Positions 1-64,000 of a stretch of 64,000 nucleotides of DNA are shown piece by piece. The notes under the pieces were generated by a model, which was given only the letters and a program-made list of their open reading frames with translations, was not told where the DNA came from and did no database searches. The stretch is from Candidatus Helarchaeota archaeon (GTDB lineage: Archaea > Asgardarchaeota > Lokiarchaeia > Helarchaeales > HEL-GB-A), in the NCBI GenBank assembly GCA_013375455.1, contig JABXJT010000011.1, forward strand, positions 25,481 through 89,480. Direction: 5' to 3'. The position numbers and the translations under genes were made by a program. Each line of letters opens with the position of its first letter. Within the stretch, counting starts at the first letter, position 1.

Positions 1-1242
1 TTGACCGTATCCACAAATAAATATTCCAGGCCTGTTAGTTTCTGAAGGTGCTAATTCTGAAAGCTCTTTATAGAAGCCTCTATGATCGATCTCAATCCCA
101 AGAATCTTTGCTAATTCGTCAGTACCTTTCGAAGGAACCAGGGCAGTAGCCAGCACGACTAAATTGGCACGAAACTCTACTGATTCCCCATTCTCCATAT
201 CTTCATAATATACAATTAAGTCTTGAGTTTCAGGATCTTCTTCAATCAGTGAAACGCGTCCGTCAACATATTTCACGCCATATTCCTTTTGGGCACGTTG
301 AATGAATTCATTGAAACCTTTTCCATATGACCTAACATCACTCTTAAAGACTACGCATTCAACATCGGGCGCATGTTCCTTCGTGATTATACATTCTTTC
401 GCAAGGTACATGCAACACACGCTTGAACAATAGGGAACGCCTTCCTTCGCATTCCGGGATCCGACACAGGATACAAGCGCGATTGTATGAGGATGCGTCT
501 GATCTGAAGGTCGCAAGATCTCTCCCCGATAAGGGCCTGATGCACACATAATCCGTTCAAATTCCAAGCCTGTTACTACATTCGGGTACTGATAGCCATA
601 TCGAGGGATTTTCCCAGCATCATATTGTTCAAATCCAGTAACTACAACAATGGAACCTACCCGAATGTTTCTATATTCGGGTTTCATTTCATAATCAATT
701 GCCCCAACGTCACATTGCTTTTTACATGTCCCACATTTTCCTTTTGTTAAATAAAGACATGTTTCAGGATCAATTAAGTAAACGGGAGGAACCGCTTGTG
801 GAAATGGAATGTAAATTGCAGTGCGTGTCTTAAGCCCCATATTAAATTCATCAGGGATTTTTAATAATTTTTCAGCTGGGCATTTCTCTGTACACTGTCC
901 GCAACCTTTACATTTTGTTTCATCGACGTAGCGTGGTTTCTTCAGCACTGTGACTTCAAAATTACCAGCTTCACCCTCAACTTTGGTCACCTCATGATAC
1001 GTAAGCAGTTCAATATTTGGGTGGCGGAAAACCTCCACCATTTTAGGTGCCAAAATACATAGTGAGCAATCATTAGTCGGGAAAGTCTTATCGAGTTGTG
1101 CCATTCGGCCTCCAACGGCCGGGGATTTTTCAATTAAATATACCCGAAATCCTAACTCCGCTAAATCCAGAGCGGCTTGGATCCCAGCAACTCCACCGCC
1201 AATGACCATGGCAGCGCCAACGCGTTCATCAAACTTACTCAT
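1..1242 (-). CDS. hdrA: HdrA-like flavoprotein, Cys form, 3' end outside window
   Basis: Heterodisulfide reductase subunit A family protein, the FAD and iron-sulfur subunit that splits or passes electrons in Hdr complexes. The reading begins directly at the FAD-binding site (GGGVAG near residue 15), so the N-terminal domain of long HdrA proteins is missing. It keeps the HdrA signature DCSLCILAPKMVE with ordinary cysteines, then two ferredoxin-type Cys clusters (CKGCGQCTEKC and a CGTCKKQC group). The frame is open to position 1, so the C-terminus lies outside. ATG at 1242 overlaps the upstream TGA as ATGA, so it is translationally coupled to the HdrD-like gene. It is the Cys-only paralogue of the selenocysteine HdrA at 4562-6553. 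Family identity is firm; electron partners are inferred from the operon. Confidence 0.9.
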   Translation of the reverse strand, partial: MSKFDERVGAAMVIGGGVAGIQAALDLAELGFRVYLIEKSPAVGGRMAQLDKTFPTNDCSLCILAPKMVEVFRHPNIELLTYHEVTKVEGEAGNFEVTVLKKPRYVDETKCKGCGQCTEKCPAEKLLKIPDEFNMGLKTRTAIYIPFPQAVPPVYLIDPETCLYLTKGKCGTCKKQCDVGAIDYEMKPEYRNIRVGSIVVVTGFEQYDAGKIPRYGYQYPNVVTGLEFERIMCASGPYRGEILRPSDQTHPHTIALVSCVGSRNAKEGVPYCSSVCCMYLAKECIITKEHAPDVECVVFKSDVRSYGKGFNEFIQRAQKEYGVKYVDGRVSLIEEDPETQDLIVYYEDMENGESVEFRANLVVLATALVPSKGTDELAKILGIEIDHRGFYKELSELAPSETNRPGIFICGYGQ

Positions 1243-2399
1243 AATAATCCCATTGCTTCTGCTATGAGAGTCACGATATCTTGCACTTCAACGTTGATAC
1301 GTTCCAATTCAGAACTCTTTTTTTCCGTCAGAGTGCAATTAAAATGGATTTGACATTTTGAACAAGTGGTAATCAAGTAATCCGCCGTTTTTTCAGCTTC
1401 TTTCAGCCTATCGATGCGGATTGCCTTGGTAAAGTCATTACAATAATTGAATGCGCTCACACCGCAACAGAGAGAGCTTTCACGAATCCTCTCCATCTCT
1501 CTGAATTTCACGCCAATTCCTTCTAAAGCTTTAAGAAGCTTGCGTGGGGCATCATATTCACCCATGTGTCTCCCTAACCTGCAGGGATCATGGTACGTCA
1601 CATTTTTGGAAATCTCTTTCTCAAACTTTAGCACGCCTTTATCCAGTTGCTCAGCTAAAAATTGGGTAATGTGCATCACTTTGAATGGAAGTTCGCCAAA
1701 TAATTCCTTATAATCTATCGCCAAGGTGCGATAATCTTCTGCACAGGAGGTGATGACAAGTTTTACACCTGCTTTATTGATTAAATACGCGTTATATTTG
1801 GCCAATTTTTTGAAGGTTTCGTAATCTCCTTGCCAAAGAACATCATGGCCGCTACATTTTGCATTATCTAACAGGACTAGCGGCTTTTCTAGCAATTTAT
1901 CGAGAATTAAAATTGAACTCTTCGCGATTTTTGCGAAGTCCATTCCAATATCATCAAAGTACGTGCCAAGGATGGCAAGGCATCCTGGAAAATAAGCAAT
2001 TTCCCCAGTAGTTTCCAATTGGACATTGTCAGGAATGTAATCCCTTGGGAATTTTGGAAACACTTGCTCCTTTGCGAGAATGTTGGAAACATTTGAAACA
2101 AAACAATCATGAGTTTCCTCGACGCGGAACCCTTTATTAAATAATTCAATACGTACCTGACGAATAAATTCCCCAAAATTCACGTTCTGGGGGCATCGAG
2201 CCAAACAATAATTGCAGGTCAGGCATGCGAGTAAATTATTTTTCTTAAGTATTTCTTGCGGGTTCGGGTTATTTAATAAATCATAAATTATTGCACGAGG
2301 TGAAAATTCTTGCGTATAAGAAACTGGACAGCAACCTGTACAAGTACCACATTGATAACAATAACTGACCCGTTTCTTAATTTCATTGCTCGTTATCAT
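1239..2399 (-). CDS. HdrD-like (fused HdrC/HdrB) CCG-domain iron-sulfur protein
   Basis: Iron-sulfur protein of the HdrD/GlpC type, 386 aa. The N-terminal 65 residues carry two ferredoxin motifs (CYQCGTCTGCCP and CLTCNYCLARCP), equivalent to HdrC. The rest has two CCG-type domains, equivalent to HdrB. The second is normal (DPCRLGRH, then CCG near residue 313, then CSKC). The first is degraded: CSG replaces CCG and CAED replaces the final CxxC, so probably only one noncubane cluster is built. Start ATG at 2399 overlaps the FrhB-like stop by ATGA, and the stop overlaps the HdrA start. It would carry the disulfide-reducing site of the complex. The substrate could be CoM-S-S-CoB or another thiol/disulfide pair; sequence alone does not decide. 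Confidence 0.85.
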   Translation of the reverse strand: MITSNEIKKRVSYCYQCGTCTGCCPVSYTQEFSPRAIIYDLLNNPNPQEILKKNNLLACLTCNYCLARCPQNVNFGEFIRQVRIELFNKGFRVEETHDCFVSNVSNILAKEQVFPKFPRDYIPDNVQLETTGEIAYFPGCLAILGTYFDDIGMDFAKIAKSSILILDKLLEKPLVLLDNAKCSGHDVLWQGDYETFKKLAKYNAYLINKAGVKLVITSCAEDYRTLAIDYKELFGELPFKVMHITQFLAEQLDKGVLKFEKEISKNVTYHDPCRLGRHMGEYDAPRKLLKALEGIGVKFREMERIRESSLCCGVSAFNYCNDFTKAIRIDRLKEAEKTADYLITTCSKCQIHFNCTLTEKKSSELERINVEVQDIVTLIAEAMGLL

Positions 2400-3922
2400 T
2401 GTTCTTCAACCTTCAAAATTTGGTTTAATGAATTATAATAATAAGGAGGTGATTCGTCTAGAATTTTCTTCAACCCCTTAAAATTACGCTTTCTCTTCCC
2501 CTTTGCGAGTTTCTCAATTAATGGTGTTCCAAAAGGCTTATCCGCAGGGATATCTTTTACTTTAAAGTATTTCTCCTTTAAAGCATTATTATAAAGCATT
2601 TCACCTTGTTCTGATCTAACAACGACTGTAGACCATCCGGGGCCTGATCCAATTGAACCACATGAAATATCCGCCAACTCATTTGTTAGATCGACGCAAT
2701 AATGACAAGCATGCCGTGCTAGAGAGGTAACTTCTTTAATTGGAACATCTACCGCATTTTTCTCCAAATCATAAACAAAAAACTTACCTTTATTAATATC
2801 CATTTTGGAAACATTAGTAATTGGTGTATTACAAACCTCCTCTGAGATTTTAACTACATTCTCATAGGAGAAAGTTTCCATGCAAAAAATTCCAATAACG
2901 TACTCAATGCTACCCCAAACATCCTCAAATATATTGGAGTAGACTTGGTATTTGCGCATTGCTTGAACTTGACAAGGTGTTCCAACGAACGCCAACTTTC
3001 TAAATCCAAATTGGGAGGCTTCATTGAATGCCACTAAATTTGGAGATACTGCGTATTTGGTACCAGATGCTTCAAGAAGTTCATCAATATTTGAAACTAT
3101 TACGGCGTTCGTATCCCACGAATTTGGCTGTCTTTTTGCGACGACTGCTCCATGTATCTCACTTTTTTCCAAAAGGTACTGTAAAAATGTAGTAACCATC
3201 CCTCCATCCTGACAGACCGCCTTAATTTCATCGTTGGCAGTCTGGGCCGATTTGAGTATTCTGTACGGTCCAATTGGTTGGACATCTAAATCCTGAAAGA
3301 AGCTCTCTTGAGGGCCTGAAACATGTGTTTTCAGGATATTTAATGGCATGAGAGTTCTAGGACAATGATAATTGCAAAGTCCACAGTGAATGCATTTCTC
3401 TTCATCAATAATGGGCTTGTCACCCGCAATAGTTATTGCTTCTACTGGACAAACCGCTTTACACGCACCACATAGGCAGCAAAGATGTGAATCAACTATT
3501 ATTTGGATTGGATCATAAACCGATCGGAGATTCCAAGGTGAGATTAAATCCAATTCTAATTTTTCTTTATTTTTTGTTATGATAGATTTAATTCCGTATA
3601 TCATCTTATCTTGGTCTCGTAACTCCAACCAGCCTTCATTTTGAAGCGCAAGAATGTGCATCATGACTGTGAATTCAGTGAGTTTTAAATCACTCACAAG
3701 TTGTGAAACTGAGGCAGATCCTCTTGATTGGATGTACAGTAAAACCTGGTATTTTTCTGTTTCCATTACCATAATTCTATCAGTAATGCTTTCTATATGC
3801 TCTAATTTCAGCTTGTCTGCATTTTCAATGGCAAACTGATTTTCCAGAAGCGAACGAACAAATAGGCTCCCTGCATACGCCTCAGTTACTGCATCCATTA
3901 ACTCTTTTGTCAATTGAGTCAT
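2396..3922 (-). CDS. FrhB-type F420-binding iron-sulfur flavoprotein with N-terminal winged helix
   Basis: 508-aa three-part protein. Residues about 45-120 look like a winged-helix (ArsR/TrmB-like) domain, with phrases such as SVSQLVSDLKLTEF and a wing at LELRDQDK. Residues about 145-195 form a two-cluster ferredoxin (CCLCGACKAVCP, CIHCGLCNYHCP). The remainder is the F420 hydrogenase/dehydrogenase beta family, with GTPCQVQAM and IGIFCMETFSYE typical of FrhB and FpoF. It should oxidise or reduce F420 and feed electrons to HdrA and MvhD next door. A strong Shine-Dalgarno (AAAGGAGGT) precedes ATG at 3922. The winged helix on an FrhB is unusual and could be a DNA-binding or simply a docking module. 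Confidence 0.88.
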   Translation of the reverse strand: MTQLTKELMDAVTEAYAGSLFVRSLLENQFAIENADKLKLEHIESITDRIMVMETEKYQVLLYIQSRGSASVSQLVSDLKLTEFTVMMHILALQNEGWLELRDQDKMIYGIKSIITKNKEKLELDLISPWNLRSVYDPIQIIVDSHLCCLCGACKAVCPVEAITIAGDKPIIDEEKCIHCGLCNYHCPRTLMPLNILKTHVSGPQESFFQDLDVQPIGPYRILKSAQTANDEIKAVCQDGGMVTTFLQYLLEKSEIHGAVVAKRQPNSWDTNAVIVSNIDELLEASGTKYAVSPNLVAFNEASQFGFRKLAFVGTPCQVQAMRKYQVYSNIFEDVWGSIEYVIGIFCMETFSYENVVKISEEVCNTPITNVSKMDINKGKFFVYDLEKNAVDVPIKEVTSLARHACHYCVDLTNELADISCGSIGSGPGWSTVVVRSEQGEMLYNNALKEKYFKVKDIPADKPFGTPLIEKLAKGKRKRNFKGLKKILDESPPYYYNSLNQILKVEEQ

Positions 3923-3963
3923 GCTTTACCTCCTTTATTCAAAGAGGATTTCAATTGCTACTG

Positions 3964-4037
3964 ATTATTTACCCTTTGCGTTCAAGGGTTGTCCTCTCGA
4001 ACCTCGACCTTTTCATTCGAGAATCATACTAAATAAT
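3964..4037 (-). ncRNA. Candidate SECIS element after mvhD (three-way junction)
   Basis: Read on the minus strand directly after the mvhD stop. An outer 7-bp stem (4037-4031 with 3970-3964) encloses two hairpins. The first pairs 4022-4016 with 4001-3995 (UCUCGAA/UUCGAGA). The second pairs 3988-3984 with 3976-3972 and shows the loop GAACGCA. The same layout with a nearly identical second loop and different stem sequences follows hdrA. Known archaeal SECIS elements usually lie in the 3' untranslated region and have a GAA/A internal loop. This one shares GAA and A but lacks the usual short upper helix, so the call is tentative. Confidence 0.45.
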
Positions 4038-4445
4038 CTAATTTCTAAGTGGGTTGGGGCCGATTTTCTCCAACTTTTCCATTGTATCACCAACCGCTTC
4101 AAGGAATCGGTTGAATTCTGCTGCTCCACATTCATATAAATTTACTCTCCGTCCATCCAGCCCAATTCGATCCAATACGCGTTTCACGAAATCGATTCGC
4201 ATTTGGGCTTTGATATTTCCATTATTGAAATCACACTCGCCGATATGTCATGAAATTATCATGACTGCATCAGCTCCATTTCTCAGGGAATGGAGGAGAT
4301 GATATGCATCGACCCGACCTGTGCATCGCACTCGAATAATCCGAATATCCGTCGGATACTTATTTCGAGTGGTTCCGGTTAGATCAGCAGCCCCGTACCC
4401 TCATTTATTACAGGCAAAGGCTACTACTCTATATTCATTTTCCAT
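4038..4445 (-). CDS. mvhD: MvhD/VhuD iron-sulfur subunit with two selenocysteines
   Basis: 135-aa [2Fe-2S] electron-transfer subunit that links HdrA to a hydrogenase or F420 partner. No uninterrupted ORF exists because two in-frame TGA codons occur, at 4403-4401 (residue 15) and 4250-4248 (residue 66). Read as Sec they fall exactly on conserved cysteines of the family: CNKU matches the family CNWC, and SUHIGEC matches the family GCHxGDC. Other landmarks are GAADL, RIIRVRC and GRVD, all typical of MvhD. ATG at 4445 follows hdrA in the same operon. Methanococcal VhuD is a known selenoprotein, which supports the reading. A pseudogene is unlikely because everything except the two TGA codons is well conserved. 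Confidence 0.92.
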
Positions 4446-4481
4446 TTATCTTCCCTTCTTCGGAAAGAGTTATTATATATG

Positions 4482-4562
4482 AACACGCCCCGGGGTTGCG
4501 TTTCCCCCGCTTTCCATATGATCTTTAAATTTTTATCAACATGGGCATTAGTTAGGCGTGTT
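4482..4562 (-). ncRNA. Candidate SECIS element after hdrA (three-way junction)
   Basis: Minus-strand RNA starting at the last base of the hdrA stop codon. An outer 8-bp stem (4562-4555 AACACGCC with 4489-4482 GGCGUGUU) encloses two hairpins. The first is about 9 bp with one bulged U (4544-4535 with 4522-4514). The second is a 5-bp CGGGG/CCCCG stem (4509-4505 with 4495-4491) with the loop GAAACGCAA. The second loop matches the GAACGCA loop after mvhD although the stems differ, as expected for a conserved structure. It could instead be a shared processing site or a terminator, but the latter does not explain the common loop. Confidence 0.45.
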
Positions 4563-6553
4563 TATTTAATTAAGGCGTCAATTTCATTTAATAATTGCTC
4601 ATCTCGATAATATCGGAATGTAATTGCTCTTGCTGGACAACTTGCTGCACAAACTCCGCATCCCTTGCACGCAATTTCGTCTACGTGGGCAATCCCATCT
4701 TCTTCAACTTTAATTGCATTGAAACTACAGTTACGTTCGCAAGTTCCGCATCCAATACAAAGGATTGAATCCACGATTGGATTGACGAGTTCCAGCCTGA
4801 ATATTCCTGCTGCTACAAAATCGATTGCCATCACCGCTGCCGCTCGTGCAGTGGAAACTGTATATGGAACTGCCATGGGGTTTCTAGCCGTCCCACCAAT
4901 ATACACTCCGCTGGCTTTTGTTTCAACAGGATTCAAACAAGTGTGAATTTCTTTCAAAAACCCTGAAGGTGCCTTGTCAAGCCCTAGTAAGTCTACAATC
5001 CCTTTGGTCTTGGGGTGGGGAACCATCGCAGTTGATAATATTACCATGTCAAATTCTTCTCGAATAATCTTTCCACGGATGACATCTTCTCCTCGTAACA
5101 GGAGATTATGGGTTTCCGGATCTTCTCGAATTTCAGCGACTTTACCTTTGAGGAACTTTATTTGTGGATTTTCACCACGAATGCGAGCGTAATATTCCTC
5201 TTCATCTTTGGATGTAGCACGAATATCTATGTAAAAAATCGACACCTCGATATCATCATACTCTTGCACCAAGAGTTGGGCGTTTTTTATTGCAACTAAG
5301 CAACAGACACCGCCCGAGCAGTAGGCATTCGTCTTCACGTCTCGTGATCCCACACATTGAATCATTGCGATTTTTTTGGGGATCTTTCCATCTGAAATCC
5401 GGTAGAGATGTCCTCCAGTTGGACCTGTAGGGCTAATCAATCGTTCTAATTCAATCTGAGTTAGAACATTATAGAATTTCCCGTATCCGAAATCACCGTG
5501 CTTTTGGATATCATAAACTTCATAACCGGTCGTAATCACGATTGCCCCGACTTCGATGTCTTCATGCCATGGTTCCATCTCGTAATCGACTGCGCCTGCC
5601 AAACAATTTTTTTGGCATTGCTTGCACTTGGTGCAGGCATCCATATCAATGTAGGCCTTCTGGGGAACTGCATTTGGATGAAGGATGTTTATCGCCGTTC
5701 TGGTACCTAAACCATAGTTGAATTCGTTCGGTACTAGAACTGGGCATTTTTCAAGGCATCTTGCACAACCCGTGCATTTTTCCCAGTCGATATAAGTTGG
5801 TTTGTGTTCAATCTTCACCTTGTATTGTCCTGCACTGCCTGTAATATCCTTGATTTCGCAGTAAGTCCGTAATTCAATATTCGGGTGCCTCGCAGTTTCA
5901 ACCATTTTTGGGGCTAAAATTCATATAGCACAATCGTCAGTCGGGAAGGTGCGGTCTAATTGGGCCACTTTTCCCCCGATGCTTGGCAATGCATCCACAA
6001 GATAGGCTCTGAAACCTGCATTTCCAATTGCTAATGCTGCACTGATTCCACCAATTCCCGCACCAATCACCAAGACCTCTTTAATGACTTCCAACTCTTT
6101 TAATGGAACATCATCTAATATTATCGCTCTCTCAATCCCAGCTGCCATAAGTGCTTTCGCCTTCTCTGTGGCATCTTCCTTTGTTGATGGATTTACAAAG
6201 GAAACCTGTTCTCTTAGATTCACCATTTGAAAGTAATATTGGCTCAATCCTGCGGATTCAACTAACGCTCTGTAAGTTGGCTCGTGGATTTTCGGCGTGC
6301 AAGCCCCTACGACTACCCGATTCAAATTGTGGTTGACTATGTCCTCAGCGATCATTTCCTGACCCGGTTCGGAACAGGTAAAAGTTGATGTTTTCGCTAG
6401 GACCACGTTGGGCAGGGTTTTCGTAAATTCTGCGACTTCCTCGACATCTACAATGCCACCGATATTAACGCCTCGTGCCAGTATTTGAAATAAAAACTGG
6501 ACTCACGCACAAATGTAGATGCCTATTCTAGGTTCAATATTTTCCAATGCCAT
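4562..6553 (-). CDS. hdrA: HdrA flavoprotein with two selenocysteines
   Basis: Full-length HdrA of 663 aa once two in-frame TGA codons are read as selenocysteine. One is at 6505-6503 (residue 17, in IYICAU), the other at 5923-5921 (residue 211, in DDCAIUILAPKM). The second matches the Cys of DCSLCILAPKM in the paralogue at 1-1242. Domains: N-terminal HdrA domain (1-150) with CSEPGQE, FAD-binding GAGIGG (about 163-168), ferredoxin motifs near 260-270 and 307-317, and two C-terminal 4Fe-4S motifs (about 600-645). Methanococcal HdrA is a known selenoprotein at the second site. About ten residues (VQFLFQILAR) separate U17 from GVNIGGIVD, where I expect the motif to be contiguous. Start ATG at 6553 follows a 54-aa ORF. 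Confidence 0.92.
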
Positions 6554-6591
6554 ATAAAACACCTATTTCTATCTTTATAATCACCTCTACT

Positions 6592-6756
6592 TTAATGTTG
6601 TCCGATTAAGGCGCGTTTTACTTGCACCTTTATCTTTTCTTTATTGTACTCTAATTGAGGAGCAATTTTCTGAATCAATTTTGATATTTTTCCGCCAGAT
6701 ACGTTTAATTCTTCCATTATTTCCTTAGCAAACTCTTTTAATTGTGCTTTATCCAT
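6592..6756 (-). CDS. Small 54-aa protein upstream of hdrA
   Basis: A 54-aa lysine- and glutamate-rich ORF starting at ATG 6756, ending 38 bp before the hdrA start in the same direction. The predicted protein is mostly helical (for example LKEFAKEIMEELN) and contains no cysteines or membrane segments. I do not recognise a family. Its position at the head of the Hdr operon suggests it is co-transcribed. It could be a small assembly or regulatory subunit, or merely a leader ORF. Support is only the clean reading frame, typical codon use and operon position. Confidence 0.5.
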   Translation of the reverse strand: MDKAQLKEFAKEIMEELNVSGGKISKLIQKIAPQLEYNKEKIKVQVKRALIGQH

Positions 6757-7094
6757 TAAAATTACTCCATTTTAAATTCAATTGATGATACGAAAGAATT
6801 GTTTTAAGTTTTATTGCAATCCTGAAAGGATGATAGAATTCCAATAGGAAAACGATTCATTAGATTTCAAAAAAAGAATTGGTTACATATTGTAATTATC
6901 AATGAAAATTTTGAGAAAGCATCCGGTTATCTTCAAATGACGCAAAATTATTAGAATTAGTGATTTGAAATACCATGAAGAAGTATTTTATTTTATCATG
7001 TATATTTGTTAAGCGACCAAAAAAAGGATCTGACATAATTAATTAATGAGCTTTACCTTACCCGATAATCGATAAACGAAAGAAATGATGCGTT
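6757..7094. promoter_or_regulatory. Divergent intergenic region
   Basis: 338 bp of AT-rich sequence between the minus-strand Hdr operon and the plus-strand TPR-CBS-FrhB operon. It must contain promoters for both directions. Several TATA-like AT stretches are visible (for example around 6990-7010), but no single one stands out. I see no coding potential, tRNA or strong inverted repeat. Confidence 0.5.
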
Positions 7095-7508
7095 ATGGAC
7101 GCTCAAGGACACGCGCAAGCCCAATCAGACAAGATCCAAATAAAAGATCAAATCGAGAAATATAAAGAAATGCTTAAATCCGATCCCAACAATCCAACAA
7201 TTTTATCAAACTTAGGAGCTTGTTATGCTTCAATAAATGAGTTTGAGGAAGCTACAGATTTATTCAATAAAATTTTAGAACAAGATCCAAAAAATTTGGA
7301 TGGGCTAAATAACCTGGGGGTAATCTTTACACAAACTGGAAAATTTGATGAGGCTATTGCCAAACTCGAAGTTGCTGTAAAGTTAAAACCAGATAGCGCA
7401 AAATTATGGAGTAATTTAGGTGAGACCTACCGACGTGCAGGAAATTATCATAAAGCTAATGTTTGTCGGATGCGTGCCATCCAATTAAATGAAAGAATTA
7501 AAGAATAA
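7095..7508 (+). CDS. TPR-repeat protein
   Basis: 137-aa soluble protein made almost entirely of tetratricopeptide repeats. About three repeats are visible with the TPR pattern: NLGACYASINEFEEA, NLGVIFTQTGKFDEA and NLGETYRRAGNYHKA. Such repeats form a helical scaffold for protein-protein contacts. It is the first gene of a plus-strand run of seven genes (7095-13646) that includes CBS, FrhB-like, Rag-like GTPase and arrestin-like proteins, so a scaffolding role in that set is plausible. The partner is unknown. Confidence 0.85.
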   Translation: MDAQGHAQAQSDKIQIKDQIEKYKEMLKSDPNNPTILSNLGACYASINEFEEATDLFNKILEQDPKNLDGLNNLGVIFTQTGKFDEAIAKLEVAVKLKPDSAKLWSNLGETYRRAGNYHKANVCRMRAIQLNERIKE

Positions 7509-7519
7509 GAGGGTCGTAT

Positions 7520-7963
7520 ATGGCTCCAGAGCAGAAAAGCCCTAAGAACACGTTCAAAGATATTGCGAGCAAAAATGTTTTCTTTTGTGATGAAGAAGAT
7601 ACCGTTTCCACCATCGCCCGAAAAATGCAGGAATATTGGACTGATACGATTTTTGTACAAAAAAAATCAGGTAAGGTGACGGGAATGATAACCGACGGCA
7701 TTATTTGGAATCTAATCGCAATAGGAAAAGGCGAATCGGATCCTCGAAAGTTAAAAGCAAAAGAAATTATGTTTAAAAACTTCATACGCGTCAATTGGGA
7801 TGAACCTATCGATTCTATTGATCAGGTGCGCGAACTTCTTGATAAAAGAAAAATTCAACGGATTGGATTAGTGAAAGAGGGTCAAATTGTTGGGCTTGTA
7901 AGGAAAAAATTCATTGAGCGCGTGAAACGGTTCGCAAGAAATTTTTCATTTGAATTAAAATAA
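7520..7963 (+). CDS. CBS-domain pair protein
   Basis: 147-aa protein with two CBS domains forming one Bateman module. The first spans residues 10-75 (DIASKNVFFCDEEDTVSTIA, then GKVTGMITDG). The second spans 82-140 (EIMFKNFIRVNWDEPI, then GQIVGLV). CBS pairs usually bind adenosine nucleotides or other charged ligands and act as energy or metabolite sensors. It lies 11 bp after the TPR gene and 20 bp before the longin-like gene, clearly in the same operon. No catalytic domain is attached, so it should act on a partner, possibly the FrhB-like protein downstream. Confidence 0.85.
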   Translation: MAPEQKSPKNTFKDIASKNVFFCDEEDTVSTIARKMQEYWTDTIFVQKKSGKVTGMITDGIIWNLIAIGKGESDPRKLKAKEIMFKNFIRVNWDEPIDSIDQVRELLDKRKIQRIGLVKEGQIVGLVRKKFIERVKRFARNFSFELK

Positions 7964-7983
7964 GGAATGATGAGGAAAACTGC

Positions 7984-9060
7984 TTGTTTGAAGACCCGAA
8001 TCAAAAGATTAAAGGCGATATTTTCATCAAGCGAAATCCCCCTAAAGATGAATCCATTAAAGGATTGTATGAAATCTTTCTTGCTTATTTCAATGAAGAA
8101 CTTGGGCACGTTCCCCTTTTCACTTACCCCGCACATTTAAAAGATGATAAAGATGAGTGTCGCATCATTTCAATCCACTCGATTTGGTGGTTGGATACTG
8201 AAACGCAGAAAGATTTGGAACATGTTGATTTAGAATATAGCGGGAGGAACTATTTAGCTACCAAATTTAGGGCAAAATCTTTTCGAGAAAAATCCCGGAG
8301 TGGCCTAAAAACCGAAACCCCTGAAACCTTCGTGCTCATTACCAGCGTCCCTATAACTTTAACACCCTTTGGAACCAGTATGCTTAGTACGATCTTTCAA
8401 CAAATACAAGAAATCAAGGATGACCTATACATTTTAATTGAGAAGGAATTGGCCAGTGTAAAACCACTTAAAAGCCAGCAAGATAAGGAAAATATCAAGA
8501 AGGGAGCAGGAATAGAAGCCAAATTATTACAGATTTGTGAAGAATCCATTCCCGATATCACTACAGATGTTCTCGAGACACTCATCAATGTAGATAACGT
8601 AGATCAACAAAACCTGGCATATCTTTTGTTGGATGATCTCCATGATCTCCATTTTATAGAACCTGCAACCAGAGAATTTGACGTTACTCAGTCTGAGGCA
8701 AAAATCGAAGAGCCTACCGCCCGTGAGAGTGAAGTTTTTAAACGGAAAATAGAAATTAAAAACATTTCACTTATGGATGATGATCGTAAATTAAAAATCA
8801 CGATTAAAAACATTTCAGACCGTGATTTAAGTAACATAACAATCCGAATTACTCATATTCAAGAATTTTTTGAAACCGCCTCCTGGCATACCACGATAGA
8901 TACGTGGTATTCGGATGAAGAGCTCATTTTCCAATATCCTAGAATATTTGGCGAAAATAATGATGAATATATGCTTCGAATTGAAGATCAAACGGGAAAA
9001 CTTCTTGTAAAGAAAATTTCATTTCATGATTTCAAACCAAAGAGGAGTGAAGAAAAATGA
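7984..9060 (+). CDS. Longin-like protein with C-terminal shared beta-sandwich module
   Basis: 358 aa, starting at TTG 7984. Residues about 25-160 look like a mixed alpha/beta domain reminiscent of longin folds (YEIFLAYFNEELGHVPLF, then a beta stretch ending in VLITSVPITL and a long helix). This assignment is weak. Residues about 180-235 are helical. Residues 252-352 form a beta-rich module (KITIKNIS, RITHIQEFFE, TWYSDEELIFQYPR) clearly related to the C-terminus of the FrhB-like protein at 9983. It shares EFFE, a W-rich strand and the EEL-F-YPR block with it. The stop overlaps the start of the next CBS gene by ATGA. Function unknown; the tail suggests a common binding partner for several operon products. 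Confidence 0.65.
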   Translation: MFEDPNQKIKGDIFIKRNPPKDESIKGLYEIFLAYFNEELGHVPLFTYPAHLKDDKDECRIISIHSIWWLDTETQKDLEHVDLEYSGRNYLATKFRAKSFREKSRSGLKTETPETFVLITSVPITLTPFGTSMLSTIFQQIQEIKDDLYILIEKELASVKPLKSQQDKENIKKGAGIEAKLLQICEESIPDITTDVLETLINVDNVDQQNLAYLLLDDLHDLHFIEPATREFDVTQSEAKIEEPTARESEVFKRKIEIKNISLMDDDRKLKITIKNISDRDLSNITIRITHIQEFFETASWHTTIDTWYSDEELIFQYPRIFGENNDEYMLRIEDQTGKLLVKKISFHDFKPKRSEEK

Positions 9061-9932
9061 AACGCATTTCTGTTCAGGACATAATGGCGCGCAAAGTAAT
9101 TGGCGTTGATTATGAAACCAAGGTGGATGAGATAATCAAAATAATGGGCGAAAAAAAAATCGGCAGTATTGTAATTTTAGATAAAGAGAAACCAGTCGGA
9201 ATGATTACTATACGTCAGCTTTTACAAATTGCCGAGAAATGCACGCCACCTGCTTCTCTTAAAGCGGGAGATGTTATGAGTTCACCTGTAATAACGGTGC
9301 AGCCTAATGTTAATCTCCGCCAAGCATCAATATTAATGCTTCAAAAGGGGATCAAAAAACTCGTTGTGGAGGAGAATGGAAAATTAATTGGGTTACTCAC
9401 AACCACCGATATTGAACGCGTTTTTATTCCACTTAATTCTGTTTTCGACATTTTAAAAGATGAATCAGCTATGAGTGTGGCTTTGCGCGAAGAATTTCAA
9501 AAAGATATGGAACAGAAATTAGTGGAAGAACTAATGACTAAAGATGTTAAAACCATCACGATTTCAATGAAAATAAATGAAATTGCGAAAATTATGAATC
9601 AAACGAAAATTGGTAGCTTAATTGTAACAAAAGATGAAAAAGCTATAGGAATTGTCACTGATGTAGATATTATGAGACGCATAATGAATTTCGGTCTGGA
9701 TCCTTGCTCCGTGACAGCTGAGGAAGCAATGGAAGATCTCGTGACAATCTTCCCAAAAGATTCACTCAAAAGCGCAGTTGAAAAGATGATTGACAAAACC
9801 GTTAAAAAATTAGGCGTAATCGATTCGAATGAAGCCTTAGTTGGGATAATAACTACGACTGATTTCCTCGTTTATTACCGATCCTTGCTATTCCGTCCAA
9901 AAATTTTAGATAAAATTAAGAGGAATATTTAA
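9057..9932 (+). CDS. Four-CBS-domain protein
   Basis: 291 aa with four CBS domains in two Bateman modules. The repeats begin near residues 6 (DIMARKVIGVDYETKVDEII), 75 (DVMSSPVITVQPNVNLRQAS), 158 (ELMTKDVKTITISMKINEIA) and 224 (EAMEDLVTIFPKDSLKSAV). Each is followed by a GMI/GLL/GIV/GII core strand. Start ATG overlaps the upstream stop by ATGA, so translation is coupled. No enzyme domain is fused. Such proteins usually sense AMP, ATP or S-adenosyl compounds and regulate an associated enzyme or transporter. With the two-domain CBS protein at 7520, the operon carries six CBS domains. Confidence 0.9.
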   Translation: MKRISVQDIMARKVIGVDYETKVDEIIKIMGEKKIGSIVILDKEKPVGMITIRQLLQIAEKCTPPASLKAGDVMSSPVITVQPNVNLRQASILMLQKGIKKLVVEENGKLIGLLTTTDIERVFIPLNSVFDILKDESAMSVALREEFQKDMEQKLVEELMTKDVKTITISMKINEIAKIMNQTKIGSLIVTKDEKAIGIVTDVDIMRRIMNFGLDPCSVTAEEAMEDLVTIFPKDSLKSAVEKMIDKTVKKLGVIDSNEALVGIITTTDFLVYYRSLLFRPKILDKIKRNI

Positions 9933-9982
9933 ATAAGATTTGTTAAAAACTTTGAAAAAAAAGCCGCTTTGGTGAGCTGATA

Positions 9983-11479
9983 ATGGTTGAAATAAAAACT
10001 GCGTTCGACGAGTTACAAGAGCGAATGAAAGGTAGCAAGGATTCTTTTGGGCGTCTAATGCGTGAAGTTGTTAGTACAGGCGTATGTACTCATTGCGGCG
10101 CATGTGTAGGCACCTGTGATTTTATAGATTGGGATGAAGTTACTGAAAAACCTAATTTGGTTGGGAAATGTACTGGCTGTGGGGTTTGTTACATGCAATG
10201 CCCCAGAACAATAGTTGCGCCACGAGACCTTGTCGGGCGCTACCAAGCCGCCTACACTGGCCGTGCAAACCCGGAATTTGGAATCAAGGGACAAGATGGA
10301 GGTATTGTAACTGCGCTTCTTCTTTACGCACTAGATAAAAAGCTAATTGATGCTGCTGTAGTAACTGGTAAAAGCTCTGAGGAGCCATGGAAACCAGAAG
10401 CAAAAATAGTAACAACAAAAGAAGAACTTCTGAAAACATCAGGTTCAATTTATAGCCATAGTCAGACATTAATTGGTTTATTGGAAGCAATAAAACAAGG
10501 CCACCATTCAATCGGCTTTGTAGGAACCCCATGTAATGTTGATGCAGTATATAAGATGTGGAGAGCACCATTTGGACTGGTCCGCATGTATATGAGAGCG
10601 AATATCCTCGTAATTGGTCTATTTTGTATGGATTCCTTTTCACATGAAGGGTTAAAAGCCTTTTTGGAATTAAAAAAGATAGACATAGGTGATATCGAAA
10701 AGTGCGCAATTTCGAAAGGGAAAATGCAATTTATTCAGAAGAACGGAGAGATCTTGGCAGTTCGAGTTCATGATCTTGATAGATATCGATCTTCAAGTTG
10801 CTCCTATTGCACTGATTTAACTTCTGAAAATGCAGACATTTCTGTTGGTAGTGTTGGGTCTCCTGATGGTTATTCCACAATCCTCGCGCGAACCGGGATA
10901 GGAATAGAGGTTTTGTTAGATGCTGCTGAAGCTGGCTATCTCGAAATCGAACCATTGCCAAGAAATAAAATGAAGTGGGTCTTTAATCTGGCGCGTATGA
11001 AGAAAGCACAATTATATACGGTGCGAACACGAAGGCGATATATCCTTGGATATGAGGAGCCGGGTGTTGCTACTCCGGGTGGCGAATTAGCGAAGGCACC
11101 GGAAGAAGTAAAAGATACAGGAACCATTATCAAGGATGCAGCTGCAAGAACCAAAATAATAAAATTCTCAGGATTAGATTTATCACTCGACCGAAAAGAA
11201 ATAGAATTTAAATTAATTAACAATTCTGGAAATAGTCTTGAGAACATTCAAGTTAAAATCTCACACGTTACCGAGTTTTTCGAGGATCATAAATGGTTTA
11301 CTAACATTAACGTATGGTATCCCTTTGAGGAACTTGAATTCTCTTATCCTAGAGTCCAAGAAAGTGACGAATATGAATATTTATGTGAGATTAAAGATCA
11401 ACTCGGTACTATCTATACCAGAAAAATAGATGTTAAGAAATTGCTTGCTAAATTAGAAAAAGCAAAAGAATCAAAGTAA
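9983..11479 (+). CDS. FrhB-type F420 iron-sulfur flavoprotein with C-terminal beta-sandwich module
   Basis: 498 aa. Residues 30-80 carry a two-cluster ferredoxin (CTHCGACVGTC, CTGCGVCYMQCP). Residues about 85-345 are the FrhB/FpoF family core (GQDGGIVTALLLYAL, GTPCNVDAVYKM, IGLFCMDSFSHEG). Residues 389-488 form a beta-sandwich module shared with the proteins at 7984 and, more distantly, 12483 (KISHVTEFFE, VWYPFEELEFSYPR). The N-terminal winged helix of its paralogue at 2396 is absent. It should exchange electrons with F420, but no Hdr or hydrogenase subunit lies in this operon. The neighbours are CBS and GTPase genes, so a sensory or regulated redox role is possible. Confidence 0.88.
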   Translation: MVEIKTAFDELQERMKGSKDSFGRLMREVVSTGVCTHCGACVGTCDFIDWDEVTEKPNLVGKCTGCGVCYMQCPRTIVAPRDLVGRYQAAYTGRANPEFGIKGQDGGIVTALLLYALDKKLIDAAVVTGKSSEEPWKPEAKIVTTKEELLKTSGSIYSHSQTLIGLLEAIKQGHHSIGFVGTPCNVDAVYKMWRAPFGLVRMYMRANILVIGLFCMDSFSHEGLKAFLELKKIDIGDIEKCAISKGKMQFIQKNGEILAVRVHDLDRYRSSSCSYCTDLTSENADISVGSVGSPDGYSTILARTGIGIEVLLDAAEAGYLEIEPLPRNKMKWVFNLARMKKAQLYTVRTRRRYILGYEEPGVATPGGELAKAPEEVKDTGTIIKDAAARTKIIKFSGLDLSLDRKEIEFKLINNSGNSLENIQVKISHVTEFFEDHKWFTNINVWYPFEELEFSYPRVQESDEYEYLCEIKDQLGTIYTRKIDVKKLLAKLEKAKESK

Positions 11480-11540
11480 TTTTTTAAATTAGTAAGAAAA
11501 TCATTCAAATTAGAGAAAAAAGTATGAACTTATTGGAGGC

Positions 11541-12458
11541 ATGAATGTGAAAATCAGCTTAGTTGGATTAGCAGGTTGCGGTAAGACTAGCATTTATGGT
11601 ACCACATTTGCAGGCAAATCCCCAATAGAAACCAAAGATTTTGCCCCTACCGTAATGTATGAAGTACGACGCCACCCATATCTCGGTTTAAATGTAGCCA
11701 TTTTCGATTTTGGGGGACAAGCTCAATACAGAGATTCTTATCTAGAAAAACCCGAAATTTTCGCTGAAACTGATGTATTAATTCCGATTGTAGATTTGCA
11801 TGATGCTGCGAAATTTGAAACTGCAAAGGAATATTTCCTTAAAATCATGGATCTTTATGAAAAAAGTGTAAAAAAACCAATCATCATTATCTTTCTCCAC
11901 AAATACGATACAGAAGAATTCGATAAAGATCAGCTAGAGACCAACTTAAAGAAAGCAAAGGATATTTTTCCTAAGGCATTGGAAAAATGGAATCCCAAAG
12001 TGCAAATAACCTCCATATACGATCGCGAGAAATTATCGATGATTCTAAGAGATATTTTAGTTGCAAACTATGAGTCCCTTCAAGAACACGTCCAAAACGC
12101 AGAGAAGCAACTTGCAGAAATAAATGCGAAAATTATTGTAAGTGATGTTTCCGGGAATGTCATCGTTCATAATGTTCCAGGCATTTCGAGTGGATTACAA
12201 CTACGGGGTGACCTAAGAGATTTCATCAGTTCTTGTAATACTTTACGGGAAAATTTCTTCATGACAGATTCTGCAGTGTTCCAAGGCGAATCCGAGAAAT
12301 CTGAAAAACAGCTCGAATTACACGTCTTTAAATTCATCCTCTCGGTATTAATAATGCGTGGAAAAGATATTGACGTGGATTCCGAACAAAAAATTAAGAC
12401 CCTCTTGAAAGATATGAGGCTTTTTGCAGACTTGGTAGTCTCAGCACATAGTGATTAA
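11541..12458 (+). CDS. Rag/Gtr-like GTPase with roadblock-like C-terminal domain
   Basis: 305 aa. The G domain shows G1 GLAGCGKTS, G3 DFGGQ, G4 HKYD in place of NKxD, and SIYD after the last strand. HKxD and the TSI(Y/W)D motif are hallmarks of eukaryotic Rag/Gtr GTPases, which sit with Ragulator on lysosomes. Residues about 185-305 look like a roadblock/longin domain (AKIIVSDVSGNVIVHN, then helices), as in Rag proteins. A good Shine-Dalgarno (GGAGGC) precedes ATG 11541. Rag-family assignment is from motif recall; an alternative is a more general Arf/Rag-like Asgard GTPase. Its position between the FrhB-like and arrestin-like genes suggests a signalling module. Confidence 0.8.
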   Translation: MNVKISLVGLAGCGKTSIYGTTFAGKSPIETKDFAPTVMYEVRRHPYLGLNVAIFDFGGQAQYRDSYLEKPEIFAETDVLIPIVDLHDAAKFETAKEYFLKIMDLYEKSVKKPIIIIFLHKYDTEEFDKDQLETNLKKAKDIFPKALEKWNPKVQITSIYDREKLSMILRDILVANYESLQEHVQNAEKQLAEINAKIIVSDVSGNVIVHNVPGISSGLQLRGDLRDFISSCNTLRENFFMTDSAVFQGESEKSEKQLELHVFKFILSVLIMRGKDIDVDSEQKIKTLLKDMRLFADLVVSAHSD

Positions 12459-12482
12459 TTCAGTCCAGAACTTGAAGGATGA

Positions 12483-13646
12483 ATGATGCAAGCAGTAAAG
12501 ATAACTTCTGAACCCGAAGCATTTGTTGGAACTTCGGTAGTAGTTAAAAATACATTTAACCTACCTGAAGATGTAAAAATCTTTTGGGCCGGAAGTCGAA
12601 TTTACGCAAAGCGCTTATGCGGAAGAGATATTTTAATTTCCAAGGCGGATGTTTTTTGTGAGGGTCAGCTCGAAAAGGGGGAATACATAAGAGAAAAAAC
12701 CCTGCCCATCAGCACTCGAGTTCCGCCTTCCGTTAAGGAGCGGAATTTAGGTTATCGTATTCGGTCAGAAATTAGCATGGTAAAGCCAAGCACGAAATCT
12801 GAGGAAGAGTTCTTTTTTGCAGACAATCCCATTCTTTTGAAGGCAAGCCCTGGGAAAGGCGGGGATTTCCATCCAGTCGATTTATCCATAACAGGAATTA
12901 AAATTCATTTAGATAGAGACCATTTTCAGCCGGATGAAACCATAAGAATTGATTACGAATTAGAAAAATTCAAAAAATTCGAAGTAAATCTCGTGAAGGA
13001 TGCTAATATAACCTGCAACTGTCCCGATTACGCGCCTACCTGTGTTCACATTAAGCCTAAACCCCCCTCCGTAGAGAAAGCTGTAAAAGCCAGTAATTTG
13101 ACGCGAGGAACACTTCAAATTCTTCTTCCATCATTCCTAGAATTAACACATCGTTATCAGTGGGAACCGCCAGAAAAGACTCGATGGAAAGAAACCTTCG
13201 GGGATTACGTAAATTGGCTGCTAGAAGTGATTGGAACACGCACTTCAGGTGAAAACGTGAAATTACAGATTCCAATCACCATTTATAAGAAACCTTCTCC
13301 AGAAGATGGGGAATTATTCTCTTCCAAGCAGGCATCTGGACCCATTTTTCAAAAATTACTTGTTCCTGACTTAATCGATATAATACTCGCAGGTCGGGAT
13401 CAAAATCGCCTAATAATTGGTCTGCAAAACAACTCAAAAGAAGTCCTTAAGGGCGTCACCGTAATAATCATCCCCATTGAATCAGAATTCTTTGAGTTAC
13501 CACCGAATTTAACTGGCGTGAATGAGTGGAAACCCAAAACTGAAATCCAGGCATTCCATAATAACTTAGGGAAAACCATTAAAAATATCCAAGTCCTTAT
13601 TGAAGATAATAACGGCAATATCGTCAATAAACGTTTCAATTTATAA
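12483..13646 (+). CDS. Arrestin/Vps26-like beta-sandwich protein with shared C-terminal module
   Basis: 387 aa. Residues about 5-105 and 128-278 look like the two arrestin-type beta-sandwich domains (SVVVKNTFNLPEDVKIFWAG, GYRIRSEISMV, then DETIRIDYELEKFKKFEVNL and an interposed loop with CNCP and TCVH that may bind metal). Residues 293-387 form a beta module carrying NNSKEVLKGV and SEFFE, weakly matching the modules at 7984 and 9983. No signal peptide or membrane segment is present. Arrestin-fold proteins in Asgard archaea have been proposed as precursors of trafficking adaptors. Here the gene directly follows a Rag-like GTPase. Fold assignment is inference from pattern, not from a search. 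Confidence 0.6.
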   Translation: MMQAVKITSEPEAFVGTSVVVKNTFNLPEDVKIFWAGSRIYAKRLCGRDILISKADVFCEGQLEKGEYIREKTLPISTRVPPSVKERNLGYRIRSEISMVKPSTKSEEEFFFADNPILLKASPGKGGDFHPVDLSITGIKIHLDRDHFQPDETIRIDYELEKFKKFEVNLVKDANITCNCPDYAPTCVHIKPKPPSVEKAVKASNLTRGTLQILLPSFLELTHRYQWEPPEKTRWKETFGDYVNWLLEVIGTRTSGENVKLQIPITIYKKPSPEDGELFSSKQASGPIFQKLLVPDLIDIILAGRDQNRLIIGLQNNSKEVLKGVTVIIIPIESEFFELPPNLTGVNEWKPKTEIQAFHNNLGKTIKNIQVLIEDNNGNIVNKRFNL

Positions 13647-13676
13647 TTGAGAAGCTGATTTCTTCAATATAAGTAA

Positions 13677-13775
13677 GGGCCAGTGGTCTAGCTACTTCGA
13701 GCTAGCTCGAAGCTAGAATGGTGTGATTCTTGCCCGGGGCGCAAGAGATCGTGGGTTCAAATCCCATCTGGCCCA
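13677..13775 (+). tRNA. tRNA-Pro (GGG) with D-arm insertion
   Basis: Cloverleaf with acceptor stem GGGCCAG/CTGGCCC and discriminator A. The D stem is GTC/GAT with GG in the loop. The anticodon stem is CTTGC/GCAAG with a seven-base loop CCGGGGC (anticodon GGG at 13736-13738). The T arm is GTGGG-TTCAAAT-CCCAT. No CCA is encoded. The mature form would be 74 nt, but the gene is 99 nt because 25 extra bases sit in the D arm. The base before the anticodon is C rather than the near-universal U33. Acceptor, anticodon and T arms are intact, so it is likely functional. Confidence 0.88.
13692..13716 (+). other. 25-nt palindromic insertion in tRNA D arm (intron-like)
   Basis: The insertion contains a perfect 18-nt palindrome at 13695-13712 (7-bp stem, loop CTAG). 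It is bounded by CTAG copies, so the exact boundaries are ambiguous. On the precursor, 13687-13691 pairs with 13713-13717, leaving a 3-nt bulge CTA on the 5' side only. Removing 25 nt restores a normal D loop. This resembles a short archaeal tRNA intron with a relaxed helix-bulge motif at a non-anticodon site. A hypervariable D-loop extension that stays in the tRNA is the alternative. Confidence 0.55.
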
Positions 13776-13795
13776 CTCATTCCTTCTTAAAGGAG

Positions 13796-16030
13796 TTATT
13801 TGGGAATTGGAGGAATTTGGGTCAAGAACCGGTCGGGGCGATACAGGGATTCCACCGCTAAATAGGTACATATACCCGTCCAGAGATGTGGTATGCTGAT
13901 TCGTTGTTGAGCGATGCGTTCTGAATGCCCTGGCATCTTAATCCAGACATTGAGTTCTCCGTAGCAATCACTACCATTTATTGGCATTTCATTTACGATT
14001 ATTTTAATTCCTCGCTCGATAAGCGGTCGAATTTTCGATAATTTTGAGCTGATAATGCCCAATACGAACACACGTTCCCCGAGATAGTTGTAGAATAGAG
14101 GTTTCTTGGCGATATTCTCTTCAACCACTCCAACTAGCTCGTTAATGAGTACTTCAGCTCGCGGGTCATCATAACTTTCAAATACCGGAGCTGGAAACAA
14201 CACCCACCGTCCTCCTCGCCAGCCAATCTTTTTCATGATCGATTTGTCTTCAATCTTTTGAATAATTCCGTTCCGTAGTGCAATTGCTGATGCGTTCCAC
14301 CGTTCGATCAAGTTGGGATCAATGCCCCATCGACGTCCTGCATCCACCGCCGCAGCGAGCCCCGTCAGAATCGAAGCAGCCCCGTGTAAGGTGGCCTTAG
14401 GGCTTATATTATCATCCTCAAAACTTCGCTTTATCCACCCTTTACGCCTTTTAACATTACTTTCAATTGCATTCGCTGCGAGCTGGAGTGTTTCTAGACT
14501 TGCTTTCAGATATGCAGGTCGATCAGCTTCCCTAACAAACTGTTCATGCCGCCAGATATCCCAGACAATTAATGCGGTTTCATCAATCTCGAGAGGAATA
14601 ATCCAGAGACCTCCCTTTTTCCGCGTGGAAGTTGTGTATAAGTTAGCGTCCCAATGCCCGCGAGGGGAATAAAATGGGAATTTTACCCCCAGCAACCACG
14701 TTAAGCTAAAGGAAAGCCTATTTCTTCGTTGCGTGCGACAATAGAACTCGAGGTGTTGGTCAACCACCTCAGGGAACCCAGCGAGGTCAAGCGCAAGGTC
14801 AATAAATGCCCCATCGCGCGGCCAATCGTAGCGGTACGCAGGTTGCCGGGTTGGAGCAGCGACAATAGCCCCACTGCTACGATCACGACCAATGAAGAGA
14901 TTGCTTATTCCACGTTGGGATAGCCGCTTCTCTGCGGGTTTTGCTTGGGGTGGAATTTTTACCCGCTTCACCAAATCCATCCACGAATCGATTGTCTTTT
15001 GCTTAAGAACGTCTAACCCTTGCTTCCGAGCATCTAAAATGATTTTCACGCTTCCTACCGCAGTATCAGCTATAGCAGTGAGAATTATGACTTTCAGGCT
15101 ATCCTTTTTTAGAACACGTTCCAGACCTGCATCGACAGGACCAATAAATCCTCGATTTCCATTTAATTTCCCAGTTCGCGCGTTTTCATATGCCCCTACA
15201 GGTGCATTCTTGCTAACAGATCTTCCACGTCTATCTGCCCCGACCTGAAATCCATCGGATGGAGCGAGCATTCCCAGTGAAATGAAAATTCCTCCCTCAG
15301 GATATAGCTCATCGATCATTTCAGGGGATAATTCCTGGTCGAGTTGAGGTGCAAGCCGCCCCTTTTTCTTTGCATTTGGAAGAAAATATAGTACTACCGA
15401 TTTATTTGAGAAATACACTGCGGCAAACCCTCGTTTTTTCGAATCAGGTTTGCCCCAATTACGGTCTAGTTTATTCGAAGGGGCAAACGTGCCATAATAA
15501 AAGAAATTTTTTGCGGATGCTGCTTGAATTTGAAACTCTTGCACGAATAAATCGCCATACCAATCGACCCATTGACAGACTTCGATTTGAGCATCATTTC
15601 CCTGCAATTGCGTGCAAAGAATCGGGCCGCCATCAGGTACATATCGACGCGAGCTCGTCCAAGTTTCATCACCAAACCATCTTAAACTTCCATCTTGGAA
15701 ATAAATCCCTCCCTTCGCCCCCAACCCTGGGTAGACTTCATAAGGTCGTCCATATCTTCTCCAATCCAAGCTCGGGGCTTCCTTACCCCAACGCATATCC
15801 TTTGGGGAGAACCATCCCCTTAATCCTTGGGTTTTCGTGCAATAGCGTAAGTGATCGTAAAACGATAGCGTGGGCCATCTAAAATAAATTAACTCGCTCC
15901 ATGGGCTAACTCCAACCGTGAGCCTCCCATTCCCCAATGCTCCAGCCGCATTCGTCCCCCCACCAAGACTTTCAATGGAAATATTAAAATCTTCTGGTTG
16001 ATCCTCTAAACCATCATCATTTTCGGTCAT
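13796..16030 (-). CDS. GH15-type glucoamylase-like glycoside hydrolase
   Basis: 744 aa from ATG 16030, chosen because GGAGAG lies 10 nt upstream; an in-frame TTG at 16048 would add six residues. The catalytic (alpha/alpha)6 half shows RYDWPRDGAF, the ETALIVWDIWRH block that carries the general acid of family 15, and PHLWTGICTYLAVESL near the end. The N-terminal 260 residues are beta-rich, as in archaeal and bacterial glucoamylases and glucodextranases. No signal peptide is seen, so it is probably cytoplasmic and acts on glycogen-like alpha-glucans or oligosaccharides. Family is secure; substrate is not. It is divergent from the longin-membrane gene at 16142. Confidence 0.85.
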   Translation of the reverse strand: MTENDDGLEDQPEDFNISIESLGGGTNAAGALGNGRLTVGVSPWSELIYFRWPTLSFYDHLRYCTKTQGLRGWFSPKDMRWGKEAPSLDWRRYGRPYEVYPGLGAKGGIYFQDGSLRWFGDETWTSSRRYVPDGGPILCTQLQGNDAQIEVCQWVDWYGDLFVQEFQIQAASAKNFFYYGTFAPSNKLDRNWGKPDSKKRGFAAVYFSNKSVVLYFLPNAKKKGRLAPQLDQELSPEMIDELYPEGGIFISLGMLAPSDGFQVGADRRGRSVSKNAPVGAYENARTGKLNGNRGFIGPVDAGLERVLKKDSLKVIILTAIADTAVGSVKIILDARKQGLDVLKQKTIDSWMDLVKRVKIPPQAKPAEKRLSQRGISNLFIGRDRSSGAIVAAPTRQPAYRYDWPRDGAFIDLALDLAGFPEVVDQHLEFYCRTQRRNRLSFSLTWLLGVKFPFYSPRGHWDANLYTTSTRKKGGLWIIPLEIDETALIVWDIWRHEQFVREADRPAYLKASLETLQLAANAIESNVKRRKGWIKRSFEDDNISPKATLHGAASILTGLAAAVDAGRRWGIDPNLIERWNASAIALRNGIIQKIEDKSIMKKIGWRGGRWVLFPAPVFESYDDPRAEVLINELVGVVEENIAKKPLFYNYLGERVFVLGIISSKLSKIRPLIERGIKIIVNEMPINGSDCYGELNVWIKMPGHSERIAQQRISIPHLWTGICTYLAVESLYRPDRFLTQIPPIPK

Positions 16031-16141
16031 TGTAATAAATCTCTCCAATCATCATAGGAATTTATTTAATCAAATCTATTGGTCAACACTTTTTTATTTT
16101 ATTACTCATTCTTATGTGTTAATCACGGAGCTGATTGGGCT

Positions 16142-17026
16142 TTGATTCATAATCTCTATATCATTAACGTCGGTGGCATTGCAATCTATACGAAAAATTT
16201 TGCAAAATCGTTGATGGATGAACAACTCATCTCAGGATTCATATTAGCAGTAGGAAATTTTGCAAAGGAAGCAGTAGGCTCAGGCTTACGGAAAATAGAA
16301 ATGGAGACCGGAGAACAATTATTTGTCTACCATGATCTTTCAACAAGATTAACTGCCGCGGCTGTTACTGGCTCAAAAGATCACCCAAAGTTGGTTTCTA
16401 ACGTTCTCCCAGAAATCCTGGCGTTTTTTGCTAAATATTTTGGTGACAAACTCGATAGCCCTCATCTTGCACGAGAGGTTCCTAAATTTGATCCGATAGT
16501 AAAATCGATTTTAGAAGGAAAAACTGCAGAACGGAATAAGAAGAGGTTTATCTTTGGTCTTATATTAGGATCTTTGTTATTAATTCTTTTATTGATTCTA
16601 TTTATAATACCCTTGGCATTAATCGCTATGAATTTCCAAACAGGATTAGAACAATTAATAGCAGCAACAATTGATTATTTTGATCCTGAATTCTTAGCCG
16701 GTATTTTATCGTTAACGGTTGGATTATTCTTCATGCTCGAGCTAGTTCTTGTTGCCATTTTCCTCCCGAGTTCTTTTGTAGCAGGTTATACCGCCGGAAG
16801 TCGAAGTCGTGGTAAATGGATTGGTGTTGCTTTCTTTTTCCTCACGACTGTGCTATCTATAGTCCTTGGTATATTTAATGTTGGTGCACTGTTATTAACC
16901 GTAATTTTAATTGTATTTTTTCCCCTTGCGCTAATAACGTCAATCGCAATGGGATATCTAGGTGGATTAAGGCGAGATAAAAGAAAATTATACCCCATTG
17001 ATCCGGAAAAGAAGTTAGATACGTAA
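16142..17026 (+). CDS. Longin-like domain fused to a four-helix membrane domain
   Basis: 294 aa from TTG 16142, preferred over an upstream in-frame start at 16079 because GGAG lies about 11 nt before it and the longin-like pattern begins at once (IHNLYIINVGGIAIYTKNF). Residues 1-115 match the Asgard longin/roadblock pattern, with LISGFILAVGNFAKE as the typical helix. From about residue 140 there are four hydrophobic segments (for example FGLILGSLLLILLLILFII and LLLTVILIVFFPLALIT) and a basic C-terminus. A longin domain tied to the membrane recalls SNARE-type or transport-complex anchors and may recruit a small GTPase. No GTPase is adjacent. Confidence 0.7.
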   Translation: MIHNLYIINVGGIAIYTKNFAKSLMDEQLISGFILAVGNFAKEAVGSGLRKIEMETGEQLFVYHDLSTRLTAAAVTGSKDHPKLVSNVLPEILAFFAKYFGDKLDSPHLAREVPKFDPIVKSILEGKTAERNKKRFIFGLILGSLLLILLLILFIIPLALIAMNFQTGLEQLIAATIDYFDPEFLAGILSLTVGLFFMLELVLVAIFLPSSFVAGYTAGSRSRGKWIGVAFFFLTTVLSIVLGIFNVGALLLTVILIVFFPLALITSIAMGYLGGLRRDKRKLYPIDPEKKLDT

Positions 17027-17042
17027 AATTTAATTTCGCCAT

Positions 17043-18248
17043 TCATTTTTTCAAAAAATCCTCAAGCTTATCGAAAGCTTGCTCTAACACCGGAAGGGGC
17101 GCAAGATATACCACGCGAAAATGCCCAGTTCCATATTTAGGTCCAAACCCAGATCCATATACGAATAGGACTTGTTTTTTATTCAATAAGTCGATGACAA
17201 ATTCCTTATCATTCTTCCAACGAGTGCCTAAATCTATCTTTGGAAACACGTAAAAAGCCCCTTCAGGGACACTACAATGAATTTCCTCGAGTTCATTCAA
17301 CCGTTTACACGTATAATCTCGCCTTTTTCGAAGTTTAGCAACCATTTCAGAAATATGACCTTGTGGTCCGCGTAAAGCTGAGATGGCAGCCACCTGTGAA
17401 GGACCGTTAGCACATAAACGAATTCTTGCCATACGTTTTATATCCTCTTTAAGCTCGTCTAAATAATTCTCTGGATCGCAATAGTATACGTATCCAAGGC
17501 GCCATCCCGTCATAAGATATGCCTTTGAAAACCCATTTAATCCAATAACCGGCACGTCTTTTGCCAACCTTGCCACGCTGACGAACTTCTTATCATAGGT
17601 AATTTGATCATAAATTTCGTCTGCAATGATTGGTAATTGATATTCCCCAGCGAGATCTATTATCTCTAATAGATGCTTTTCACTATATACTACCCCAACC
17701 GGATTGTTTGGAGAAAGAATCAGAATTCCTCGCGTTCGCTCGGTAATTTTTTGGCGAATATCATCAATGTCCGGCTGCCAATCATTCGCTTCATCCAATT
17801 TATATTCAACTGGACTTCCGTCATAGAATTTAGTATAACTCAACCAAGGTGGATATGAAGGTCCAGGGAGGAGGAGTTCATCCTTTTTTTCAATTAAAGC
17901 TGCTAATAAAAATGCAATTCCCTCAGATACACCTGATGTAATTAATATATCCTCTTTAGTTACTGAAATTCTATTCGCAAGAGATCTCTCAGCGATTGCT
18001 TCCCGCAGCTCGGGTAATCCTAAGGAATCCATGTAAAGGTTTTCCCCCTCATCTACCGCTTTTTTTAATGCATCTTTAATATGTTGTGGGGTATCAAAAT
18101 CATATTTAGGGGGATCTCCTATAGAAAGATATGTTATTTTTTTTCCTTCTTCTTCTAATTCCTTAGCAATAGCAACTACATCACGGATGGCATATTCTAT
18201 CGTTTTAATGCGTGCAGTGGTTGAAATAACTTTTTTAGTCTTCATCAT
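17043..18248 (-). CDS. Class I/II PLP-dependent aminotransferase
   Basis: About 401 aa aminotransferase of the AspC/alanine transaminase group. The PLP-binding lysine lies in GFSKAYLMTGWRLGY. The cofactor-binding NNPVGVVY, the DEIYDQITYD block and the late FRVVYL arginine motif are present. It transfers amino groups between an amino acid and 2-oxoglutarate or pyruvate; the exact specificity cannot be read. Closely spaced starts (GTG 18254, ATG 18248, ATG 18245) make the first residues uncertain. It converges with the longin-membrane gene, 16 bp apart. Confidence 0.92.
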   Translation of the reverse strand: MMKTKKVISTTARIKTIEYAIRDVVAIAKELEEEGKKITYLSIGDPPKYDFDTPQHIKDALKKAVDEGENLYMDSLGLPELREAIAERSLANRISVTKEDILITSGVSEGIAFLLAALIEKKDELLLPGPSYPPWLSYTKFYDGSPVEYKLDEANDWQPDIDDIRQKITERTRGILILSPNNPVGVVYSEKHLLEIIDLAGEYQLPIIADEIYDQITYDKKFVSVARLAKDVPVIGLNGFSKAYLMTGWRLGYVYYCDPENYLDELKEDIKRMARIRLCANGPSQVAAISALRGPQGHISEMVAKLRKRRDYTCKRLNELEEIHCSVPEGAFYVFPKIDLGTRWKNDKEFVIDLLNKKQVLFVYGSGFGPKYGTGHFRVVYLAPLPVLEQAFDKLEDFLKK

Positions 18249-18399
18249 CTTCACGAAATCCAGCCATTCTTTTAAAATAGATTGGGATATAAGGAGAAGA
18301 CATCCTTAAAAATTTTCCTTTTGAATAAATTCCTTTTAAAATGAGGGTATTATTTTTGAGTAGAAAGATTACTAAAGTAGAATAAATTTAAGTTTTTAT

Positions 18400-18419
18400 A
18401 ATAGATATTTACATCTATT
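18400..18419 (+). promoter_or_regulatory. 7-bp inverted repeat before ECF S-component gene
   Basis: AATAGAT and ATCTATT form a perfect inverted repeat with a 6-nt spacer, ending 10 bp before the start codon at 18430. An AT-rich promoter-like stretch (TTTAAGTTTTTATAATAG) lies immediately upstream. Its placement fits an operator for a vitamin-responsive regulator or a small 5' hairpin that would cover the ribosome site. Short AT-rich repeats also arise by chance. Confidence 0.35.
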
Positions 18420-18429
18420 TTATTCTGTG

Positions 18430-19011
18430 ATGAATATGGGCTTTATAAATGATTATTTACCTCCATATCAAAAAACCGTGAATCTTGTACTTGCAAGCAT
18501 AATGACTGCATTAGTATGCGTGACGACCTTTTTTTTCCAAATCCCGATTCCCGCAACAGGAGGATATTTCAACGTGGGCGAAGCTGTTATTTACATCTCA
18601 GCAATATTATTCGGTCCAATTATTGGCGGTATTGCTGGAGGTGTTGGTGCTGCCCTAGCGGATACTATGAGTGGTCCATACATTATTTACGCTCCAGGAA
18701 CTCTTGTGATTAAATTTTGCGAGGGTTTTATCATTGGCTTCATAATTTATAGGGCTCATTTGAAAAAATGGGAAGGCTGGAAGGAATACGTTATCATCAT
18801 TACGGCAGTGATAATAGGCGGGTTATTCATGGTCCTTGGATATTTTGTTTATGAAGCATATATTTTAGGCTTAGGAGTACCTTACGCTGCGTGGGAAATT
18901 CCCTTCAACCTGACACAACTTGGAATCGGTGCAGCCGTCGCGATCCCAGTTAGTATCGGAATTCAAAAAGCATATCCTATAAAGGAATCTCCCAAAGAGG
19001 AGATCGGTTAG
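18430..19011 (+). CDS. ECF transporter S component
   Basis: 193-aa integral membrane protein with five to six hydrophobic segments, the usual size of the substrate-binding S subunit of energy-coupling factor transporters. Typical S-component phrases are FFFQIPIPATGGYFNVGEAVIYISAI (given here only as a landmark at residues 30-55) and GGIAGGVGAALADTMSG. It probably takes up a vitamin such as thiamine precursor or a related compound using a shared ECF module encoded elsewhere. No ATPase or T-component gene is adjacent. Starts at 18430 or 18436 are both possible. Confidence 0.85.
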   Translation: MNMGFINDYLPPYQKTVNLVLASIMTALVCVTTFFFQIPIPATGGYFNVGEAVIYISAILFGPIIGGIAGGVGAALADTMSGPYIIYAPGTLVIKFCEGFIIGFIIYRAHLKKWEGWKEYVIIITAVIIGGLFMVLGYFVYEAYILGLGVPYAAWEIPFNLTQLGIGAAVAIPVSIGIQKAYPIKESPKEEIG

Positions 19012-19556
19012 CCGTCCGTATTAGCTTTTTGAGAATCTTCCTTTTCCCTATTTTCATTCTCGGACATTTTCTCTTTAGTCTCAGGAACGTTGATAAATCT
19101 CTTTAAAGAATCCTTAATTAATATCTCTAATTCTTTCGTTCCATTGTCAATAGCTACCATTATAATGGCAATATTTCGGGAGGGAATTTTCCCTTTTTCT
19201 TGTAAACTCTTGAAAACACGCCCGACGACCGGTTTTAATATTAAATTACTCAAGCTAATTAATCCATGAGCTTGACTCAAATAATTTAATTGTTCATTGC
19301 CCTGCGTTCCTAAATGTAGCGTGAAATAAAACCAAGTTGCAGCGAATACAGCTATTTTAACATTTAATATTAATTCTAATCCCCTTTCCCCAACCCATTG
19401 TACTTCTTCTTCCAAATTTTTGCCACTTTGAGCCATTGCATTTCCGAAGGATTCTATAGCATTCCGCACATCTTTATCCTTCAAAGATTTAATCCCTTTA
19501 TCAATGGTGTTAATAATTTCCAGCCTATCCACATCCAAAACTCTTTCAGACGTCAA
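19008..19556 (-). CDS. Uncharacterised 182-aa protein
   Basis: I do not recognise a family. The protein starts at TTG 19556, is mostly helical and has a moderately hydrophobic middle (residues 62-115, including VKIAVFAATWFYFTLHLG) that might be one membrane-associated helix. It ends in a charged disordered tail rich in Glu, Lys and Asn. It overlaps the end of the convergent ECF gene by 4 bp and lies 29 bp downstream of the methyltransferase gene in the same direction, so it may share that transcript. Confidence 0.65.
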   Translation of the reverse strand: MTSERVLDVDRLEIINTIDKGIKSLKDKDVRNAIESFGNAMAQSGKNLEEEVQWVGERGLELILNVKIAVFAATWFYFTLHLGTQGNEQLNYLSQAHGLISLSNLILKPVVGRVFKSLQEKGKIPSRNIAIIMVAIDNGTKELEILIKDSLKRFINVPETKEKMSENENREKEDSQKANTDG

Positions 19557-19585
19557 TCATCTTTTCTATGGAAAAATAATATTCG

Positions 19586-20935
19586 TCATTCCCTTTTTAA
19601 TTTTGCAATAAAAAATCCCTCAGTATCATGTAAGTAAGGATAAAGCCGTTGGGTCTCAGATAATCCAAGAAATCCAGGCACGCCAATGAAAGGAGTTGCA
19701 GGGACTAGGGTAAAATCGGGGAAAACACGTAAGAACTTTTTTATTAAATGCTCGTTTTCCTCCAAAGTAATGGAACAAGTGGAATAGACAATCTCTCCGG
19801 AACTTTTTAATGTTTTTTCTGCCGCTATTAATAATTTCCATTGTATGGAAGTTAGTATTTCCAGTTCCTTCATTTGAAATTTCCATTTTGAATAGGGACG
19901 CGAATCAAATGTCCCAGTGCCACTACAAGGAGGGTCAATTAGAACTTTATCAGCACGTTCTCTAATGTATTTTGGCCCGTTCTCCCCTACGGCATTAATA
20001 ACATAAATATTTCTAAGTCCATATTTCGATAATTTTGTAGAAAGTTCCAACAATCTCCTAGATGACCGATCAATTGACAAAATCATCCCAGTATTTTGCA
20101 ATAATTGCCCCAAGTGCATGCTTTTGCCTCCAGGGGCAGCGCACAAGTCAAAAATGATATCCCCTTCCTGAGGATTAATAACATGAGAAATAAGTGCTGA
20201 AGCCTTATCTTGGACGTAGATTAACCCTTCTTCATTTAAGGTGCTGCGCATGATGGGATATTTCCATCTCGATATCGCAATTACATCGGGCAGATCCTGA
20301 TCTACTGAGAATGTGAATTCTTCTCGTTCTAATAGATCAACCACACTTGATAAGTCCGTTTTTAACGTATTGACCCGAATATAAAAGCCATTCTCTTCTA
20401 TAGATTTCTTTAAAAATTTGATCGTATCTGGGAATCCAATCAAATCTATGAGATACTCAATAAACCAAATGGGATGATTATATTGAAAGCTTAACTTTTC
20501 AATATCGGTCGAATCCGTAATCAGATCGTCCAGTTTCATGTTTTCAATTTTTCGTAAAAGTGCATTTGTGAATTTTGAAACCGACTCTCCAAAGCGATCT
20601 TTCGATACTTCCACGATAAAACTGGTTATTTTAGGTGGTGGGACGTTTAGTTGTGGGGACTTAAGAATATATACCCCGATTCTTAGTAGGTTTCGGAGTA
20701 AAGGATATAGCTTATCAATCGTCCCCTTCTCAAGTGAATTTTTTATTAACAAATCAATCGTATTTAATCGGCGTAAAGTTTCAAAAACTAGTGAATGAAT
20801 GGCCCCTCTTATTCGCCAGTCTGTTATGTTATATTTTTCACTCATTCTATTTAACGCATCACGCTCTGATATTCCTGTTTCAACTGCTGTTATTGCCTCT
20901 GCAGCAACCAGTTCCTTATCGATTGGTGCCCCCAA
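19586..20935 (-). CDS. NusB-RsmB/Nop2-type RNA m5C methyltransferase
   Basis: 449 aa. Residues 1-150 resemble the NusB-like RNA-binding domain of Sun/RsmB proteins. Residues 160-449 are the Rossmann methyltransferase: SAM site CAAPGGKSMHLGQLL near residue 262, DPPCSGTGTF near 330 and the catalytic pair with STCSI near 385. It should methylate C5 of cytosine in rRNA or tRNA using two cysteines. Start TTG 20935 is the first available start. The domain order matches bacterial RsmB more than short archaeal Nop2 homologues. Confidence 0.88.
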   Translation of the reverse strand: MGAPIDKELVAAEAITAVETGISERDALNRMSEKYNITDWRIRGAIHSLVFETLRRLNTIDLLIKNSLEKGTIDKLYPLLRNLLRIGVYILKSPQLNVPPPKITSFIVEVSKDRFGESVSKFTNALLRKIENMKLDDLITDSTDIEKLSFQYNHPIWFIEYLIDLIGFPDTIKFLKKSIEENGFYIRVNTLKTDLSSVVDLLEREEFTFSVDQDLPDVIAISRWKYPIMRSTLNEEGLIYVQDKASALISHVINPQEGDIIFDLCAAPGGKSMHLGQLLQNTGMILSIDRSSRRLLELSTKLSKYGLRNIYVINAVGENGPKYIRERADKVLIDPPCSGTGTFDSRPYSKWKFQMKELEILTSIQWKLLIAAEKTLKSSGEIVYSTCSITLEENEHLIKKFLRVFPDFTLVPATPFIGVPGFLGLSETQRLYPYLHDTEGFFIAKLKRE

Positions 20936-21069
20936 TTTATATCCCTTGAATTAAAATTTGCATTCTTTTTATAAAGAATGAAATAATGTTTATAATTATT
21001 ATTTACCATTTGTATTAATACCATTCTGAGCTTGTGGCAAAATTTGAATAATGACCTGAGGTTGGAAAC

Positions 21070-21309
21070 TTGCAACTCAATTCAATTAAAGACATAAAAC
21101 TTGAATTAAAAAGAATTCGAAAAAGGCAAAATCTACATAAATTAGATGCTAAAGCCAAGCGCAAAAAAATAAAATTACGGACAAAGCTTTGGAAATTACT
21201 CAGGGAACAAGGTCCCTCTAGTACGTCTCCTAAACCTAAAAGAAAACTAAAACCCAAAGAAGAACAGGAAAGTATCGGAAAAGCGAAAGGAACAGGGCGA
21301 TACACTTAA
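21070..21309 (+). CDS. Small basic protein, 79 aa
   Basis: Lysine- and arginine-rich (for example KLDAKAKRKKIKLRTKLWKLL), with a Pro/Ser/Lys tail. It starts at TTG 21070, about nine bases after GAGGT. No family recognised. The composition suggests nucleic-acid or ribosome binding. It could be spurious, but the start signal, the absence of an opposing gene and the neighbouring plus-strand gene argue for a real small gene. Confidence 0.45.
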   Translation: MQLNSIKDIKLELKRIRKRQNLHKLDAKAKRKKIKLRTKLWKLLREQGPSSTSPKPKRKLKPKEEQESIGKAKGTGRYT

Positions 21310-21361
21310 GAGACATCATAAGAATTAAACTAAAAATTTAATATTATAGGATGGATGACAA

Positions 21362-22159
21362 ATTACCAATTTATATGAACTCATAAAGACAATAGAAAAC
21401 CTCACCGGCACCCAAAATACCTCAGAAACGGCAATTAAACTTGGTACGACCAATCTTGAAGAACAGAAGAAAATTAAAATCAAAAAATGCCTTATCTCCC
21501 TCTATCCTCATCGCAACGCATTACTGATGGCAGTCCGCGATAAATATGACCTTCTCATCACCTATAATTTACCTGATTTCTGGAATTTCAATCAAATCAC
21601 GGATGAACTCTATCCAAAAATAAGGATTTTGTTGCAGAATCGAATATCATTTTATGTAATTCCGAAAGATTGGGTGAATGCAAAATCTGGACTCATTGAA
21701 GTTATTTCCGAAGTATTTGATCTTGAAGTCGTAGGCATCCTTCAGGTTAAGGAAAATGCGAATAAAGAAGTAACTCTAGGACGGATCTGCCAAATTACAA
21801 CCCCTTCGAGCACTTTACAAAACTTGCTTACTTTAATCCAAGAAAAATTAAATATAACTTCATTACGGTATCTGGGAGACCCAGATTCTAATATTCGGAA
21901 AATTGGAATAATTGTTGGAAATTCTTTGAGTACTAAATTATTAAAAATGGCAAAGCGGATGGAAATCGACACGATCATTTGCACTGATTTTACATTTAAT
22001 GTAGAAAAAGTCGCGGAGGAATTAGATATCAATTTAATTGATACAACTTTATATATAATAAATCTCGGGTTATTAAAATTAACACAAACTCTTCGAATGG
22101 AACATTTTGATGTTGACTTTGCTTTCGATAATCAAAAGCCCTCTTTTAAAATATTCTAA
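21362..22159 (+). CDS. NIF3-like (DUF34) protein, non-canonical start
   Basis: The clear frame runs to 22159. The first ATG is at 21527, but the same frame is coherent from 21362, after an in-frame TGA at 21356-21358, and begins NLYELIKTIENLTG like a NIF3 N-terminus. The only start-like codon there is ATT at 21362, preceded by GGATGGATGA. The fold pattern (ITYNLPDF where NIF3 has a metal-binding SHHP stretch, then a GIIVG strand in the second half) suggests a NIF3-type protein that has lost the metal-binding histidines. About 265 aa. The alternatives are initiation at 21527 with a truncated fold, or a frame error in the assembly. Confidence 0.55.
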   Translation: MTNLYELIKTIENLTGTQNTSETAIKLGTTNLEEQKKIKIKKCLISLYPHRNALLMAVRDKYDLLITYNLPDFWNFNQITDELYPKIRILLQNRISFYVIPKDWVNAKSGLIEVISEVFDLEVVGILQVKENANKEVTLGRICQITTPSSTLQNLLTLIQEKLNITSLRYLGDPDSNIRKIGIIVGNSLSTKLLKMAKRMEIDTIICTDFTFNVEKVAEELDINLIDTTLYIINLGLLKLTQTLRMEHFDVDFAFDNQKPSFKIF

Positions 22160-22179
22160 TCTTTACGAATTGATTAAAA

Positions 22180-23298
22180 ATGTCTAAAACATTAAAAAAG
22201 CGCACGGTTTGCCTAAATCTGGTAAAATCCATTACTAAGAGGAAAGGCCATTTTACCATCACCGATATCATCAAAGAAACTAACGCTCCACGGAGCACCA
22301 TCCAGGATTGGATAAATAGGTTAGTGAATGAAGGGTACATTACCAGAATTGAGGAGGCAACGGGCTCAAAACCCGCAAGATTTAGTTATGTAATGAAGAG
22401 CGAATACCCCACGGCTTGTAAGAACATTTTCACTTGTCTTGATAAGGATAATAATCTCGTTGAGATTTATCATTTCTGTGGAAGTGAAGGATGTACCACT
22501 TACTGTGCATACGCTCATAAACAAACCGGGGGGGTAATTCTTGAGACAAGGCATGATGGGGTATTTCTTCGAGAGCTCGCGAAAATCGGAAGAGAACCGC
22601 TGGTCGGGCTTGGATCAAAATCTGCTGTGGGCATTGAAGAAATTAGAGTTGAAGGAAACGAAATAGTTCAAACAATAAAAGCTACTGGTGGACCTGCTTA
22701 TTCGCTCACCGAAACGATGGGCGGAGCCATGGGCGTTAAACACATAGAACATACAAAACAAAAATCGTTTATTGAGGGAAAAATATATACTGCTGCTTTA
22801 GAACATGTTACTGTCGGTGTTGATGATACTGACGATGTAGAAGAAGGCGCCACATGGGCTACCTCTCTCGCTCTTTTGAATAATTTAAAATCTATTAATC
22901 GCATTTCCCATAAAATTGTCTTCTTAAATCCCAATATTCGCTTTAAAACGCTTGGGAACAATGCATCCTTTATTGAATTCGCAGTTAGTGAATCAAACCT
23001 AGAACGCGTTATTAAAGACATTCTTGAATTCTTACAGTATAAAACAGTTTCAGAACAGACCGCAATCGCGATAATGAGAGGTCTAGTTGTCCCCACTCAA
23101 TTAAAGCAATTCGCAAATAAAGTTCGTGCAAAAGAAATTTCGATAGCTGAAGCCGAAACGGTTGCAAATGAATTAAATAACGTTGAGTTATACGAAATTA
23201 CCGGTCTACAAGGAAAAATTGGAGCTCTAGCAAGCCTCGCTTTTCTCCGAGAAGATGCTACGAGCTTGCTGAACCCGGACATAAAAATTGAATTTTAA
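22180..23298 (+). CDS. Methanogenesis marker protein 11-like, with N-terminal HTH
   Basis: 372 aa. Residues 1-70 form a winged helix (TDIIKETNAPRSTIQDWINRL). Residues about 85-365 follow methanogenesis marker 11 (TiaS-related fold): an NNLVEIYHFCGSEGC start, the GLGSKSAVGIEEIRVEG block, the hallmark VGVDDTDDVEEGATW, and a final YEITGLQGKIGALASLAF. Marker 11 occurs with MCR in methanogens; its biochemical role is unknown. The HTH fusion is not something I recall from methanogens. It lies 20 bp after the NIF3-like gene, so the two are probably co-transcribed. Confidence 0.82.
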   Translation: MSKTLKKRTVCLNLVKSITKRKGHFTITDIIKETNAPRSTIQDWINRLVNEGYITRIEEATGSKPARFSYVMKSEYPTACKNIFTCLDKDNNLVEIYHFCGSEGCTTYCAYAHKQTGGVILETRHDGVFLRELAKIGREPLVGLGSKSAVGIEEIRVEGNEIVQTIKATGGPAYSLTETMGGAMGVKHIEHTKQKSFIEGKIYTAALEHVTVGVDDTDDVEEGATWATSLALLNNLKSINRISHKIVFLNPNIRFKTLGNNASFIEFAVSESNLERVIKDILEFLQYKTVSEQTAIAIMRGLVVPTQLKQFANKVRAKEISIAEAETVANELNNVELYEITGLQGKIGALASLAFLREDATSLLNPDIKIEF

Positions 23299-23309
23299 TT
23301 TCTATTATT

Positions 23310-23573
23310 TTACTTTGTTTCTTCACCACAATATCCGCAATATTTAGCATCTGCGCGTATTGAGCTACCACACTTGACGCAATGTACTAGACTCTCCCTA
23401 CCTAAAATGGCCCTCTTTGAGAATCGCCCAGAACCCAATGCGATTCCAACTATTACAAATGCAATTCCAATAATCACAGCAATTAAAAACTCTAATATGT
23501 AAAAAAACCCTATCGCCCCTAAAATGATTAAAATTGTTCCAATTATCGTTAAGGGTTTGTTCATTTCAATCAC
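23310..23573 (-). CDS. Small two-helix membrane protein with zinc ribbon
   Basis: 87 aa. Two hydrophobic helices (residues about 8-45) are followed by a C-terminal zinc ribbon with CVKCGSS and YCGYCG. This double layout is common in archaeal membrane proteins of unknown role. It converges with the marker-11-like gene 11 bp away. Confidence 0.7.
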   Translation of the reverse strand: MIEMNKPLTIIGTILIILGAIGFFYILEFLIAVIIGIAFVIVGIALGSGRFSKRAILGRESLVHCVKCGSSIRADAKYCGYCGEETK

Positions 23574-23715
23574 TTACGTCTTTATTACATTCGTAATTAT
23601 TTAATTACTATTAGAAAATTTTTTATGAATAATAAACTAACAGTTAATTAGTAACAATTAGTTACATTTAAATACGAAAAAAAGAATTAAACTTATTGAT
23701 CTCATAGATTTACGC

Positions 23716-25113
23716 TTGGTGGTTAAGATTAAGATTTTTGAAGGATTGAATAATGCGTTTCGAAAATTGCGTGGGCTTCCGATAGTGGATAAGAAGGCAG
23801 TAGAAGAATTGATTCTTGATTTACAACGCATGTTCTTAAAAGCTGACGTTAATATTGAATTAGTTAATGCCTTGAGTGAAAGAATAAGACACCGAACCAT
23901 GAAAGAACATAAACCTCCGGTAATATCTTTGGGTGATTACACGACTAAAGTTGTATACGAAGAGCTTACGAATTTTATAGGAAAACAATCATATCCTGTC
24001 AATATTGAGCAAGAAAAACCAAATGTAATTCTTTTAATTGGAATTCAGGGGTCAGGTAAAACTACCTCAGCGGCGAAATTGGGCTACTTCTTTAAAAAGA
24101 AGAAGTTTAAGACTGCTTTAGTTTGTGCAGATACATATCGTCCTGGTGCTTATGATCAGTTATCCCAGCTTGCTGAAAAAATCGAAGTACCTCTTTATGG
24201 AGAACCCGAGTCAAAAGATAGTGTGGCTATCGCAAAGAAAGGGGTCAAACATTTCATTGCTGATAAAATGCAGGTTATCATCGTTGATTCCGCAGGTAGG
24301 CACAAGGATGAGAAAGATTTAATGAAAGAAATGGTTAAAATTGAACGAGCCATTAAACCGTTCGAAATAATTCTAGTGATCGATGGTACTATAGGTCAAC
24401 AAGCGGCAAGCCAAGCCCATGCATTCAATCAAGCTACCCAGATTGGGTCTATTTTCGTGACAAAGCTAGATGGCTCAGCAAAAGGTGGTGGGGCTTTATC
24501 TGCGGTTGCTACCACGGGTGCACCAATTAAATTTATTGGCATTGGAGAACGTGTTGATGACCTTGAAAAATTTGATCCGAAGAGTTTTATCGGTCGAATA
24601 ATTGGCATTCCCGACTTAAACATGATTCTTGAGAAGGTCAAAGAAGCAGAAATCCCAATGTCGAGGGATTTACAAACAAAGTTTCTAAGCGGGCGTTTTA
24701 ATCTGAGGGATATGTATGAACAAATGAAATCTGTTCGTAAAATGGGACCTTTAGGTAAATTATTACAAATGATGGGCGTAGGGTCTAAATTACCTGATGG
24801 TTTCCAAGATATCGCTGAGGATAAACTTAATCAGTGGAAATTCATAATGGACTCAATGACAGCAGCTGAAATGGAAGATCCAAAAATCATTAATAGTTCC
24901 AGAATGAATCGAATCGCACGAGGATCTGGCACCAACTCAAGAGATGTTAAAGAACTCGTCAAACAATACAATATGGTCAAAAAAATGGTCAAAAAGTTTG
25001 GAAAGAGCCGTGGATTCAGGAAAGGCATGCCAGGCGGCTTTCCTAAAGGTGGAGGTCCTCCTGGTTTTCCTGGAGGTAAAGTGCCTGGATTAAAAAAATT
25101 CAAATTCAAATGA
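23716..25113 (+). CDS. srp54: Signal recognition particle protein SRP54
   Basis: 465-aa GTPase of the signal recognition particle. N domain, then G domain with GIQGSGKTT (P loop), DTYRPGAYDQL, DSAGR, TKLDGSAKGGG and the closing GIGE. The methionine-rich M domain (residues about 310-430) includes KMGPLGKLLQMMG and the SRP RNA-binding SRMNRIARGSG. It binds signal sequences and 7S RNA and delivers ribosomes to FtsY. The tail is rich in Gly, Pro and Phe followed by a basic end. Start is TTG 23716 or GTG 23719. Confidence 0.97.
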   Translation: MVVKIKIFEGLNNAFRKLRGLPIVDKKAVEELILDLQRMFLKADVNIELVNALSERIRHRTMKEHKPPVISLGDYTTKVVYEELTNFIGKQSYPVNIEQEKPNVILLIGIQGSGKTTSAAKLGYFFKKKKFKTALVCADTYRPGAYDQLSQLAEKIEVPLYGEPESKDSVAIAKKGVKHFIADKMQVIIVDSAGRHKDEKDLMKEMVKIERAIKPFEIILVIDGTIGQQAASQAHAFNQATQIGSIFVTKLDGSAKGGGALSAVATTGAPIKFIGIGERVDDLEKFDPKSFIGRIIGIPDLNMILEKVKEAEIPMSRDLQTKFLSGRFNLRDMYEQMKSVRKMGPLGKLLQMMGVGSKLPDGFQDIAEDKLNQWKFIMDSMTAAEMEDPKIINSSRMNRIARGSGTNSRDVKELVKQYNMVKKMVKKFGKSRGFRKGMPGGFPKGGGPPGFPGGKVPGLKKFKFK

Positions 25114-25162
25114 AATTTTCGACCAGCTTTTTTAAAAACTAATTTTCTTTCGCAGATCCAAG

Positions 25163-25750
25163 TCATGATAGTTTATCAATTTCTGAATAGAATTTTAAAA
25201 TTGTTAGATAACTCCTCATTTTAATGGGCAAATCCTGTATTCCAAATTCTGCTGGATTTAAATTAGAAATGAGTTGGTCCCCTATTTTTTTCATTATTGG
25301 GATTAATAAAATCAACTCATCTCGTGTAATATTACTCAATCCTGCTGTAGAGTTCTCATTAGCCATAAAAATCTGTGCATTCTCCCCGAAATCAGAAAAA
25401 GCATCCTGGGCCTTCTTATCTTGGATCCAAATTCCTGGAGTTGATTGGATTTTTCGAGACCCCTGTAGCTCATTTCTTTTATCTAGAGCCTTCATCAACA
25501 ACATGCCAATTGATCGTTCATCAGGGCCTAAATATCTCAACTTCCTCCCCACGTAGTGAATTACCACGTCATCTGCTTGAAACACCAAATAAACTCGTGT
25601 ATTCTTTCTAATTTGATGGGATAAGAAATAGGCACCTTGGATGCACATGATAATTTCATAGATTTCAGGGGGAAATCCCTCTCTAAAATAATTTTTCTTA
25701 ATTTCAAAACACGAATCTAATAATAAATATATAGATACTTCAAAATTCAA
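25163..25750 (-). CDS. TrmY-like SPOUT methyltransferase
   Basis: 195 aa resembling TrmY, which methylates pseudouridine 54 in archaeal tRNA. Landmarks: AYFLSHQIRKNTRVYLVF, LRYLGPDERSIGMLLMKAL and STPGIWI in the first two thirds, and IKMRSYLTILKFYSEID at the end. The middle segment that normally carries a GDH-like SAM-binding turn reads differently (IPIMKKIGDQLISN), so the C-terminal half is diverged. Start at TTG 25750 follows GATGAGA. It lies 17 bp after the HTH gene and probably shares its transcript. Confidence 0.75.
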   Translation of the reverse strand: MNFEVSIYLLLDSCFEIKKNYFREGFPPEIYEIIMCIQGAYFLSHQIRKNTRVYLVFQADDVVIHYVGRKLRYLGPDERSIGMLLMKALDKRNELQGSRKIQSTPGIWIQDKKAQDAFSDFGENAQIFMANENSTAGLSNITRDELILLIPIMKKIGDQLISNLNPAEFGIQDLPIKMRSYLTILKFYSEIDKLS

Positions 25751-25766
25751 TTGATTCTCATCTGAA

Positions 25767-26555
25767 TTACTTTAATTTTTCCTTTCTGGAGAAAACTTCT
25801 CGTTGAAATTTAATTTCTTTTTTATATATTTGGGAAAAATTCATCAATTTCCCTAAAATGGTTGCCCAGGTCCCCACAATTTTACCCCCCCCAAAAAGTG
25901 ATAGTTCCCCTAATTCATTATTGATGTATTCGAATAGCTCCTTAGGAAGCAATTCAGTTTTTGTTCTATAGAGTGAGGAAATACGGGTTCCCATTTTCTC
26001 ATTATCTTTTTTTATTGCTAATGGACAAATAATGCATTTTTCTATCCGATTTTTAATTAGACTTAAATTGATCAATTCAAGAAGGAACTGTAGGTTTACT
26101 TCTCTATCGATTCGTAAGGTACGTGAAAAAAACGATGCTCTGCATAAGTATGAAGGTAACATGCAAAAATTTCGAACTACATAAATAGGGTGCGTCTTTT
26201 TTGGAGGTTCGTATGTTAATCGGTAAAAAACCTGTTTTCCTTGTCGATTTTTCGTTAATATTCCTTGTTTTTCTAATTGGTTCAGGTACGTACTTATTGT
26301 ACTTCTAGAAACTTTATCAAAAAATTTTTCATATTCCTCATTTATTTTCTCGGTAATGATCTCTTCTTTCTTCACCACATAAAACCACAAGAAAATTCCT
26401 AAAAGATGATTTTCGTGTAACCTTCCTTTCATTACATTTTTTTCCGAAACTTCAAACCTTTTATTCCAAATGTCACGCAACGTGGGTTCTCTGTTTTCAA
26501 CATACTCGCGAATTGCTTGAAAATCACAGAAACCTAAAACAGAAGTGGTGTCCAT
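25767..26555 (-). CDS. Winged-helix transcriptional regulator
   Basis: 262 aa from ATG 26555. Residues about 45-125 form a winged helix: SRSTISTYLNQLEKQGILTKN then QVFYRLTYEPP as wing. The second half is uncharacterised, contains a CIICP pair near 180 and an alpha/beta pattern, and may bind a ligand or metal. Related in outline to the DUF/PadR/ArsR-type regulators common in Asgard archaea. Its target is not evident. Confidence 0.65.
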   Translation of the reverse strand: MDTTSVLGFCDFQAIREYVENREPTLRDIWNKRFEVSEKNVMKGRLHENHLLGIFLWFYVVKKEEIITEKINEEYEKFFDKVSRSTISTYLNQLEKQGILTKNRQGKQVFYRLTYEPPKKTHPIYVVRNFCMLPSYLCRASFFSRTLRIDREVNLQFLLELINLSLIKNRIEKCIICPLAIKKDNEKMGTRISSLYRTKTELLPKELFEYINNELGELSLFGGGKIVGTWATILGKLMNFSQIYKKEIKFQREVFSRKEKLK

Positions 26556-26630
26556 TAGTTCTTTTAAATACTTAGAAACTATTTAAAACCTCTTCTGAGT
26601 TGATTAGATCAGATATGTCACTGAAAAAAG

Positions 26631-27722
26631 ATGATGCTTTTGGCCGTCCGCGTAGTTGGAATTGATCCTGGAACTGACTCCTGGGGCATTGTTGGATTGG
26701 AAGATGGGACAATAATACTAGATACATCAATTCCAACAAAACGAGTGATCGAAAAACCATTACTCATCGTGGAAATACTCCAATCGCTTAAAAATATCGA
26801 TTTAGTTGTCGCTCCGAGTGGTCACGGTCTCCCAAATACCCCCATACAAGCACTAACTGAGCGGGATTTATTCTTTTTAACAGTAAAAAAGAAGATTTCA
26901 GCGAAAATTACGGGTTTAGGTGAAATCGCACGTCTTCTTAAAGAGAAAGGGTTCAAGGGCTATTTCATCCCAAGTGTTAAACTTTTGGAAACCGTACCGA
27001 CTCATCGTAAAATAAATAAAATTGATATGGGGACTGCCGATAAAGTTTGTAGCGCCGCTTTGGGCATACACGATCAATCAATCCGGCTAAATATTGATTA
27101 TTCGGACGTATCTTTCATTCTAGTAGAAATGGGAACTGGATTTAACGCAATTCTAGGGATACAAAATGGACAAATTGTCGATGGAATTGGGGGAAGTCAA
27201 GGGTGCGCAGGTTTTTTGGCTTGTGGTGGAATTGATGGCGAACTTGCATATTTACTAGATGATATTTATAAGAGGACGATTTATAGCGGTGGCGCATCTT
27301 CTGTTGCCGGTTATAAGGATTTAAGTCCAGAAGAATTCGTTTTATTAGCTGAAAAAGATGGTAAATTTAAGGTTGCGCAAGATTTTCTCATTGAAGGGCT
27401 CCTCAAAGATATCAATGCAATGCTGATCTCTGTTAAACACCCCAAAGAAATTCTTCTATCCGGAAGATTAGCGAAAATTGAAACAATTTTCAATTTATTA
27501 AAAGACAATTTATCAGATATTGCTCCTGTTCTTAGGATGCGAGGCCTCCCTTCGGTCCAAATTGCAAAAGAAGCGGCTCAAGGGGCAGCCATTATTGCAA
27601 ATGGGTTAGCTAACGGAAAATTTAAACCTTTAATCGATAATTTAAAACTTTTGGAGGCAAAGGGAACGGTACTTGATCATATATACTTTAAAGAAATTGA
27701 GAGATACAAAAAATCAGGCTAG
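26631..27722 (+). CDS. DUF1464 (actin-like ATPase fold) protein
   Basis: 363 aa. N-terminal VVGIDPGTDSWGIVG is the DUF1464 signature, and the ASKHA fold is visible in the phosphate motifs (MGTGFNAILGIQNG, IGGSQGCAGF). A later block ILLSGRLAKIE and a KEAAQGAAIIANG end follow. Members are predicted acetokinase/butyrate-kinase-like sugar or acid kinases, without an assigned substrate. Common in archaea. Gene is divergent from the HTH gene. Confidence 0.8.
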   Translation: MMLLAVRVVGIDPGTDSWGIVGLEDGTIILDTSIPTKRVIEKPLLIVEILQSLKNIDLVVAPSGHGLPNTPIQALTERDLFFLTVKKKISAKITGLGEIARLLKEKGFKGYFIPSVKLLETVPTHRKINKIDMGTADKVCSAALGIHDQSIRLNIDYSDVSFILVEMGTGFNAILGIQNGQIVDGIGGSQGCAGFLACGGIDGELAYLLDDIYKRTIYSGGASSVAGYKDLSPEEFVLLAEKDGKFKVAQDFLIEGLLKDINAMLISVKHPKEILLSGRLAKIETIFNLLKDNLSDIAPVLRMRGLPSVQIAKEAAQGAAIIANGLANGKFKPLIDNLKLLEAKGTVLDHIYFKEIERYKKSG

Positions 27723-27740
27723 CCCTATAAAAAATGAGAA

Positions 27741-28859
27741 TCAATCAAATAATGGAACTTCTTTCTGTTCTTTTTCTTTTGCTTCTTCTTCCTCTTCTTG
27801 AATAGGAACAGGTTTTGGTGTAACAACAGTTCCAACAGGTGTTTGTGGTAACTGCGCGATTAGTTCCTGTAAGCTTGATTCGATACTAAGACCTGGTTTC
27901 TCAACCAATTCTGGTTCCATTAATTTCATTATGGCTAATTTCTTACTTTCATGAATACGTCTCATCATCATGTTTTTAATGTCAGGATCCGATCTTATCG
28001 TGTAAACGTCGAGATTGATAATGAAATCAATGATTTGGTCACAATAATCTCTTAGATATTCTTCATCCTCTAGGGAGTCAATTTTTACATTAACAATTCC
28101 GTCCGTCATTATGTCGAAATCATCCATCCAACGTTTATCCCAATTGATTGAAGCTAAATCGGCAATTGGATACAATTTGTTTTTCCGACGCCATTCTCTC
28201 ATCTTTTTAGTTTTCTCTTGTTCTTCTTTCAGGCGTTCCTGCTCTTCTAATCGAGCTAATTTCGTTTTTTCTTCTTGAATTTTCTGTTCTAGCTCGGCTT
28301 TTCGTTTCTCTAGGAATTCCTCCCTCTTTATCTCTCTTAATCTTTGAGAGAGGGCAATTTTCTCATCAATTATTTCATTCAATTTTTTTAAGATTTTTGG
28401 ATGGATTTTTAATTTATTGGTTTCGCCTAAGGAAGCTAATGTATTCTTCATGTCATCTTTATTCCACGCTGTCTTTGTTTTAATTAACAAGCGTCCTTTC
28501 AATTCAGATGGACCTATTTCTATGTATACACGCCCGCCATATTTGATAATCTTTCCATATTTTAAGTGGTTTAGTTCTATATTCCAAAGTTCGCTTCTTA
28601 ACATGGGATGGGCGAAATACCTTTTGATATCAATCGACCTGTACTTGGGTGAGTCCACATTAAGGATGGACCCCGTAAATTTAAAATGCTCTATTATTTT
28701 AAAAAGATACGCTATGGCCTGCTCGACTGTTTTCTTTGGAGTTGGATATTCAAAGATTACACTTTTATCATTGAATTGTATTTCCAAACGGTTAAAAGCC
28801 AACTTCTTTTTTAGTAACTTTTCTAGTCTTCTTTCTGCCTCTGGCTTTTCCATGGTCAT
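27741..28859 (-). CDS. Coiled-coil protein of unknown function
   Basis: 372 aa. A globular N-terminal domain (residues about 5-145) is followed by a strongly charged coiled coil (about 155-225, rich in EEKTKLARLEEQERLKEEQ-type repeats), a second helical domain (about 230-320) and a Pro/Glu-rich tail ending VPLFD. No family recognised. It converges on DUF1464 with an 18-bp gap. The tail and coil suggest a structural or scaffold protein. Confidence 0.65.
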   Translation of the reverse strand: MTMEKPEAERRLEKLLKKKLAFNRLEIQFNDKSVIFEYPTPKKTVEQAIAYLFKIIEHFKFTGSILNVDSPKYRSIDIKRYFAHPMLRSELWNIELNHLKYGKIIKYGGRVYIEIGPSELKGRLLIKTKTAWNKDDMKNTLASLGETNKLKIHPKILKKLNEIIDEKIALSQRLREIKREEFLEKRKAELEQKIQEEKTKLARLEEQERLKEEQEKTKKMREWRRKNKLYPIADLASINWDKRWMDDFDIMTDGIVNVKIDSLEDEEYLRDYCDQIIDFIINLDVYTIRSDPDIKNMMMRRIHESKKLAIMKLMEPELVEKPGLSIESSLQELIAQLPQTPVGTVVTPKPVPIQEEEEEAKEKEQKEVPLFD

Positions 28860-29098
28860 TCCCTTTTTTCCTTATCCAAACTCATTCCCTTTTTCTTTTT
28901 CTTCCTTTTTCTATTTTTTCCTTTCTTTTTTCTTGACCAATAGGAGGAAAGCAGTCCAAAATTCTGATTTCTCAATGAATGAAGTACTTTTGTTAAGGCA
29001 TTCACTTAGCTATAATAGAGATGGCACTTAAATATAATTTATTTTTCAAACAAATGTTTATTTGAATTAATTAAAAACGAAACGAAGGAAAGGATCTT
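28860..29098. promoter_or_regulatory. Divergent region with purine-rich leader
   Basis: 239 bp between the coiled-coil gene and the DHPS-like gene. Read on the minus strand, the 75 bases before the start at 28859 are almost pure A and G, an unusually long purine tract in front of the coiled-coil gene. The rest is AT-rich and should contain divergent promoters. An overlapping plus-strand reading frame here (28417-29031) is the complement of this tract and of coding sequence, and is not a gene. Confidence 0.45.
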
Positions 29099-30637
29099 TT
29101 GAGCGTTTTACTTATCACTGGAAATATGGCTCACGATATAATTAAGGAATATATTGAGCCCTTTGCGAATCAAGTTAAATTGATTAAATTGCCCATTTCA
29201 ATCGCCGCTTTTATAACCCCTAAACTCGTGGTAAACCAGCTAAAAGACATGGATCTCTCCCAATACGAATCCATCGTAGTTCCAGGTTTGATGAGAGGTT
29301 CCTGCCAGCCAATCGAGGATGCTCTAAAAATACCAACTTTCAAAGGCCCCCGGTATGCAAGTGATCTTCCAATAATCTTGGATGAACCCATTCAACTATC
29401 CAAAGAAATTCCTGCAGATAAATTATTATTGAATCAGGGAATTGAGGAATACGATCAATTAATCAAAAAGTTACTGCAATCTCGTCCATCCCACCCTTTC
29501 ATTCAACTTGAATCTTATAGAATTGGAATGGATTTCCCTCCTCTGATCTTGGCTGAAATTGTTGATGCCCCTAAACTGTCGCTTCAAAAAATCATTTCAA
29601 CAGGTCGATACTTCCTTAAAAATGGTGCTCACATGCTTGATATTGGGGCCATTGTTGGTCAAAATAATGCTAAAAAAATTGGTAAAATCGTTGAGGCGGT
29701 CAAATCTACACTAAAGGTCCCTATAAGTATTGATAGTTTGTTGCCCGAGGAAATTGAAATTGCAGTAGAGGCCGGCGCTGATTTAATTTTAAGTCTAGAT
29801 GCAGGAAACATGGATGCTCTAAAGAATTTGCCTAAGGATCGGATCGTTACAATCATACCTACAAATATTAGGGAAGGAATTTTTCCCAAATCTCCTGAGG
29901 AACGAGTAAAACTGTTACTAAAGAATATCAATAATGCGAAACGGTTTGGGTTTGATAGAATTCTCGTGGATCCTCTCTTAGAATCCCCTATTTCCCCTGG
30001 CTTGATGAAATCACTTGAGACATTTCTCCAATTTCGGAAAAGAGATCCCACCATTCCCCTTTTGTACGGTGCAGGCAACGTTTCGGAATTAATTGACGCG
30101 GACAGTACCGGGATAAATGCATTACTAGCTTGTATTGCGGTGGAATTGGGCATTTCCGTGATATTAACAACTGAATATAGTAATAAAACAAGGAAAACAG
30201 TCGATGAATTATCTACTGGTTTAAAAATGGCTTTTCTGGCAAATTATAAGAAACGCCCTTCCGTTGGCCTCCCTTTTAATCTGTTACGAGCAAAAAACAA
30301 GAAAAAATATGATATTGCTCCAAAAATTCCTTCCATCCCCCCCATCCTTGTTACAGAGTTTGATGAATCTTACTCACTCGATTCCAAGGGATATTTTAAA
30401 ATATGGATTGATCAAGAGAACCAATTGATTTCTATCCTATATTATCACGATTCCCAACCCCATAGCCTGATTCAAGGAACTTCGGCTGAGGCGCTCGGGA
30501 AAAAAATATTAAGTTTGAATTACATTCAAGATCCGAGTCATATTTTCTATTTAGGTAGAGAATTAGAACGCGCTGAAATCGCTTTATTCTTAGGGAAAGA
30601 TTACGTGCAAGACCTAAAATTTGCAGAGGTATTGTGA
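29099..30637 (+). CDS. Dihydropteroate-synthase-like protein (archaeal MJ0107 type)
   Basis: 512 aa from TTG 29099 with GGAAAGGA upstream. N-terminal 150 residues match the archaeal DUF6513-type domain. Residues about 150-390 form a DHPS-like TIM barrel (GAHMLDIGAIVGQ, SIDSLLPEEIEIAVEAGADLILSLDAG, DRILVDPLL). These long DHPS relatives occur in H4MPT-containing archaea and are thought to act in pterin assembly. The exact reaction is not proven. Its stop overlaps the mptA start (TGATG), which strongly supports a tetrahydromethanopterin role. Confidence 0.85.
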   Translation: MSVLLITGNMAHDIIKEYIEPFANQVKLIKLPISIAAFITPKLVVNQLKDMDLSQYESIVVPGLMRGSCQPIEDALKIPTFKGPRYASDLPIILDEPIQLSKEIPADKLLLNQGIEEYDQLIKKLLQSRPSHPFIQLESYRIGMDFPPLILAEIVDAPKLSLQKIISTGRYFLKNGAHMLDIGAIVGQNNAKKIGKIVEAVKSTLKVPISIDSLLPEEIEIAVEAGADLILSLDAGNMDALKNLPKDRIVTIIPTNIREGIFPKSPEERVKLLLKNINNAKRFGFDRILVDPLLESPISPGLMKSLETFLQFRKRDPTIPLLYGAGNVSELIDADSTGINALLACIAVELGISVILTTEYSNKTRKTVDELSTGLKMAFLANYKKRPSVGLPFNLLRAKNKKKYDIAPKIPSIPPILVTEFDESYSLDSKGYFKIWIDQENQLISILYYHDSQPHSLIQGTSAEALGKKILSLNYIQDPSHIFYLGRELERAEIALFLGKDYVQDLKFAEVL

Positions 30638-31587
30638 TGAGTAAATTACCAGATCCCCAGAATCAACTTCCTAAATATATGATATCCATTGACAAAGTCG
30701 GAGTCGTTAATCTACGCAAACGTATTAAAATTCTCCATGGTAACAAAACATATGAATTTTCTCCCCTATTTTCCGCCTTTGTTAAGCTACCTAAACAACA
30801 ACGCGGCATTCACATGTCCCGGAGTAGCGAAACAGTCGAGGAAGTTATTGACGAGCTCTCCTATCAGGCATATTCTAGCCTTGAAAGTGTTTGCAAAGCG
30901 ATGGCTGAAACTTTACTTAAAAAACATGAGTATTCTGCACGATCCGAGGTTATATCTGAGGGTATTTTAGTTATTGATACTCTTCAAGAAGGATTTGGAA
31001 AAAGACAAAAGGCCTATGAAGTCTTTTCTAAAGCAATAGCAGTACGGTCTGGGAACTCATTTAAAACAAGCTTATTTTTAGGTGCCTCAGCTGAAGGTAT
31101 CACCACGTGTCCTTGTGCTAAAGAATTGATGCAATCTTATGCAAAAGATATCATCCTTGAGCGCAGCGAGTTTTTTAAATTAAATTCAGATAAAATTGAC
31201 CAGCTATTAAATTTGATTCCGATTGCTTCCCATAGTCAAAGATCGAAGGGAACTTTAACTGTTGAATTATCCAATGAACGTGAAGTCGATATTCTAAATC
31301 TTACTGAGATAATTGAAACCTCAATGTCCGGAATAGTCCAAGATGTTTTAAAAAGGCCTGATGAAGGAAAACTGGTTCGATTAGCCCACCTTAATCCTCT
31401 TTTCATTGAAGATACCCTTAGAGTAATGGCACAACAAGTCGTGAAAAAATTCTCAACCCTCTCAGATACCAGCCAAATCTTTTTTAGAGTAGAGAGTATG
31501 GAGAGTGTTCATGCTTATAATGCAAGCGCAGAAAAACAAACTACGCTAGGGGAATTAAAGAAAGAATTTCAAGACAATAATCACTAA
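30637..31587 (+). CDS. mptA: GTP cyclohydrolase MptA
   Basis: 316 aa, Fe(II)-dependent GTP cyclohydrolase of the MptA/FolE2 group, the first committed step of tetrahydromethanopterin synthesis (GTP to 7,8-dihydroneopterin 2',3'-cyclic phosphate). Motifs seen are KLPKQQRGIHMSRSSE, EGITTCPCAKELM with the metal-binding Cys, and SHSQRSKGTL. Start at ATG 30637 is coupled to the DHPS-like gene by a one-base overlap. An in-frame GTG at 30634 is possible. Together with MptD at 47155 it shows that this organism makes H4MPT-type cofactor. Confidence 0.93.
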   Translation: MSKLPDPQNQLPKYMISIDKVGVVNLRKRIKILHGNKTYEFSPLFSAFVKLPKQQRGIHMSRSSETVEEVIDELSYQAYSSLESVCKAMAETLLKKHEYSARSEVISEGILVIDTLQEGFGKRQKAYEVFSKAIAVRSGNSFKTSLFLGASAEGITTCPCAKELMQSYAKDIILERSEFFKLNSDKIDQLLNLIPIASHSQRSKGTLTVELSNEREVDILNLTEIIETSMSGIVQDVLKRPDEGKLVRLAHLNPLFIEDTLRVMAQQVVKKFSTLSDTSQIFFRVESMESVHAYNASAEKQTTLGELKKEFQDNNH

Positions 31588-31591
31588 CTTA

Positions 31592-31927
31592 CTATTTTTT
31601 CTTCATTCGTTGGATTAACTCATTACCTTTGGATATAAAATCCATCCAAGTCTTTTCTAACGCGGGACTGAAAGAACCACTTTCAAGATTCTTCAAAAAT
31701 TTTAGAAAGTCCCCAATGATAGGTGCTTTAAATAATCTAGCCATTGCTCCGTCTGTTCCATAAACATTAACTTCCTTAATTATTGCTGTTTCAACTTTCT
31801 CTTGGATCCCAAGCCCTTTTAAGAGTATCTCCCCATTTTCTTCTTGAATTTTTAAATAACTGATGTCTTCAACCGCAAGATACTCCTTTTTACCAGGCTC
31901 AAGAACCATAACTTTAAATTCGCACAT
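31592..31927 (-). CDS. CooT-like small protein with C-terminal helix extension
   Basis: 111 aa. Residues 1-60 match the small CooT family (PF10133), starting MCEF with the conserved second-position Cys that binds nickel in CooT, then a beta pattern ending EVNVYG. Residues 61-111 are an added helical tail absent from typical CooT. Nickel handling would be relevant to F430-dependent MCR, but this link is inference. It converges with mptA, 4 bp apart. Confidence 0.65.
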   Translation of the reverse strand: MCEFKVMVLEPGKKEYLAVEDISYLKIQEENGEILLKGLGIQEKVETAIIKEVNVYGTDGAMARLFKAPIIGDFLKFLKNLESGSFSPALEKTWMDFISKGNELIQRMKKK

Positions 31928-31998
31928 TTAACCTTACCTCAGATACTATCTTATTAATAATTAACAATTAGAAATTCAATTAAAATTTTGTCCAAACC

Positions 31999-33045
31999 TT
32001 AAATTTTTAGAATATATTCCCCCAAACGTCCTGCTTTTGAACCAATAACGATTTGATAATGTTGTTTTCCATTGATATTATTTATAACTAACTCCAATTC
32101 TCCTTTCGCTTTAACTTTTTCGCCCTCTTCAACGGCTGCATCAAACAATCCTTCATACGAAATTATTTCTCTGATATTTTCAACATTCTCCCCGTTTAGA
32201 ATATCTACGTCTGAGATTTCAAATTTTGCGGGTAAAAACAAGGCCTCTGAATCCTTTAATTTCGCTTGGATTTCAATCTGTCCTTTTCTGACAAAAGTTT
32301 TATCTCCATATTTCTCATCAATTTCTTCTGGATTTCGTATGGGGTGGATGGAAAAGCGCGTATCTCTAAACATTCCCATATTCCACTTTCGTTTGAATAA
32401 TTCTGCTGCATCGTCGCGACTCATCCCAAAGCGTTCCGACTTATCTTTTTGCCATCTCTCAGCTTCAATTTCATTCAGTGGCAATAGGTTCGGATGCCCT
32501 TTCTCAAAGATATTCTTCATTGTTCGCCTGAGTTTTGAGGAGTTTTCCTTACCATGGACGGTTATATCAAGGTCTGAGAAATCTGGATTATGAATATCCA
32601 ATAAAATTGATCCCGTCACTCCAAATGCATCCAGAGATACGCCTGCATGCTTAGATAGAGTTGTAACTAAATTTTTTAATTTTTCTTGGAGGGGATCCAA
32701 ATTTGCGCTCATAGATATTTCCTTTAATTTCTGTTGTGTTGAATAAAATTGCTTTATGAATTTAAGAGGTACTGCTGAAAATACCACGTCACTGTAACTA
32801 TCTTTAAATAGATACTGAGGGTAATCTTTCTCGAGAAATTGAAAGGTATTTATTACCGCTTGCGCAGAATAGTGAGGTAGCATGCGCTTCAAGCCTTGAT
32901 CTCCATACTTCCATTTTCCCGAGTCAGAGGGTACGTACTTGAGATATGAAATAATCCAGTTTGGAGGATGAACATATCCAATAACACAAAAGAAAAAGTC
33001 TTCTATTGTCTGAATGAAATCTCTATCTAATGGGATATAATCCAA
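31999..33045 (-). CDS. Predicted nucleotidyltransferase (COG1665-like), copy 1
   Basis: 348 aa. A polymerase-beta-type nucleotidyltransferase core: GVTGSILL then DFSDLDITVHG gives the G-S and D-x-D metal-binding pattern. Flanking domains include an N-terminal region with FFFCVIGYVHPP and a C-terminal beta-barrel-like part (VENIREIISYEGLFDAA). Reaction and substrate unknown. It directly follows a paralogue, with a 15-bp gap, in the same direction. Confidence 0.78.
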   Translation of the reverse strand: MDYIPLDRDFIQTIEDFFFCVIGYVHPPNWIISYLKYVPSDSGKWKYGDQGLKRMLPHYSAQAVINTFQFLEKDYPQYLFKDSYSDVVFSAVPLKFIKQFYSTQQKLKEISMSANLDPLQEKLKNLVTTLSKHAGVSLDAFGVTGSILLDIHNPDFSDLDITVHGKENSSKLRRTMKNIFEKGHPNLLPLNEIEAERWQKDKSERFGMSRDDAAELFKRKWNMGMFRDTRFSIHPIRNPEEIDEKYGDKTFVRKGQIEIQAKLKDSEALFLPAKFEISDVDILNGENVENIREIISYEGLFDAAVEEGEKVKAKGELELVINNINGKQHYQIVIGSKAGRLGEYILKI

Positions 33046-33060
33046 TTCTTCTCTACCTAA

Positions 33061-34101
33061 CTAAATATTTAATAATTTCATATAATCTTCTTTATAAGCG
33101 CCGAGAAGAAGCCGATAATATATTTTATTATTAAAATTTACGGATTCAACCTTACCTCGCGCCTCTACTGCTTCTCCCCTACCAGCCTGCTCACAAAATC
33201 TTCCACGGTAAGAAACGATTTCTTGAATCTGGACTTGAGGTTTAAAGCCATTAATAATTTTCGATGATTCAAGGGAATATTTACACGGTGTAAAAATGCT
33301 CTCCGTATCATTACTGATAATACCTTTTATGGTCGCAAATTCTAATGGTTTGTAAGTTATCTCACCATATTTATATTGAATTTCCTCCCAATCCTTTATG
33401 CAACGAATATAATAATCAGTCCCTTTAAATATACCCTGCAATTTTTTCCTTTGTTCAATTTTCACAAAATCTTGAAATGAAATTCCAGATTCCCTACCTC
33501 TGAACTTGTATAAATCTTGCAAAGTCTTCTCTGAATAAGGTTGTATTCTCTCATGATCAGTGGTATAAAGCTCACTCAATGCTTCTCTCACTAAATACAC
33601 ACTTTTAGACCCATATATGATTAAATCAATGTCAGATTCAGCAGTCTCCAAATTTACCAATAATGAACCCGATATTCCTATATTCCTATATTTGATACCT
33701 GCTCGTACCTGGATCAATGATACTAATTTAAATGCCTTCTGTAAGGGTAAAGACGCTGAATTTTGTAAATCTTCCTCATTTTTCCCGAGCAATTCACCTA
33801 AAAAATTCGTGGGGTGATAAATTTTTTTAATATTTTCTCTAGGAATGCCCTGTAATGTTTCTCCGCAAGTTTTATCGTAAAATATGTATTGGGGAAATTT
33901 TTTTTCTAGAAATTCAAAGCGATTTTCCAACGTATAGATTTTTTCATAGCGAATTCCCTGTCTAATACGTTGTCCATTGATATCTGGGTAATATCTTAAA
34001 TAGGCGATGAATCTCTCGGGAGGATGAATCAATCCTTTTACATCAAAGATTAACCCTTCAACTGTTTCAATAAAATCGCCTTCTCGCGCCCTTTGCTCCA
34101 T
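33061..34101 (-). CDS. Predicted nucleotidyltransferase (COG1665-like), copy 2
   Basis: 346 aa paralogue of the gene at 31999. It shares the N-terminal GLIHPPERFIAYLRYYPD layout, the core GISGSLLV plus ESDIDLIIYG, and the final IVSYRGRFCE block. Both copies keep the catalytic aspartates, so neither is obviously dead. The pair looks like an old tandem duplication because identity is low to moderate. Role unknown. Confidence 0.78.
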   Translation of the reverse strand: MEQRAREGDFIETVEGLIFDVKGLIHPPERFIAYLRYYPDINGQRIRQGIRYEKIYTLENRFEFLEKKFPQYIFYDKTCGETLQGIPRENIKKIYHPTNFLGELLGKNEEDLQNSASLPLQKAFKLVSLIQVRAGIKYRNIGISGSLLVNLETAESDIDLIIYGSKSVYLVREALSELYTTDHERIQPYSEKTLQDLYKFRGRESGISFQDFVKIEQRKKLQGIFKGTDYYIRCIKDWEEIQYKYGEITYKPLEFATIKGIISNDTESIFTPCKYSLESSKIINGFKPQVQIQEIVSYRGRFCEQAGRGEAVEARGKVESVNFNNKIYYRLLLGAYKEDYMKLLNI

Positions 34102-34237
34102 ATTTAGTTATCATCCTCTGGAGATCTTTAAATAAATTTAATTCTAAAATTAAGTAATATGAGACTTTCTATTTTATAACCAAAATGCAAAACTAAAAAA
34201 GTAAAAATTTCATATTATCACTTAATTATGTTATTTT

Positions 34238-36388
34238 TTGGTGAGAGGTTCTTTGCATAAAACGGGAGTTAAAAATAACTCTAAGATAGACGAAACTCTG
34301 AAAAATCTCAAAAAATTACTAAATAATACTATCTCAGATACGCAAGGTAATTTAGATTTAGATATCCAATTTGCAGAAATCATTTCATTATTAAAAATCT
34401 CCATTGGAAATCTTAATTATAGGATTGAAGCTCTCACCTTGATTCTCTCAGAGCTGTTAAAGAAAAATGAGTTTAACCAAGCAGCAGTAATTTATTTGCA
34501 ATATTCCAATAAATTGAATGAATACATGCAAGAAATTGATGACTCAGTAATGAAACTACGTGAAACTTTTCTACCTGATACTAAACAATTAAATGCGACT
34601 CAAAAAATATATCAGAGTAGCCTTGAAAATTTTGAAAAGAATTGGAGAACTCAAAAAAAGGAAATCCAAGATAAATTGAAGAACTTAAAGAAAAGTGTTG
34701 AAACAGGTTACGATAAATTTATTTACCAGACAAAACGCGACATCGAAAAGAATCTGTCAGCATTGAAATTATTAAAAAATAATATTCAAAAAAAATTCTC
34801 AAAGTTCTCAGAATTAATTGAACAGAAGAAATTTGTAGATGCAGAAAAAATTATAGACAGGACTCAACACCGAGTCCAAACTGAATATGATGATCAAAAA
34901 GAAAGAATTGATAATCTCCCCTCAGATGTAACAACTCTCTTAGGGGATCTAATCTCAAAATGGAAAAGAAAATTACTTGAATTTCGGACTGAAATTCCAA
35001 AGTTACTCAAAGGCGTAAAAGAAGAACTTTATACTACAATAATTGATGACAAGGTTTCAGAGTTAAGAAGATTTTCCATTGAAATAGAACAACAATTGTC
35101 TAATTTATCATCTTTAATAGAACGAAACATGTTAATAATGGCCGAGGAACTGTACAATGAATTAGAAAAACAAACATCTAACGAATTTAACAAGCAAAAA
35201 CGGATGTTAAAGATATTATCCCCTAAATTAAATGTTCTAGCAGAAGATTTAGTTAAAGACTGGCAAATAGAGTTAGTTAATACCGAACTTTCAATTAAAG
35301 CTTCCATCAAAACTTTAAAGAAAGACCTCGAAGCCGCCCGAGTAAAAAATGGTATCTCAACTCTGGAAGATTTCTCGAACGAGACCAGTGAGATATTATC
35401 TAACATATCGGAGCTACTTGCACAGGAAAAATATACAATTGTTGAGAAAAATCTCACCAAGTTAAAAAATGAAGTTCAATCAGAGATCCAGCAAAATAAA
35501 CTGGTTTTAAAAGCTATCTCTCAAGCATCTCAAACGGAGGATTTCTCTCCTGAAGTTAAAGATAACATCGATGAATGGAAAGTGAAATTGAATGAAACTG
35601 AAAGAGAGCTAAATGACTCAATTTCCGACTTGAAAAATGAATACACTCAAAAACACATTCCCCATTTACAAAAAAAGCTCGATTTGTTCATTAAACAGAA
35701 CATCAACCTCCTAAACGTGATGGTAGATGAATACGAGCGAAGTGCATGGAATCAATTGGGCTCTTTTCTTGATAATCCCAACTATAAAATACATCACATA
35801 CTTGAAGACAAGAAAACTGTAATAATTCAAGAATTCAAAAACAAGGATGAACACATTCAATTAGTTTTTGCACGGTATGAAAATTATCCTTTGAAAGATA
35901 AAATAGAACTTTGGGCTAATACATTAAAAAAAGTCCAAAACCGATTTAACGATATTTGGATGAAGGTAATTGATCTCACAGAAGATAAAGACTTAGTCAA
36001 CCAAATTGTAGATAAATATTATGAAATCGCTCAACCTGCATATGGGTATAAAGTTCCAATAAAGGATCTCTCTGAAAGCATGGAAACGCCCCCGGACAAG
36101 CTAGAAAATTTGTTCGTGGATTTGATTTCAAACAAGGTGATCAGTGGGGAGATCGACCCCATTACAAAGGTGATTGTACTTCCCCCTCGAGTAACCCCTG
36201 AAGAAAAAGTTAAAAAAGAAATGATTCGGCTCCGTTGCATGGTCTGCAATTTAGTTATTGATCCCTCTACAGAAAGAATAATCCATTGCCCCCGCTGCAA
36301 CTCACCTGCGCATCATTCCCATCTAATTGAATGGCTTAGAATCAAAGGTACCTGCCCTAATTGCAAACAAAGAATTAAGATGCTCTAA
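34238..36388 (+). CDS. Long coiled-coil protein with winged helix and C-terminal RING-like zinc domain
   Basis: 716 aa. Residues about 1-590 are helical, with repeated units of 100-110 residues. Residues about 590-650 look like a PCI-type winged helix (DKYYEIAQPAYGYKVPIKDL, then KVIVLPPRV). The last 50 residues hold a RING/PHD-like metal site in the order CxxC, CxxC, H-H pair, CxxC (CMVC, CPRC, AHHSH, CPNC). Coil plus wHTH plus RING-like resembles eukaryotic ubiquitin or UFM1 ligase components and lid subunits. No ubiquitin-like or E2 gene is in the window, so ligase activity is speculative. Start TTG 34238 or a later TTG 34253. Confidence 0.72.
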   Translation: MVRGSLHKTGVKNNSKIDETLKNLKKLLNNTISDTQGNLDLDIQFAEIISLLKISIGNLNYRIEALTLILSELLKKNEFNQAAVIYLQYSNKLNEYMQEIDDSVMKLRETFLPDTKQLNATQKIYQSSLENFEKNWRTQKKEIQDKLKNLKKSVETGYDKFIYQTKRDIEKNLSALKLLKNNIQKKFSKFSELIEQKKFVDAEKIIDRTQHRVQTEYDDQKERIDNLPSDVTTLLGDLISKWKRKLLEFRTEIPKLLKGVKEELYTTIIDDKVSELRRFSIEIEQQLSNLSSLIERNMLIMAEELYNELEKQTSNEFNKQKRMLKILSPKLNVLAEDLVKDWQIELVNTELSIKASIKTLKKDLEAARVKNGISTLEDFSNETSEILSNISELLAQEKYTIVEKNLTKLKNEVQSEIQQNKLVLKAISQASQTEDFSPEVKDNIDEWKVKLNETERELNDSISDLKNEYTQKHIPHLQKKLDLFIKQNINLLNVMVDEYERSAWNQLGSFLDNPNYKIHHILEDKKTVIIQEFKNKDEHIQLVFARYENYPLKDKIELWANTLKKVQNRFNDIWMKVIDLTEDKDLVNQIVDKYYEIAQPAYGYKVPIKDLSESMETPPDKLENLFVDLISNKVISGEIDPITKVIVLPPRVTPEEKVKKEMIRLRCMVCNLVIDPSTERIIHCPRCNSPAHHSHLIEWLRIKGTCPNCKQRIKML

Positions 36389-36389
36389 A

Positions 36390-37760
36390 TTATTTCAATG
36401 CATTAGACTTCATCCACTCAACGAATTTAGATCGTTTTCCTAATGCTTGAGTAGCACACTCTTCAATTTTCTCAGCCATGAATTGCTTTTCCCCCTCATC
36501 GATTTCCTCCCCTATTGCCTGTTTAACAGGAGTGTACGCACTTTCCCGAAATCGCGGAAATAACTTCGCCTCTCCGTCTTCGGTTATCATTTTTATCTCA
36601 TTATATTGCTCATTTACTTCACCAATGAGCTCGATTTTAATTCCTTTTTCTCGAATTCTTGCACGGATTTGATCGGAAATTGATGCCGGACAGAATATCA
36701 AAAGTGCATCAAGCGAAACTCCTAAATAATCGACATTTCGATTTTTTAGCATACTTAACACGTTCTTATTAACTAAAGGTGTGATTTTTTCCTCCTCAAC
36801 AGTAATTCCAACCTTCGCCTCGTATGCCACTTCGTGTAAATCACCCCTTAACCCCCCATTGGTTACATCGCACATGCAATGAATGTCTGAAAACCATTCA
36901 CTCTGAAATAGAATCTCACAAGCCTGAATAAATTTAATATTTAATGTTTCTTTGATAACATCTTGCATTCCCCCATAAATCGCGGTGGTTGCGATTGTTC
37001 CACCACCGGCCCCCTCTGTCATTAAGATAGCATCACCCGGCTGAATGTTCGCTCGTTTCAATAACCTATTTGCCAATCCCACCGCCGCTATTCCTCCCGT
37101 TATTCGCGTCCCAATCACCATATCACCCCCAATGCGTAACGTGCTACCCGCGGTTATGGGTGTATTTGTTAATTCCGCTACCGCCGCTACTCCCCCCATA
37201 AAATCAAATAATTTTCCAACATCCGCATCGTCCCCTAAATGGATATCGACCATTATTGAGATCGGCCTCGCACCTTTCACGTATAAATCGCGTAACGCGG
37301 CTCGAGTTACGTGAAATCCCGCTAAAAAAGGATAATCACTTAACCTACTGTGCATCCCCTCCATCTTAGAAACAATGAAAATTTCATTCTGCATCCCCTG
37401 AAATATGACTGCACCCGCATCGTCTAAAGATTTAGGAGAAAGTTCTGGCTTTGATCTCGTCTCAGATAAATCAGCGATCAATTTATGAACAAAAAAATCT
37501 CCCCATCCCCTACATCCAACACCTTGTTTACCAATCGTTATACCTGCTTTCGGGAAATCTAAGATATTTTGCAATAATAAATCTTTTATAGGTTCTCTAC
37601 TATTCTTAACTTCTTTAAAAACTGCAGTTGCTAATCTTTCTGCTTCATTCTTAGAAATGTTTTTATAGAATAGATATTCAGTGACAAGCTTTTCAATAAT
37701 TTCGTCTCGTCTCATTCCTCTATCCGACAGCACTCTCGTCAAGCCTTCTAAATCTGCCAT
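36390..37760 (-). CDS. AIR-synthase/SelD-related ATP-binding protein
   Basis: 456 aa PurM/SelD/HypE-fold protein. An N-terminal helical extension (1-80) precedes the core: KAGITIGKQGVGCRGWGD, an acidic loop DDAGAVIF, then GSTLRIGGDMVIGTRITGG and TEGAGGGTIATTAIYGG. It is related to the methanogenesis marker 2 / COG2144 group rather than true SelD, since the SelD Cys/Sec loop is absent. It converges tail to tail with the coiled-coil gene, one base apart. Substrate unknown; the window's selenoproteins make a link tempting but unsupported. Confidence 0.75.
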   Translation of the reverse strand: MADLEGLTRVLSDRGMRRDEIIEKLVTEYLFYKNISKNEAERLATAVFKEVKNSREPIKDLLLQNILDFPKAGITIGKQGVGCRGWGDFFVHKLIADLSETRSKPELSPKSLDDAGAVIFQGMQNEIFIVSKMEGMHSRLSDYPFLAGFHVTRAALRDLYVKGARPISIMVDIHLGDDADVGKLFDFMGGVAAVAELTNTPITAGSTLRIGGDMVIGTRITGGIAAVGLANRLLKRANIQPGDAILMTEGAGGGTIATTAIYGGMQDVIKETLNIKFIQACEILFQSEWFSDIHCMCDVTNGGLRGDLHEVAYEAKVGITVEEEKITPLVNKNVLSMLKNRNVDYLGVSLDALLIFCPASISDQIRARIREKGIKIELIGEVNEQYNEIKMITEDGEAKLFPRFRESAYTPVKQAIGEEIDEGEKQFMAEKIEECATQALGKRSKFVEWMKSNALK

Positions 37761-37954
37761 CTTCTGAATCCACCTTTCTTAAACATTAATAAATGATAAT
37801 TTAGTGAAATATATACATATTATTATATTTAGATCAATTTTACATATATCTAGATAAAAACTACCTCTCAATCTGTTAGAAGGGAAAGAAGTTTCAGATA
37901 GGGATAGGATAAGGTTATAGTTTTTAATTATTAATAGATTAGGAGTCAAAAAAA

Positions 37955-40900
37955 ATGAAATACTCTAAAAAAATTCATGCAATAGTTACTTTAACGATAA
38001 TTATAACTAATATTTTCTGCGTTATCGGTTTAAATTATCTCTTTGACAGTGAAAGCTCATCAAAATCCCAAAAAATACAACAAGTTCCCTTATCTCACCT
38101 TCAAAATTGTGGCTTATTTGATGGCATGTACATAAATCATACACTCACCTTAGATATGGGTGGTCCCCCTATAATCGGCGACTCAAGTTTTTCATATTCA
38201 CAATTGTCAGCAAATGCTTCTCATGTAAGGTGGGATAACATAGTTTTTGGTCTTGCGGAATGGGACGTGGATATTCGGAACAGAGTGATGGATAACTCCT
38301 CAGGAGTTATATTATTGGGTGACGGGAACCATGATCCCTCATGGATCTTTACAAATGTTACCCTGGGAACACTCGTTCAGATTGCGAATATTATGATGGT
38401 GGATGGGACTTTCAATGTATCAGGAGAATTGGTACATGATCTTCCAGGTCATGGTCCTGTGGATGTGTGGGTTTTAGAAGAAATAGGTGCTACTTCGTCT
38501 GTTCTGTGGTATGAAAAGAATTATGGAATCCTTTTAAATGGGTCATTTGATCTGGGTTTTGGTATGGGGTATAGCTTTGATTTCACGGATACGAACATAT
38601 TTTTTGGACTAAATGACTACACGCCCAGTTTAACAATGGGGAATGTCACACCATTAACAGGGGACCAGGTAACCGAATTCAATTTTAGTGTTGTTTACAC
38701 CGACCAAGATAATAATACTGCTTATTTCGTGAATGTATTGATAAACAACACCCCCTATACAATGGCGAAGCAAAATCCATCCGATATAAACTATACAGAT
38801 GGATGTATTTATCAGTTTCTAACCTACCTGCAACCGGGAGATTATAATTATTCATTCGAATGCTTTGATGGGAAATATTCTAATTCAACTGGGACCTATT
38901 TTGGTTTGTCAGTTAGTAATGTAACTAATACAAATGCCCCTGTATTATATGATGGGCAGGTTACTCCTGCGGTGGGCCATAATTCCAGTACAATTTTCAG
39001 ATTTCAAGTAAATTATACGGATATAGATAACTATTCTCCCACTTACGTAAATGTAACGATAAATTCTACAACTAACTCTATGATTAAACTAAATCCGGCT
39101 GATATGAATTATGTCGATGGCTGCTTGTTCATCTATGATACTACGCTAAACACCATAGCAACGTATTCCTATTACTTCAATTGTTCAGATGGTGATTATA
39201 ATGCAAGTCTCGGTCCAATCAGCGGCCCAATCGTCCAAAAAACACAAATATTTGATGGTATGTATGTAAACCATACCATTACATCCACTGCTCTAGGAAA
39301 TGGACCATCCGTCTTTCTCTATTCTCATTTTGCTGGTAGTATCTTTAATGTGACGTGGGTTAATTGGTTCCACACTTGGGACGTGGACCTGAAAGATAGA
39401 GTCATGTCAAACATTGTAGGGGGTTGGTTCGCTATTGGTTCTCACACTCCTGCGTGGATCTTCAATACCGTTTCTCTCGGGGATTCGGTTCAAATTGCAA
39501 GCATTATAGAATCTGGCCATATTTTCAATGTTTCAGCAGAAATAGATTATCTACTTCCAGGGTTTGGCCCCATAGAGGTCTGGGTGCTGGAGGATTTGAC
39601 CACTCCCGGTGGAATTGCTTGGTATGAGAAAAGTACAGGAATTCTTCTGAACGGTACTTTTTATTTTGCGGGAGGTGCCTGGGATTACACCTTTGATTTC
39701 AATGACACAAATGTTGCATTCACCTATATCACGAACGATTACGCACCTGAACTGACTTCGGGTTCTGTTGTCCCTTTGAATGGAAATCAGACCACACTCT
39801 TCAATTTCAGCGTAACCTACACCGACGCGGATAATAATTATCCCCTGTACATTGATGTATTGATAAATGGAACGCCCTATCCCATGGCGAAACAAAATTC
39901 CTCTGATAATAATTATACAGACGGGTGTGTTTATCAATATTTAACCTACCTGCAACCAGGACTTTACAACTTTTCGTTCGAGTGCGGCGATTGGAACTTT
40001 ACTAATTCGACAGTGACCTACTTTGGTTTGAATGTAAGTGGTACAATCAATCTTAATGCACCCACATTAGATAATGGAGAAGTAAATCCCGCGGTGGGCC
40101 ATAACTCGAGTACTCTCTTTACCTTCAGAGTAAATTATACAGATCTCGATAACAATCCTCCCGCTTACGTGAATGTAACGATAAATGCAACGGTCTATTC
40201 TATGACCCAACAATATCTCAATGATACAAGTTACCAGGATGGTTGCTGGTATAATTACAGTACTATTTTAACTAATTTAGGAACCCATAGTTATTATTTC
40301 AACTGTTCGGATGGCAATTATACTGCGAGTCACGGTCCATTAACTGGCCCAGTTGTGACAAAGACCCAATTATTTGATGGCATGTACATCAATCATACAT
40401 TAACATCCGCTATTTTAGGAAATGGACCTTCCGTATATCTCTATTCTTCTTTTGGTGGCGGGATATTTAATGTGACTTGGGTTAATTGGTTCCATACTTG
40501 GGATGTGGATGTGAGAAATCGAGTCATGTCAAATGTTGTAGGGGGTTTGTTCGCTAGCGGTTCTCACTCTCCCGCATGGATCCTCAATACTGTTTCCCTC
40601 GGGGATTCGGTTCAAATTGCAAGCATTATGGAACCTGACCATATCCATAACGTGTCCGGAGAATTAACTTATTACCATCCAAAGTTTGGGTCCTTGGATG
40701 TCTGGGTGCTGGAAGATTTGACGGCTCCGGGGGGAATTGCTTGGTATGAGAAAAGCTCGGGCATTCTCCTGAATGGCACGTTCTATTTTATGGGTTTGTG
40801 GAGCTATACTATGGATTTCGTAGATACTAATGCGATACCTAATGACTATGCACCGGAATTAACTTCGGGTTCTGTTGTTCCTTTGAGTGGGAATCAGACT

Positions 40901-43900
40901 ACACCATTCAATTTCAGCGTGACCTATACCGACCAAGATAATAATCCTCCCATATATCTTAATGTATTGATAAATGGCACGCCCTATCCCATGGCGAAAC
41001 AAAATCCCTCTGATATCAATTATACAGATGGGTGTCTTTATGAATACCCGACTTATTTGCAGCCCGGACTTTACAACTATTCGTTCGAGTGCAGTGATTG
41101 GAAATTTCCGAATTCAACTAGTACTTATACAGGCATTAATGTGACACAGCTCAATGCAAATCCACCTACGCTAAGTAATGGGCAAGTTAATCCGCCGACA
41201 GGCTGGAGCAACTCAACGCAATTCGTTTTTACGGTAAATTATACCGAAACAGAAAACAATGCACCCATTTACGTGAATGTAACAATTAATGGAACCATTT
41301 ACTCCATGATTAAGCAAAATCCACTTGATATGAACTATATGGATGGATGCATTTATGAGTATTCCACCACATTAAATATAGGGACCTATAATTACACTTT
41401 TAACTGTTCGGATGGGGTTTTTCCAGATGGCGATGGGCCTTATTTTGGCTTGGTTGTAGAACAGAATATCTTAAAGAATTATATTATGGTGCCAGATTAC
41501 CGTTATGAGTGGGTTGATGCGACAACTGGGATTCGGGCGAGTATGGATGGCATGGTTGATGAAGCTCAACTCTTTAATTTACCCTTCCAATTTCGATTCT
41601 ATAATGAAACCTACGATTCTATCTACGTTTGCACCAATGGCTTCGTAAGCTTTACATACGAAACCTCGTGGATGAATGTTCCCTTTCCTTCTAGTTCATA
41701 CCCAAACATGATCGCACCTTTCTGGGATGATTTACAAGCAGCCATTCCTTGTAATATTTTTGTAAGAAATTTGACTTCCCCAAATCGAGTGGCCATTGAA
41801 TGGGAGAACGTTAATCTTTTTATGGGACCGATTTTAGGAACATTTGAGATAGTCCTCTTTGAATCAGGTGATATTGTTTTCAACTATGATTATCTTAATG
41901 ATGCGTCCAGCTATACCTGTGGATTGAATTATGGAATTAATACGAGTTTTTTCAATGCATTCACGGCACTGAACACCTCGATGGATGATTTTTCCATACT
42001 CTTTTATCAAGATGATCTAATCCCGCCGAATGGCACTCAGAGCCCCTCAACGAACATCAGCAACCCTCAAAATGGGGATGTGAACGGATTCATCTGGGTT
42101 AATGGAACTGCGTGGGATAATATTCGGGTTCAGAATGTTACTGTCGAGTGGACAAATCATACCGGAAACCCATGGAGTGCGAACTTGGGGTCGAATACGA
42201 ATTGGGCCTTTAATAATATTTCCACGATAAATGATGGTTATTGGGAAGTATGGGTCAACGTCACCGATTTATCAGGTAATTCAGCGATTATTAACTGCTC
42301 TATATTGGTAGATTCTTCACCTCCTTATGGTTCTCAAAGTCCTTCGACCAATCTCTCAAATCCGCAACGTGGTGATGCCAATCAATTCATTTGGGTGAAT
42401 GGCACTGCTGGAGACGATGGAATTGGCGTGGCGAGCGTCACCATCCACAATACAACTCATCCCGGAAATCCTTGGAGCACGAATTTAGGAACCAATCAAA
42501 ATTGGGCTTTTAACAACATTTCAACCATTCAAGAGGGGCAATGGGAAATTCAAGTAAATGTGACGGACTATACAAATAACTCTGTGATTATCGTGTGTAA
42601 TATATTCGTAGATACCGTGGCACCTACGGGATCTCAATGGGTCAATACAACGACCCCCGAGATACAAAGAACAAGCACCCTCTGGATTAATGGTACCTAC
42701 AACGACCCATCCCCTAGCTCAGGGATCCAATTAATAATCGTTTCGTCAAATACTTCAGGTGGAGTTGCCGATTGGAGCGTAAATGTTGGCTCTGGGCAGA
42801 ATTTTGCTTTCTATAATGTCTCTCCCTTGGCCGACAATTCCCTCAACGGTTTTTATGAAATTAATATCACCCTTTTCGACAATGCGGGGAATCAATTTGA
42901 CCTTACTTGCAGAGTGACCGTTGAGATTAATCCGCCCTACGGAAGCCAAAGCAGCTCAACCAATGCTTCTAATCCACAACGTGGTGACGTGAATTCCTAC
43001 ATTTGGGTGAATGGTACTACTGGAGACGATGGATTTGGCGTGGCGAGCGTCACCCTTCACAATACAACTCATCCCGGGACTCCTTGGAGCACGAATTTAG
43101 GAACCAATCAAAATTGGGCTTTTAACAACATTTCAACCATTCAAGAGGGGCAATGGGAAATTCAAGTAAATGTCACGGACTACGCAAATAATTCACTCAT
43201 CATTATCTGCCAGATCTATGTGGATACCGTAGCACCCACGGGATCTCAATGGGTCAATATAACGACCCCCGAGATACAAAGAACAAGCACGCTTTGGATT
43301 AATGGTACATACACGGACCCATCTCCAAGCTCTGGGATTCAATCTTTAATAATCGTTTCGTCAAATACTTCAGGTGGAGTTGCCGATTGGAGCACAAATA
43401 TCGGCTCTGGGCAGAATTTCGCCTTCTATAATGTCTCTCCGTTGGCTGACAATTCTTTGGGCAGTTTCTATGAAATTAATATAACCATTTTAGACAACGC
43501 GGGGAACCAATTCGGTCTCACTTGTAGAATAACCGTGGAGATCAATCCACCCTCTGGGAGCCAAGATGCCACCACGCAAGTTCCAACACGGGGCGATGCT
43601 AATGGGCGTGTATGGGTCAATGGTACCTGTTCCGATCTCGGATTTGGTATGAAGAATGTAACCATCCAATGGAGCAATCATTCGGGTTGGAGTTCCAATC
43701 AAGGCACCCTCAATTCTTGGGCCTTCTATAACACTTCTTCCATAGGAGGTGGGTTATGGGAAGTACAAATTAATGTAACCGATCTCGCCAATAACTCTGC
43801 AATCATCATTTGTTATGTCTATGTCGATTACGTGGCGCCAACGGGTTCTCAAACCCCTTCTACAAATGTTAGTTCTCCTCAGAATGGCGATCCAAATGGG

Positions 43901-46450
43901 TTTATTTGGGTGAATGGAACCGCCTCGGATGGGCCGGGAGTGGGCATGCTTAATGTCACTATAGTTGCGACCAATCATACGGGGAATCCATGGAGCCCCA
44001 ACCAAGGTACTAATGAATCGTGGAGTTTTCGCAATACATCTACGATTATAGATGGAGTTTGGAATATTACAGTGATGTTAACCGATTTATTAGGCAATGC
44101 ACGAAATATCACCTGCTATATTTTCGTTGATACCGTAGCGCCAACTGGGTTACAAGATCTTTTAACGCAAGCCTTCCAAACGACGGATCAAAATGGTCTT
44201 GTTTGGATCAATGGCACGGCTAGTGACGTCAACGGCTCCGGGATACTAGATATTGTTGTCGCAGGGTGGAATGGCACTGGGAATCCCTGGAGTAGCAATC
44301 AGAACACCACAGAATATTGGGCCTTTTCTAACACTAGTGCCATTTCCGATGGAAGCTGGATGATAAACATCACCATTACCGATCGCGCCTCTAATTCAAT
44401 AAATATCACGGCCTATATTATGATCGATACTGCACCACCCTCAGGCGCCCAAGATCTCGCCACGCAACAACCGCAGAACGCTGGAAATGGGTATGTCTGG
44501 ATTAACGGAACGGCTTCCGATGGTTCCGGCGTTGGCATCTTCGAAGTCTCCGTTCTCACCTCTAATCATACTCCCGCAAACGTCTGGAGCCTGAATCTGG
44601 GCACGAACCAGAGCTGGTCCTTTAACAACATCTCTACTATAAATGACGGAAGTTGGTTGGTCGTAATTAACGTGACAGATAAAGTGGGAAATAGTCAGTT
44701 CATCTTCGCCTTTGTGACTGTAGATACAACTGCCCCTCAAGGTAGCCAAGATGCTAGAACGGTTTTACCGCAGAAATCAGACCAAAATGGGCGAATATGG
44801 GTGAATGGTACGGCAACTGATGGGAATGGAACCGGAATATCATCTGTATCTATTGTTTGGACAAATGGCACAGCTACATGGAGTGTTAATACTGGCAATA
44901 ACACGAATTGGGCCTTCTATAACACCACGCCGGTTCCAGATGGCGCTTGGGAGATTCGAATAAGCCTTGTCGATGCGGTCTCCAATTCGAGAAACATCAC
45001 CTGCGTGATTTTTGTTGATAACACGGCACCGGCAGGCACTCAGAATCCCCTCACAAATAGTTCTTACTATCAGGAGACCGTCCAGATTTGGGTCAATGGG
45101 ACTGCGAGTGACGTTAACAGCTCTGGAATACTTTCAGTCTCAGTCGTGATTGGGATGGGAACCGCACCAAACACGTGGAGTTCAAATCAAGGAACGAATG
45201 CGAGTTGGGCGTTTACTAACGCTTCCGCGATCCCCACTGATCAAAGTTACTGGATTATGGTGAACATCACCGATAAGGTGGGAAATGAATTCTTATTAAA
45301 CTGCACGTTCCGAGTGGAATTGAATCCTCCACAAGGAGCACAGGATCCAATTACGGCGCTTCCACAAAATGGGGATGCTCAAGGTTATATCTGGATCAAT
45401 GGTACCGCATTTGATGGTGGTTCAGGTGTAAAAAATGTATCAATAACTTATACGAACAGCAGTGCTACATTCTCGAATAACTTAGGGGACAATTCCACTT
45501 GGACATTCCGAAACTCTTCAGCAATTTTAGATGGCGTGTGGTCAGTGACCATCACCATTTTCGATATCGCGGGACATTCAACCAACGTATCCGGAATACT
45601 CATTGTTGACACTACAGCCCCAACACAACCAACCAATGGCTCATATACCAACCCCACGGCTTCATCCGTCCTATTAACGTGGAATGCCGTTACTGATAAT
45701 ACAACAGTGACTTACTACATCTATCGTAACGGGACTTCTATAGGAAATACGACTTTACTTTCATATTTAGATTCTGGACTGAGCCCCGGCACTTATATCT
45801 ATTACATCATCCCAGTTGATGCCGCTGGTAATGCAGGGCCTGCTTCTGCCAACATTACTGTTATCATCTCTGGAGTCACGCCTCCGGGAGATAACACCAT
45901 CATCATCATAATCATCATCGTCGCAATTGGCGCAGTTGCTATCGGCGTGATTACAGTTCAGAGGCGGAAGAAGAGACCACGCCCGCGTCCGCGGCCATCT
46001 ATACGCCTAGAACCAACCAGAGCGACTATTGCTCCAAAGGAGAGTAAAACGCCTCTTGAAGCTGCTTTAAAAGAAAAAGCCGAAGAAGCTCCGAAAAAAT
46101 TACCTTTCTTCATGATTGATGAGGGAAAACCAGCCAAAGAACCGGAAATCACGATAGAAGTGGAAGAAGAAGCAGTTAAAGCAAGGAAAGAGGTTATAGA
46201 GGCTAAGAAAGAGGCGAAGCCAGAGATTTCAAAAGAGAGAGTCCTACCAAAGGTTGTACATTTCACGTTCTATTGTCTAACTTGCAAGAAATGGTTTGGA
46301 TTACAAGAATACGCGAAAATCGATTGTCCCATCTGTAAAAATCCATTAAAGCTCTCGTATGCCTGTCCAAACTGCAAGAACAGATTTACAATGAAAGAAC
46401 CTGGGGTCTATAACTGTCCAAGATGCAAGACTACGAAATTAGTCCCCTAA
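37955..46450 (+). CDS. Giant 2831-aa surface protein with Ig-like repeats, TM helix and cytoplasmic zinc ribbons
   Basis: Signal peptide or anchor in residues 1-30 (AIVTLTIIITNIFCVIGL). Residues about 45-1165 hold three large repeats beginning FDGMYxNHT, interleaved with Ig-like units of the YTDxDNN...GCxYxxxT type. Then comes a NIDO-like domain (1180-1350) and twelve about 95-residue Ig-like repeats (1360-2560) marked by PxGSQ...WVNGT...WAFNN. A fibronectin III domain (about 2565-2645) and a TM helix (about 2652-2675) follow. The tail is basic RRKKRPRPRPRP, a charged linker and four CxxC motifs forming two zinc ribbons. N-x-S/T glycosylation sites are extremely dense. Start ATG follows GGAG. 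It is likely an adhesin or S-layer-associated protein with a cytosolic contact domain. Confidence 0.9.
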   Translation: MKYSKKIHAIVTLTIIITNIFCVIGLNYLFDSESSSKSQKIQQVPLSHLQNCGLFDGMYINHTLTLDMGGPPIIGDSSFSYSQLSANASHVRWDNIVFGLAEWDVDIRNRVMDNSSGVILLGDGNHDPSWIFTNVTLGTLVQIANIMMVDGTFNVSGELVHDLPGHGPVDVWVLEEIGATSSVLWYEKNYGILLNGSFDLGFGMGYSFDFTDTNIFFGLNDYTPSLTMGNVTPLTGDQVTEFNFSVVYTDQDNNTAYFVNVLINNTPYTMAKQNPSDINYTDGCIYQFLTYLQPGDYNYSFECFDGKYSNSTGTYFGLSVSNVTNTNAPVLYDGQVTPAVGHNSSTIFRFQVNYTDIDNYSPTYVNVTINSTTNSMIKLNPADMNYVDGCLFIYDTTLNTIATYSYYFNCSDGDYNASLGPISGPIVQKTQIFDGMYVNHTITSTALGNGPSVFLYSHFAGSIFNVTWVNWFHTWDVDLKDRVMSNIVGGWFAIGSHTPAWIFNTVSLGDSVQIASIIESGHIFNVSAEIDYLLPGFGPIEVWVLEDLTTPGGIAWYEKSTGILLNGTFYFAGGAWDYTFDFNDTNVAFTYITNDYAPELTSGSVVPLNGNQTTLFNFSVTYTDADNNYPLYIDVLINGTPYPMAKQNSSDNNYTDGCVYQYLTYLQPGLYNFSFECGDWNFTNSTVTYFGLNVSGTINLNAPTLDNGEVNPAVGHNSSTLFTFRVNYTDLDNNPPAYVNVTINATVYSMTQQYLNDTSYQDGCWYNYSTILTNLGTHSYYFNCSDGNYTASHGPLTGPVVTKTQLFDGMYINHTLTSAILGNGPSVYLYSSFGGGIFNVTWVNWFHTWDVDVRNRVMSNVVGGLFASGSHSPAWILNTVSLGDSVQIASIMEPDHIHNVSGELTYYHPKFGSLDVWVLEDLTAPGGIAWYEKSSGILLNGTFYFMGLWSYTMDFVDTNAIPNDYAPELTSGSVVPLSGNQTTPFNFSVTYTDQDNNPPIYLNVLINGTPYPMAKQNPSDINYTDGCLYEYPTYLQPGLYNYSFECSDWKFPNSTSTYTGINVTQLNANPPTLSNGQVNPPTGWSNSTQFVFTVNYTETENNAPIYVNVTINGTIYSMIKQNPLDMNYMDGCIYEYSTTLNIGTYNYTFNCSDGVFPDGDGPYFGLVVEQNILKNYIMVPDYRYEWVDATTGIRASMDGMVDEAQLFNLPFQFRFYNETYDSIYVCTNGFVSFTYETSWMNVPFPSSSYPNMIAPFWDDLQAAIPCNIFVRNLTSPNRVAIEWENVNLFMGPILGTFEIVLFESGDIVFNYDYLNDASSYTCGLNYGINTSFFNAFTALNTSMDDFSILFYQDDLIPPNGTQSPSTNISNPQNGDVNGFIWVNGTAWDNIRVQNVTVEWTNHTGNPWSANLGSNTNWAFNNISTINDGYWEVWVNVTDLSGNSAIINCSILVDSSPPYGSQSPSTNLSNPQRGDANQFIWVNGTAGDDGIGVASVTIHNTTHPGNPWSTNLGTNQNWAFNNISTIQEGQWEIQVNVTDYTNNSVIIVCNIFVDTVAPTGSQWVNTTTPEIQRTSTLWINGTYNDPSPSSGIQLIIVSSNTSGGVADWSVNVGSGQNFAFYNVSPLADNSLNGFYEINITLFDNAGNQFDLTCRVTVEINPPYGSQSSSTNASNPQRGDVNSYIWVNGTTGDDGFGVASVTLHNTTHPGTPWSTNLGTNQNWAFNNISTIQEGQWEIQVNVTDYANNSLIIICQIYVDTVAPTGSQWVNITTPEIQRTSTLWINGTYTDPSPSSGIQSLIIVSSNTSGGVADWSTNIGSGQNFAFYNVSPLADNSLGSFYEINITILDNAGNQFGLTCRITVEINPPSGSQDATTQVPTRGDANGRVWVNGTCSDLGFGMKNVTIQWSNHSGWSSNQGTLNSWAFYNTSSIGGGLWEVQINVTDLANNSAIIICYVYVDYVAPTGSQTPSTNVSSPQNGDPNGFIWVNGTASDGPGVGMLNVTIVATNHTGNPWSPNQGTNESWSFRNTSTIIDGVWNITVMLTDLLGNARNITCYIFVDTVAPTGLQDLLTQAFQTTDQNGLVWINGTASDVNGSGILDIVVAGWNGTGNPWSSNQNTTEYWAFSNTSAISDGSWMINITITDRASNSINITAYIMIDTAPPSGAQDLATQQPQNAGNGYVWINGTASDGSGVGIFEVSVLTSNHTPANVWSLNLGTNQSWSFNNISTINDGSWLVVINVTDKVGNSQFIFAFVTVDTTAPQGSQDARTVLPQKSDQNGRIWVNGTATDGNGTGISSVSIVWTNGTATWSVNTGNNTNWAFYNTTPVPDGAWEIRISLVDAVSNSRNITCVIFVDNTAPAGTQNPLTNSSYYQETVQIWVNGTASDVNSSGILSVSVVIGMGTAPNTWSSNQGTNASWAFTNASAIPTDQSYWIMVNITDKVGNEFLLNCTFRVELNPPQGAQDPITALPQNGDAQGYIWINGTAFDGGSGVKNVSITYTNSSATFSNNLGDNSTWTFRNSSAILDGVWSVTITIFDIAGHSTNVSGILIVDTTAPTQPTNGSYTNPTASSVLLTWNAVTDNTTVTYYIYRNGTSIGNTTLLSYLDSGLSPGTYIYYIIPVDAAGNAGPASANITVIISGVTPPGDNTIIIIIIIVAIGAVAIGVITVQRRKKRPRPRPRPSIRLEPTRATIAPKESKTPLEAALKEKAEEAPKKLPFFMIDEGKPAKEPEITIEVEEEAVKARKEVIEAKKEAKPEISKERVLPKVVHFTFYCLTCKKWFGLQEYAKIDCPICKNPLKLSYACPNCKNRFTMKEPGVYNCPRCKTTKLVP
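42330..43550 (+). repeat. 612-bp tandem duplication within the surface protein gene
   Basis: Two copies of a two-repeat block, offset 612 bp (204 codons). Stretches such as 42480-42560 recur almost base for base at 43092-43172, while the flanks of the two copies have diverged. Neighbouring Ig units share only protein-level similarity, so this is a recent expansion, with 12 Ig-like repeats in total downstream of the NIDO-like domain. Confidence 0.85.
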
Positions 46451-47080
46451 CTCTTTTTCTATTACGTTTTGAATTCGGACCATCAACTTTGTGAGTTTTC
46501 CAGTAGGCGCAACTTTTTCGACAATTTCCTGATATCGTTTGATTAAATTTTTTAGAGTCGTGACTTTTCGCATGTCATCTTTGAAGGCAATTATTCGAGT
46601 GGCATGGACTAGGGATTCTAGAACGAGATTATATCCTCGATTGAGCGGATGGAAAGGACTGGCTGTGGCGACCCAACGTGCAATCTCACCAATTATTTTT
46701 GAACGGTCGCGCTCAATTTGAATTTCCTGCGCGCGTATTTCTAAAAAGGCAAGTGCATCCTTTAACACGGGCGCCTCTACTTCGTTAGCTTTTTCAAAGA
46801 CTATTTCCGGTAACTTCGGTCTCATCTCACTAAACGTGCTCCTATAAAATATTTCTAAATCCTGGGTGAAATTAATTACAGCAGCTTTATTGGTTTTAAT
46901 ATTTTTAAAGGTTTGAGTTGTAACAAAAGGAGATATTACCACCTTTTGCTCATCAAGTAACATAATACCCATTGGGGCGGCGTTCGGTAAATTATCTTCC
47001 ACATTGTACGTCGTAACAATCGTTTCATAAATATAATTAGGTATTAGGTTTAATTTGGCTAAGAGACTGATTTTCAGCAC
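46439..47080 (-). CDS. DUF447 flavin-binding split-barrel protein
   Basis: 213 aa from GTG 47080. A longer frame to 47236 would overlap mptD and lacks conserved sequence. Start of the family pattern is IYETIVTTYNVEDNLPNAAPMGI, followed by VVISPFVTTQTFKNI and a later helical half with ECV-type residues replaced. DUF447 proteins have a split-barrel fold that binds FMN and occur widely in archaea with H4MPT. Function unknown. It converges on the end of the surface protein gene with a 12-bp overlap. Confidence 0.8.
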   Translation of the reverse strand: MLKISLLAKLNLIPNYIYETIVTTYNVEDNLPNAAPMGIMLLDEQKVVISPFVTTQTFKNIKTNKAAVINFTQDLEIFYRSTFSEMRPKLPEIVFEKANEVEAPVLKDALAFLEIRAQEIQIERDRSKIIGEIARWVATASPFHPLNRGYNLVLESLVHATRIIAFKDDMRKVTTLKNLIKRYQEIVEKVAPTGKLTKLMVRIQNVIEKELGD

Positions 47081-47154
47081 CCCATGTGAACTTTTTATAA
47101 TTAAACGTATTAGATGATAGTGTTTAATTCTTTTTATTAACAGAGCGTGGTAAG

Positions 47155-47544
47155 ATGGACAAGATTGAAGAGATTGCCAAAAAGTTTTTCGGAAACGAGG
47201 TAACAGATAGAGATCGCGCAATATTTGAAGGTGCAATTACATTAGGCGCAATATTCCATCAATTTAGTGGAATCCCTATAGTTAAATCCCTGATTCCGAT
47301 TGTTGAAGAAACAATTGAAAAAACTATGGCGATCCAGCCATTTATTAACAACATTAAAGTCAAAATTAACGAAGAATCTCTACGTGATCCTAAGCATCCT
47401 TATGATTATTCTGTACTATCAGGTGAAATGTTCGAATTAGAAATAATATCCCAATATGGTGAAACTCAAGTTCATTTCGGTATGAAATACGTGGAAGAAC
47501 TTGACTTTCCATTAATGTTCATAAAAAAAATCAAGAAAATCTAA
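47155..47544 (+). CDS. mptD: Dihydroneopterin aldolase MptD
   Basis: 129 aa matching the archaeal MptD family (PF04038), which converts 7,8-dihydroneopterin to 6-hydroxymethyl-dihydropterin and glycolaldehyde in methanopterin synthesis. Family marks: DRAIFEGAITLGAIFHQFSG, IEKTMAIQPFI, then DYSVLSGEMFELEI and ELDFPLMFI near the end. It lies divergent from DUF447. It complements the mptA and DHPS-like genes at 29099-31587, although they are 16 kb apart. Confidence 0.88.
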   Translation: MDKIEEIAKKFFGNEVTDRDRAIFEGAITLGAIFHQFSGIPIVKSLIPIVEETIEKTMAIQPFINNIKVKINEESLRDPKHPYDYSVLSGEMFELEIISQYGETQVHFGMKYVEELDFPLMFIKKIKKI

Positions 47545-47551
47545 TCTGTAC

Positions 47552-49087
47552 TCACAATTCACCGAGCTCTCGATAGATGTTATTATTATTCAGAACATCA
47601 TAGATTTTTTTAGATACATTGAAAATCTTGAGGTATTTTTGTTCATTTTTGGGATTGGGAGAGAGTGTTTCATTGATATGTACTAAATTATCTGCGATTT
47701 CTTCATAGCTCTTAAAAATTTTTGATCCTTTTAAAATAAGCATTGCAGTTCCTAGAGCCGTCGCCTCTTCCGTCGAGCTTAGTAAGACTGGAACCCCATA
47801 TACATCTGCCTGTATTTGATTGAAGGTCATACTTCGTGACATTCCGCCAGTAACGCGTACTTCAGTTGTTGGAATTTTCAAATCTCGCATTACCATCATA
47901 TTCTTTTTTATTTCAAGACATATGCTTTCCATTATTGCTCTAATCACGTCATTCCGCGTGTGACCGAGGGCGAGGCCAGCAATTACTCCCCGACTGTATG
48001 GATTCCAATGTGGGGCACCTGCACCTGCGAAATGTGGGATAATGATAATACCGTTAGCCCCAGGTGGCGATTGCGCTGCTCTATCATTTAGCAATTCATA
48101 AGGATCTTTTCCCTCTTCCTTTGCCTTGTATTTTTCATGTTCACTCATTTGATCTCGAAACCAACGATAGAGAGATCCTGTCGTGAACATTGATGCTTCC
48201 ATGACCCACGCTTCTGGAACTGCATGGCAGCTACATAAGGCTCTCTTTTGAGAATCACGTAGTGGCTTATCCAAGAATGCTATCAAAAAGGTCCCCGTTC
48301 CTGTAGTACAGGATAAGCGTCCAGGACTGACAACTCCTAATCCTAAAGCACCTGCTTGCTGATCTCCTGCACCGGTAATAATAGGAGTGCCTTTTACAAA
48401 ACCAGTCTCATCCGCTGCCTTCTTGTTGACTTCACCTATAATCTGCCCCGATGGGTGCGTTTCTGGCATTTTTTCAGCAGGAATCTCCAGTTTTTCACAA
48501 ATTTCTTTGCTCCATTCATGCTTTTCAATATCAAACAGCATTGTCCTGGAAGCATTAGACCAATCCGTGATAAATCGGCCACATAATTTTAGTTCTATAA
48601 AATCATGAACCAACAAAAATTTGTGAGTCCGTGAAAAAATCTCAGGTTCGTGATCCTTTATAAAAAGAATTTTAGATGCTGAAAAGTATGGATCTATTGT
48701 AAGCCCCGTAATTGAATAAATCTTATCATTTCCGACTATCTTTTCTATTTGTTCGCATTCAGGAATTGTCCGCCGATCTTGCCAGACTAAAGCATTCCTC
48801 AAAGCATTCCCTGACTCATCCACAGGGACGATGGTTTCTCGTTGATTAGTGACGCTTATCCCTACGATATCTGAAGCATTAATACCACTTGTCTTCAGAA
48901 CGTTTTTCGCAGTCATGATTACTGCCCGCCACCAATCATCCGCATTCTGCTCCACCCATGCTGGCTTCGGGAAATAGCTTTGATATTCCTGATAATCCCG
49001 ACCAAATTCATTGCCCTCTACATCAAAAATCATTGTCCGCAGTCCTGTCGTTCCCGCATCAATTACTGCAACTAATTCCTTGCCCAT
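47552..49087 (-). CDS. FGGY-family carbohydrate kinase (glycerol-kinase-like)
   Basis: 511 aa. N-terminal VIDAGTTGLRTMIFD phosphate-1 motif, NQRETIVPVD and ALVWQDRRT as in glycerol kinase, phosphate-2 region GAGDQQAGALGLG, and adenosine motif VTGGMSRSMTFNQIQADV. It phosphorylates glycerol or a related polyol or sugar with ATP. GlpK-type WQDRR favours glycerol. It converges on mptD, 7 bp apart, and is not in an obvious operon with a glycerol-phosphate dehydrogenase. Confidence 0.88.
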   Translation of the reverse strand: MGKELVAVIDAGTTGLRTMIFDVEGNEFGRDYQEYQSYFPKPAWVEQNADDWWRAVIMTAKNVLKTSGINASDIVGISVTNQRETIVPVDESGNALRNALVWQDRRTIPECEQIEKIVGNDKIYSITGLTIDPYFSASKILFIKDHEPEIFSRTHKFLLVHDFIELKLCGRFITDWSNASRTMLFDIEKHEWSKEICEKLEIPAEKMPETHPSGQIIGEVNKKAADETGFVKGTPIITGAGDQQAGALGLGVVSPGRLSCTTGTGTFLIAFLDKPLRDSQKRALCSCHAVPEAWVMEASMFTTGSLYRWFRDQMSEHEKYKAKEEGKDPYELLNDRAAQSPPGANGIIIIPHFAGAGAPHWNPYSRGVIAGLALGHTRNDVIRAIMESICLEIKKNMMVMRDLKIPTTEVRVTGGMSRSMTFNQIQADVYGVPVLLSSTEEATALGTAMLILKGSKIFKSYEEIADNLVHINETLSPNPKNEQKYLKIFNVSKKIYDVLNNNNIYRELGEL

Positions 49088-49215
49088 TCAAACGTACCAT
49101 CCTTTTTAATGACAAATTGAACTGATATCAAAGTCATACAATACATAAAAATAAAAAAGTGTATGTAAAATTATTAAAGTTATTACACTGTCTGATTCTT
49201 AAAATGGTGTTTTTC

Positions 49216-49395
49216 ATGGGTCTCTGGGAAAAAATAAAGGATGAATTAAATCCGGAATTCTCTCTTTTTCAATTAATGGAGCTTCTAGGCATGGATGAAG
49301 ACGATAAGCGGGAAGCACGTAATATATTAAACCAATTTCACATTACCGGGAAAATTGCTCGCATTTCCAAAAATATGTATCGAAAATTGGAATGA
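49216..49395 (+). CDS. Small 59-aa protein, HTH-like
   Basis: ATG 49216 is the likely start; an in-frame ATG at 49204 and earlier codons are less likely because the sequence upstream is AT-rich leader. The helical protein has a possible helix-turn-helix (FSLFQLMELLGMDEDDKREARNIL) and a basic end. No family recognised. It is alone on the plus strand between the kinase and the longin/GTPase pair. Confidence 0.45.
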   Translation: MGLWEKIKDELNPEFSLFQLMELLGMDEDDKREARNILNQFHITGKIARISKNMYRKLE

Positions 49396-49403
49396 AATAA
49401 ATA

Positions 49404-49913
49404 CTATTCAGGTTCAAATTTTTTATCCTGGAGCGCTTTAAATAAATCTATCCCACGCTGACTTATATCGATGATATTTTTCACGGGATAACCAGTTCTC
49501 ATATCATCTGATTTTATTCGTATATTATATTCAAAATTCCAATCAAGCATCAAAATACGATCAAGATCTTTGAGAAACGAGTCAAATATCACGAGATTTC
49601 CATCCCAATCATCAAGAACATTTCCGAATTTCAATTTAAAGTCTTCTCTAATTTCGGTCATCTTCCGTCGTATTTCTTTATCGTTATCATCGCGATCTAC
49701 TGCCACAGCGATAATTAACTGGTCTTCTAACTCATAATAAACAGTTAAATCTCCCATGCTAAGCGAATCCAAGCTTCTATGTAACTGTAAAGCCAACGAA
49801 TTTAATGCCGTGAGAAAGCCGGAAAAAAGCTGTCTATTCACCCCTAATCCGGTATAATCCCGATCTTGGATGCAAATACCACCCCGATTGATCAGCCACA
49901 CGCGGTGAATCAT
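49404..49913 (-). CDS. Longin-like domain protein
   Basis: 169 aa longin/roadblock-type protein: IHRVWLINRGGICIQDRDYTG as the first strands and LFSGFLTALNSLALQL as the first helix, followed by a beta core and a long helix. Its start overlaps the stop of the Ras-like GTPase by 4 bp (ATGA). Translational coupling suggests that it is the partner or regulator of that GTPase, as with longin/roadblock GAP or scaffold proteins such as MglB. A C-terminal extension of about 40 residues has no clear match. Confidence 0.8.
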   Translation of the reverse strand: MIHRVWLINRGGICIQDRDYTGLGVNRQLFSGFLTALNSLALQLHRSLDSLSMGDLTVYYELEDQLIIAVAVDRDDNDKEIRRKMTEIREDFKLKFGNVLDDWDGNLVIFDSFLKDLDRILMLDWNFEYNIRIKSDDMRTGYPVKNIIDISQRGIDLFKALQDKKFEPE

Positions 49914-50509
49914 TTAGGTTTCGTCCGTATTTGGTTAAAAATATCAGAAATATCAGAATCTTTGATACCTTTAAGTTTTTTAACGTATTTTGCCTTTTGC
50001 ATGACGATTTCCGCGGTTATTCTCTGGAACATCGTTTCAACCTGGGTCCCTGTCTTTGCACTTGTTTCTATAAGGGGAAAATTCAAATTATTAATTAACC
50101 GTGTTGCGAGTTCAAGATCCACTTTTGGTTCTAAATCCATTTTGTTCCCAACTATTATGATTGGCGTTTTCTCGCCAATAAAATCTTTGACTTCCCGCAA
50201 CCAATTATTAATATAAAATTCTATGTTATGATCTCGGCTGACATCGAAGATTAGGATACAGCCATCACTACCAGCCATGTACCGTGCTCGTATTCCCTCC
50301 CATTGCTCCTGCCCGCCGAGATCCCATATCATCAACCTTATTGGCGCTCCCATTAACTCCAAATCCTTGATGAGGAAGTCTGCACCGATCGTACTAATAT
50401 AATGATCGCTAAATGAATTGTTCACATAACGCAACACGAGAGATGTCTTTCCTACTGCCTGATCTCCTAAGAGAACTACTTTAAATGTAAACCTACCCAG
50501 CCTAATCAC
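49910..50509 (-). CDS. Ras/Rab-like small GTPase
   Basis: 199 aa with all G motifs: G1 GDQAVGKTS, G2 threonine in STIGADF, G3 DLGGQE, G4 GNKMD, G5 ETSAKTG. The sequence order and the WEGIRARYMAGSDG switch-II block resemble eukaryotic Rab/Ras more than MglA. No C-terminal prenylation cysteine is present; the tail is DIFNQIRTKPK. It is the first gene of a pair with a longin protein. Asgard genomes carry many such GTPases; its process is unknown. Confidence 0.92.
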   Translation of the reverse strand: MIRLGRFTFKVVLLGDQAVGKTSLVLRYVNNSFSDHYISTIGADFLIKDLELMGAPIRLMIWDLGGQEQWEGIRARYMAGSDGCILIFDVSRDHNIEFYINNWLREVKDFIGEKTPIIIVGNKMDLEPKVDLELATRLINNLNFPLIETSAKTGTQVETMFQRITAEIVMQKAKYVKKLKGIKDSDISDIFNQIRTKPK

Positions 50510-50734
50510 CCAGCGTGAATCTCCAGTGAATGTCGCGCATTAGAAACTAAATCTCTTTTACTCATCAATTCCAAGTCTTCAAATAAAAACTTAATTATTC
50601 AACTCCTGAACTTTTTTTTAGAAAAAGATATAAATTCGCCCATTTGGTATATTCATAGTATAAAAGTGCGTATCGCCCATTTTTGACTATGAAAATGGAA
50701 AATCCCGAGAAATACCCTCAATTGGAGGTTAATC
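50510..50734. promoter_or_regulatory. Divergent promoter between two GTPase modules, with direct repeats
   Basis: 225 bp separates the Ras-like and MglA-like GTPase genes. A 10-bp direct repeat TCGCCCATTT occurs at 50636-50645 and 50673-50682. A TATA box (TATAAAA, 50659-50665) lies between the copies, about 70 bp before the ATG at 50735. The layout, with factor sites on both sides of the TATA box, fits a regulator that controls the plus-strand promoter. Confidence 0.55.
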
Positions 50735-51415
50735 ATGACATATTCCATTAAAGTAATGTTATCCGGACTCAGCGGGGCTGGAAAGACAACAACTTTAAAG
50801 GTATTAGTAAAGAATTGTCATCTTCTTGGCGAGCAACAACGAATGCCAACAAAAGAAGAGCAAGAGGCATGGCATTTAGCAACTGGGGAAATGATCCCCA
50901 CATCAATGTATACTAATTTTGGTATTCTAATAGTCAGTCCGAACTACGAAACGAAGGAAATGAGTTTTCATCAAGAAGCGGATTACACGCCTAAAGAAAA
51001 TGATATAATTGTCAATCTCTTTGATACATGCGGTCAGCAGATTTTTTACCCCTTGCGCCAGGCTACGGCGATTGGAGTCCAAGGCATCCTGTTTTTTATT
51101 GACAGCGCTTTACTCCAATTACACTTAGATTTTTCCAACATTCAAAAAATCATAAACGCCTTCGAAGAGCTGAAGACATTTATAGGGCGAGAACTTGAAA
51201 AAATCCCACAAGTCTTCATTTGTAACAAACAAGACCTCATTCGGACCGATAAAGGAAAAGCTGGCTTTGTTAAAAAGACGATCGCATTTTATGATTCTAC
51301 CTTTGAAAAATACCCTTTTGTTAATGCTTCTGCATTAGAGGGGTGGGGTGCTCAAGAAGCTCTAAGAATATTATTACTGGATATAGCAAGAAAATTCCAG
51401 TGGAAGATCCCATAG
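50735..51415 (+). CDS. MglA-like small GTPase
   Basis: 226 aa. G1 GLSGAGKTT, G3 DTCGQQ, G4 NKQD, G5 NASALEG. A long insert precedes the G3 strand (residues about 30-85, with EQEAWHLATGEMIPTSMYTNFGIL), as in MglA/Gtr-like archaeal GTPases. No lipid-anchor motif. It begins a plus-strand trio with a longin-like protein and a small helical protein. ATG at 50735 follows GGAGG. Confidence 0.88.
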   Translation: MTYSIKVMLSGLSGAGKTTTLKVLVKNCHLLGEQQRMPTKEEQEAWHLATGEMIPTSMYTNFGILIVSPNYETKEMSFHQEADYTPKENDIIVNLFDTCGQQIFYPLRQATAIGVQGILFFIDSALLQLHLDFSNIQKIINAFEELKTFIGRELEKIPQVFICNKQDLIRTDKGKAGFVKKTIAFYDSTFEKYPFVNASALEGWGAQEALRILLLDIARKFQWKIP

Positions 51416-51432
51416 AATAGATGAGGTATTGA

Positions 51433-51852
51433 ATGAAGCCTACACATCCTATAAGGTTTTTTATGATGATGCAATCTGATTGCCCCATTTTTCAGTGGGG
51501 AAATAAGACCGATCTTCCCATTTTTGAGCAGATATCGATGAATATGAGTGGGTTTTTTGGGGCTTTTAATGCCCTCATTCATCTCTTACAAGATAATGGG
51601 TTGCTTACGGAAGAAGAACAGTTGGAAAATGTCAAATTTAATAAGACTCGAATCTTCTTTCGAGATAATGGTATTTTTCAATCAATTTATATTACTGATT
51701 CAGTAGGAATACGTAATAAAAAAGTTTTAGATCGCCTCATGCAGAGAATCGATGACGAATTCCTACACATGTTTAATGATCAGCTTCATCATTGGGATCA
51801 CAGCATTGAACCCTTTCAAAAATTTGAAGAGGTTTGTAAGAATTTGGTTTAA
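51433..51852 (+). CDS. Longin-like partner of MglA-like GTPase
   Basis: 139 aa longin/roadblock-type protein (PIRFFMMMQSDCPIFQWG, then ISMNMSGFFGAFNALIHLL and a beta region RIFFRDNGIFQSIYITD). It lies 17 bp after the GTPase and likely works with it. It mirrors the arrangement of the divergent Ras/longin pair, although the two longin proteins are only distantly similar. Confidence 0.75.
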   Translation: MKPTHPIRFFMMMQSDCPIFQWGNKTDLPIFEQISMNMSGFFGAFNALIHLLQDNGLLTEEEQLENVKFNKTRIFFRDNGIFQSIYITDSVGIRNKKVLDRLMQRIDDEFLHMFNDQLHHWDHSIEPFQKFEEVCKNLV

Positions 51853-51878
51853 TTTAATTATAAATAGGTGGGAAGGAA

Positions 51879-52073
51879 ATGACAAAAAAATTCTCTGAAT
51901 TATCTCAGGAACACCAGGAAAAGTTTGTCGAATCTCTGATGGAAATCAAAAGCGAATCGGAGAAGTTCGTTATCGAGATTGTTAAGGGAACGAATATGGA
52001 ACTCACGCCTACTGTCAACTCTATTAAAAAACGAATAGAACAACTCGAAGAGTTTTTAATGAGCTCTTGTTAG
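51879..52073 (+). CDS. Small helical protein, 64 aa
   Basis: Helical, charged and probably coiled-coil (LMEIKSESEKFVIEIV, IKKRIEQLEEFL), starting ATG 51879 after GGAAGG and 26 bp after the longin gene. It is likely the third gene of the module. Function unknown. Confidence 0.6.
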   Translation: MTKKFSELSQEHQEKFVESLMEIKSESEKFVIEIVKGTNMELTPTVNSIKKRIEQLEEFLMSSC

Positions 52074-52099
52074 TATTTTTTAATTATGATTTAAGTGAT

Positions 52100-53590
52100 T
52101 TAATCCAAAATTGGATTGTTATAAAGGGTTTTCTGCGCTCTGGTCGTTCCGAAAACTTCCATTTTCACTATATTTTTCCAAGTTTGGTAGGAACTCCATC
52201 CAGTCATTATCCTATTCAAGTTGAAGATAAATGAAAGGCCACGACTTCGAATAGCACGTTTCAAAATTCCAAATTTCCCTCGTCCATAATAATTTAATGC
52301 ATAAAATCCACGAAAACAAAGGCGTTTCAAAGTCTTGGGAGGCAATTTATTCGTGCGGATCACCGGATTTAACCAATTATATTGGCTGTAATCCTCCGAA
52401 AGCACCAATCCTTTTTCTTTCATTTCTTCACATAAAACAGTCCCTGGAAAGGGCGTGAGGATCGTAAAACTAGCAAAATCTAGATCTAAATTTTCTGCAA
52501 CATATCGAATGGTATATAGTTCATCCTGCACCGTGGCATCCAAATTGGCTCCAATAATGGTATTCCCTAGAATAATTATGCCAGCATCATGGAGCGCCTT
52601 AATGCCCGCTTTCATCTGATCAAGCGTGGCGCCTTTATTAATACGTTTCAGGGTTTCTTCAGTAACGGCTTCAATTCCAACTAATACCAACCAAAATCCT
52701 GCTTGCCCCATTAATTTGATAACATCTGGATGTTTCCCCATCGAATCCAATCTACCTTGAAAGAAAAATCGTAATTTTGATGGAAGCGTCCTTTTCTTCT
52801 TTGCTTTAATAATTGCAATGCAGAGTTCTTTAACGCGTTTCATGCTGACAAGGATATTATCATCAATGAAGAACACGTCTGTGGTTTTTTTATTTTGACC
52901 AATTTCAATCAGTTCTTTCATGATTGATTGGACGGAGCGAAAGCGCCAAGTTCCGCGATAGACAATATGTGTTGAACAGAATTTACAGCGGTTCATGCAC
53001 CCTCGGGAGGTCTCAATGGAATCAATCACCATGTGAAACATTCCATAGTTTCCATTTTTAGGTCTCAGATGGCGTGCAGGAAATTTCAACTCATCTAAAT
53101 TCTTTATAAATTTTCTATCTGGATTATGAATATAGGATCCATTTGATTTATAGGACAATCCTATTATATCAACCGGACTTCCTTTTTCCACTAACTCCTT
53201 AAAAGTTAATTCGCCTTCGCCACGGACCACAATATCCGCACCTTTATCCAAGGTATCTTCTACAGCTAAAGTAGGATGCCATCCCCCTAAAACCACGGTA
53301 GATCCGAGTTTTTTAGCAATTTTAGCAACTTTCATCACCGAAACAATTGCACTCGTTACAGGAACTGTCAGTCCTACTAAATCTGGGTTGAAATCTTGAA
53401 TTCTCTTCTTAATTTGCCCTAAAGTTAAATTTTCTGCCTTTGCATCGAGGATTTTGATTGTCAGTCCTGGGATATCTTCAATGTACGCCGCAAGATACTC
53501 TAGCGCAAGGGATGGGAATGCAGCATCATAAAAATCGTACCCTACTGTCTTATAGTTGTTCTTGATAAGTAGCACGCGCGAAAATTCCAT
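52100..53590 (-). CDS. B12-binding radical SAM enzyme
   Basis: 496 aa. N-terminal cobalamin-binding Rossmann domain (residues 1-140, with PDLVGLTVPVTSAIVS and GGWHPTL) precedes a radical SAM barrel with CMNRCKFC near residue 205 binding the 4Fe-4S cluster. Class B methylase/cyclase layout, as in BchE, P-methylases and protein methylases. It lies 2 kb from mcrG on the same strand but with two convergent genes between. Some B12 radical SAM enzymes methylate McrA residues, so this is a candidate MCR modifier, though an unrelated natural product or lipid role is equally open. Confidence 0.85.
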   Translation of the reverse strand: MEFSRVLLIKNNYKTVGYDFYDAAFPSLALEYLAAYIEDIPGLTIKILDAKAENLTLGQIKKRIQDFNPDLVGLTVPVTSAIVSVMKVAKIAKKLGSTVVLGGWHPTLAVEDTLDKGADIVVRGEGELTFKELVEKGSPVDIIGLSYKSNGSYIHNPDRKFIKNLDELKFPARHLRPKNGNYGMFHMVIDSIETSRGCMNRCKFCSTHIVYRGTWRFRSVQSIMKELIEIGQNKKTTDVFFIDDNILVSMKRVKELCIAIIKAKKKRTLPSKLRFFFQGRLDSMGKHPDVIKLMGQAGFWLVLVGIEAVTEETLKRINKGATLDQMKAGIKALHDAGIIILGNTIIGANLDATVQDELYTIRYVAENLDLDFASFTILTPFPGTVLCEEMKEKGLVLSEDYSQYNWLNPVIRTNKLPPKTLKRLCFRGFYALNYYGRGKFGILKRAIRSRGLSFIFNLNRIMTGWSSYQTWKNIVKMEVFGTTRAQKTLYNNPILD

Positions 53591-53709
53591 TAGTTTACAC
53601 CAGAATAACTAATTCCCATACCAATTTTTTTTTAACAATATAAAACTATTTTTATATAGAAGATTCCCTATAATTAAATCCATTTTAAAAAAAAAGGAAG
53701 GCGAATTAA

Positions 53710-54765
53710 ATGCCAGTAAAGACTCCAAATCCGGATGATGTTTTTGATAAATGGATCAATAAGATGAGAGCCAAAGATTTAGAGAAAAAATTCAAGGTCA
53801 AAGGCGTACCATTCTCCAAAACGAACATATCTTCTTCAGAATCTGTAAAAGAGGTTCAAAAATTTACCGCATTTTATTTTCAATCAGAGAAGAAAGTTAC
53901 TACTCCAACAACTGCTGAAGAAAAATTTACTGATGTTAAGGGCGTTGGCAAGGTGAAATTCTACGATTTCACCGCAGCTGTCGATAGCGAAACTTGGAAG
54001 GACAAATCGAAAGTCCCTCTCTTCGACACGCTCAAGCCTGATAATTGCCCAAAATGCAAGGGTACTGGATATATAAATTGTAAGAAATGTAAGGGCGATC
54101 GCTTAGTACCCTGCAAGAAATGCAAGGGAAAAGGGGCGGTACAATGTAAGGATTGCGATGGAACGGGATCAAAAGAAGTACAAGTCAACATTCTGAAGAA
54201 TGGCAAGGAAAAAATTAAGAAAAAAATTAAATATAACTGTCCAACATGCTTCGGAACTGGTAAACTTGAGTGTAACGTATGTGGTGGGACTGGGAAAATT
54301 CCCTGCCCAGATTGCAAAGCTAATGCAAGATATAGATGCGATAAATGCAAGGGAGTCGGACATTTCTACAAGTATTCTCTCGGATTTGTACCTTTTAAGA
54401 AAACTTCAGCTGAAATCCCACATTTATTCTTCAGACCTGACGTTGAAAAGGAACTGGGCTATCGTTTATCTAACGCTATTTCACAGGTAGAAGGAATCAG
54501 AATCAATAATGTTAATAAATTAAATGAAAGTGATGTGATAGCCCAATTAGGATATGAATTAGATGGCAATACTAAGAAATTGATGCAAGCCGCGAGAAAA
54601 TCTTTTGAAAACCTACAGAAAAGTGAAATGGATAAACCTCACTACCCCATCTATATATTCCCAATTCTAGAATTAGATATAGTGACTCCTCAGAATAAGA
54701 AATTTAAAATGTTCAGTATAGGGAGCGATATGGGATATACTGTTTTGGATCGAGGATTCAAATAG
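53710..54765 (+). CDS. DnaJ-type zinc-finger protein without J domain
   Basis: 351 aa. Residues about 112-216 contain eight CxxC motifs, most as CxxCxGxG (CPKCKGTG, CKKCKGKG, CKDCDGTG, CPTCFGTG, CNVCGGTG, CDKCKGVG), the cysteine-rich repeat of DnaJ. There is no J domain, so it cannot act as a DnaK cochaperone in the normal way. The N-terminal 100 residues and the C-terminal 130 residues have no recognised family. It is co-directional with the QueG-like gene 13 bp downstream. Confidence 0.75.
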   Translation: MPVKTPNPDDVFDKWINKMRAKDLEKKFKVKGVPFSKTNISSSESVKEVQKFTAFYFQSEKKVTTPTTAEEKFTDVKGVGKVKFYDFTAAVDSETWKDKSKVPLFDTLKPDNCPKCKGTGYINCKKCKGDRLVPCKKCKGKGAVQCKDCDGTGSKEVQVNILKNGKEKIKKKIKYNCPTCFGTGKLECNVCGGTGKIPCPDCKANARYRCDKCKGVGHFYKYSLGFVPFKKTSAEIPHLFFRPDVEKELGYRLSNAISQVEGIRINNVNKLNESDVIAQLGYELDGNTKKLMQAARKSFENLQKSEMDKPHYPIYIFPILELDIVTPQNKKFKMFSIGSDMGYTVLDRGFK

Positions 54766-54777
54766 GTGTTTTAAGCA

Positions 54778-55638
54778 ATGGGCGATTACGACCTAGAACT
54801 TACCGAACAAATTAAAAAAATAGCGCTCAAACTAGGTGCAGACCTAGTAGGAATTGCAGATGCGGAAAAAGCTTCTGGGTCATCCCAAGGGCATGCAAAC
54901 CCAAATAAAATCGTCTCTGATGCAAAATCTGTCATTATCCTTGCCTTAAAATATCCTGATAGCGCCGTAGATTCTAAACATGAAGATGATCTCATCCATG
55001 CGAATTATGTGAAAGTTCAGCAAGGTATGAATGACGAGCTAATGCGAATTGCAATTCGGATAACTAGATCACTGGAGAAACTTGGGTATGATGCGAGTCC
55101 TATTGCTCCAGACATTCCACGTGAAGAAACTCGAAACATTTGGACGGGAATTCTTTCGTTAAGATACCTGGCTCAACTAGCTGGATTGGGTGATATCGGC
55201 TTAAGCAACCTACTTCTAACTCCAGATTGGGGTCCTCGGGTCCAACTCGGCGCAATTCTAACGGATGCACCCTTAAAGCCTGATGGACCCAAACATGCTG
55301 AAAAAATTTGCAAAAAATGCCAAAAATGCGTTGAAGCTTGCCCTACTCGTGCGTTCGATCCTGAAAATTATCCGCCATTTAATTACAATCTCAACAGGTG
55401 TCTTTGGGCTACTCAAGGATGGGCCCGCTTAACGAAAGTTCATGAACCCCCACCTGATTGGGTTGAGGCAAAACCTTCTGCAAATATCATGATCCCGAAG
55501 TATGAAGAGAAATATCCACAGATTCGTATTTTTGAGGGGTGGTCGAACCGATTAGGGGATTTCCCACAATGTAATGTTTGTTTAGCTGTTTGTCCTGTCG
55601 GTAAAGAAGGTTACCAAAAACGGGTATCTGGAGAATAA
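54778..55638 (+). CDS. QueG-like 4Fe-4S oxidoreductase
   Basis: 286 aa in the epoxyqueuosine reductase / reductive dehalogenase-like iron-sulfur family. It has a QueG-type N-terminal region (GADLVGIADAE) and a central GLGDIGLSNLLLTPDWGPRV. Two 4Fe-4S motifs follow (CKKCQKCVEACP near residue 178 and CNVCLAVCP near residue 265). QueG needs cobalamin. Here the length and motif order fit the DUF/iron-sulfur subgroup that also contains unknown archaeal enzymes, so the reaction is uncertain. It converges on mcrG. Confidence 0.75.
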   Translation: MGDYDLELTEQIKKIALKLGADLVGIADAEKASGSSQGHANPNKIVSDAKSVIILALKYPDSAVDSKHEDDLIHANYVKVQQGMNDELMRIAIRITRSLEKLGYDASPIAPDIPREETRNIWTGILSLRYLAQLAGLGDIGLSNLLLTPDWGPRVQLGAILTDAPLKPDGPKHAEKICKKCQKCVEACPTRAFDPENYPPFNYNLNRCLWATQGWARLTKVHEPPPDWVEAKPSANIMIPKYEEKYPQIRIFEGWSNRLGDFPQCNVCLAVCPVGKEGYQKRVSGE

Positions 55639-55656
55639 TTTTTTTTACTTTTTTTT
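55639..55656 (+). terminator. Poly-T terminator between QueG-like gene and mcr operon
   Basis: Two runs of eight T separated by AC (55639-55646 and 55649-55656) follow directly after the QueG-like stop. U-runs terminate archaeal transcription without a hairpin. The site overlaps the end of mcrG on the other strand. Confidence 0.6.
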
Positions 55657-56533
55657 AAATGTCAGTTGCTTTTTCAGGATTCCAGCCCGCTAATACTCGT
55701 CCTTTCTGTATTCGATTGATAGTTAGTAAGATTTCCGTGCGTGATTTATACATTTCCGTGTCCCAACGATAGGTGACATCGAAATCCACTAATTCCTCCT
55801 CCGTGAAAGGTCGTCCAACAGAAATGGGCTTGTCCAAGATGTGCGCGTGCATGTTCTTAACGTATGTCACTTCATTGGTTTCTTTGTTTAAGACGTACCG
55901 CCGCCGTGCATCAAACATGAGGCCATTTTCATCCAATCGCAAGGCGTGTCCATGAACCGTGATGCCCCGGATCGCGGTTCTCGCCGGATCGAAGAGTTCC
56001 GTTTCCATTAAGACTTTTGTAGCGGCTTCGAGGTCCCTCTCTCGCAGCTCCATTATTTCTCGCCCTGAATAAATGACAGTGTCTACTCCCCTGAATCGCA
56101 TAAAATAAAATCGTGCCCGTAACCAAGGTGCAAAGGGTGGCCTCCAAAAACTATCGGTGAATTGGACGAAACGAATGCGATCGCCAGCACGAGCTCCTGG
56201 GGTGGGTTTTACTATATCCTTTATTGGATCGTAATCTTCTATCAATTCATCTAATGGTGGATGCACGCTCTTATACAAGCTTCCGGGGAGACGATGCCCA
56301 AGGAGCAATACAATGGAGTCATCCGGTAAATCTCGTAGTTTAATTAGACGTTTCTCAGGATTTAGAATTTTACGACGACGTTCGGAAACCTTACCCATTC
56401 CTGGGTAAATTTGTTTTTGATAGGTTGTTTCTGTGATAACTTCTTCTTCTTTTACGACTTCCTTCTTCTTTTTACGTTTTAATTTTGAAAGGTCAATCTC
56501 TTCTTCGCCAATTTCATCAAATTCTTCTGCCAT
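55655..56533 (-). CDS. mcrG: Alkyl/methyl-coenzyme M reductase gamma subunit
   Basis: 292 aa, longer than the usual 250-260 because of a charged N-terminal extension (residues 1-40, KKKKK-rich). Family landmarks are LGHRLPG, SVHPPLDE and VHGHALRLDENG, with the C-terminal YKSRTEILLTINRIQKG. Gamma subunits help form the F430 pocket of the alpha2-beta2-gamma2 enzyme. It is the last gene of the mcr operon, 11 bp after mcrB. Sequence is divergent from methanogens. Confidence 0.95.
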   Translation of the reverse strand: MAEEFDEIGEEEIDLSKLKRKKKKEVVKEEEVITETTYQKQIYPGMGKVSERRRKILNPEKRLIKLRDLPDDSIVLLLGHRLPGSLYKSVHPPLDELIEDYDPIKDIVKPTPGARAGDRIRFVQFTDSFWRPPFAPWLRARFYFMRFRGVDTVIYSGREIMELRERDLEAATKVLMETELFDPARTAIRGITVHGHALRLDENGLMFDARRRYVLNKETNEVTYVKNMHAHILDKPISVGRPFTEEELVDFDVTYRWDTEMYKSRTEILLTINRIQKGRVLAGWNPEKATDI

Positions 56534-56544
56534 TTCATCTTACC

Positions 56545-57942
56545 TCATACTTTATCCTTAATACTTAAGGCTGCTTCGGCAGCTTTTCTGTGTGGTTCTG
56601 AAAACAGAGGAATTACCTTCCGAAGCTTCAGATAATTTCCCGAGGTCATTTTGGGGGCAAAAATTTGAGTGCCTGCATCTAAGCACATTGCAGCTGCAAC
56701 GCAAGGGGTCATAAATCCGCTCGTATGTCTTGTAATAACATGGTCCATAGTGAAGGCGCCAGGACCTGCACCACCATAGATAGAATGCGTATAGAAAGAG
56801 AAACCTAAGGCGGTACCCATTAATCTCCCGGCATCGGGATCGGGTAACCCACCAGACGCGAACGACAGAAGGTCACTAAATAATGAAAGGGCGGCACTGA
56901 CACCTTGGGCTGCGCGTGATGCACCGATATTCACGCACACGGCAGCTAGAGCTCCCGCAACACTGTATGCATTCCATAATGGATAATCCTTTGTAGAATA
57001 CATGCGATAGCCTGATGGCTGCACAACCGGATACTTATCACTCTTTAAGTAGAGAAGCCCATCTTTAAGAGCCCGTTTCACTAGACCAAACACTACATCA
57101 CCCACTGTACCCTCTGCATTTTCTTTAATCAAATCTAGGACTAAATTATTAGCGTTAAAACCTTGATAAACCATTCCAAGTAGGTGGTAACGTTCAAACC
57201 AACCTAATGAGTTTCCCATTTCATATTGTCCAGCTTGCTCTAAGATTGATGCTAACGCAACAGAATCTAAGGTGCGATATTTGGAAAGGGCTACTACATG
57301 ATTAATCATCATAGAACGGAATAGAGTTCCTATCCCTTCTTCCATTTGAGGTGGACGCATAAAGGCGAATATAGGACAATTTGAACCAAATTCCCGAGTT
57401 TGTGGAAACCGTCCAAATATTCCTGTTTTTATTAAGGCACAACCATCCGCATCTTCTTCAATGTCCACGTCAAAAATTTCAGTAATTGCTTGTGCAAGCG
57501 CCACACCTGTTATTGTAAAAAGTGGTGCGCTTGAGGCTGCAAGATCAATTCGCCGTTCTGGTAGTGTAACCACCAACATTTTTCCATCTGGAAGCATCTG
57601 CACATCTGCGTTGCTACTGCCTCCATCAAAATTCTCATTTACTGAAATAATTTCTTTCATTCTTTCAGCAATTTCAGGTGCTGCTTTAATAATGTTCCAT
57701 TTTCGAACATATTGTCCAAGTTGTATCTCATCCTTGCGGAGTGCTGTCATTTCGCCATAGCGTCCCTGATGATAGTTTTGTGATAGTTGTTCTAGTGAGA
57801 CGAAGGCAGTCCTCTTGATGAACCGTATTATTTTTGCTATATATGGATTATAGAGCGGGGAGAAGGCTTTCAGCGGGATATTTTTAGCTATGCATTCGTT
57901 CTCATCGTTATAAACATCAATTACATCATTCTTCAATTTCAT
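56545..57942 (-). CDS. mcrB: Alkyl/methyl-coenzyme M reductase beta subunit
   Basis: 465 aa (ATG 57942; an in-frame GTG lies three bases upstream). The active-site block YGGAGPGAFTMDHVITRH and the following PCVAAAMCLDAGTQIF match McrB. The Phe and Tyr that line the cavity in methanogen McrB (F361, Y367) appear conserved as F in FSFYTHSIY and Y in SIYGG. It lies 9 bp after the SCP2-like gene. Beta is divergent elsewhere, consistent with an alkane-using ACR. Confidence 0.95.
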   Translation of the reverse strand: MKLKNDVIDVYNDENECIAKNIPLKAFSPLYNPYIAKIIRFIKRTAFVSLEQLSQNYHQGRYGEMTALRKDEIQLGQYVRKWNIIKAAPEIAERMKEIISVNENFDGGSSNADVQMLPDGKMLVVTLPERRIDLAASSAPLFTITGVALAQAITEIFDVDIEEDADGCALIKTGIFGRFPQTREFGSNCPIFAFMRPPQMEEGIGTLFRSMMINHVVALSKYRTLDSVALASILEQAGQYEMGNSLGWFERYHLLGMVYQGFNANNLVLDLIKENAEGTVGDVVFGLVKRALKDGLLYLKSDKYPVVQPSGYRMYSTKDYPLWNAYSVAGALAAVCVNIGASRAAQGVSAALSLFSDLLSFASGGLPDPDAGRLMGTALGFSFYTHSIYGGAGPGAFTMDHVITRHTSGFMTPCVAAAMCLDAGTQIFAPKMTSGNYLKLRKVIPLFSEPHRKAAEAALSIKDKV

Positions 57943-57950
57943 CACCTAGT

Positions 57951-58448
57951 TTAAGGATGCCCAATGGGCCAAGCTTTAGCTCTAGGGACTAATTCGCGCC
58001 CATGTGCAACGTCCATTAAATCTTTCAAATCATACCCACTTACAATATTTCCAATTAGCCACCCTGCCCCTTGAAAAAGTGGGTCCATGATATCTAAATC
58101 ACCACGCAGAACCCGTACCAAGTCATAATATTTTATATGAATAACAAGATCTGGTTCCACGTCCGGTCTACCTTCACGTACATCAGTGGGGGAGAGGATG
58201 ATCCGAGCATATTCATTTCCACGTTTGGGATGCTCAGCTTCAATAACAATGGTACGAGGTAAAAACCGTGAAGATACTTCGACACACTTGGCACAAGGGA
58301 CTACCTTATTGATAATAAAATCATGAATCATTTGATAAGTAGACGGCTCTTGGTCTGGATCTTCTGGTGGAAATAACCACTCTTCTTCAAACCACCATTG
58401 TCCTTCTAATACTGTATATTTATATCCTTCATCATTCTCTTCTGGCAT
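57951..58448 (-). CDS. SCP2-like small protein inside the mcr operon
   Basis: 165 aa. Residues about 60-150 follow an SCP2 (sterol carrier protein 2)-like pattern: IILSPTDVREGRPDVEPDLV, DLVRVLRGDLDIMDPLFQG and then the DLKDLMDVAHG end. It has an acidic N-terminus and a CAKC pair near residue 54. It sits between mcrB and the A2 ATPase. SCP2 folds bind hydrophobic ligands, which would suit handling of alkyl-CoM or alkane, but this is inference. No mcrC or mcrD gene occupies this position. Confidence 0.6.
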   Translation of the reverse strand: MPEENDEGYKYTVLEGQWWFEEEWLFPPEDPDQEPSTYQMIHDFIINKVVPCAKCVEVSSRFLPRTIVIEAEHPKRGNEYARIILSPTDVREGRPDVEPDLVIHIKYYDLVRVLRGDLDIMDPLFQGAGWLIGNIVSGYDLKDLMDVAHGRELVPRAKAWPIGHP

Positions 58449-58470
58449 GTGTAATGCCCTTCTTTAACAA

Positions 58471-60087
58471 TCATTTCTTAGATTCGATTTCTTTAAAATA
58501 ATCAATTACTTCGGCAGGTTTGCCCACCTTTAATATTTTTCCATCTTTCATCATTGCTGCTCTGTCACAAGCAGCTAAAACGAAATCAATATCATGGCTA
58601 ATTATGATGTAAGTTTGCTTTAATAGATCTCGAGAGGTGAATATTGACCGAACAATCTCCATTCGTGTAAGTGGATCTGCCGTGCCAGTTCCTTCATCTA
58701 GGAAACAAATCCGGGGTTCTTTAATTAGAATTCTCGCAATTGCGACCCTATGACGTTCTCCTTCTGAAGTTTCGTCTGGAAATTTATATAAAATATTCTC
58801 GATCTCGGCATTCGTAAAATTCACTGCTTTTAAGGCCTCATACGCTTTATTTGTTTTTAATTCTTCTGGAATCGCATATTCAATCGCTCCAGTAAGATTT
58901 TCTAATACAGTTCTATGTGGGTATAATGCATATTCTTGGTGTAAGACTCCCATGTATCTTGTTGCCCGTCCCTTTTCGCCTGGACCGGGAATTGACATAT
59001 CGACCCACTCATCTCCAAGTCGAATACGAATTTGCCCTTGGGTTATGGTTTTTAACCCCGCCATCATGTGTGCAAGACTTGTTTTGCCGGATCCGGATAA
59101 CCCGACCAAGCCAAATATCTCATTCTCATAGATGTCTAAATCAACTCCATCGACGGCTTTAATGATCCCACGATCAAATGTATAATACCATTTCACGCAA
59201 TTTTTTACTGAAATTAATGTTTTTTCAAATGTCCGTTCAGGTGCTTCGACCTGTTCCACTTTACTCATGAACTCCTTCGCAACTTTATCCGAACTATCAT
59301 GAAGTACAATTTTTCCATCTTCTAATAAAATAGCTTTATCCGTTAATTCTTGTACGGCGTACGGCCAATGGGATGTAACTATCAAAGTCAGTTTATCCTT
59401 TTTGACAGCATCATTCATTACTTTGTGAATGGCAGTACTAGTTAAGACATCTAAAGTTCCCGTAGGTTCATCAGCAAGAAATATCAGTGGGTTTTTGGCT
59501 AGAGCCATTGCAAACACTACTCGTTGTTTTTCACCACCTGATAGATCTCGCGCGATATGTAAAGCTCGATGCCCCATCTTGACTTTAGTCAGGAGGGTAG
59601 CTGCTTTACCGGCGCGTCTTTTCTCCGGAACATTGGCGCGTTCCAAGGCATCACTTATATTCGCAAGTACAGGTAATTCCCCGAATAATGCAAAAGTGCG
59701 TTGGAGCATGATTGCAATTCGGTTATACAGTGCTCGATAAATGGCAGAATTCTTGGAGGCTTCTTCCCAGAAATCCAATTGCTTTAAGTCAAGTGTTTCT
59801 CCACAATTTGGACATTTTGTTCCAGCAAGTGAAGGATAATTTACATATAAGCAAGCTTGATTTGAACAAGCAGAGATACGATACGTTACAGTTCCTTTCG
59901 TTGGACGATATTCTGGGGTGCCCCGTAAAGCGTGCATCAAGGCGCTTTTTCCTGATCCACTCTTTCCTAACATCCCAAAAGGTTGTCCTTCCTTTATTGT
60001 AAAGTTAATATCCTGGTAAGCAGGTTCTCCTCGTTCAAATTCCTTAAATAGTCCTTTTACAATGATAAAATCCTTAGATTCGGTCAA
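58471..60087 (-). CDS. atwA: Component A2 ATPase (MCR activation)
   Basis: About 538 aa from TTG 60087, 13 bp after the previous stop and with GGGGA upstream; the longer frame to 60147 would overlap that gene by 47 bp. Two ABC ATPase domains: Walker A GKSGSGKS and GLSGSGKT, signature LSGGEKQR in the first and SEGERHRVAIA in the second, Walker B FLADEP and CFLDEG. A zinc-ribbon-like insert (CSNQAC, CPNCG) lies in the first domain, as in methanogen A2. A2 supplies ATP for reductive activation of the Ni of F430. In methanogens I know, it is unlinked to mcr. Confidence 0.92.
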   Translation of the reverse strand: MTESKDFIIVKGLFKEFERGEPAYQDINFTIKEGQPFGMLGKSGSGKSALMHALRGTPEYRPTKGTVTYRISACSNQACLYVNYPSLAGTKCPNCGETLDLKQLDFWEEASKNSAIYRALYNRIAIMLQRTFALFGELPVLANISDALERANVPEKRRAGKAATLLTKVKMGHRALHIARDLSGGEKQRVVFAMALAKNPLIFLADEPTGTLDVLTSTAIHKVMNDAVKKDKLTLIVTSHWPYAVQELTDKAILLEDGKIVLHDSSDKVAKEFMSKVEQVEAPERTFEKTLISVKNCVKWYYTFDRGIIKAVDGVDLDIYENEIFGLVGLSGSGKTSLAHMMAGLKTITQGQIRIRLGDEWVDMSIPGPGEKGRATRYMGVLHQEYALYPHRTVLENLTGAIEYAIPEELKTNKAYEALKAVNFTNAEIENILYKFPDETSEGERHRVAIARILIKEPRICFLDEGTGTADPLTRMEIVRSIFTSRDLLKQTYIIISHDIDFVLAACDRAAMMKDGKILKVGKPAEVIDYFKEIESKK

Positions 60088-60100
60088 TTTCTTCCCCGCT

Positions 60101-61300
60101 TCAATCTTCGTCCTTTTTAATATATTTAGTCTCCAAGCCATGTCCAATACTTATGAGGTTTGATTCATCAAACTTCTCATATTTCTTGTCAAAGGTAATA
60201 TTTGTGAAAAAGCCATTGAATACATCTTCTTCTTTCAACCCTAAATCCCAATAGTAAATTCGGGGCCCCTTCACTTTTTCATAATTATAACCGAACGGTC
60301 TTACTTCATGATTTAGAATCATTTCAGGTGAAGGTATCCCCTCTTCCCACATATCAAGGATAGTTTCTTTGATGGGAGCCACTTTATTAAAGGACTCAAG
60401 GTTCATTATATATTGAAAATACATCTGGGCATCTGTTAGCAGTCCAGAAATGCGTTTTATCCAAATTGGTCGTGGTAAACGTGTCAATTGATAAAAGATG
60501 GGGGGCCAAGGTTCATAGAACTGCACGGTATCTGCTTTTTTCAAAGGTTCAAGAAAAGGGTATTCTTTAGAATGGTCCTTATAAAATCCTGGTCCCCATT
60601 TATGGACGTTAATACCTTCCCACAACCATGAATATTCGCTATAATTGGATGGAAGTGCACCATTATTTGATCCTGCACTTAGAAGGAAAATGCATGTATT
60701 ATACGCCGAATTTGCATGCTCTGGATCTTGTTCATTTCGAATGTCTTTTAAAATATCACATACTCTATCTGCTGCCTCGTGGAAATTGGGGATCTCTTTG
60801 GGAATGTCTTTTAGTTTTGTTCCCAATTTCATATGCCTTTTTTCAAGTAATTCGTCGCCAGGTTTTATATACCAGTAGTTCGTAGCCAGTCCTTGTTCAA
60901 AATGGAAGTTGATCGCGAATAGAATCTCTTTATCCGCATCATGCGCGGCCATAAACGTGACATCCGCCGAATTTCCATAAATCAACCGGATTGCTCCTTG
61001 CTGAAGGTCAGCTCGAACTGCGAGGACTGGAGGTAAAATCCAGAAAGAAACTACTTCATTGGGGTTTTTTAGGGATCCATCTTGAATTTTCTTGGCGAGG
61101 GTAATTGCTTCTTCCATCCGCATGACCAATTCTTCAAGAATCTGATCTACGAACTGGTCATAACTATCCCAGAAAACTTCCCAGCCGCCACCTTTTTTTA
61201 TCAAGCGCCAATGAAAATCACAAAAAGGAAGATAGGGTTTGGAATACATGAAGTCTGGTATCGCATCGTAAACTTCTTTATCAGTAGGCAAAAGAACCAC
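60101..61300 (-). CDS. Unknown 399-aa protein in the mcr operon
   Basis: Starts GTG 61300, seven bases after the mcrA stop, and ends just before the A2 gene. No family recognised. It has many aromatic residues (for example PFCDFHWRLIKKGGGWEVFWDSYDQF at 26-51 as a landmark) and conserved-looking blocks with SFWILPPVLAVRAD and LLSAGSNNGALPSNYSEYSWLWEG. Cysteines are few, and there is no signal peptide, TM segment or obvious nucleotide-binding loop. Its place between catalytic and activation genes suggests a dedicated role in maturing or modifying ACR, or in CoM or alkyl handling. Confidence 0.75.
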   Translation of the reverse strand: MVLLPTDKEVYDAIPDFMYSKPYLPFCDFHWRLIKKGGGWEVFWDSYDQFVDQILEELVMRMEEAITLAKKIQDGSLKNPNEVVSFWILPPVLAVRADLQQGAIRLIYGNSADVTFMAAHDADKEILFAINFHFEQGLATNYWYIKPGDELLEKRHMKLGTKLKDIPKEIPNFHEAADRVCDILKDIRNEQDPEHANSAYNTCIFLLSAGSNNGALPSNYSEYSWLWEGINVHKWGPGFYKDHSKEYPFLEPLKKADTVQFYEPWPPIFYQLTRLPRPIWIKRISGLLTDAQMYFQYIMNLESFNKVAPIKETILDMWEEGIPSPEMILNHEVRPFGYNYEKVKGPRIYYWDLGLKEEDVFNGFFTNITFDKKYEKFDESNLISIGHGLETKYIKKDED

Positions 61301-61307
61301 CTACTTG

Positions 61308-63101
61308 TTATTTTACACCAATGATAAGATCTCTCTCACCCGCTGGTTGGAATCGCCGTAAGGCCGCTTTAGCAATTGCTAACCTAGGGTGCTTGAAATC
61401 GAAAACGAGGTGCGGATCTGCGAACGCCACTTTAACGACAGGACTTGTAGAATAAGCTGCTCCGCGGCCTACCATAGATCCTAGAGCAGCTGCAGTATAA
61501 CCACCCCCATGCCCTGCAGTGAAGGACGCGACTGGATAATTCATACCCCGCAATTCCGTGACGACCCCCTCTTCAATCCTACAAGAAGCTGAATAGGGAG
61601 ATCCAACGTGATCTTGGACTTCTTGTCCTGCCCAACCTGTCCGGAGCCACCCCTCTTTCATTAGTAACCCAATGGCGTAATGCATTGATTGCATCCCTAG
61701 CGTAGCTGAACCCGTAAGGAGGCCTGCAACGCTTGCGGCTAGATTTCCTATCATTGATATACGATGTGCTCCGCCCCAATGGAATTCAGTCAGGGCTGGA
61801 AATTTTTCGTATGATTCCATTCCATATTGGATTGTAAGGTCAACGAACCAACGGATCGTATCCCATCTAGGAGGTATTTTTTTAACATTTTTCGTATATT
61901 TATGCAGCATTTCAGTTAATGATTCTACAAATTCTTCCAGCACATTACCACAATAGCCAGCGGCGGCAACTGTGGTGGAAAACCCAATACCCCCCGACAT
62001 GTAAAATGAAAGCCAGTATTGCTCGAAAAGCACCGCACTCATTCCTCCACCCTCTGCCATGGCGTAAAGGTATTTACGCCCCTCTTCTAAGTCCTCACTT
62101 ATTGCTCTCAGAAATGGCTTGGGATCAAGATCTCGTTCGCATTGCATGAAATCGGCCACGAATCCGAACGGGAATCCACCGGGCTCGTTTTGAGATCGAG
62201 CACGTGCAAACCAGGTGCGCTCGCCCATCTGGATCAATTGTGCAGATTTCGCAGCGAATGCAAGATCTGAAATAATACTTTCGCCAGTTAAGCGATATGC
62301 AGAAACAAAAGCCATAGTGGATTGCATTGCTGCCCATCGATAAGTTACGCCACCATCAGCCATCCTTACTGCAATGGTCGGAACTCGGACAACCAAAAAC
62401 ATTGTATCGCCTATAGCCTTCTTCAATTGCTCTGCACGTCTTGGGTGGAATAATGCATCAATATCGATCAAAAACCGCTTATCAAGCATATCTCGAATAT
62501 CATCATCCCCCGTGATTACCTTTGCATATGCATCTTTCGTTAACCCTGGATTTATCTCTGCCATATGCTCCTGTGCTACGGCTCCACCCGCCATTGTATG
62601 CTGGATTGTTTCCAAATAAAGATTTACTGTTTCTGGCGTGATTTCTTTTCCTGCACGGACTTGTAAAACACGGTGAGGGATATCCAAATTGAGAATAACC
62701 GTGCGCTTCATATCATCGACCATTTGCTGTATCGCAGCGTTATTCACGTGATGGAGGTCATCAAAATCGACCAAGGTGTCTGTCCCGCTGATAAGGTACG
62801 GTTCAAGAGCTCGCTGACCAAGAGGTATACCCACTGCCCGGTTATACATGGGAATCCCCCTCTCAACGGCTATTTGGTGCGCCATTTTCATGAATTCCGC
62901 TTTTCGTTTAGATTGCCTAAAACCACCCCGGCGGTACATTTTTTCATCGGTTCCTAACAATGGATCGACGCCAAAAATTTTACGCATGGTTTTGTAAACT
63001 TCACGTTGCTTTTCAGTTTCAAGAAACTTCTTGGAAATATTGAATAAATCGTAACCATATTCAATATCGCGAATAGTTTTCTCTTTTTTCCCTTGAGCCA
63101 T
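61308..63101 (-). CDS. mcrA: Alkyl-coenzyme M reductase alpha subunit (divergent McrA)
   Basis: 597 aa. Family marks: AQEHM (Q177, matching the F430-binding Gln147), GDDDIRDMLDKRF, RSQNEPGG, YMSGGIGF, AGQEVQDHVG and AFADPHLVFDF. Compared with methanogen McrA from memory, catalytic Tyr333 is Thr377, Tyr444 is Ala491, Phe443 is Trp490 and S-methyl Cys452 is Val499. CoB-binding His257 is Ser286 and Arg270 is Ala299. Thioglycine Gly445 and methyl-Arg271 positions are kept (G492, R300). Loss of both tyrosines enlarges the pocket, as in alkyl-CoM reductases of alkane oxidisers. ATG 63101 has AGGAGTG upstream; it is the first gene of the operon. Confidence 0.95.
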   Translation of the reverse strand: MAQGKKEKTIRDIEYGYDLFNISKKFLETEKQREVYKTMRKIFGVDPLLGTDEKMYRRGGFRQSKRKAEFMKMAHQIAVERGIPMYNRAVGIPLGQRALEPYLISGTDTLVDFDDLHHVNNAAIQQMVDDMKRTVILNLDIPHRVLQVRAGKEITPETVNLYLETIQHTMAGGAVAQEHMAEINPGLTKDAYAKVITGDDDIRDMLDKRFLIDIDALFHPRRAEQLKKAIGDTMFLVVRVPTIAVRMADGGVTYRWAAMQSTMAFVSAYRLTGESIISDLAFAAKSAQLIQMGERTWFARARSQNEPGGFPFGFVADFMQCERDLDPKPFLRAISEDLEEGRKYLYAMAEGGGMSAVLFEQYWLSFYMSGGIGFSTTVAAAGYCGNVLEEFVESLTEMLHKYTKNVKKIPPRWDTIRWFVDLTIQYGMESYEKFPALTEFHWGGAHRISMIGNLAASVAGLLTGSATLGMQSMHYAIGLLMKEGWLRTGWAGQEVQDHVGSPYSASCRIEEGVVTELRGMNYPVASFTAGHGGGYTAAALGSMVGRGAAYSTSPVVKVAFADPHLVFDFKHPRLAIAKAALRRFQPAGERDLIIGVK

Positions 63102-63477
63102 TCAATACACTCCTATCTTCTCTCTAGAGGCTTCTAAACACCCGGATAATCAATATAGAAGCATTATTTATGGAAAATATGAATTTAATTATTGCTACAA
63201 TTTTCTAGCTTATTTATTGATTAAAAAGGAAAATAAATCTATTTCTTTTTAGACTCGTGAAATAACCTCGTCTATAAAAATTGCTGAACACCGACCATAA
63301 AATCTACCACAATTACTCCCGAAAAAATCGCTAATAAGCGACAGTAACTTTAATAAATATTATTTTCCGTAAATTTTACACGACTTAAAACCATCAATCT
63401 GATAATTTCATAACTTAAAAACAAAAAAAGAAAGAATGATAAAAGTAGAGAGAAAAAAAGAAGAGAGTTAGATTAGA
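63102..63477. promoter_or_regulatory. Divergent region upstream of mcrA
   Basis: 376 bp between mcrA and the FAD-linked oxidase. It is AT-rich and contains no coding frame. A 6-bp inverted repeat (63130-63135 and 63157-63162) lies in the mcrA leader, and TCGCT/AGCGA (63328-63332/63337-63341) forms a small hairpin nearer the other gene. Promoters for both directions are expected; I could not single out a TATA box with confidence. Confidence 0.5.
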
Positions 63478-64000
63478 ATGGCAAGTGATGCAATATATAA
63501 AAAGATATATGAGCAATACAAATCAATTGTTGGTCCTGATAATGTTTCTAACGAAGGACCAGTCTTGATTCCCTATGAAAGGGATCAACATTGGCCTTTT
63601 GTTGTTCCAACGCGCCCAGCAATCGTGGTAATGCCTAAAACAACTGAAGAAGTTCAAGAAATTGTAAAAATCGCAAACGAACATAAAATTCCCATTGTAC
63701 CTATGAGTCGTGGCGTGAACGTAAGGGGATTGTGCGTTCCTGCGAAGGAAGGGAGTATTCTTGTCGATTTACGACTTATGAATCGGGTTTTAGAAGTTAA
63801 TCCCGAGATGATGACTGCAACTGTTGAACCAGGGGTAACCCATGGACAGTTACAACTCGCTGCCTATGAAAAAAATTGCCGAATTTGTATTCCGGGTGCT
63901 CCAGCTACTGGCTCTATTTTAACTAATTACCTACTAAGGGGAGTTTATCATACAAATGCAGGGGATGGGATCGATCACGCGCTAAGTGCAGAGATAGTGC
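63478..64000 (+). CDS. FAD-binding oxidase (GlcD/D-lactate dehydrogenase family), 5' part
   Basis: The first 174 aa of an FAD-linked oxidase; the frame is open to the window end. It shows the PCMH-type FAD domain: TEEVQEIVKIANEHKIPIVPMSRG, then ILVDLRLMNRVLEVNPEMMTATVEPGVTHGQL. This family (GlcD, vanillyl-alcohol oxidase, D-lactate dehydrogenase) oxidises alpha-hydroxy acids or alcohols. Divergent from mcrA by 376 bp, it could act in alkyl-CoM downstream oxidation, but the substrate is not visible. Confidence 0.88.
   Translation, partial: MASDAIYKKIYEQYKSIVGPDNVSNEGPVLIPYERDQHWPFVVPTRPAIVVMPKTTEEVQEIVKIANEHKIPIVPMSRGVNVRGLCVPAKEGSILVDLRLMNRVLEVNPEMMTATVEPGVTHGQLQLAAYEKNCRICIPGAPATGSILTNYLLRGVYHTNAGDGIDHALSAEIV

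Follow-up and report, generated by a model that had tools for sequence, protein, structure and literature searches.

A conserved Asgard gene module associating an F420-type flavoenzyme and a Rag-like GTPase with CBS-domain, longin-fold and arrestin-fold proteins

Growth decisions in eukaryotes run through Rag GTPases, for which, to our knowledge, no pre-eukaryotic role is known. Nor do we know of a TOR kinase in the archaea considered here, of a system in which the known folds described below stand in the same arrangement, or of an earlier case in which a small GTPase has a metabolic flavoenzyme as its fixed partner and is retained when that enzyme gives way to another flavoenzyme type. The longin domain of NPRL2 carries Arg78 on one of its loops (PMC8534245, in excerpt). 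In FLCN:FNIP and SMCR8:C9orf72, longin subunits are paired and one of them gives the arginine finger (PMC8213707, in excerpt). For Asgard archaea, excerpts of Tran et al. 2024 (PMC10933270) describe a single operon-borne pair of Rag-like genes in MK-D1, and the main text of that paper does not contain the terms 'CBS', 'F420' or 'arrestin'.

The window is the whole analysed stretch of 64,000 nucleotides from a Candidatus Helarchaeota archaeon (GCA_013375455.1, contig JABXJT010000011.1, positions 25,481 to 89,480 of the forward strand). A cluster of genes, here called A to G, is encoded in it (Table 1). An earlier note on this DNA had described seven plus-strand genes with short gaps or overlaps, and all seven open reading frames are found where it had placed them. 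The spacing is 11 bases between A and B, 20 between B and C, 50 between D and E, 61 between E and F and 24 between F and G, and D overlaps C by 4 bases. C and D are fused in other Helarchaeota (L002, L040 and L019). The seven-gene layout is real and beyond chance. No description of the cluster was found among the titles and abstract openings returned by searches of open-access PMC literature, and the analysis gives good support to a conserved module, apparently undescribed there, that links an F420-type flavoenzyme, a Rag-like GTPase, CBS, longin-fold and arrestin-fold proteins.

Table 1 Features of the cluster and its divergent neighbor (positions in the window)
Feature	Position	Strand	Basis
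Seven-gene cluster A-G	7095..13646	+	open reading frames, placed as in the earlier note
Gene A, small TPR protein	7095..7508	+	profile match
Gene B, CBS-domain protein, 147 aa	7520..7963	+	profile match
Gene C, longin-fold protein, TTG start	7984..9060	+	predicted structure
R-x-K-x-R-S-G motif, C residues 101-107, b4-b5 loop of the longin domain	8284..8304	+	alignment
Shared tail domain in C, residues ~254-348	8743..9027	+	alignment; Ig-like beta-sandwich in model
Gene D, four-CBS protein	9057..9932	+	profile match
Gene E, FrhB-type F420 flavoenzyme	9983..11479	+	profile match
Eight cysteines of E (35, 38, 41, 45, 63, 66, 69, 73), two ferredoxin-type [4Fe-4S] motifs	10085..10201	+	invariant in 63/63 aligned E
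Shared tail domain in E, residues 393-482	11159..11428	+	alignment
Gene F, Rag-like small GTPase	11541..12458	+	profile match
Conserved C-terminal part of F, residues 194-305	12120..12455	+	conservation across F sequences
Gene G, VPS26/arrestin-fold protein	12483..13646	+	predicted structure
Shared tail domain in G, residues 298-387	13374..13643	+	alignment, model
HdrA, divergent neighbor	4562..6406	-	in-frame UGA 5921-5923

The earlier note had named a gene order not conserved in any relatives as speaking against its proposal, and this is not what was found. In 59 of 72 Asgard loci, the gene immediately 5' of F is E, encoded on the same strand; genes were called with a greedy ORF caller that may miss or shorten them, and many of the loci are cut by contig edges. 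The 13 exceptions comprise two loci with F at a contig edge, five titled Hod-/Heimdallarchaeota and six that are otherwise different; four of the five carry another redox enzyme bearing the tail domain that C, E and G have in common (see below), and the fifth (L065) is cut short. The full order A-G is found only in the Helarchaeota locus L001, and L002 has the same order with the C-D fusion. Among the fetched loci, these two are also the only ones with a strong homolog of A adjoining the module. Homologs of B adjoin C in Helarchaeota, Jordarchaeia and Sigynarchaeota, and a CBS protein related to B is encoded in Hod/Heimdall-type loci (for genomes G057-G064, the label Heimdall-type denotes genes nearest to titled Hod/Heimdall loci). 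In the five fetched Loki loci, C stands apart from E-F, and the small gene adjoining C encodes a GNAT acetyltransferase, not a CBS protein, in all four that were scanned. Outside Loki, CBS genes accompany C in the majority of C-bearing loci. The fetched Hod/Heimdall-type stretches yielded no homolog of G and encode a second longin protein in its place.

Gene F was previously read as a Rag-like GTPase with a roadblock tail. The first part of this reading agrees with the profile scores, which are 70.4 bits for Pfam Gtr1_RagA vs 53.5 for Arf. The roadblock is unconfirmed, as the C-terminal part is without a Pfam match and its profile gave only spurious matches in the PDB. The protein has a P-loop (GLAGCGKTS), DFGGQ and HKYD motifs and a C-terminal extension. 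Against the PDB, its profile matches the Asgard GTPase 8yl2 (97.5 bits), RagA (up to 72.7) and Gtr1 (66-73), and more weakly RagC (up to 51), Arl3 (37) and Arf1 (35 or less). In a GTPase tree, Rags, F and Asgard paralogs are set apart from Arf1 and MglA (97/94, long branches), with F as its own branch beside the Rags and other Asgard Rag-like GTPases. With the same long branches, a clade of F with RagA/Gtr1 was borderline rejected (p-AU 0.0497) and a clade of F with Arf1 was not (0.093). By profile, F is Rag-like, but the tree does not put it inside the Rags. The earlier note had also named a grouping of F with Arf/MglA apart from Rag as speaking against its proposal; the profile scores favor Rag, and the tree gives no clear verdict on this point. 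Nor does the tree give clear support to F as a direct Rag ortholog. Heimdall-type paralogs adjoining the locus outscore F on Gtr1_RagA (118 and 110 bits) and are nearer to eukaryotic Rags than F. At E 1e-50, a single F match was obtained in 75 of 80 genomes, a result that does not hint at a further F-type partner. Recovery of the E-adjacent F of G062 was partial (residues 172-303).

The remaining domain calls of the earlier note largely stood. Those for A (TPR) and D (four CBS units) agree with profile matches, D scoring 154 bits to Pfam CBS over four stretches. For B, called a two-CBS protein, the profile backs CBS (41.7 bits) with one unit scored; its alignment to D over 125 residues (30%) fits two. 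The longin-like and arrestin-like calls for C and G are backed by predicted structures, and the FrhB identity of E by FrhB_FdhB_N and FrhB_FdhB_C domains in Pfam, Fe-S motifs and conserved cysteines.

The predicted structure of C consists of a longin domain, a helical middle and a tail, and supports a longin fold similar to that of NPRL2, the GAP for RagA. In the structure search (VIA list), NPRL2 rows, whose chain was assigned by entry and length only, are found at ranks 27, 31 and 42 with Z-scores tied with unrelated Ig rows; most rows are Ig-like domains matching the tail, and other longins are barely compared. C gave no PDB profile match and nothing in Pfam, and there is no Pfam family common to its members. 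A sequence-level homology to NPRL2 was rejected, as hhalign gave 11.5 vs 11.2 for AP2 sigma and 10.9 for YKT6, and the best of 100 NPRL2 shuffles reached 23.2. We read the likeness as one of predicted fold and, from the NPRL2 sequence, of loop position, the Arg78 loop probably being equivalent to the b4-b5 loop of C. In this loop, R101, K103, R105 and G107 are invariant in 39/39 aligned C-type sequences, a count that omits the split C of L005, the C-D fragment of L019 and the truncated C1 of L106 and L108. R105 and G107 are missing in 5/5 aligned sequences of C2, the second longin paralog (five of those seen). C2 came from Hod/Heimdall-type loci only, and the pairing of a catalytic with a non-catalytic longin is therefore not demonstrably general.

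All 12 cysteines of E are kept in 63/63 aligned sequences, a set from which E ORFs of ≤480 aa (L004, L024, L049) were omitted, as were two that do not immediately precede F. The closest solved relatives are 8riu_B (190 bits) and Fsr (170 bits), and no catalytic partner subunit (hydrogenase, FDH or Fpo) is encoded among A-G. Hodarchaeota loci have, in place of the FrhB enzyme, a flavoenzyme of the GltD/NfnB type that bears the same tail domain. Seven of the eight presumed GltD-type genomes were confirmed by phmmer; the eighth, G057, is presumed from open-frame length. Loss of F420 does not explain this swap, since cofD and cofE are each over the cut-off in seven of these eight genomes (no cofD match in G016; cofE of G064 below the cut-off only).

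For G, the predicted structure supports a VPS26/arrestin fold with two arrestin-type beta-sandwiches; in Pfam, only a sub-threshold Arrestin_C match was obtained. Cysteines C178, C180 and C187 are invariant, forming C-x-C...C-x-H in the window. A protein search with G returned 28 proteins, the named ones being from Asgard MAGs or from one 'Deferrimicrobium' TPA record, which we take for a mislabeled Helarchaeote.

The C-termini of C, E and G are one homologous domain of ~95 residues without a Pfam match. With the best candidates scored per genome (up to 22 for the tail, up to 10 for F), the domain was found in 95 of 227 Asgard-phylum genomes, among them 79 of the 80 with F. The other 16 have a tail without a detected F, possibly owing to genome incompleteness. 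Exactly three copies are present in 57 of the 95 tail-bearing genomes and four or five in 15, and three per genome are usual even where the genes are scattered. A single-sequence search with the tail of C returned 23 proteins, 74-99% identical and all of C-like length, a set too narrow for judging the range of the domain. In a tail tree (76 rows, 95 columns), the tails of C2, G and GltD each form one branch and those of E and C do not; on the same alignment, grouping the GltD tail with E or with C gave p-AU of ~0.44 in both cases. The tail domain had been missed by the earlier note, as had the C-D fusion, the exchange of the redox enzyme and the arginine loop.

Divergently from the cluster, HdrA is encoded, whose in-frame UGA we read as selenocysteine. 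Together with FrhB (2396-3922) and an HdrC/HdrB-like protein (1239-2399), it forms a putative F420-heterodisulfide-reductase operon, which is context outside the module. Of the 72 loci, 25 have HdrA-type ORFs within the fetched stretch; in 19 of the 25 these ORFs are upstream and oppositely oriented, which is also the arrangement in the window.

The reading we favor, which we give about an even chance, is a dedicated signaling module in which the redox flavoenzyme and the CBS sensors control F through C as a longin GAP. F would be the switch and C its GAP, with the b4-b5 loop offering an invariant arginine (R101 or R105) in the manner of the arginine fingers of NPRL2, FLCN and SMCR8. B and D, the latter fused to C in relatives, may bind an adenine nucleotide or a similar ligand and tune C. 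E would be an active F420H2:Fe-S flavoenzyme and feed in the redox signal through its reduction state, a role that the NfnB/GltD-type NAD(P)H flavoenzyme would take in Hodarchaeota. The Ig-like tail would gather redox enzyme, GAP and arrestin/VPS26-like adaptor in one physical assembly around F, from which the signal would pass to a downstream effector. Of the earlier proposal, the link between F420-type enzyme and Rag-like GTPase was upheld. Its 'ancestral energy or redox sensing' is still an inference, to which this reading lends a concrete mechanism.

The signal might also run in reverse, with F and its CBS-regulated partner switching E on or off or placing it at the membrane, so that the GTPase controls redox metabolism and the effect on E reaches the neighboring F420-Hdr electron machinery. 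The HdrA-type neighbors fit such a direction, as do the invariant cysteines, by which E resembles a working enzyme and not a dead sensor. However, C and G, the GAP-like and the arrestin-like protein, bear the tail as well, and F, the CBS proteins and C persist where the enzyme is replaced by one of another type. An exchangeable input fits these observations better than a fixed target, and we regard the reverse direction as unlikely, though of real weight. That the genes encode a membrane-coat or trafficking module, with F as its Arf/Rag-like GTPase, the longin and VPS26/arrestin proteins as coat parts and E as tail-held cargo or passenger, is in our view improbable: the neighbor of F is a redox enzyme in most loci, C mostly occurs together with CBS genes in the loci outside Loki that have it, and the fetched Hod/Heimdall-type stretches have a second longin protein instead of a G homolog. 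Conserved co-transcription of unrelated housekeeping genes without a physical complex has in its favor that the case is known from MAG sequence alone. It is very improbable given a homologous domain on three proteins, usually present three times per genome even if the genes are scattered, the C-D fusion and the co-occurrence of F with the tail.

If the favored signaling module is real, the Asgard locus would wire a Rag-like GTPase to a redox enzyme and thereby provide a definite, testable ancestor-like system. It would supply a candidate longin GAP whose arginine loop is identified, together with a new protein domain by which, in most genomes with F, three partner proteins are marked. Tentatively, and with more doubt than confidence, we suggest that the Rag-GATOR1 logic (a Rag-type switch, a longin arginine-finger GAP and a metabolic sensor on the GAP complex) predates eukaryotes and first read redox state through an Asgard tail-tethered F420H2/NAD(P)H flavoenzyme, CBS adenylate sensors, a longin GAP and an arrestin/VPS26-like adaptor. 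Amino-acid sensing by TORC1 would then be a later re-wiring.

Compared with the VPS26/arrestin family, G has 10-15% identity, an added third domain and an invariant cysteine motif. E shares FrhB_N/C domains, ferredoxin motifs and the FrhB cysteines with FrhB, FpoF and the N-terminal half of F420-dependent sulfite reductase; unlike these, it has the shared tail and lies in an operon without a hydrogenase, formate dehydrogenase or reductase partner. In domain architecture, the Hodarchaeota replacement set matches NfnAB/GltD-type and NuoEFG-type flavoproteins, but its NfnB/GltD-like subunit bears the tail and is encoded in one run with a Rag-like GTPase. The longin-borne arginine finger proposed for C would resemble that of the longin-DENN GAPs FLCN:FNIP and SMCR8:C9orf72, whereas C has no DENN domain in Pfam and ends in an Ig-like tail. 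F belongs to the same broad class as the Asgard Rag-like GTPases with roadblock or longin domains in the excerpts of Tran et al. 2024 (PMC10933270). With Rag/GATOR1 (NPRL2/NPRL3/DEPDC5)/Ragulator, the module shares a Rag-like G domain (GGQ and HKxD motifs), a partner gene for a longin-fold protein whose b4-b5 loop has conserved arginines and, in Hod/Heimdall-type genomes, a second longin paralog without the arginine motif. It differs in that no sequence homology of C to NPRL2 was found, F is not placed inside the Rag clade, and a redox enzyme and CBS proteins are found where eukaryotes have amino-acid sensors.

All seven plus-strand genes that an earlier note had proposed as an operon (A to G) were recovered where that note had placed them, with intergenic gaps of 11, 20, -4, 50, 61 and 24 bases from A to G. 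Domain scans identified TPR repeats in A, CBS domains in B and in D (four units), and FrhB_FdhB_N/C together with ferredoxin motifs in E. The longin-fold protein C had no match in the domain scan, and G showed only Arrestin_C, below threshold. The GTPase F scored higher for Gtr1_RagA (70.4 bits) than for Arf (53.5 bits). By profile F is Rag-like, as the earlier note had it; F was not demonstrated as a Rag in a tree, and no family could be assigned to its C-terminal domain. C is a candidate GAP of F, with the chances about even. At Hod-/Heimdall-type loci (L061, L104, L105), three Gtr1_RagA-family genes are found beside F, with one further gene without assignment in their midst; the three score 118, 24 and 110 bits in L061. 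In the tree, the two with high scores cluster with eukaryotic RagA/Gtr1/RagC (95/93).

Coordinates of features in the window and in individual loci
Feature	Sequence	Positions	Strand	Remark
HdrA	window	4562-6406	-	split by in-frame UGA at 5921-5923, motif DDCAI-U-ILAPK; frame open beyond UGA
Single 2,831-aa ORF	window	37955-46450	+	
Gtr1_RagA-family genes	L061	1853-5597	-	beside F
~670-870-aa gene	L005	1861-3879		C25-family peptidase
~530-aa protein	L009	6623-8221		HEAT repeats

Close homologues of F are labelled Helarchaeota, Promethearchaeota or 'Deferrimicrobium'. To sample the locus, the window's F was aligned with 23 homologues sharing 58-87% identity with it. This yielded 72 named loci, whose titles are Loki-, Hel-, Sigyn-, Jord/Frey-, Hod- and Heimdallarchaeota, with a single Bathyarchaeota. 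The layout is conserved: E immediately precedes F, in the same orientation, in 59 of the 72 loci, at a median distance of 78 bases (range 29 to 277). The remaining 13 comprise two with F at a contig edge, five titled Hod-/Heimdallarchaeota and six that differ otherwise. A G homologue is found inside 36 of the 72 loci, immediately 3' of F in 17. The complete order A-G occurs in the nearest named locus, a Helarchaeota MAG (L001); L002 reads A, B, C-D fusion, E, F, G. A dedicated and conserved module is very probable.

Tandem ~425-aa proteins follow G in five Sigyn-/Jord-/Freyarchaeota loci (L003, L005, L007, L008, L010; 18 ORFs by cluster), with a C-terminal V4R domain in both scanned. In Jord/Freyarchaeota loci, the ~670-870-aa gene (one product scanned) lies between C and E or adjoins E; it is found in L005, five other loci by cluster and also L115. 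The gene for the ~530-aa protein (one scanned), a possible further module partner, precedes F by two to four genes in 27/72 loci, in the same orientation. In five Loki loci (L109-L113), C lies away from E-F beside a small gene, a GNAT acetyltransferase in the four scanned.

C, E and G carry homologous C-terminal domains (C vs E: 38% over 90 residues, E-value 1.6e-17; C vs G: 28% over 83 residues, 2.7e-4). A profile from these three tails alone retrieved 125 domains when run on 1,081 called ORFs together with the proteins of the window. E accounts for 61 of them, G for 36, C for 21 and a flavoprotein of Hodarchaeota for four; the remaining three are those of the window itself. The FrhB cluster holds 87 ORFs; 26 FrhB-family ORFs (paralogues or fragments) in these loci lack the tail. 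Whole genomes were searched with a 24-row profile. The tail is present in all 16 Asgard genomes picked from the loci (exactly three copies in 14, two in one, four in one). Among the matches listed, 95 of 227 Asgard-phylum genomes carry it, with three copies in 57, four in 14, five in 1, two in 11 and one in 12. F (E-value <=1e-50) was found in 80 of the 227, as a single match in 75; the tail accompanies it in 79 of these 80 versus 16 of 147 genomes without detected F, again among the matches listed (p = 1.4e-43, a value that ignores kinship). The Loki chromosome G010, a single contig, carries its three tail genes at 1.82, 1.90 and 2.62 Mb, where they co-occur without being neighbours.

All 12 cysteines of E, those of its two ferredoxin-type motifs as well as four additional FrhB cysteines, are invariant in 63/63 aligned sequences; among solved structures, 8riu_B and F420-dependent sulfite reductase match E best. 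In four genomes taken for Heimdallarchaeia (G058, G061, G062, G063), a tailed FrhB-type E lies next to F and is encoded on the other strand; after it come CBS and the C-type longin C1 and, in three of the four, C2, a paralogue without the RxKxR loop of C. Another set comes after F at Hodarchaeota-type loci: NuoE-, NuoF- and NuoG-like genes, a protein of 296 aa whose Fe-S domain is of DHODB type and which we read as NfnA-like, and a flavoprotein with Fer4_20, Pyr_redox_2 and the same tail as C/E/G (domains from the scan of L061). This set recurs in L108 and, cut, in L107; GltD-like paralogues without the tail lie nearby in L104, L105 and L107. The redox enzyme of the module is therefore exchangeable. 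A swap forced by lack of F420 is ruled out, since F420 synthesis genes are found in genomes with the replacement flavoprotein. Because E is exchangeable, we lean slightly towards E as the source of a redox signal, and not as a target under the control of F.

In the window, a putative F420-heterodisulfide reductase operon runs divergently from A; besides FrhB and an HdrC/HdrB-like protein it encodes HdrA, interrupted in frame by a UGA. HdrA-type ORFs occur within the fetched stretch of 25/72 loci, and in the short N-terminal HdrA cluster all 20 ORFs stop at TGA, followed by a conserved continuation. Selenocysteine-containing HdrA of Asgard archaea has already been published (PMC11227280); it is a known selenoprotein family of these archaea.
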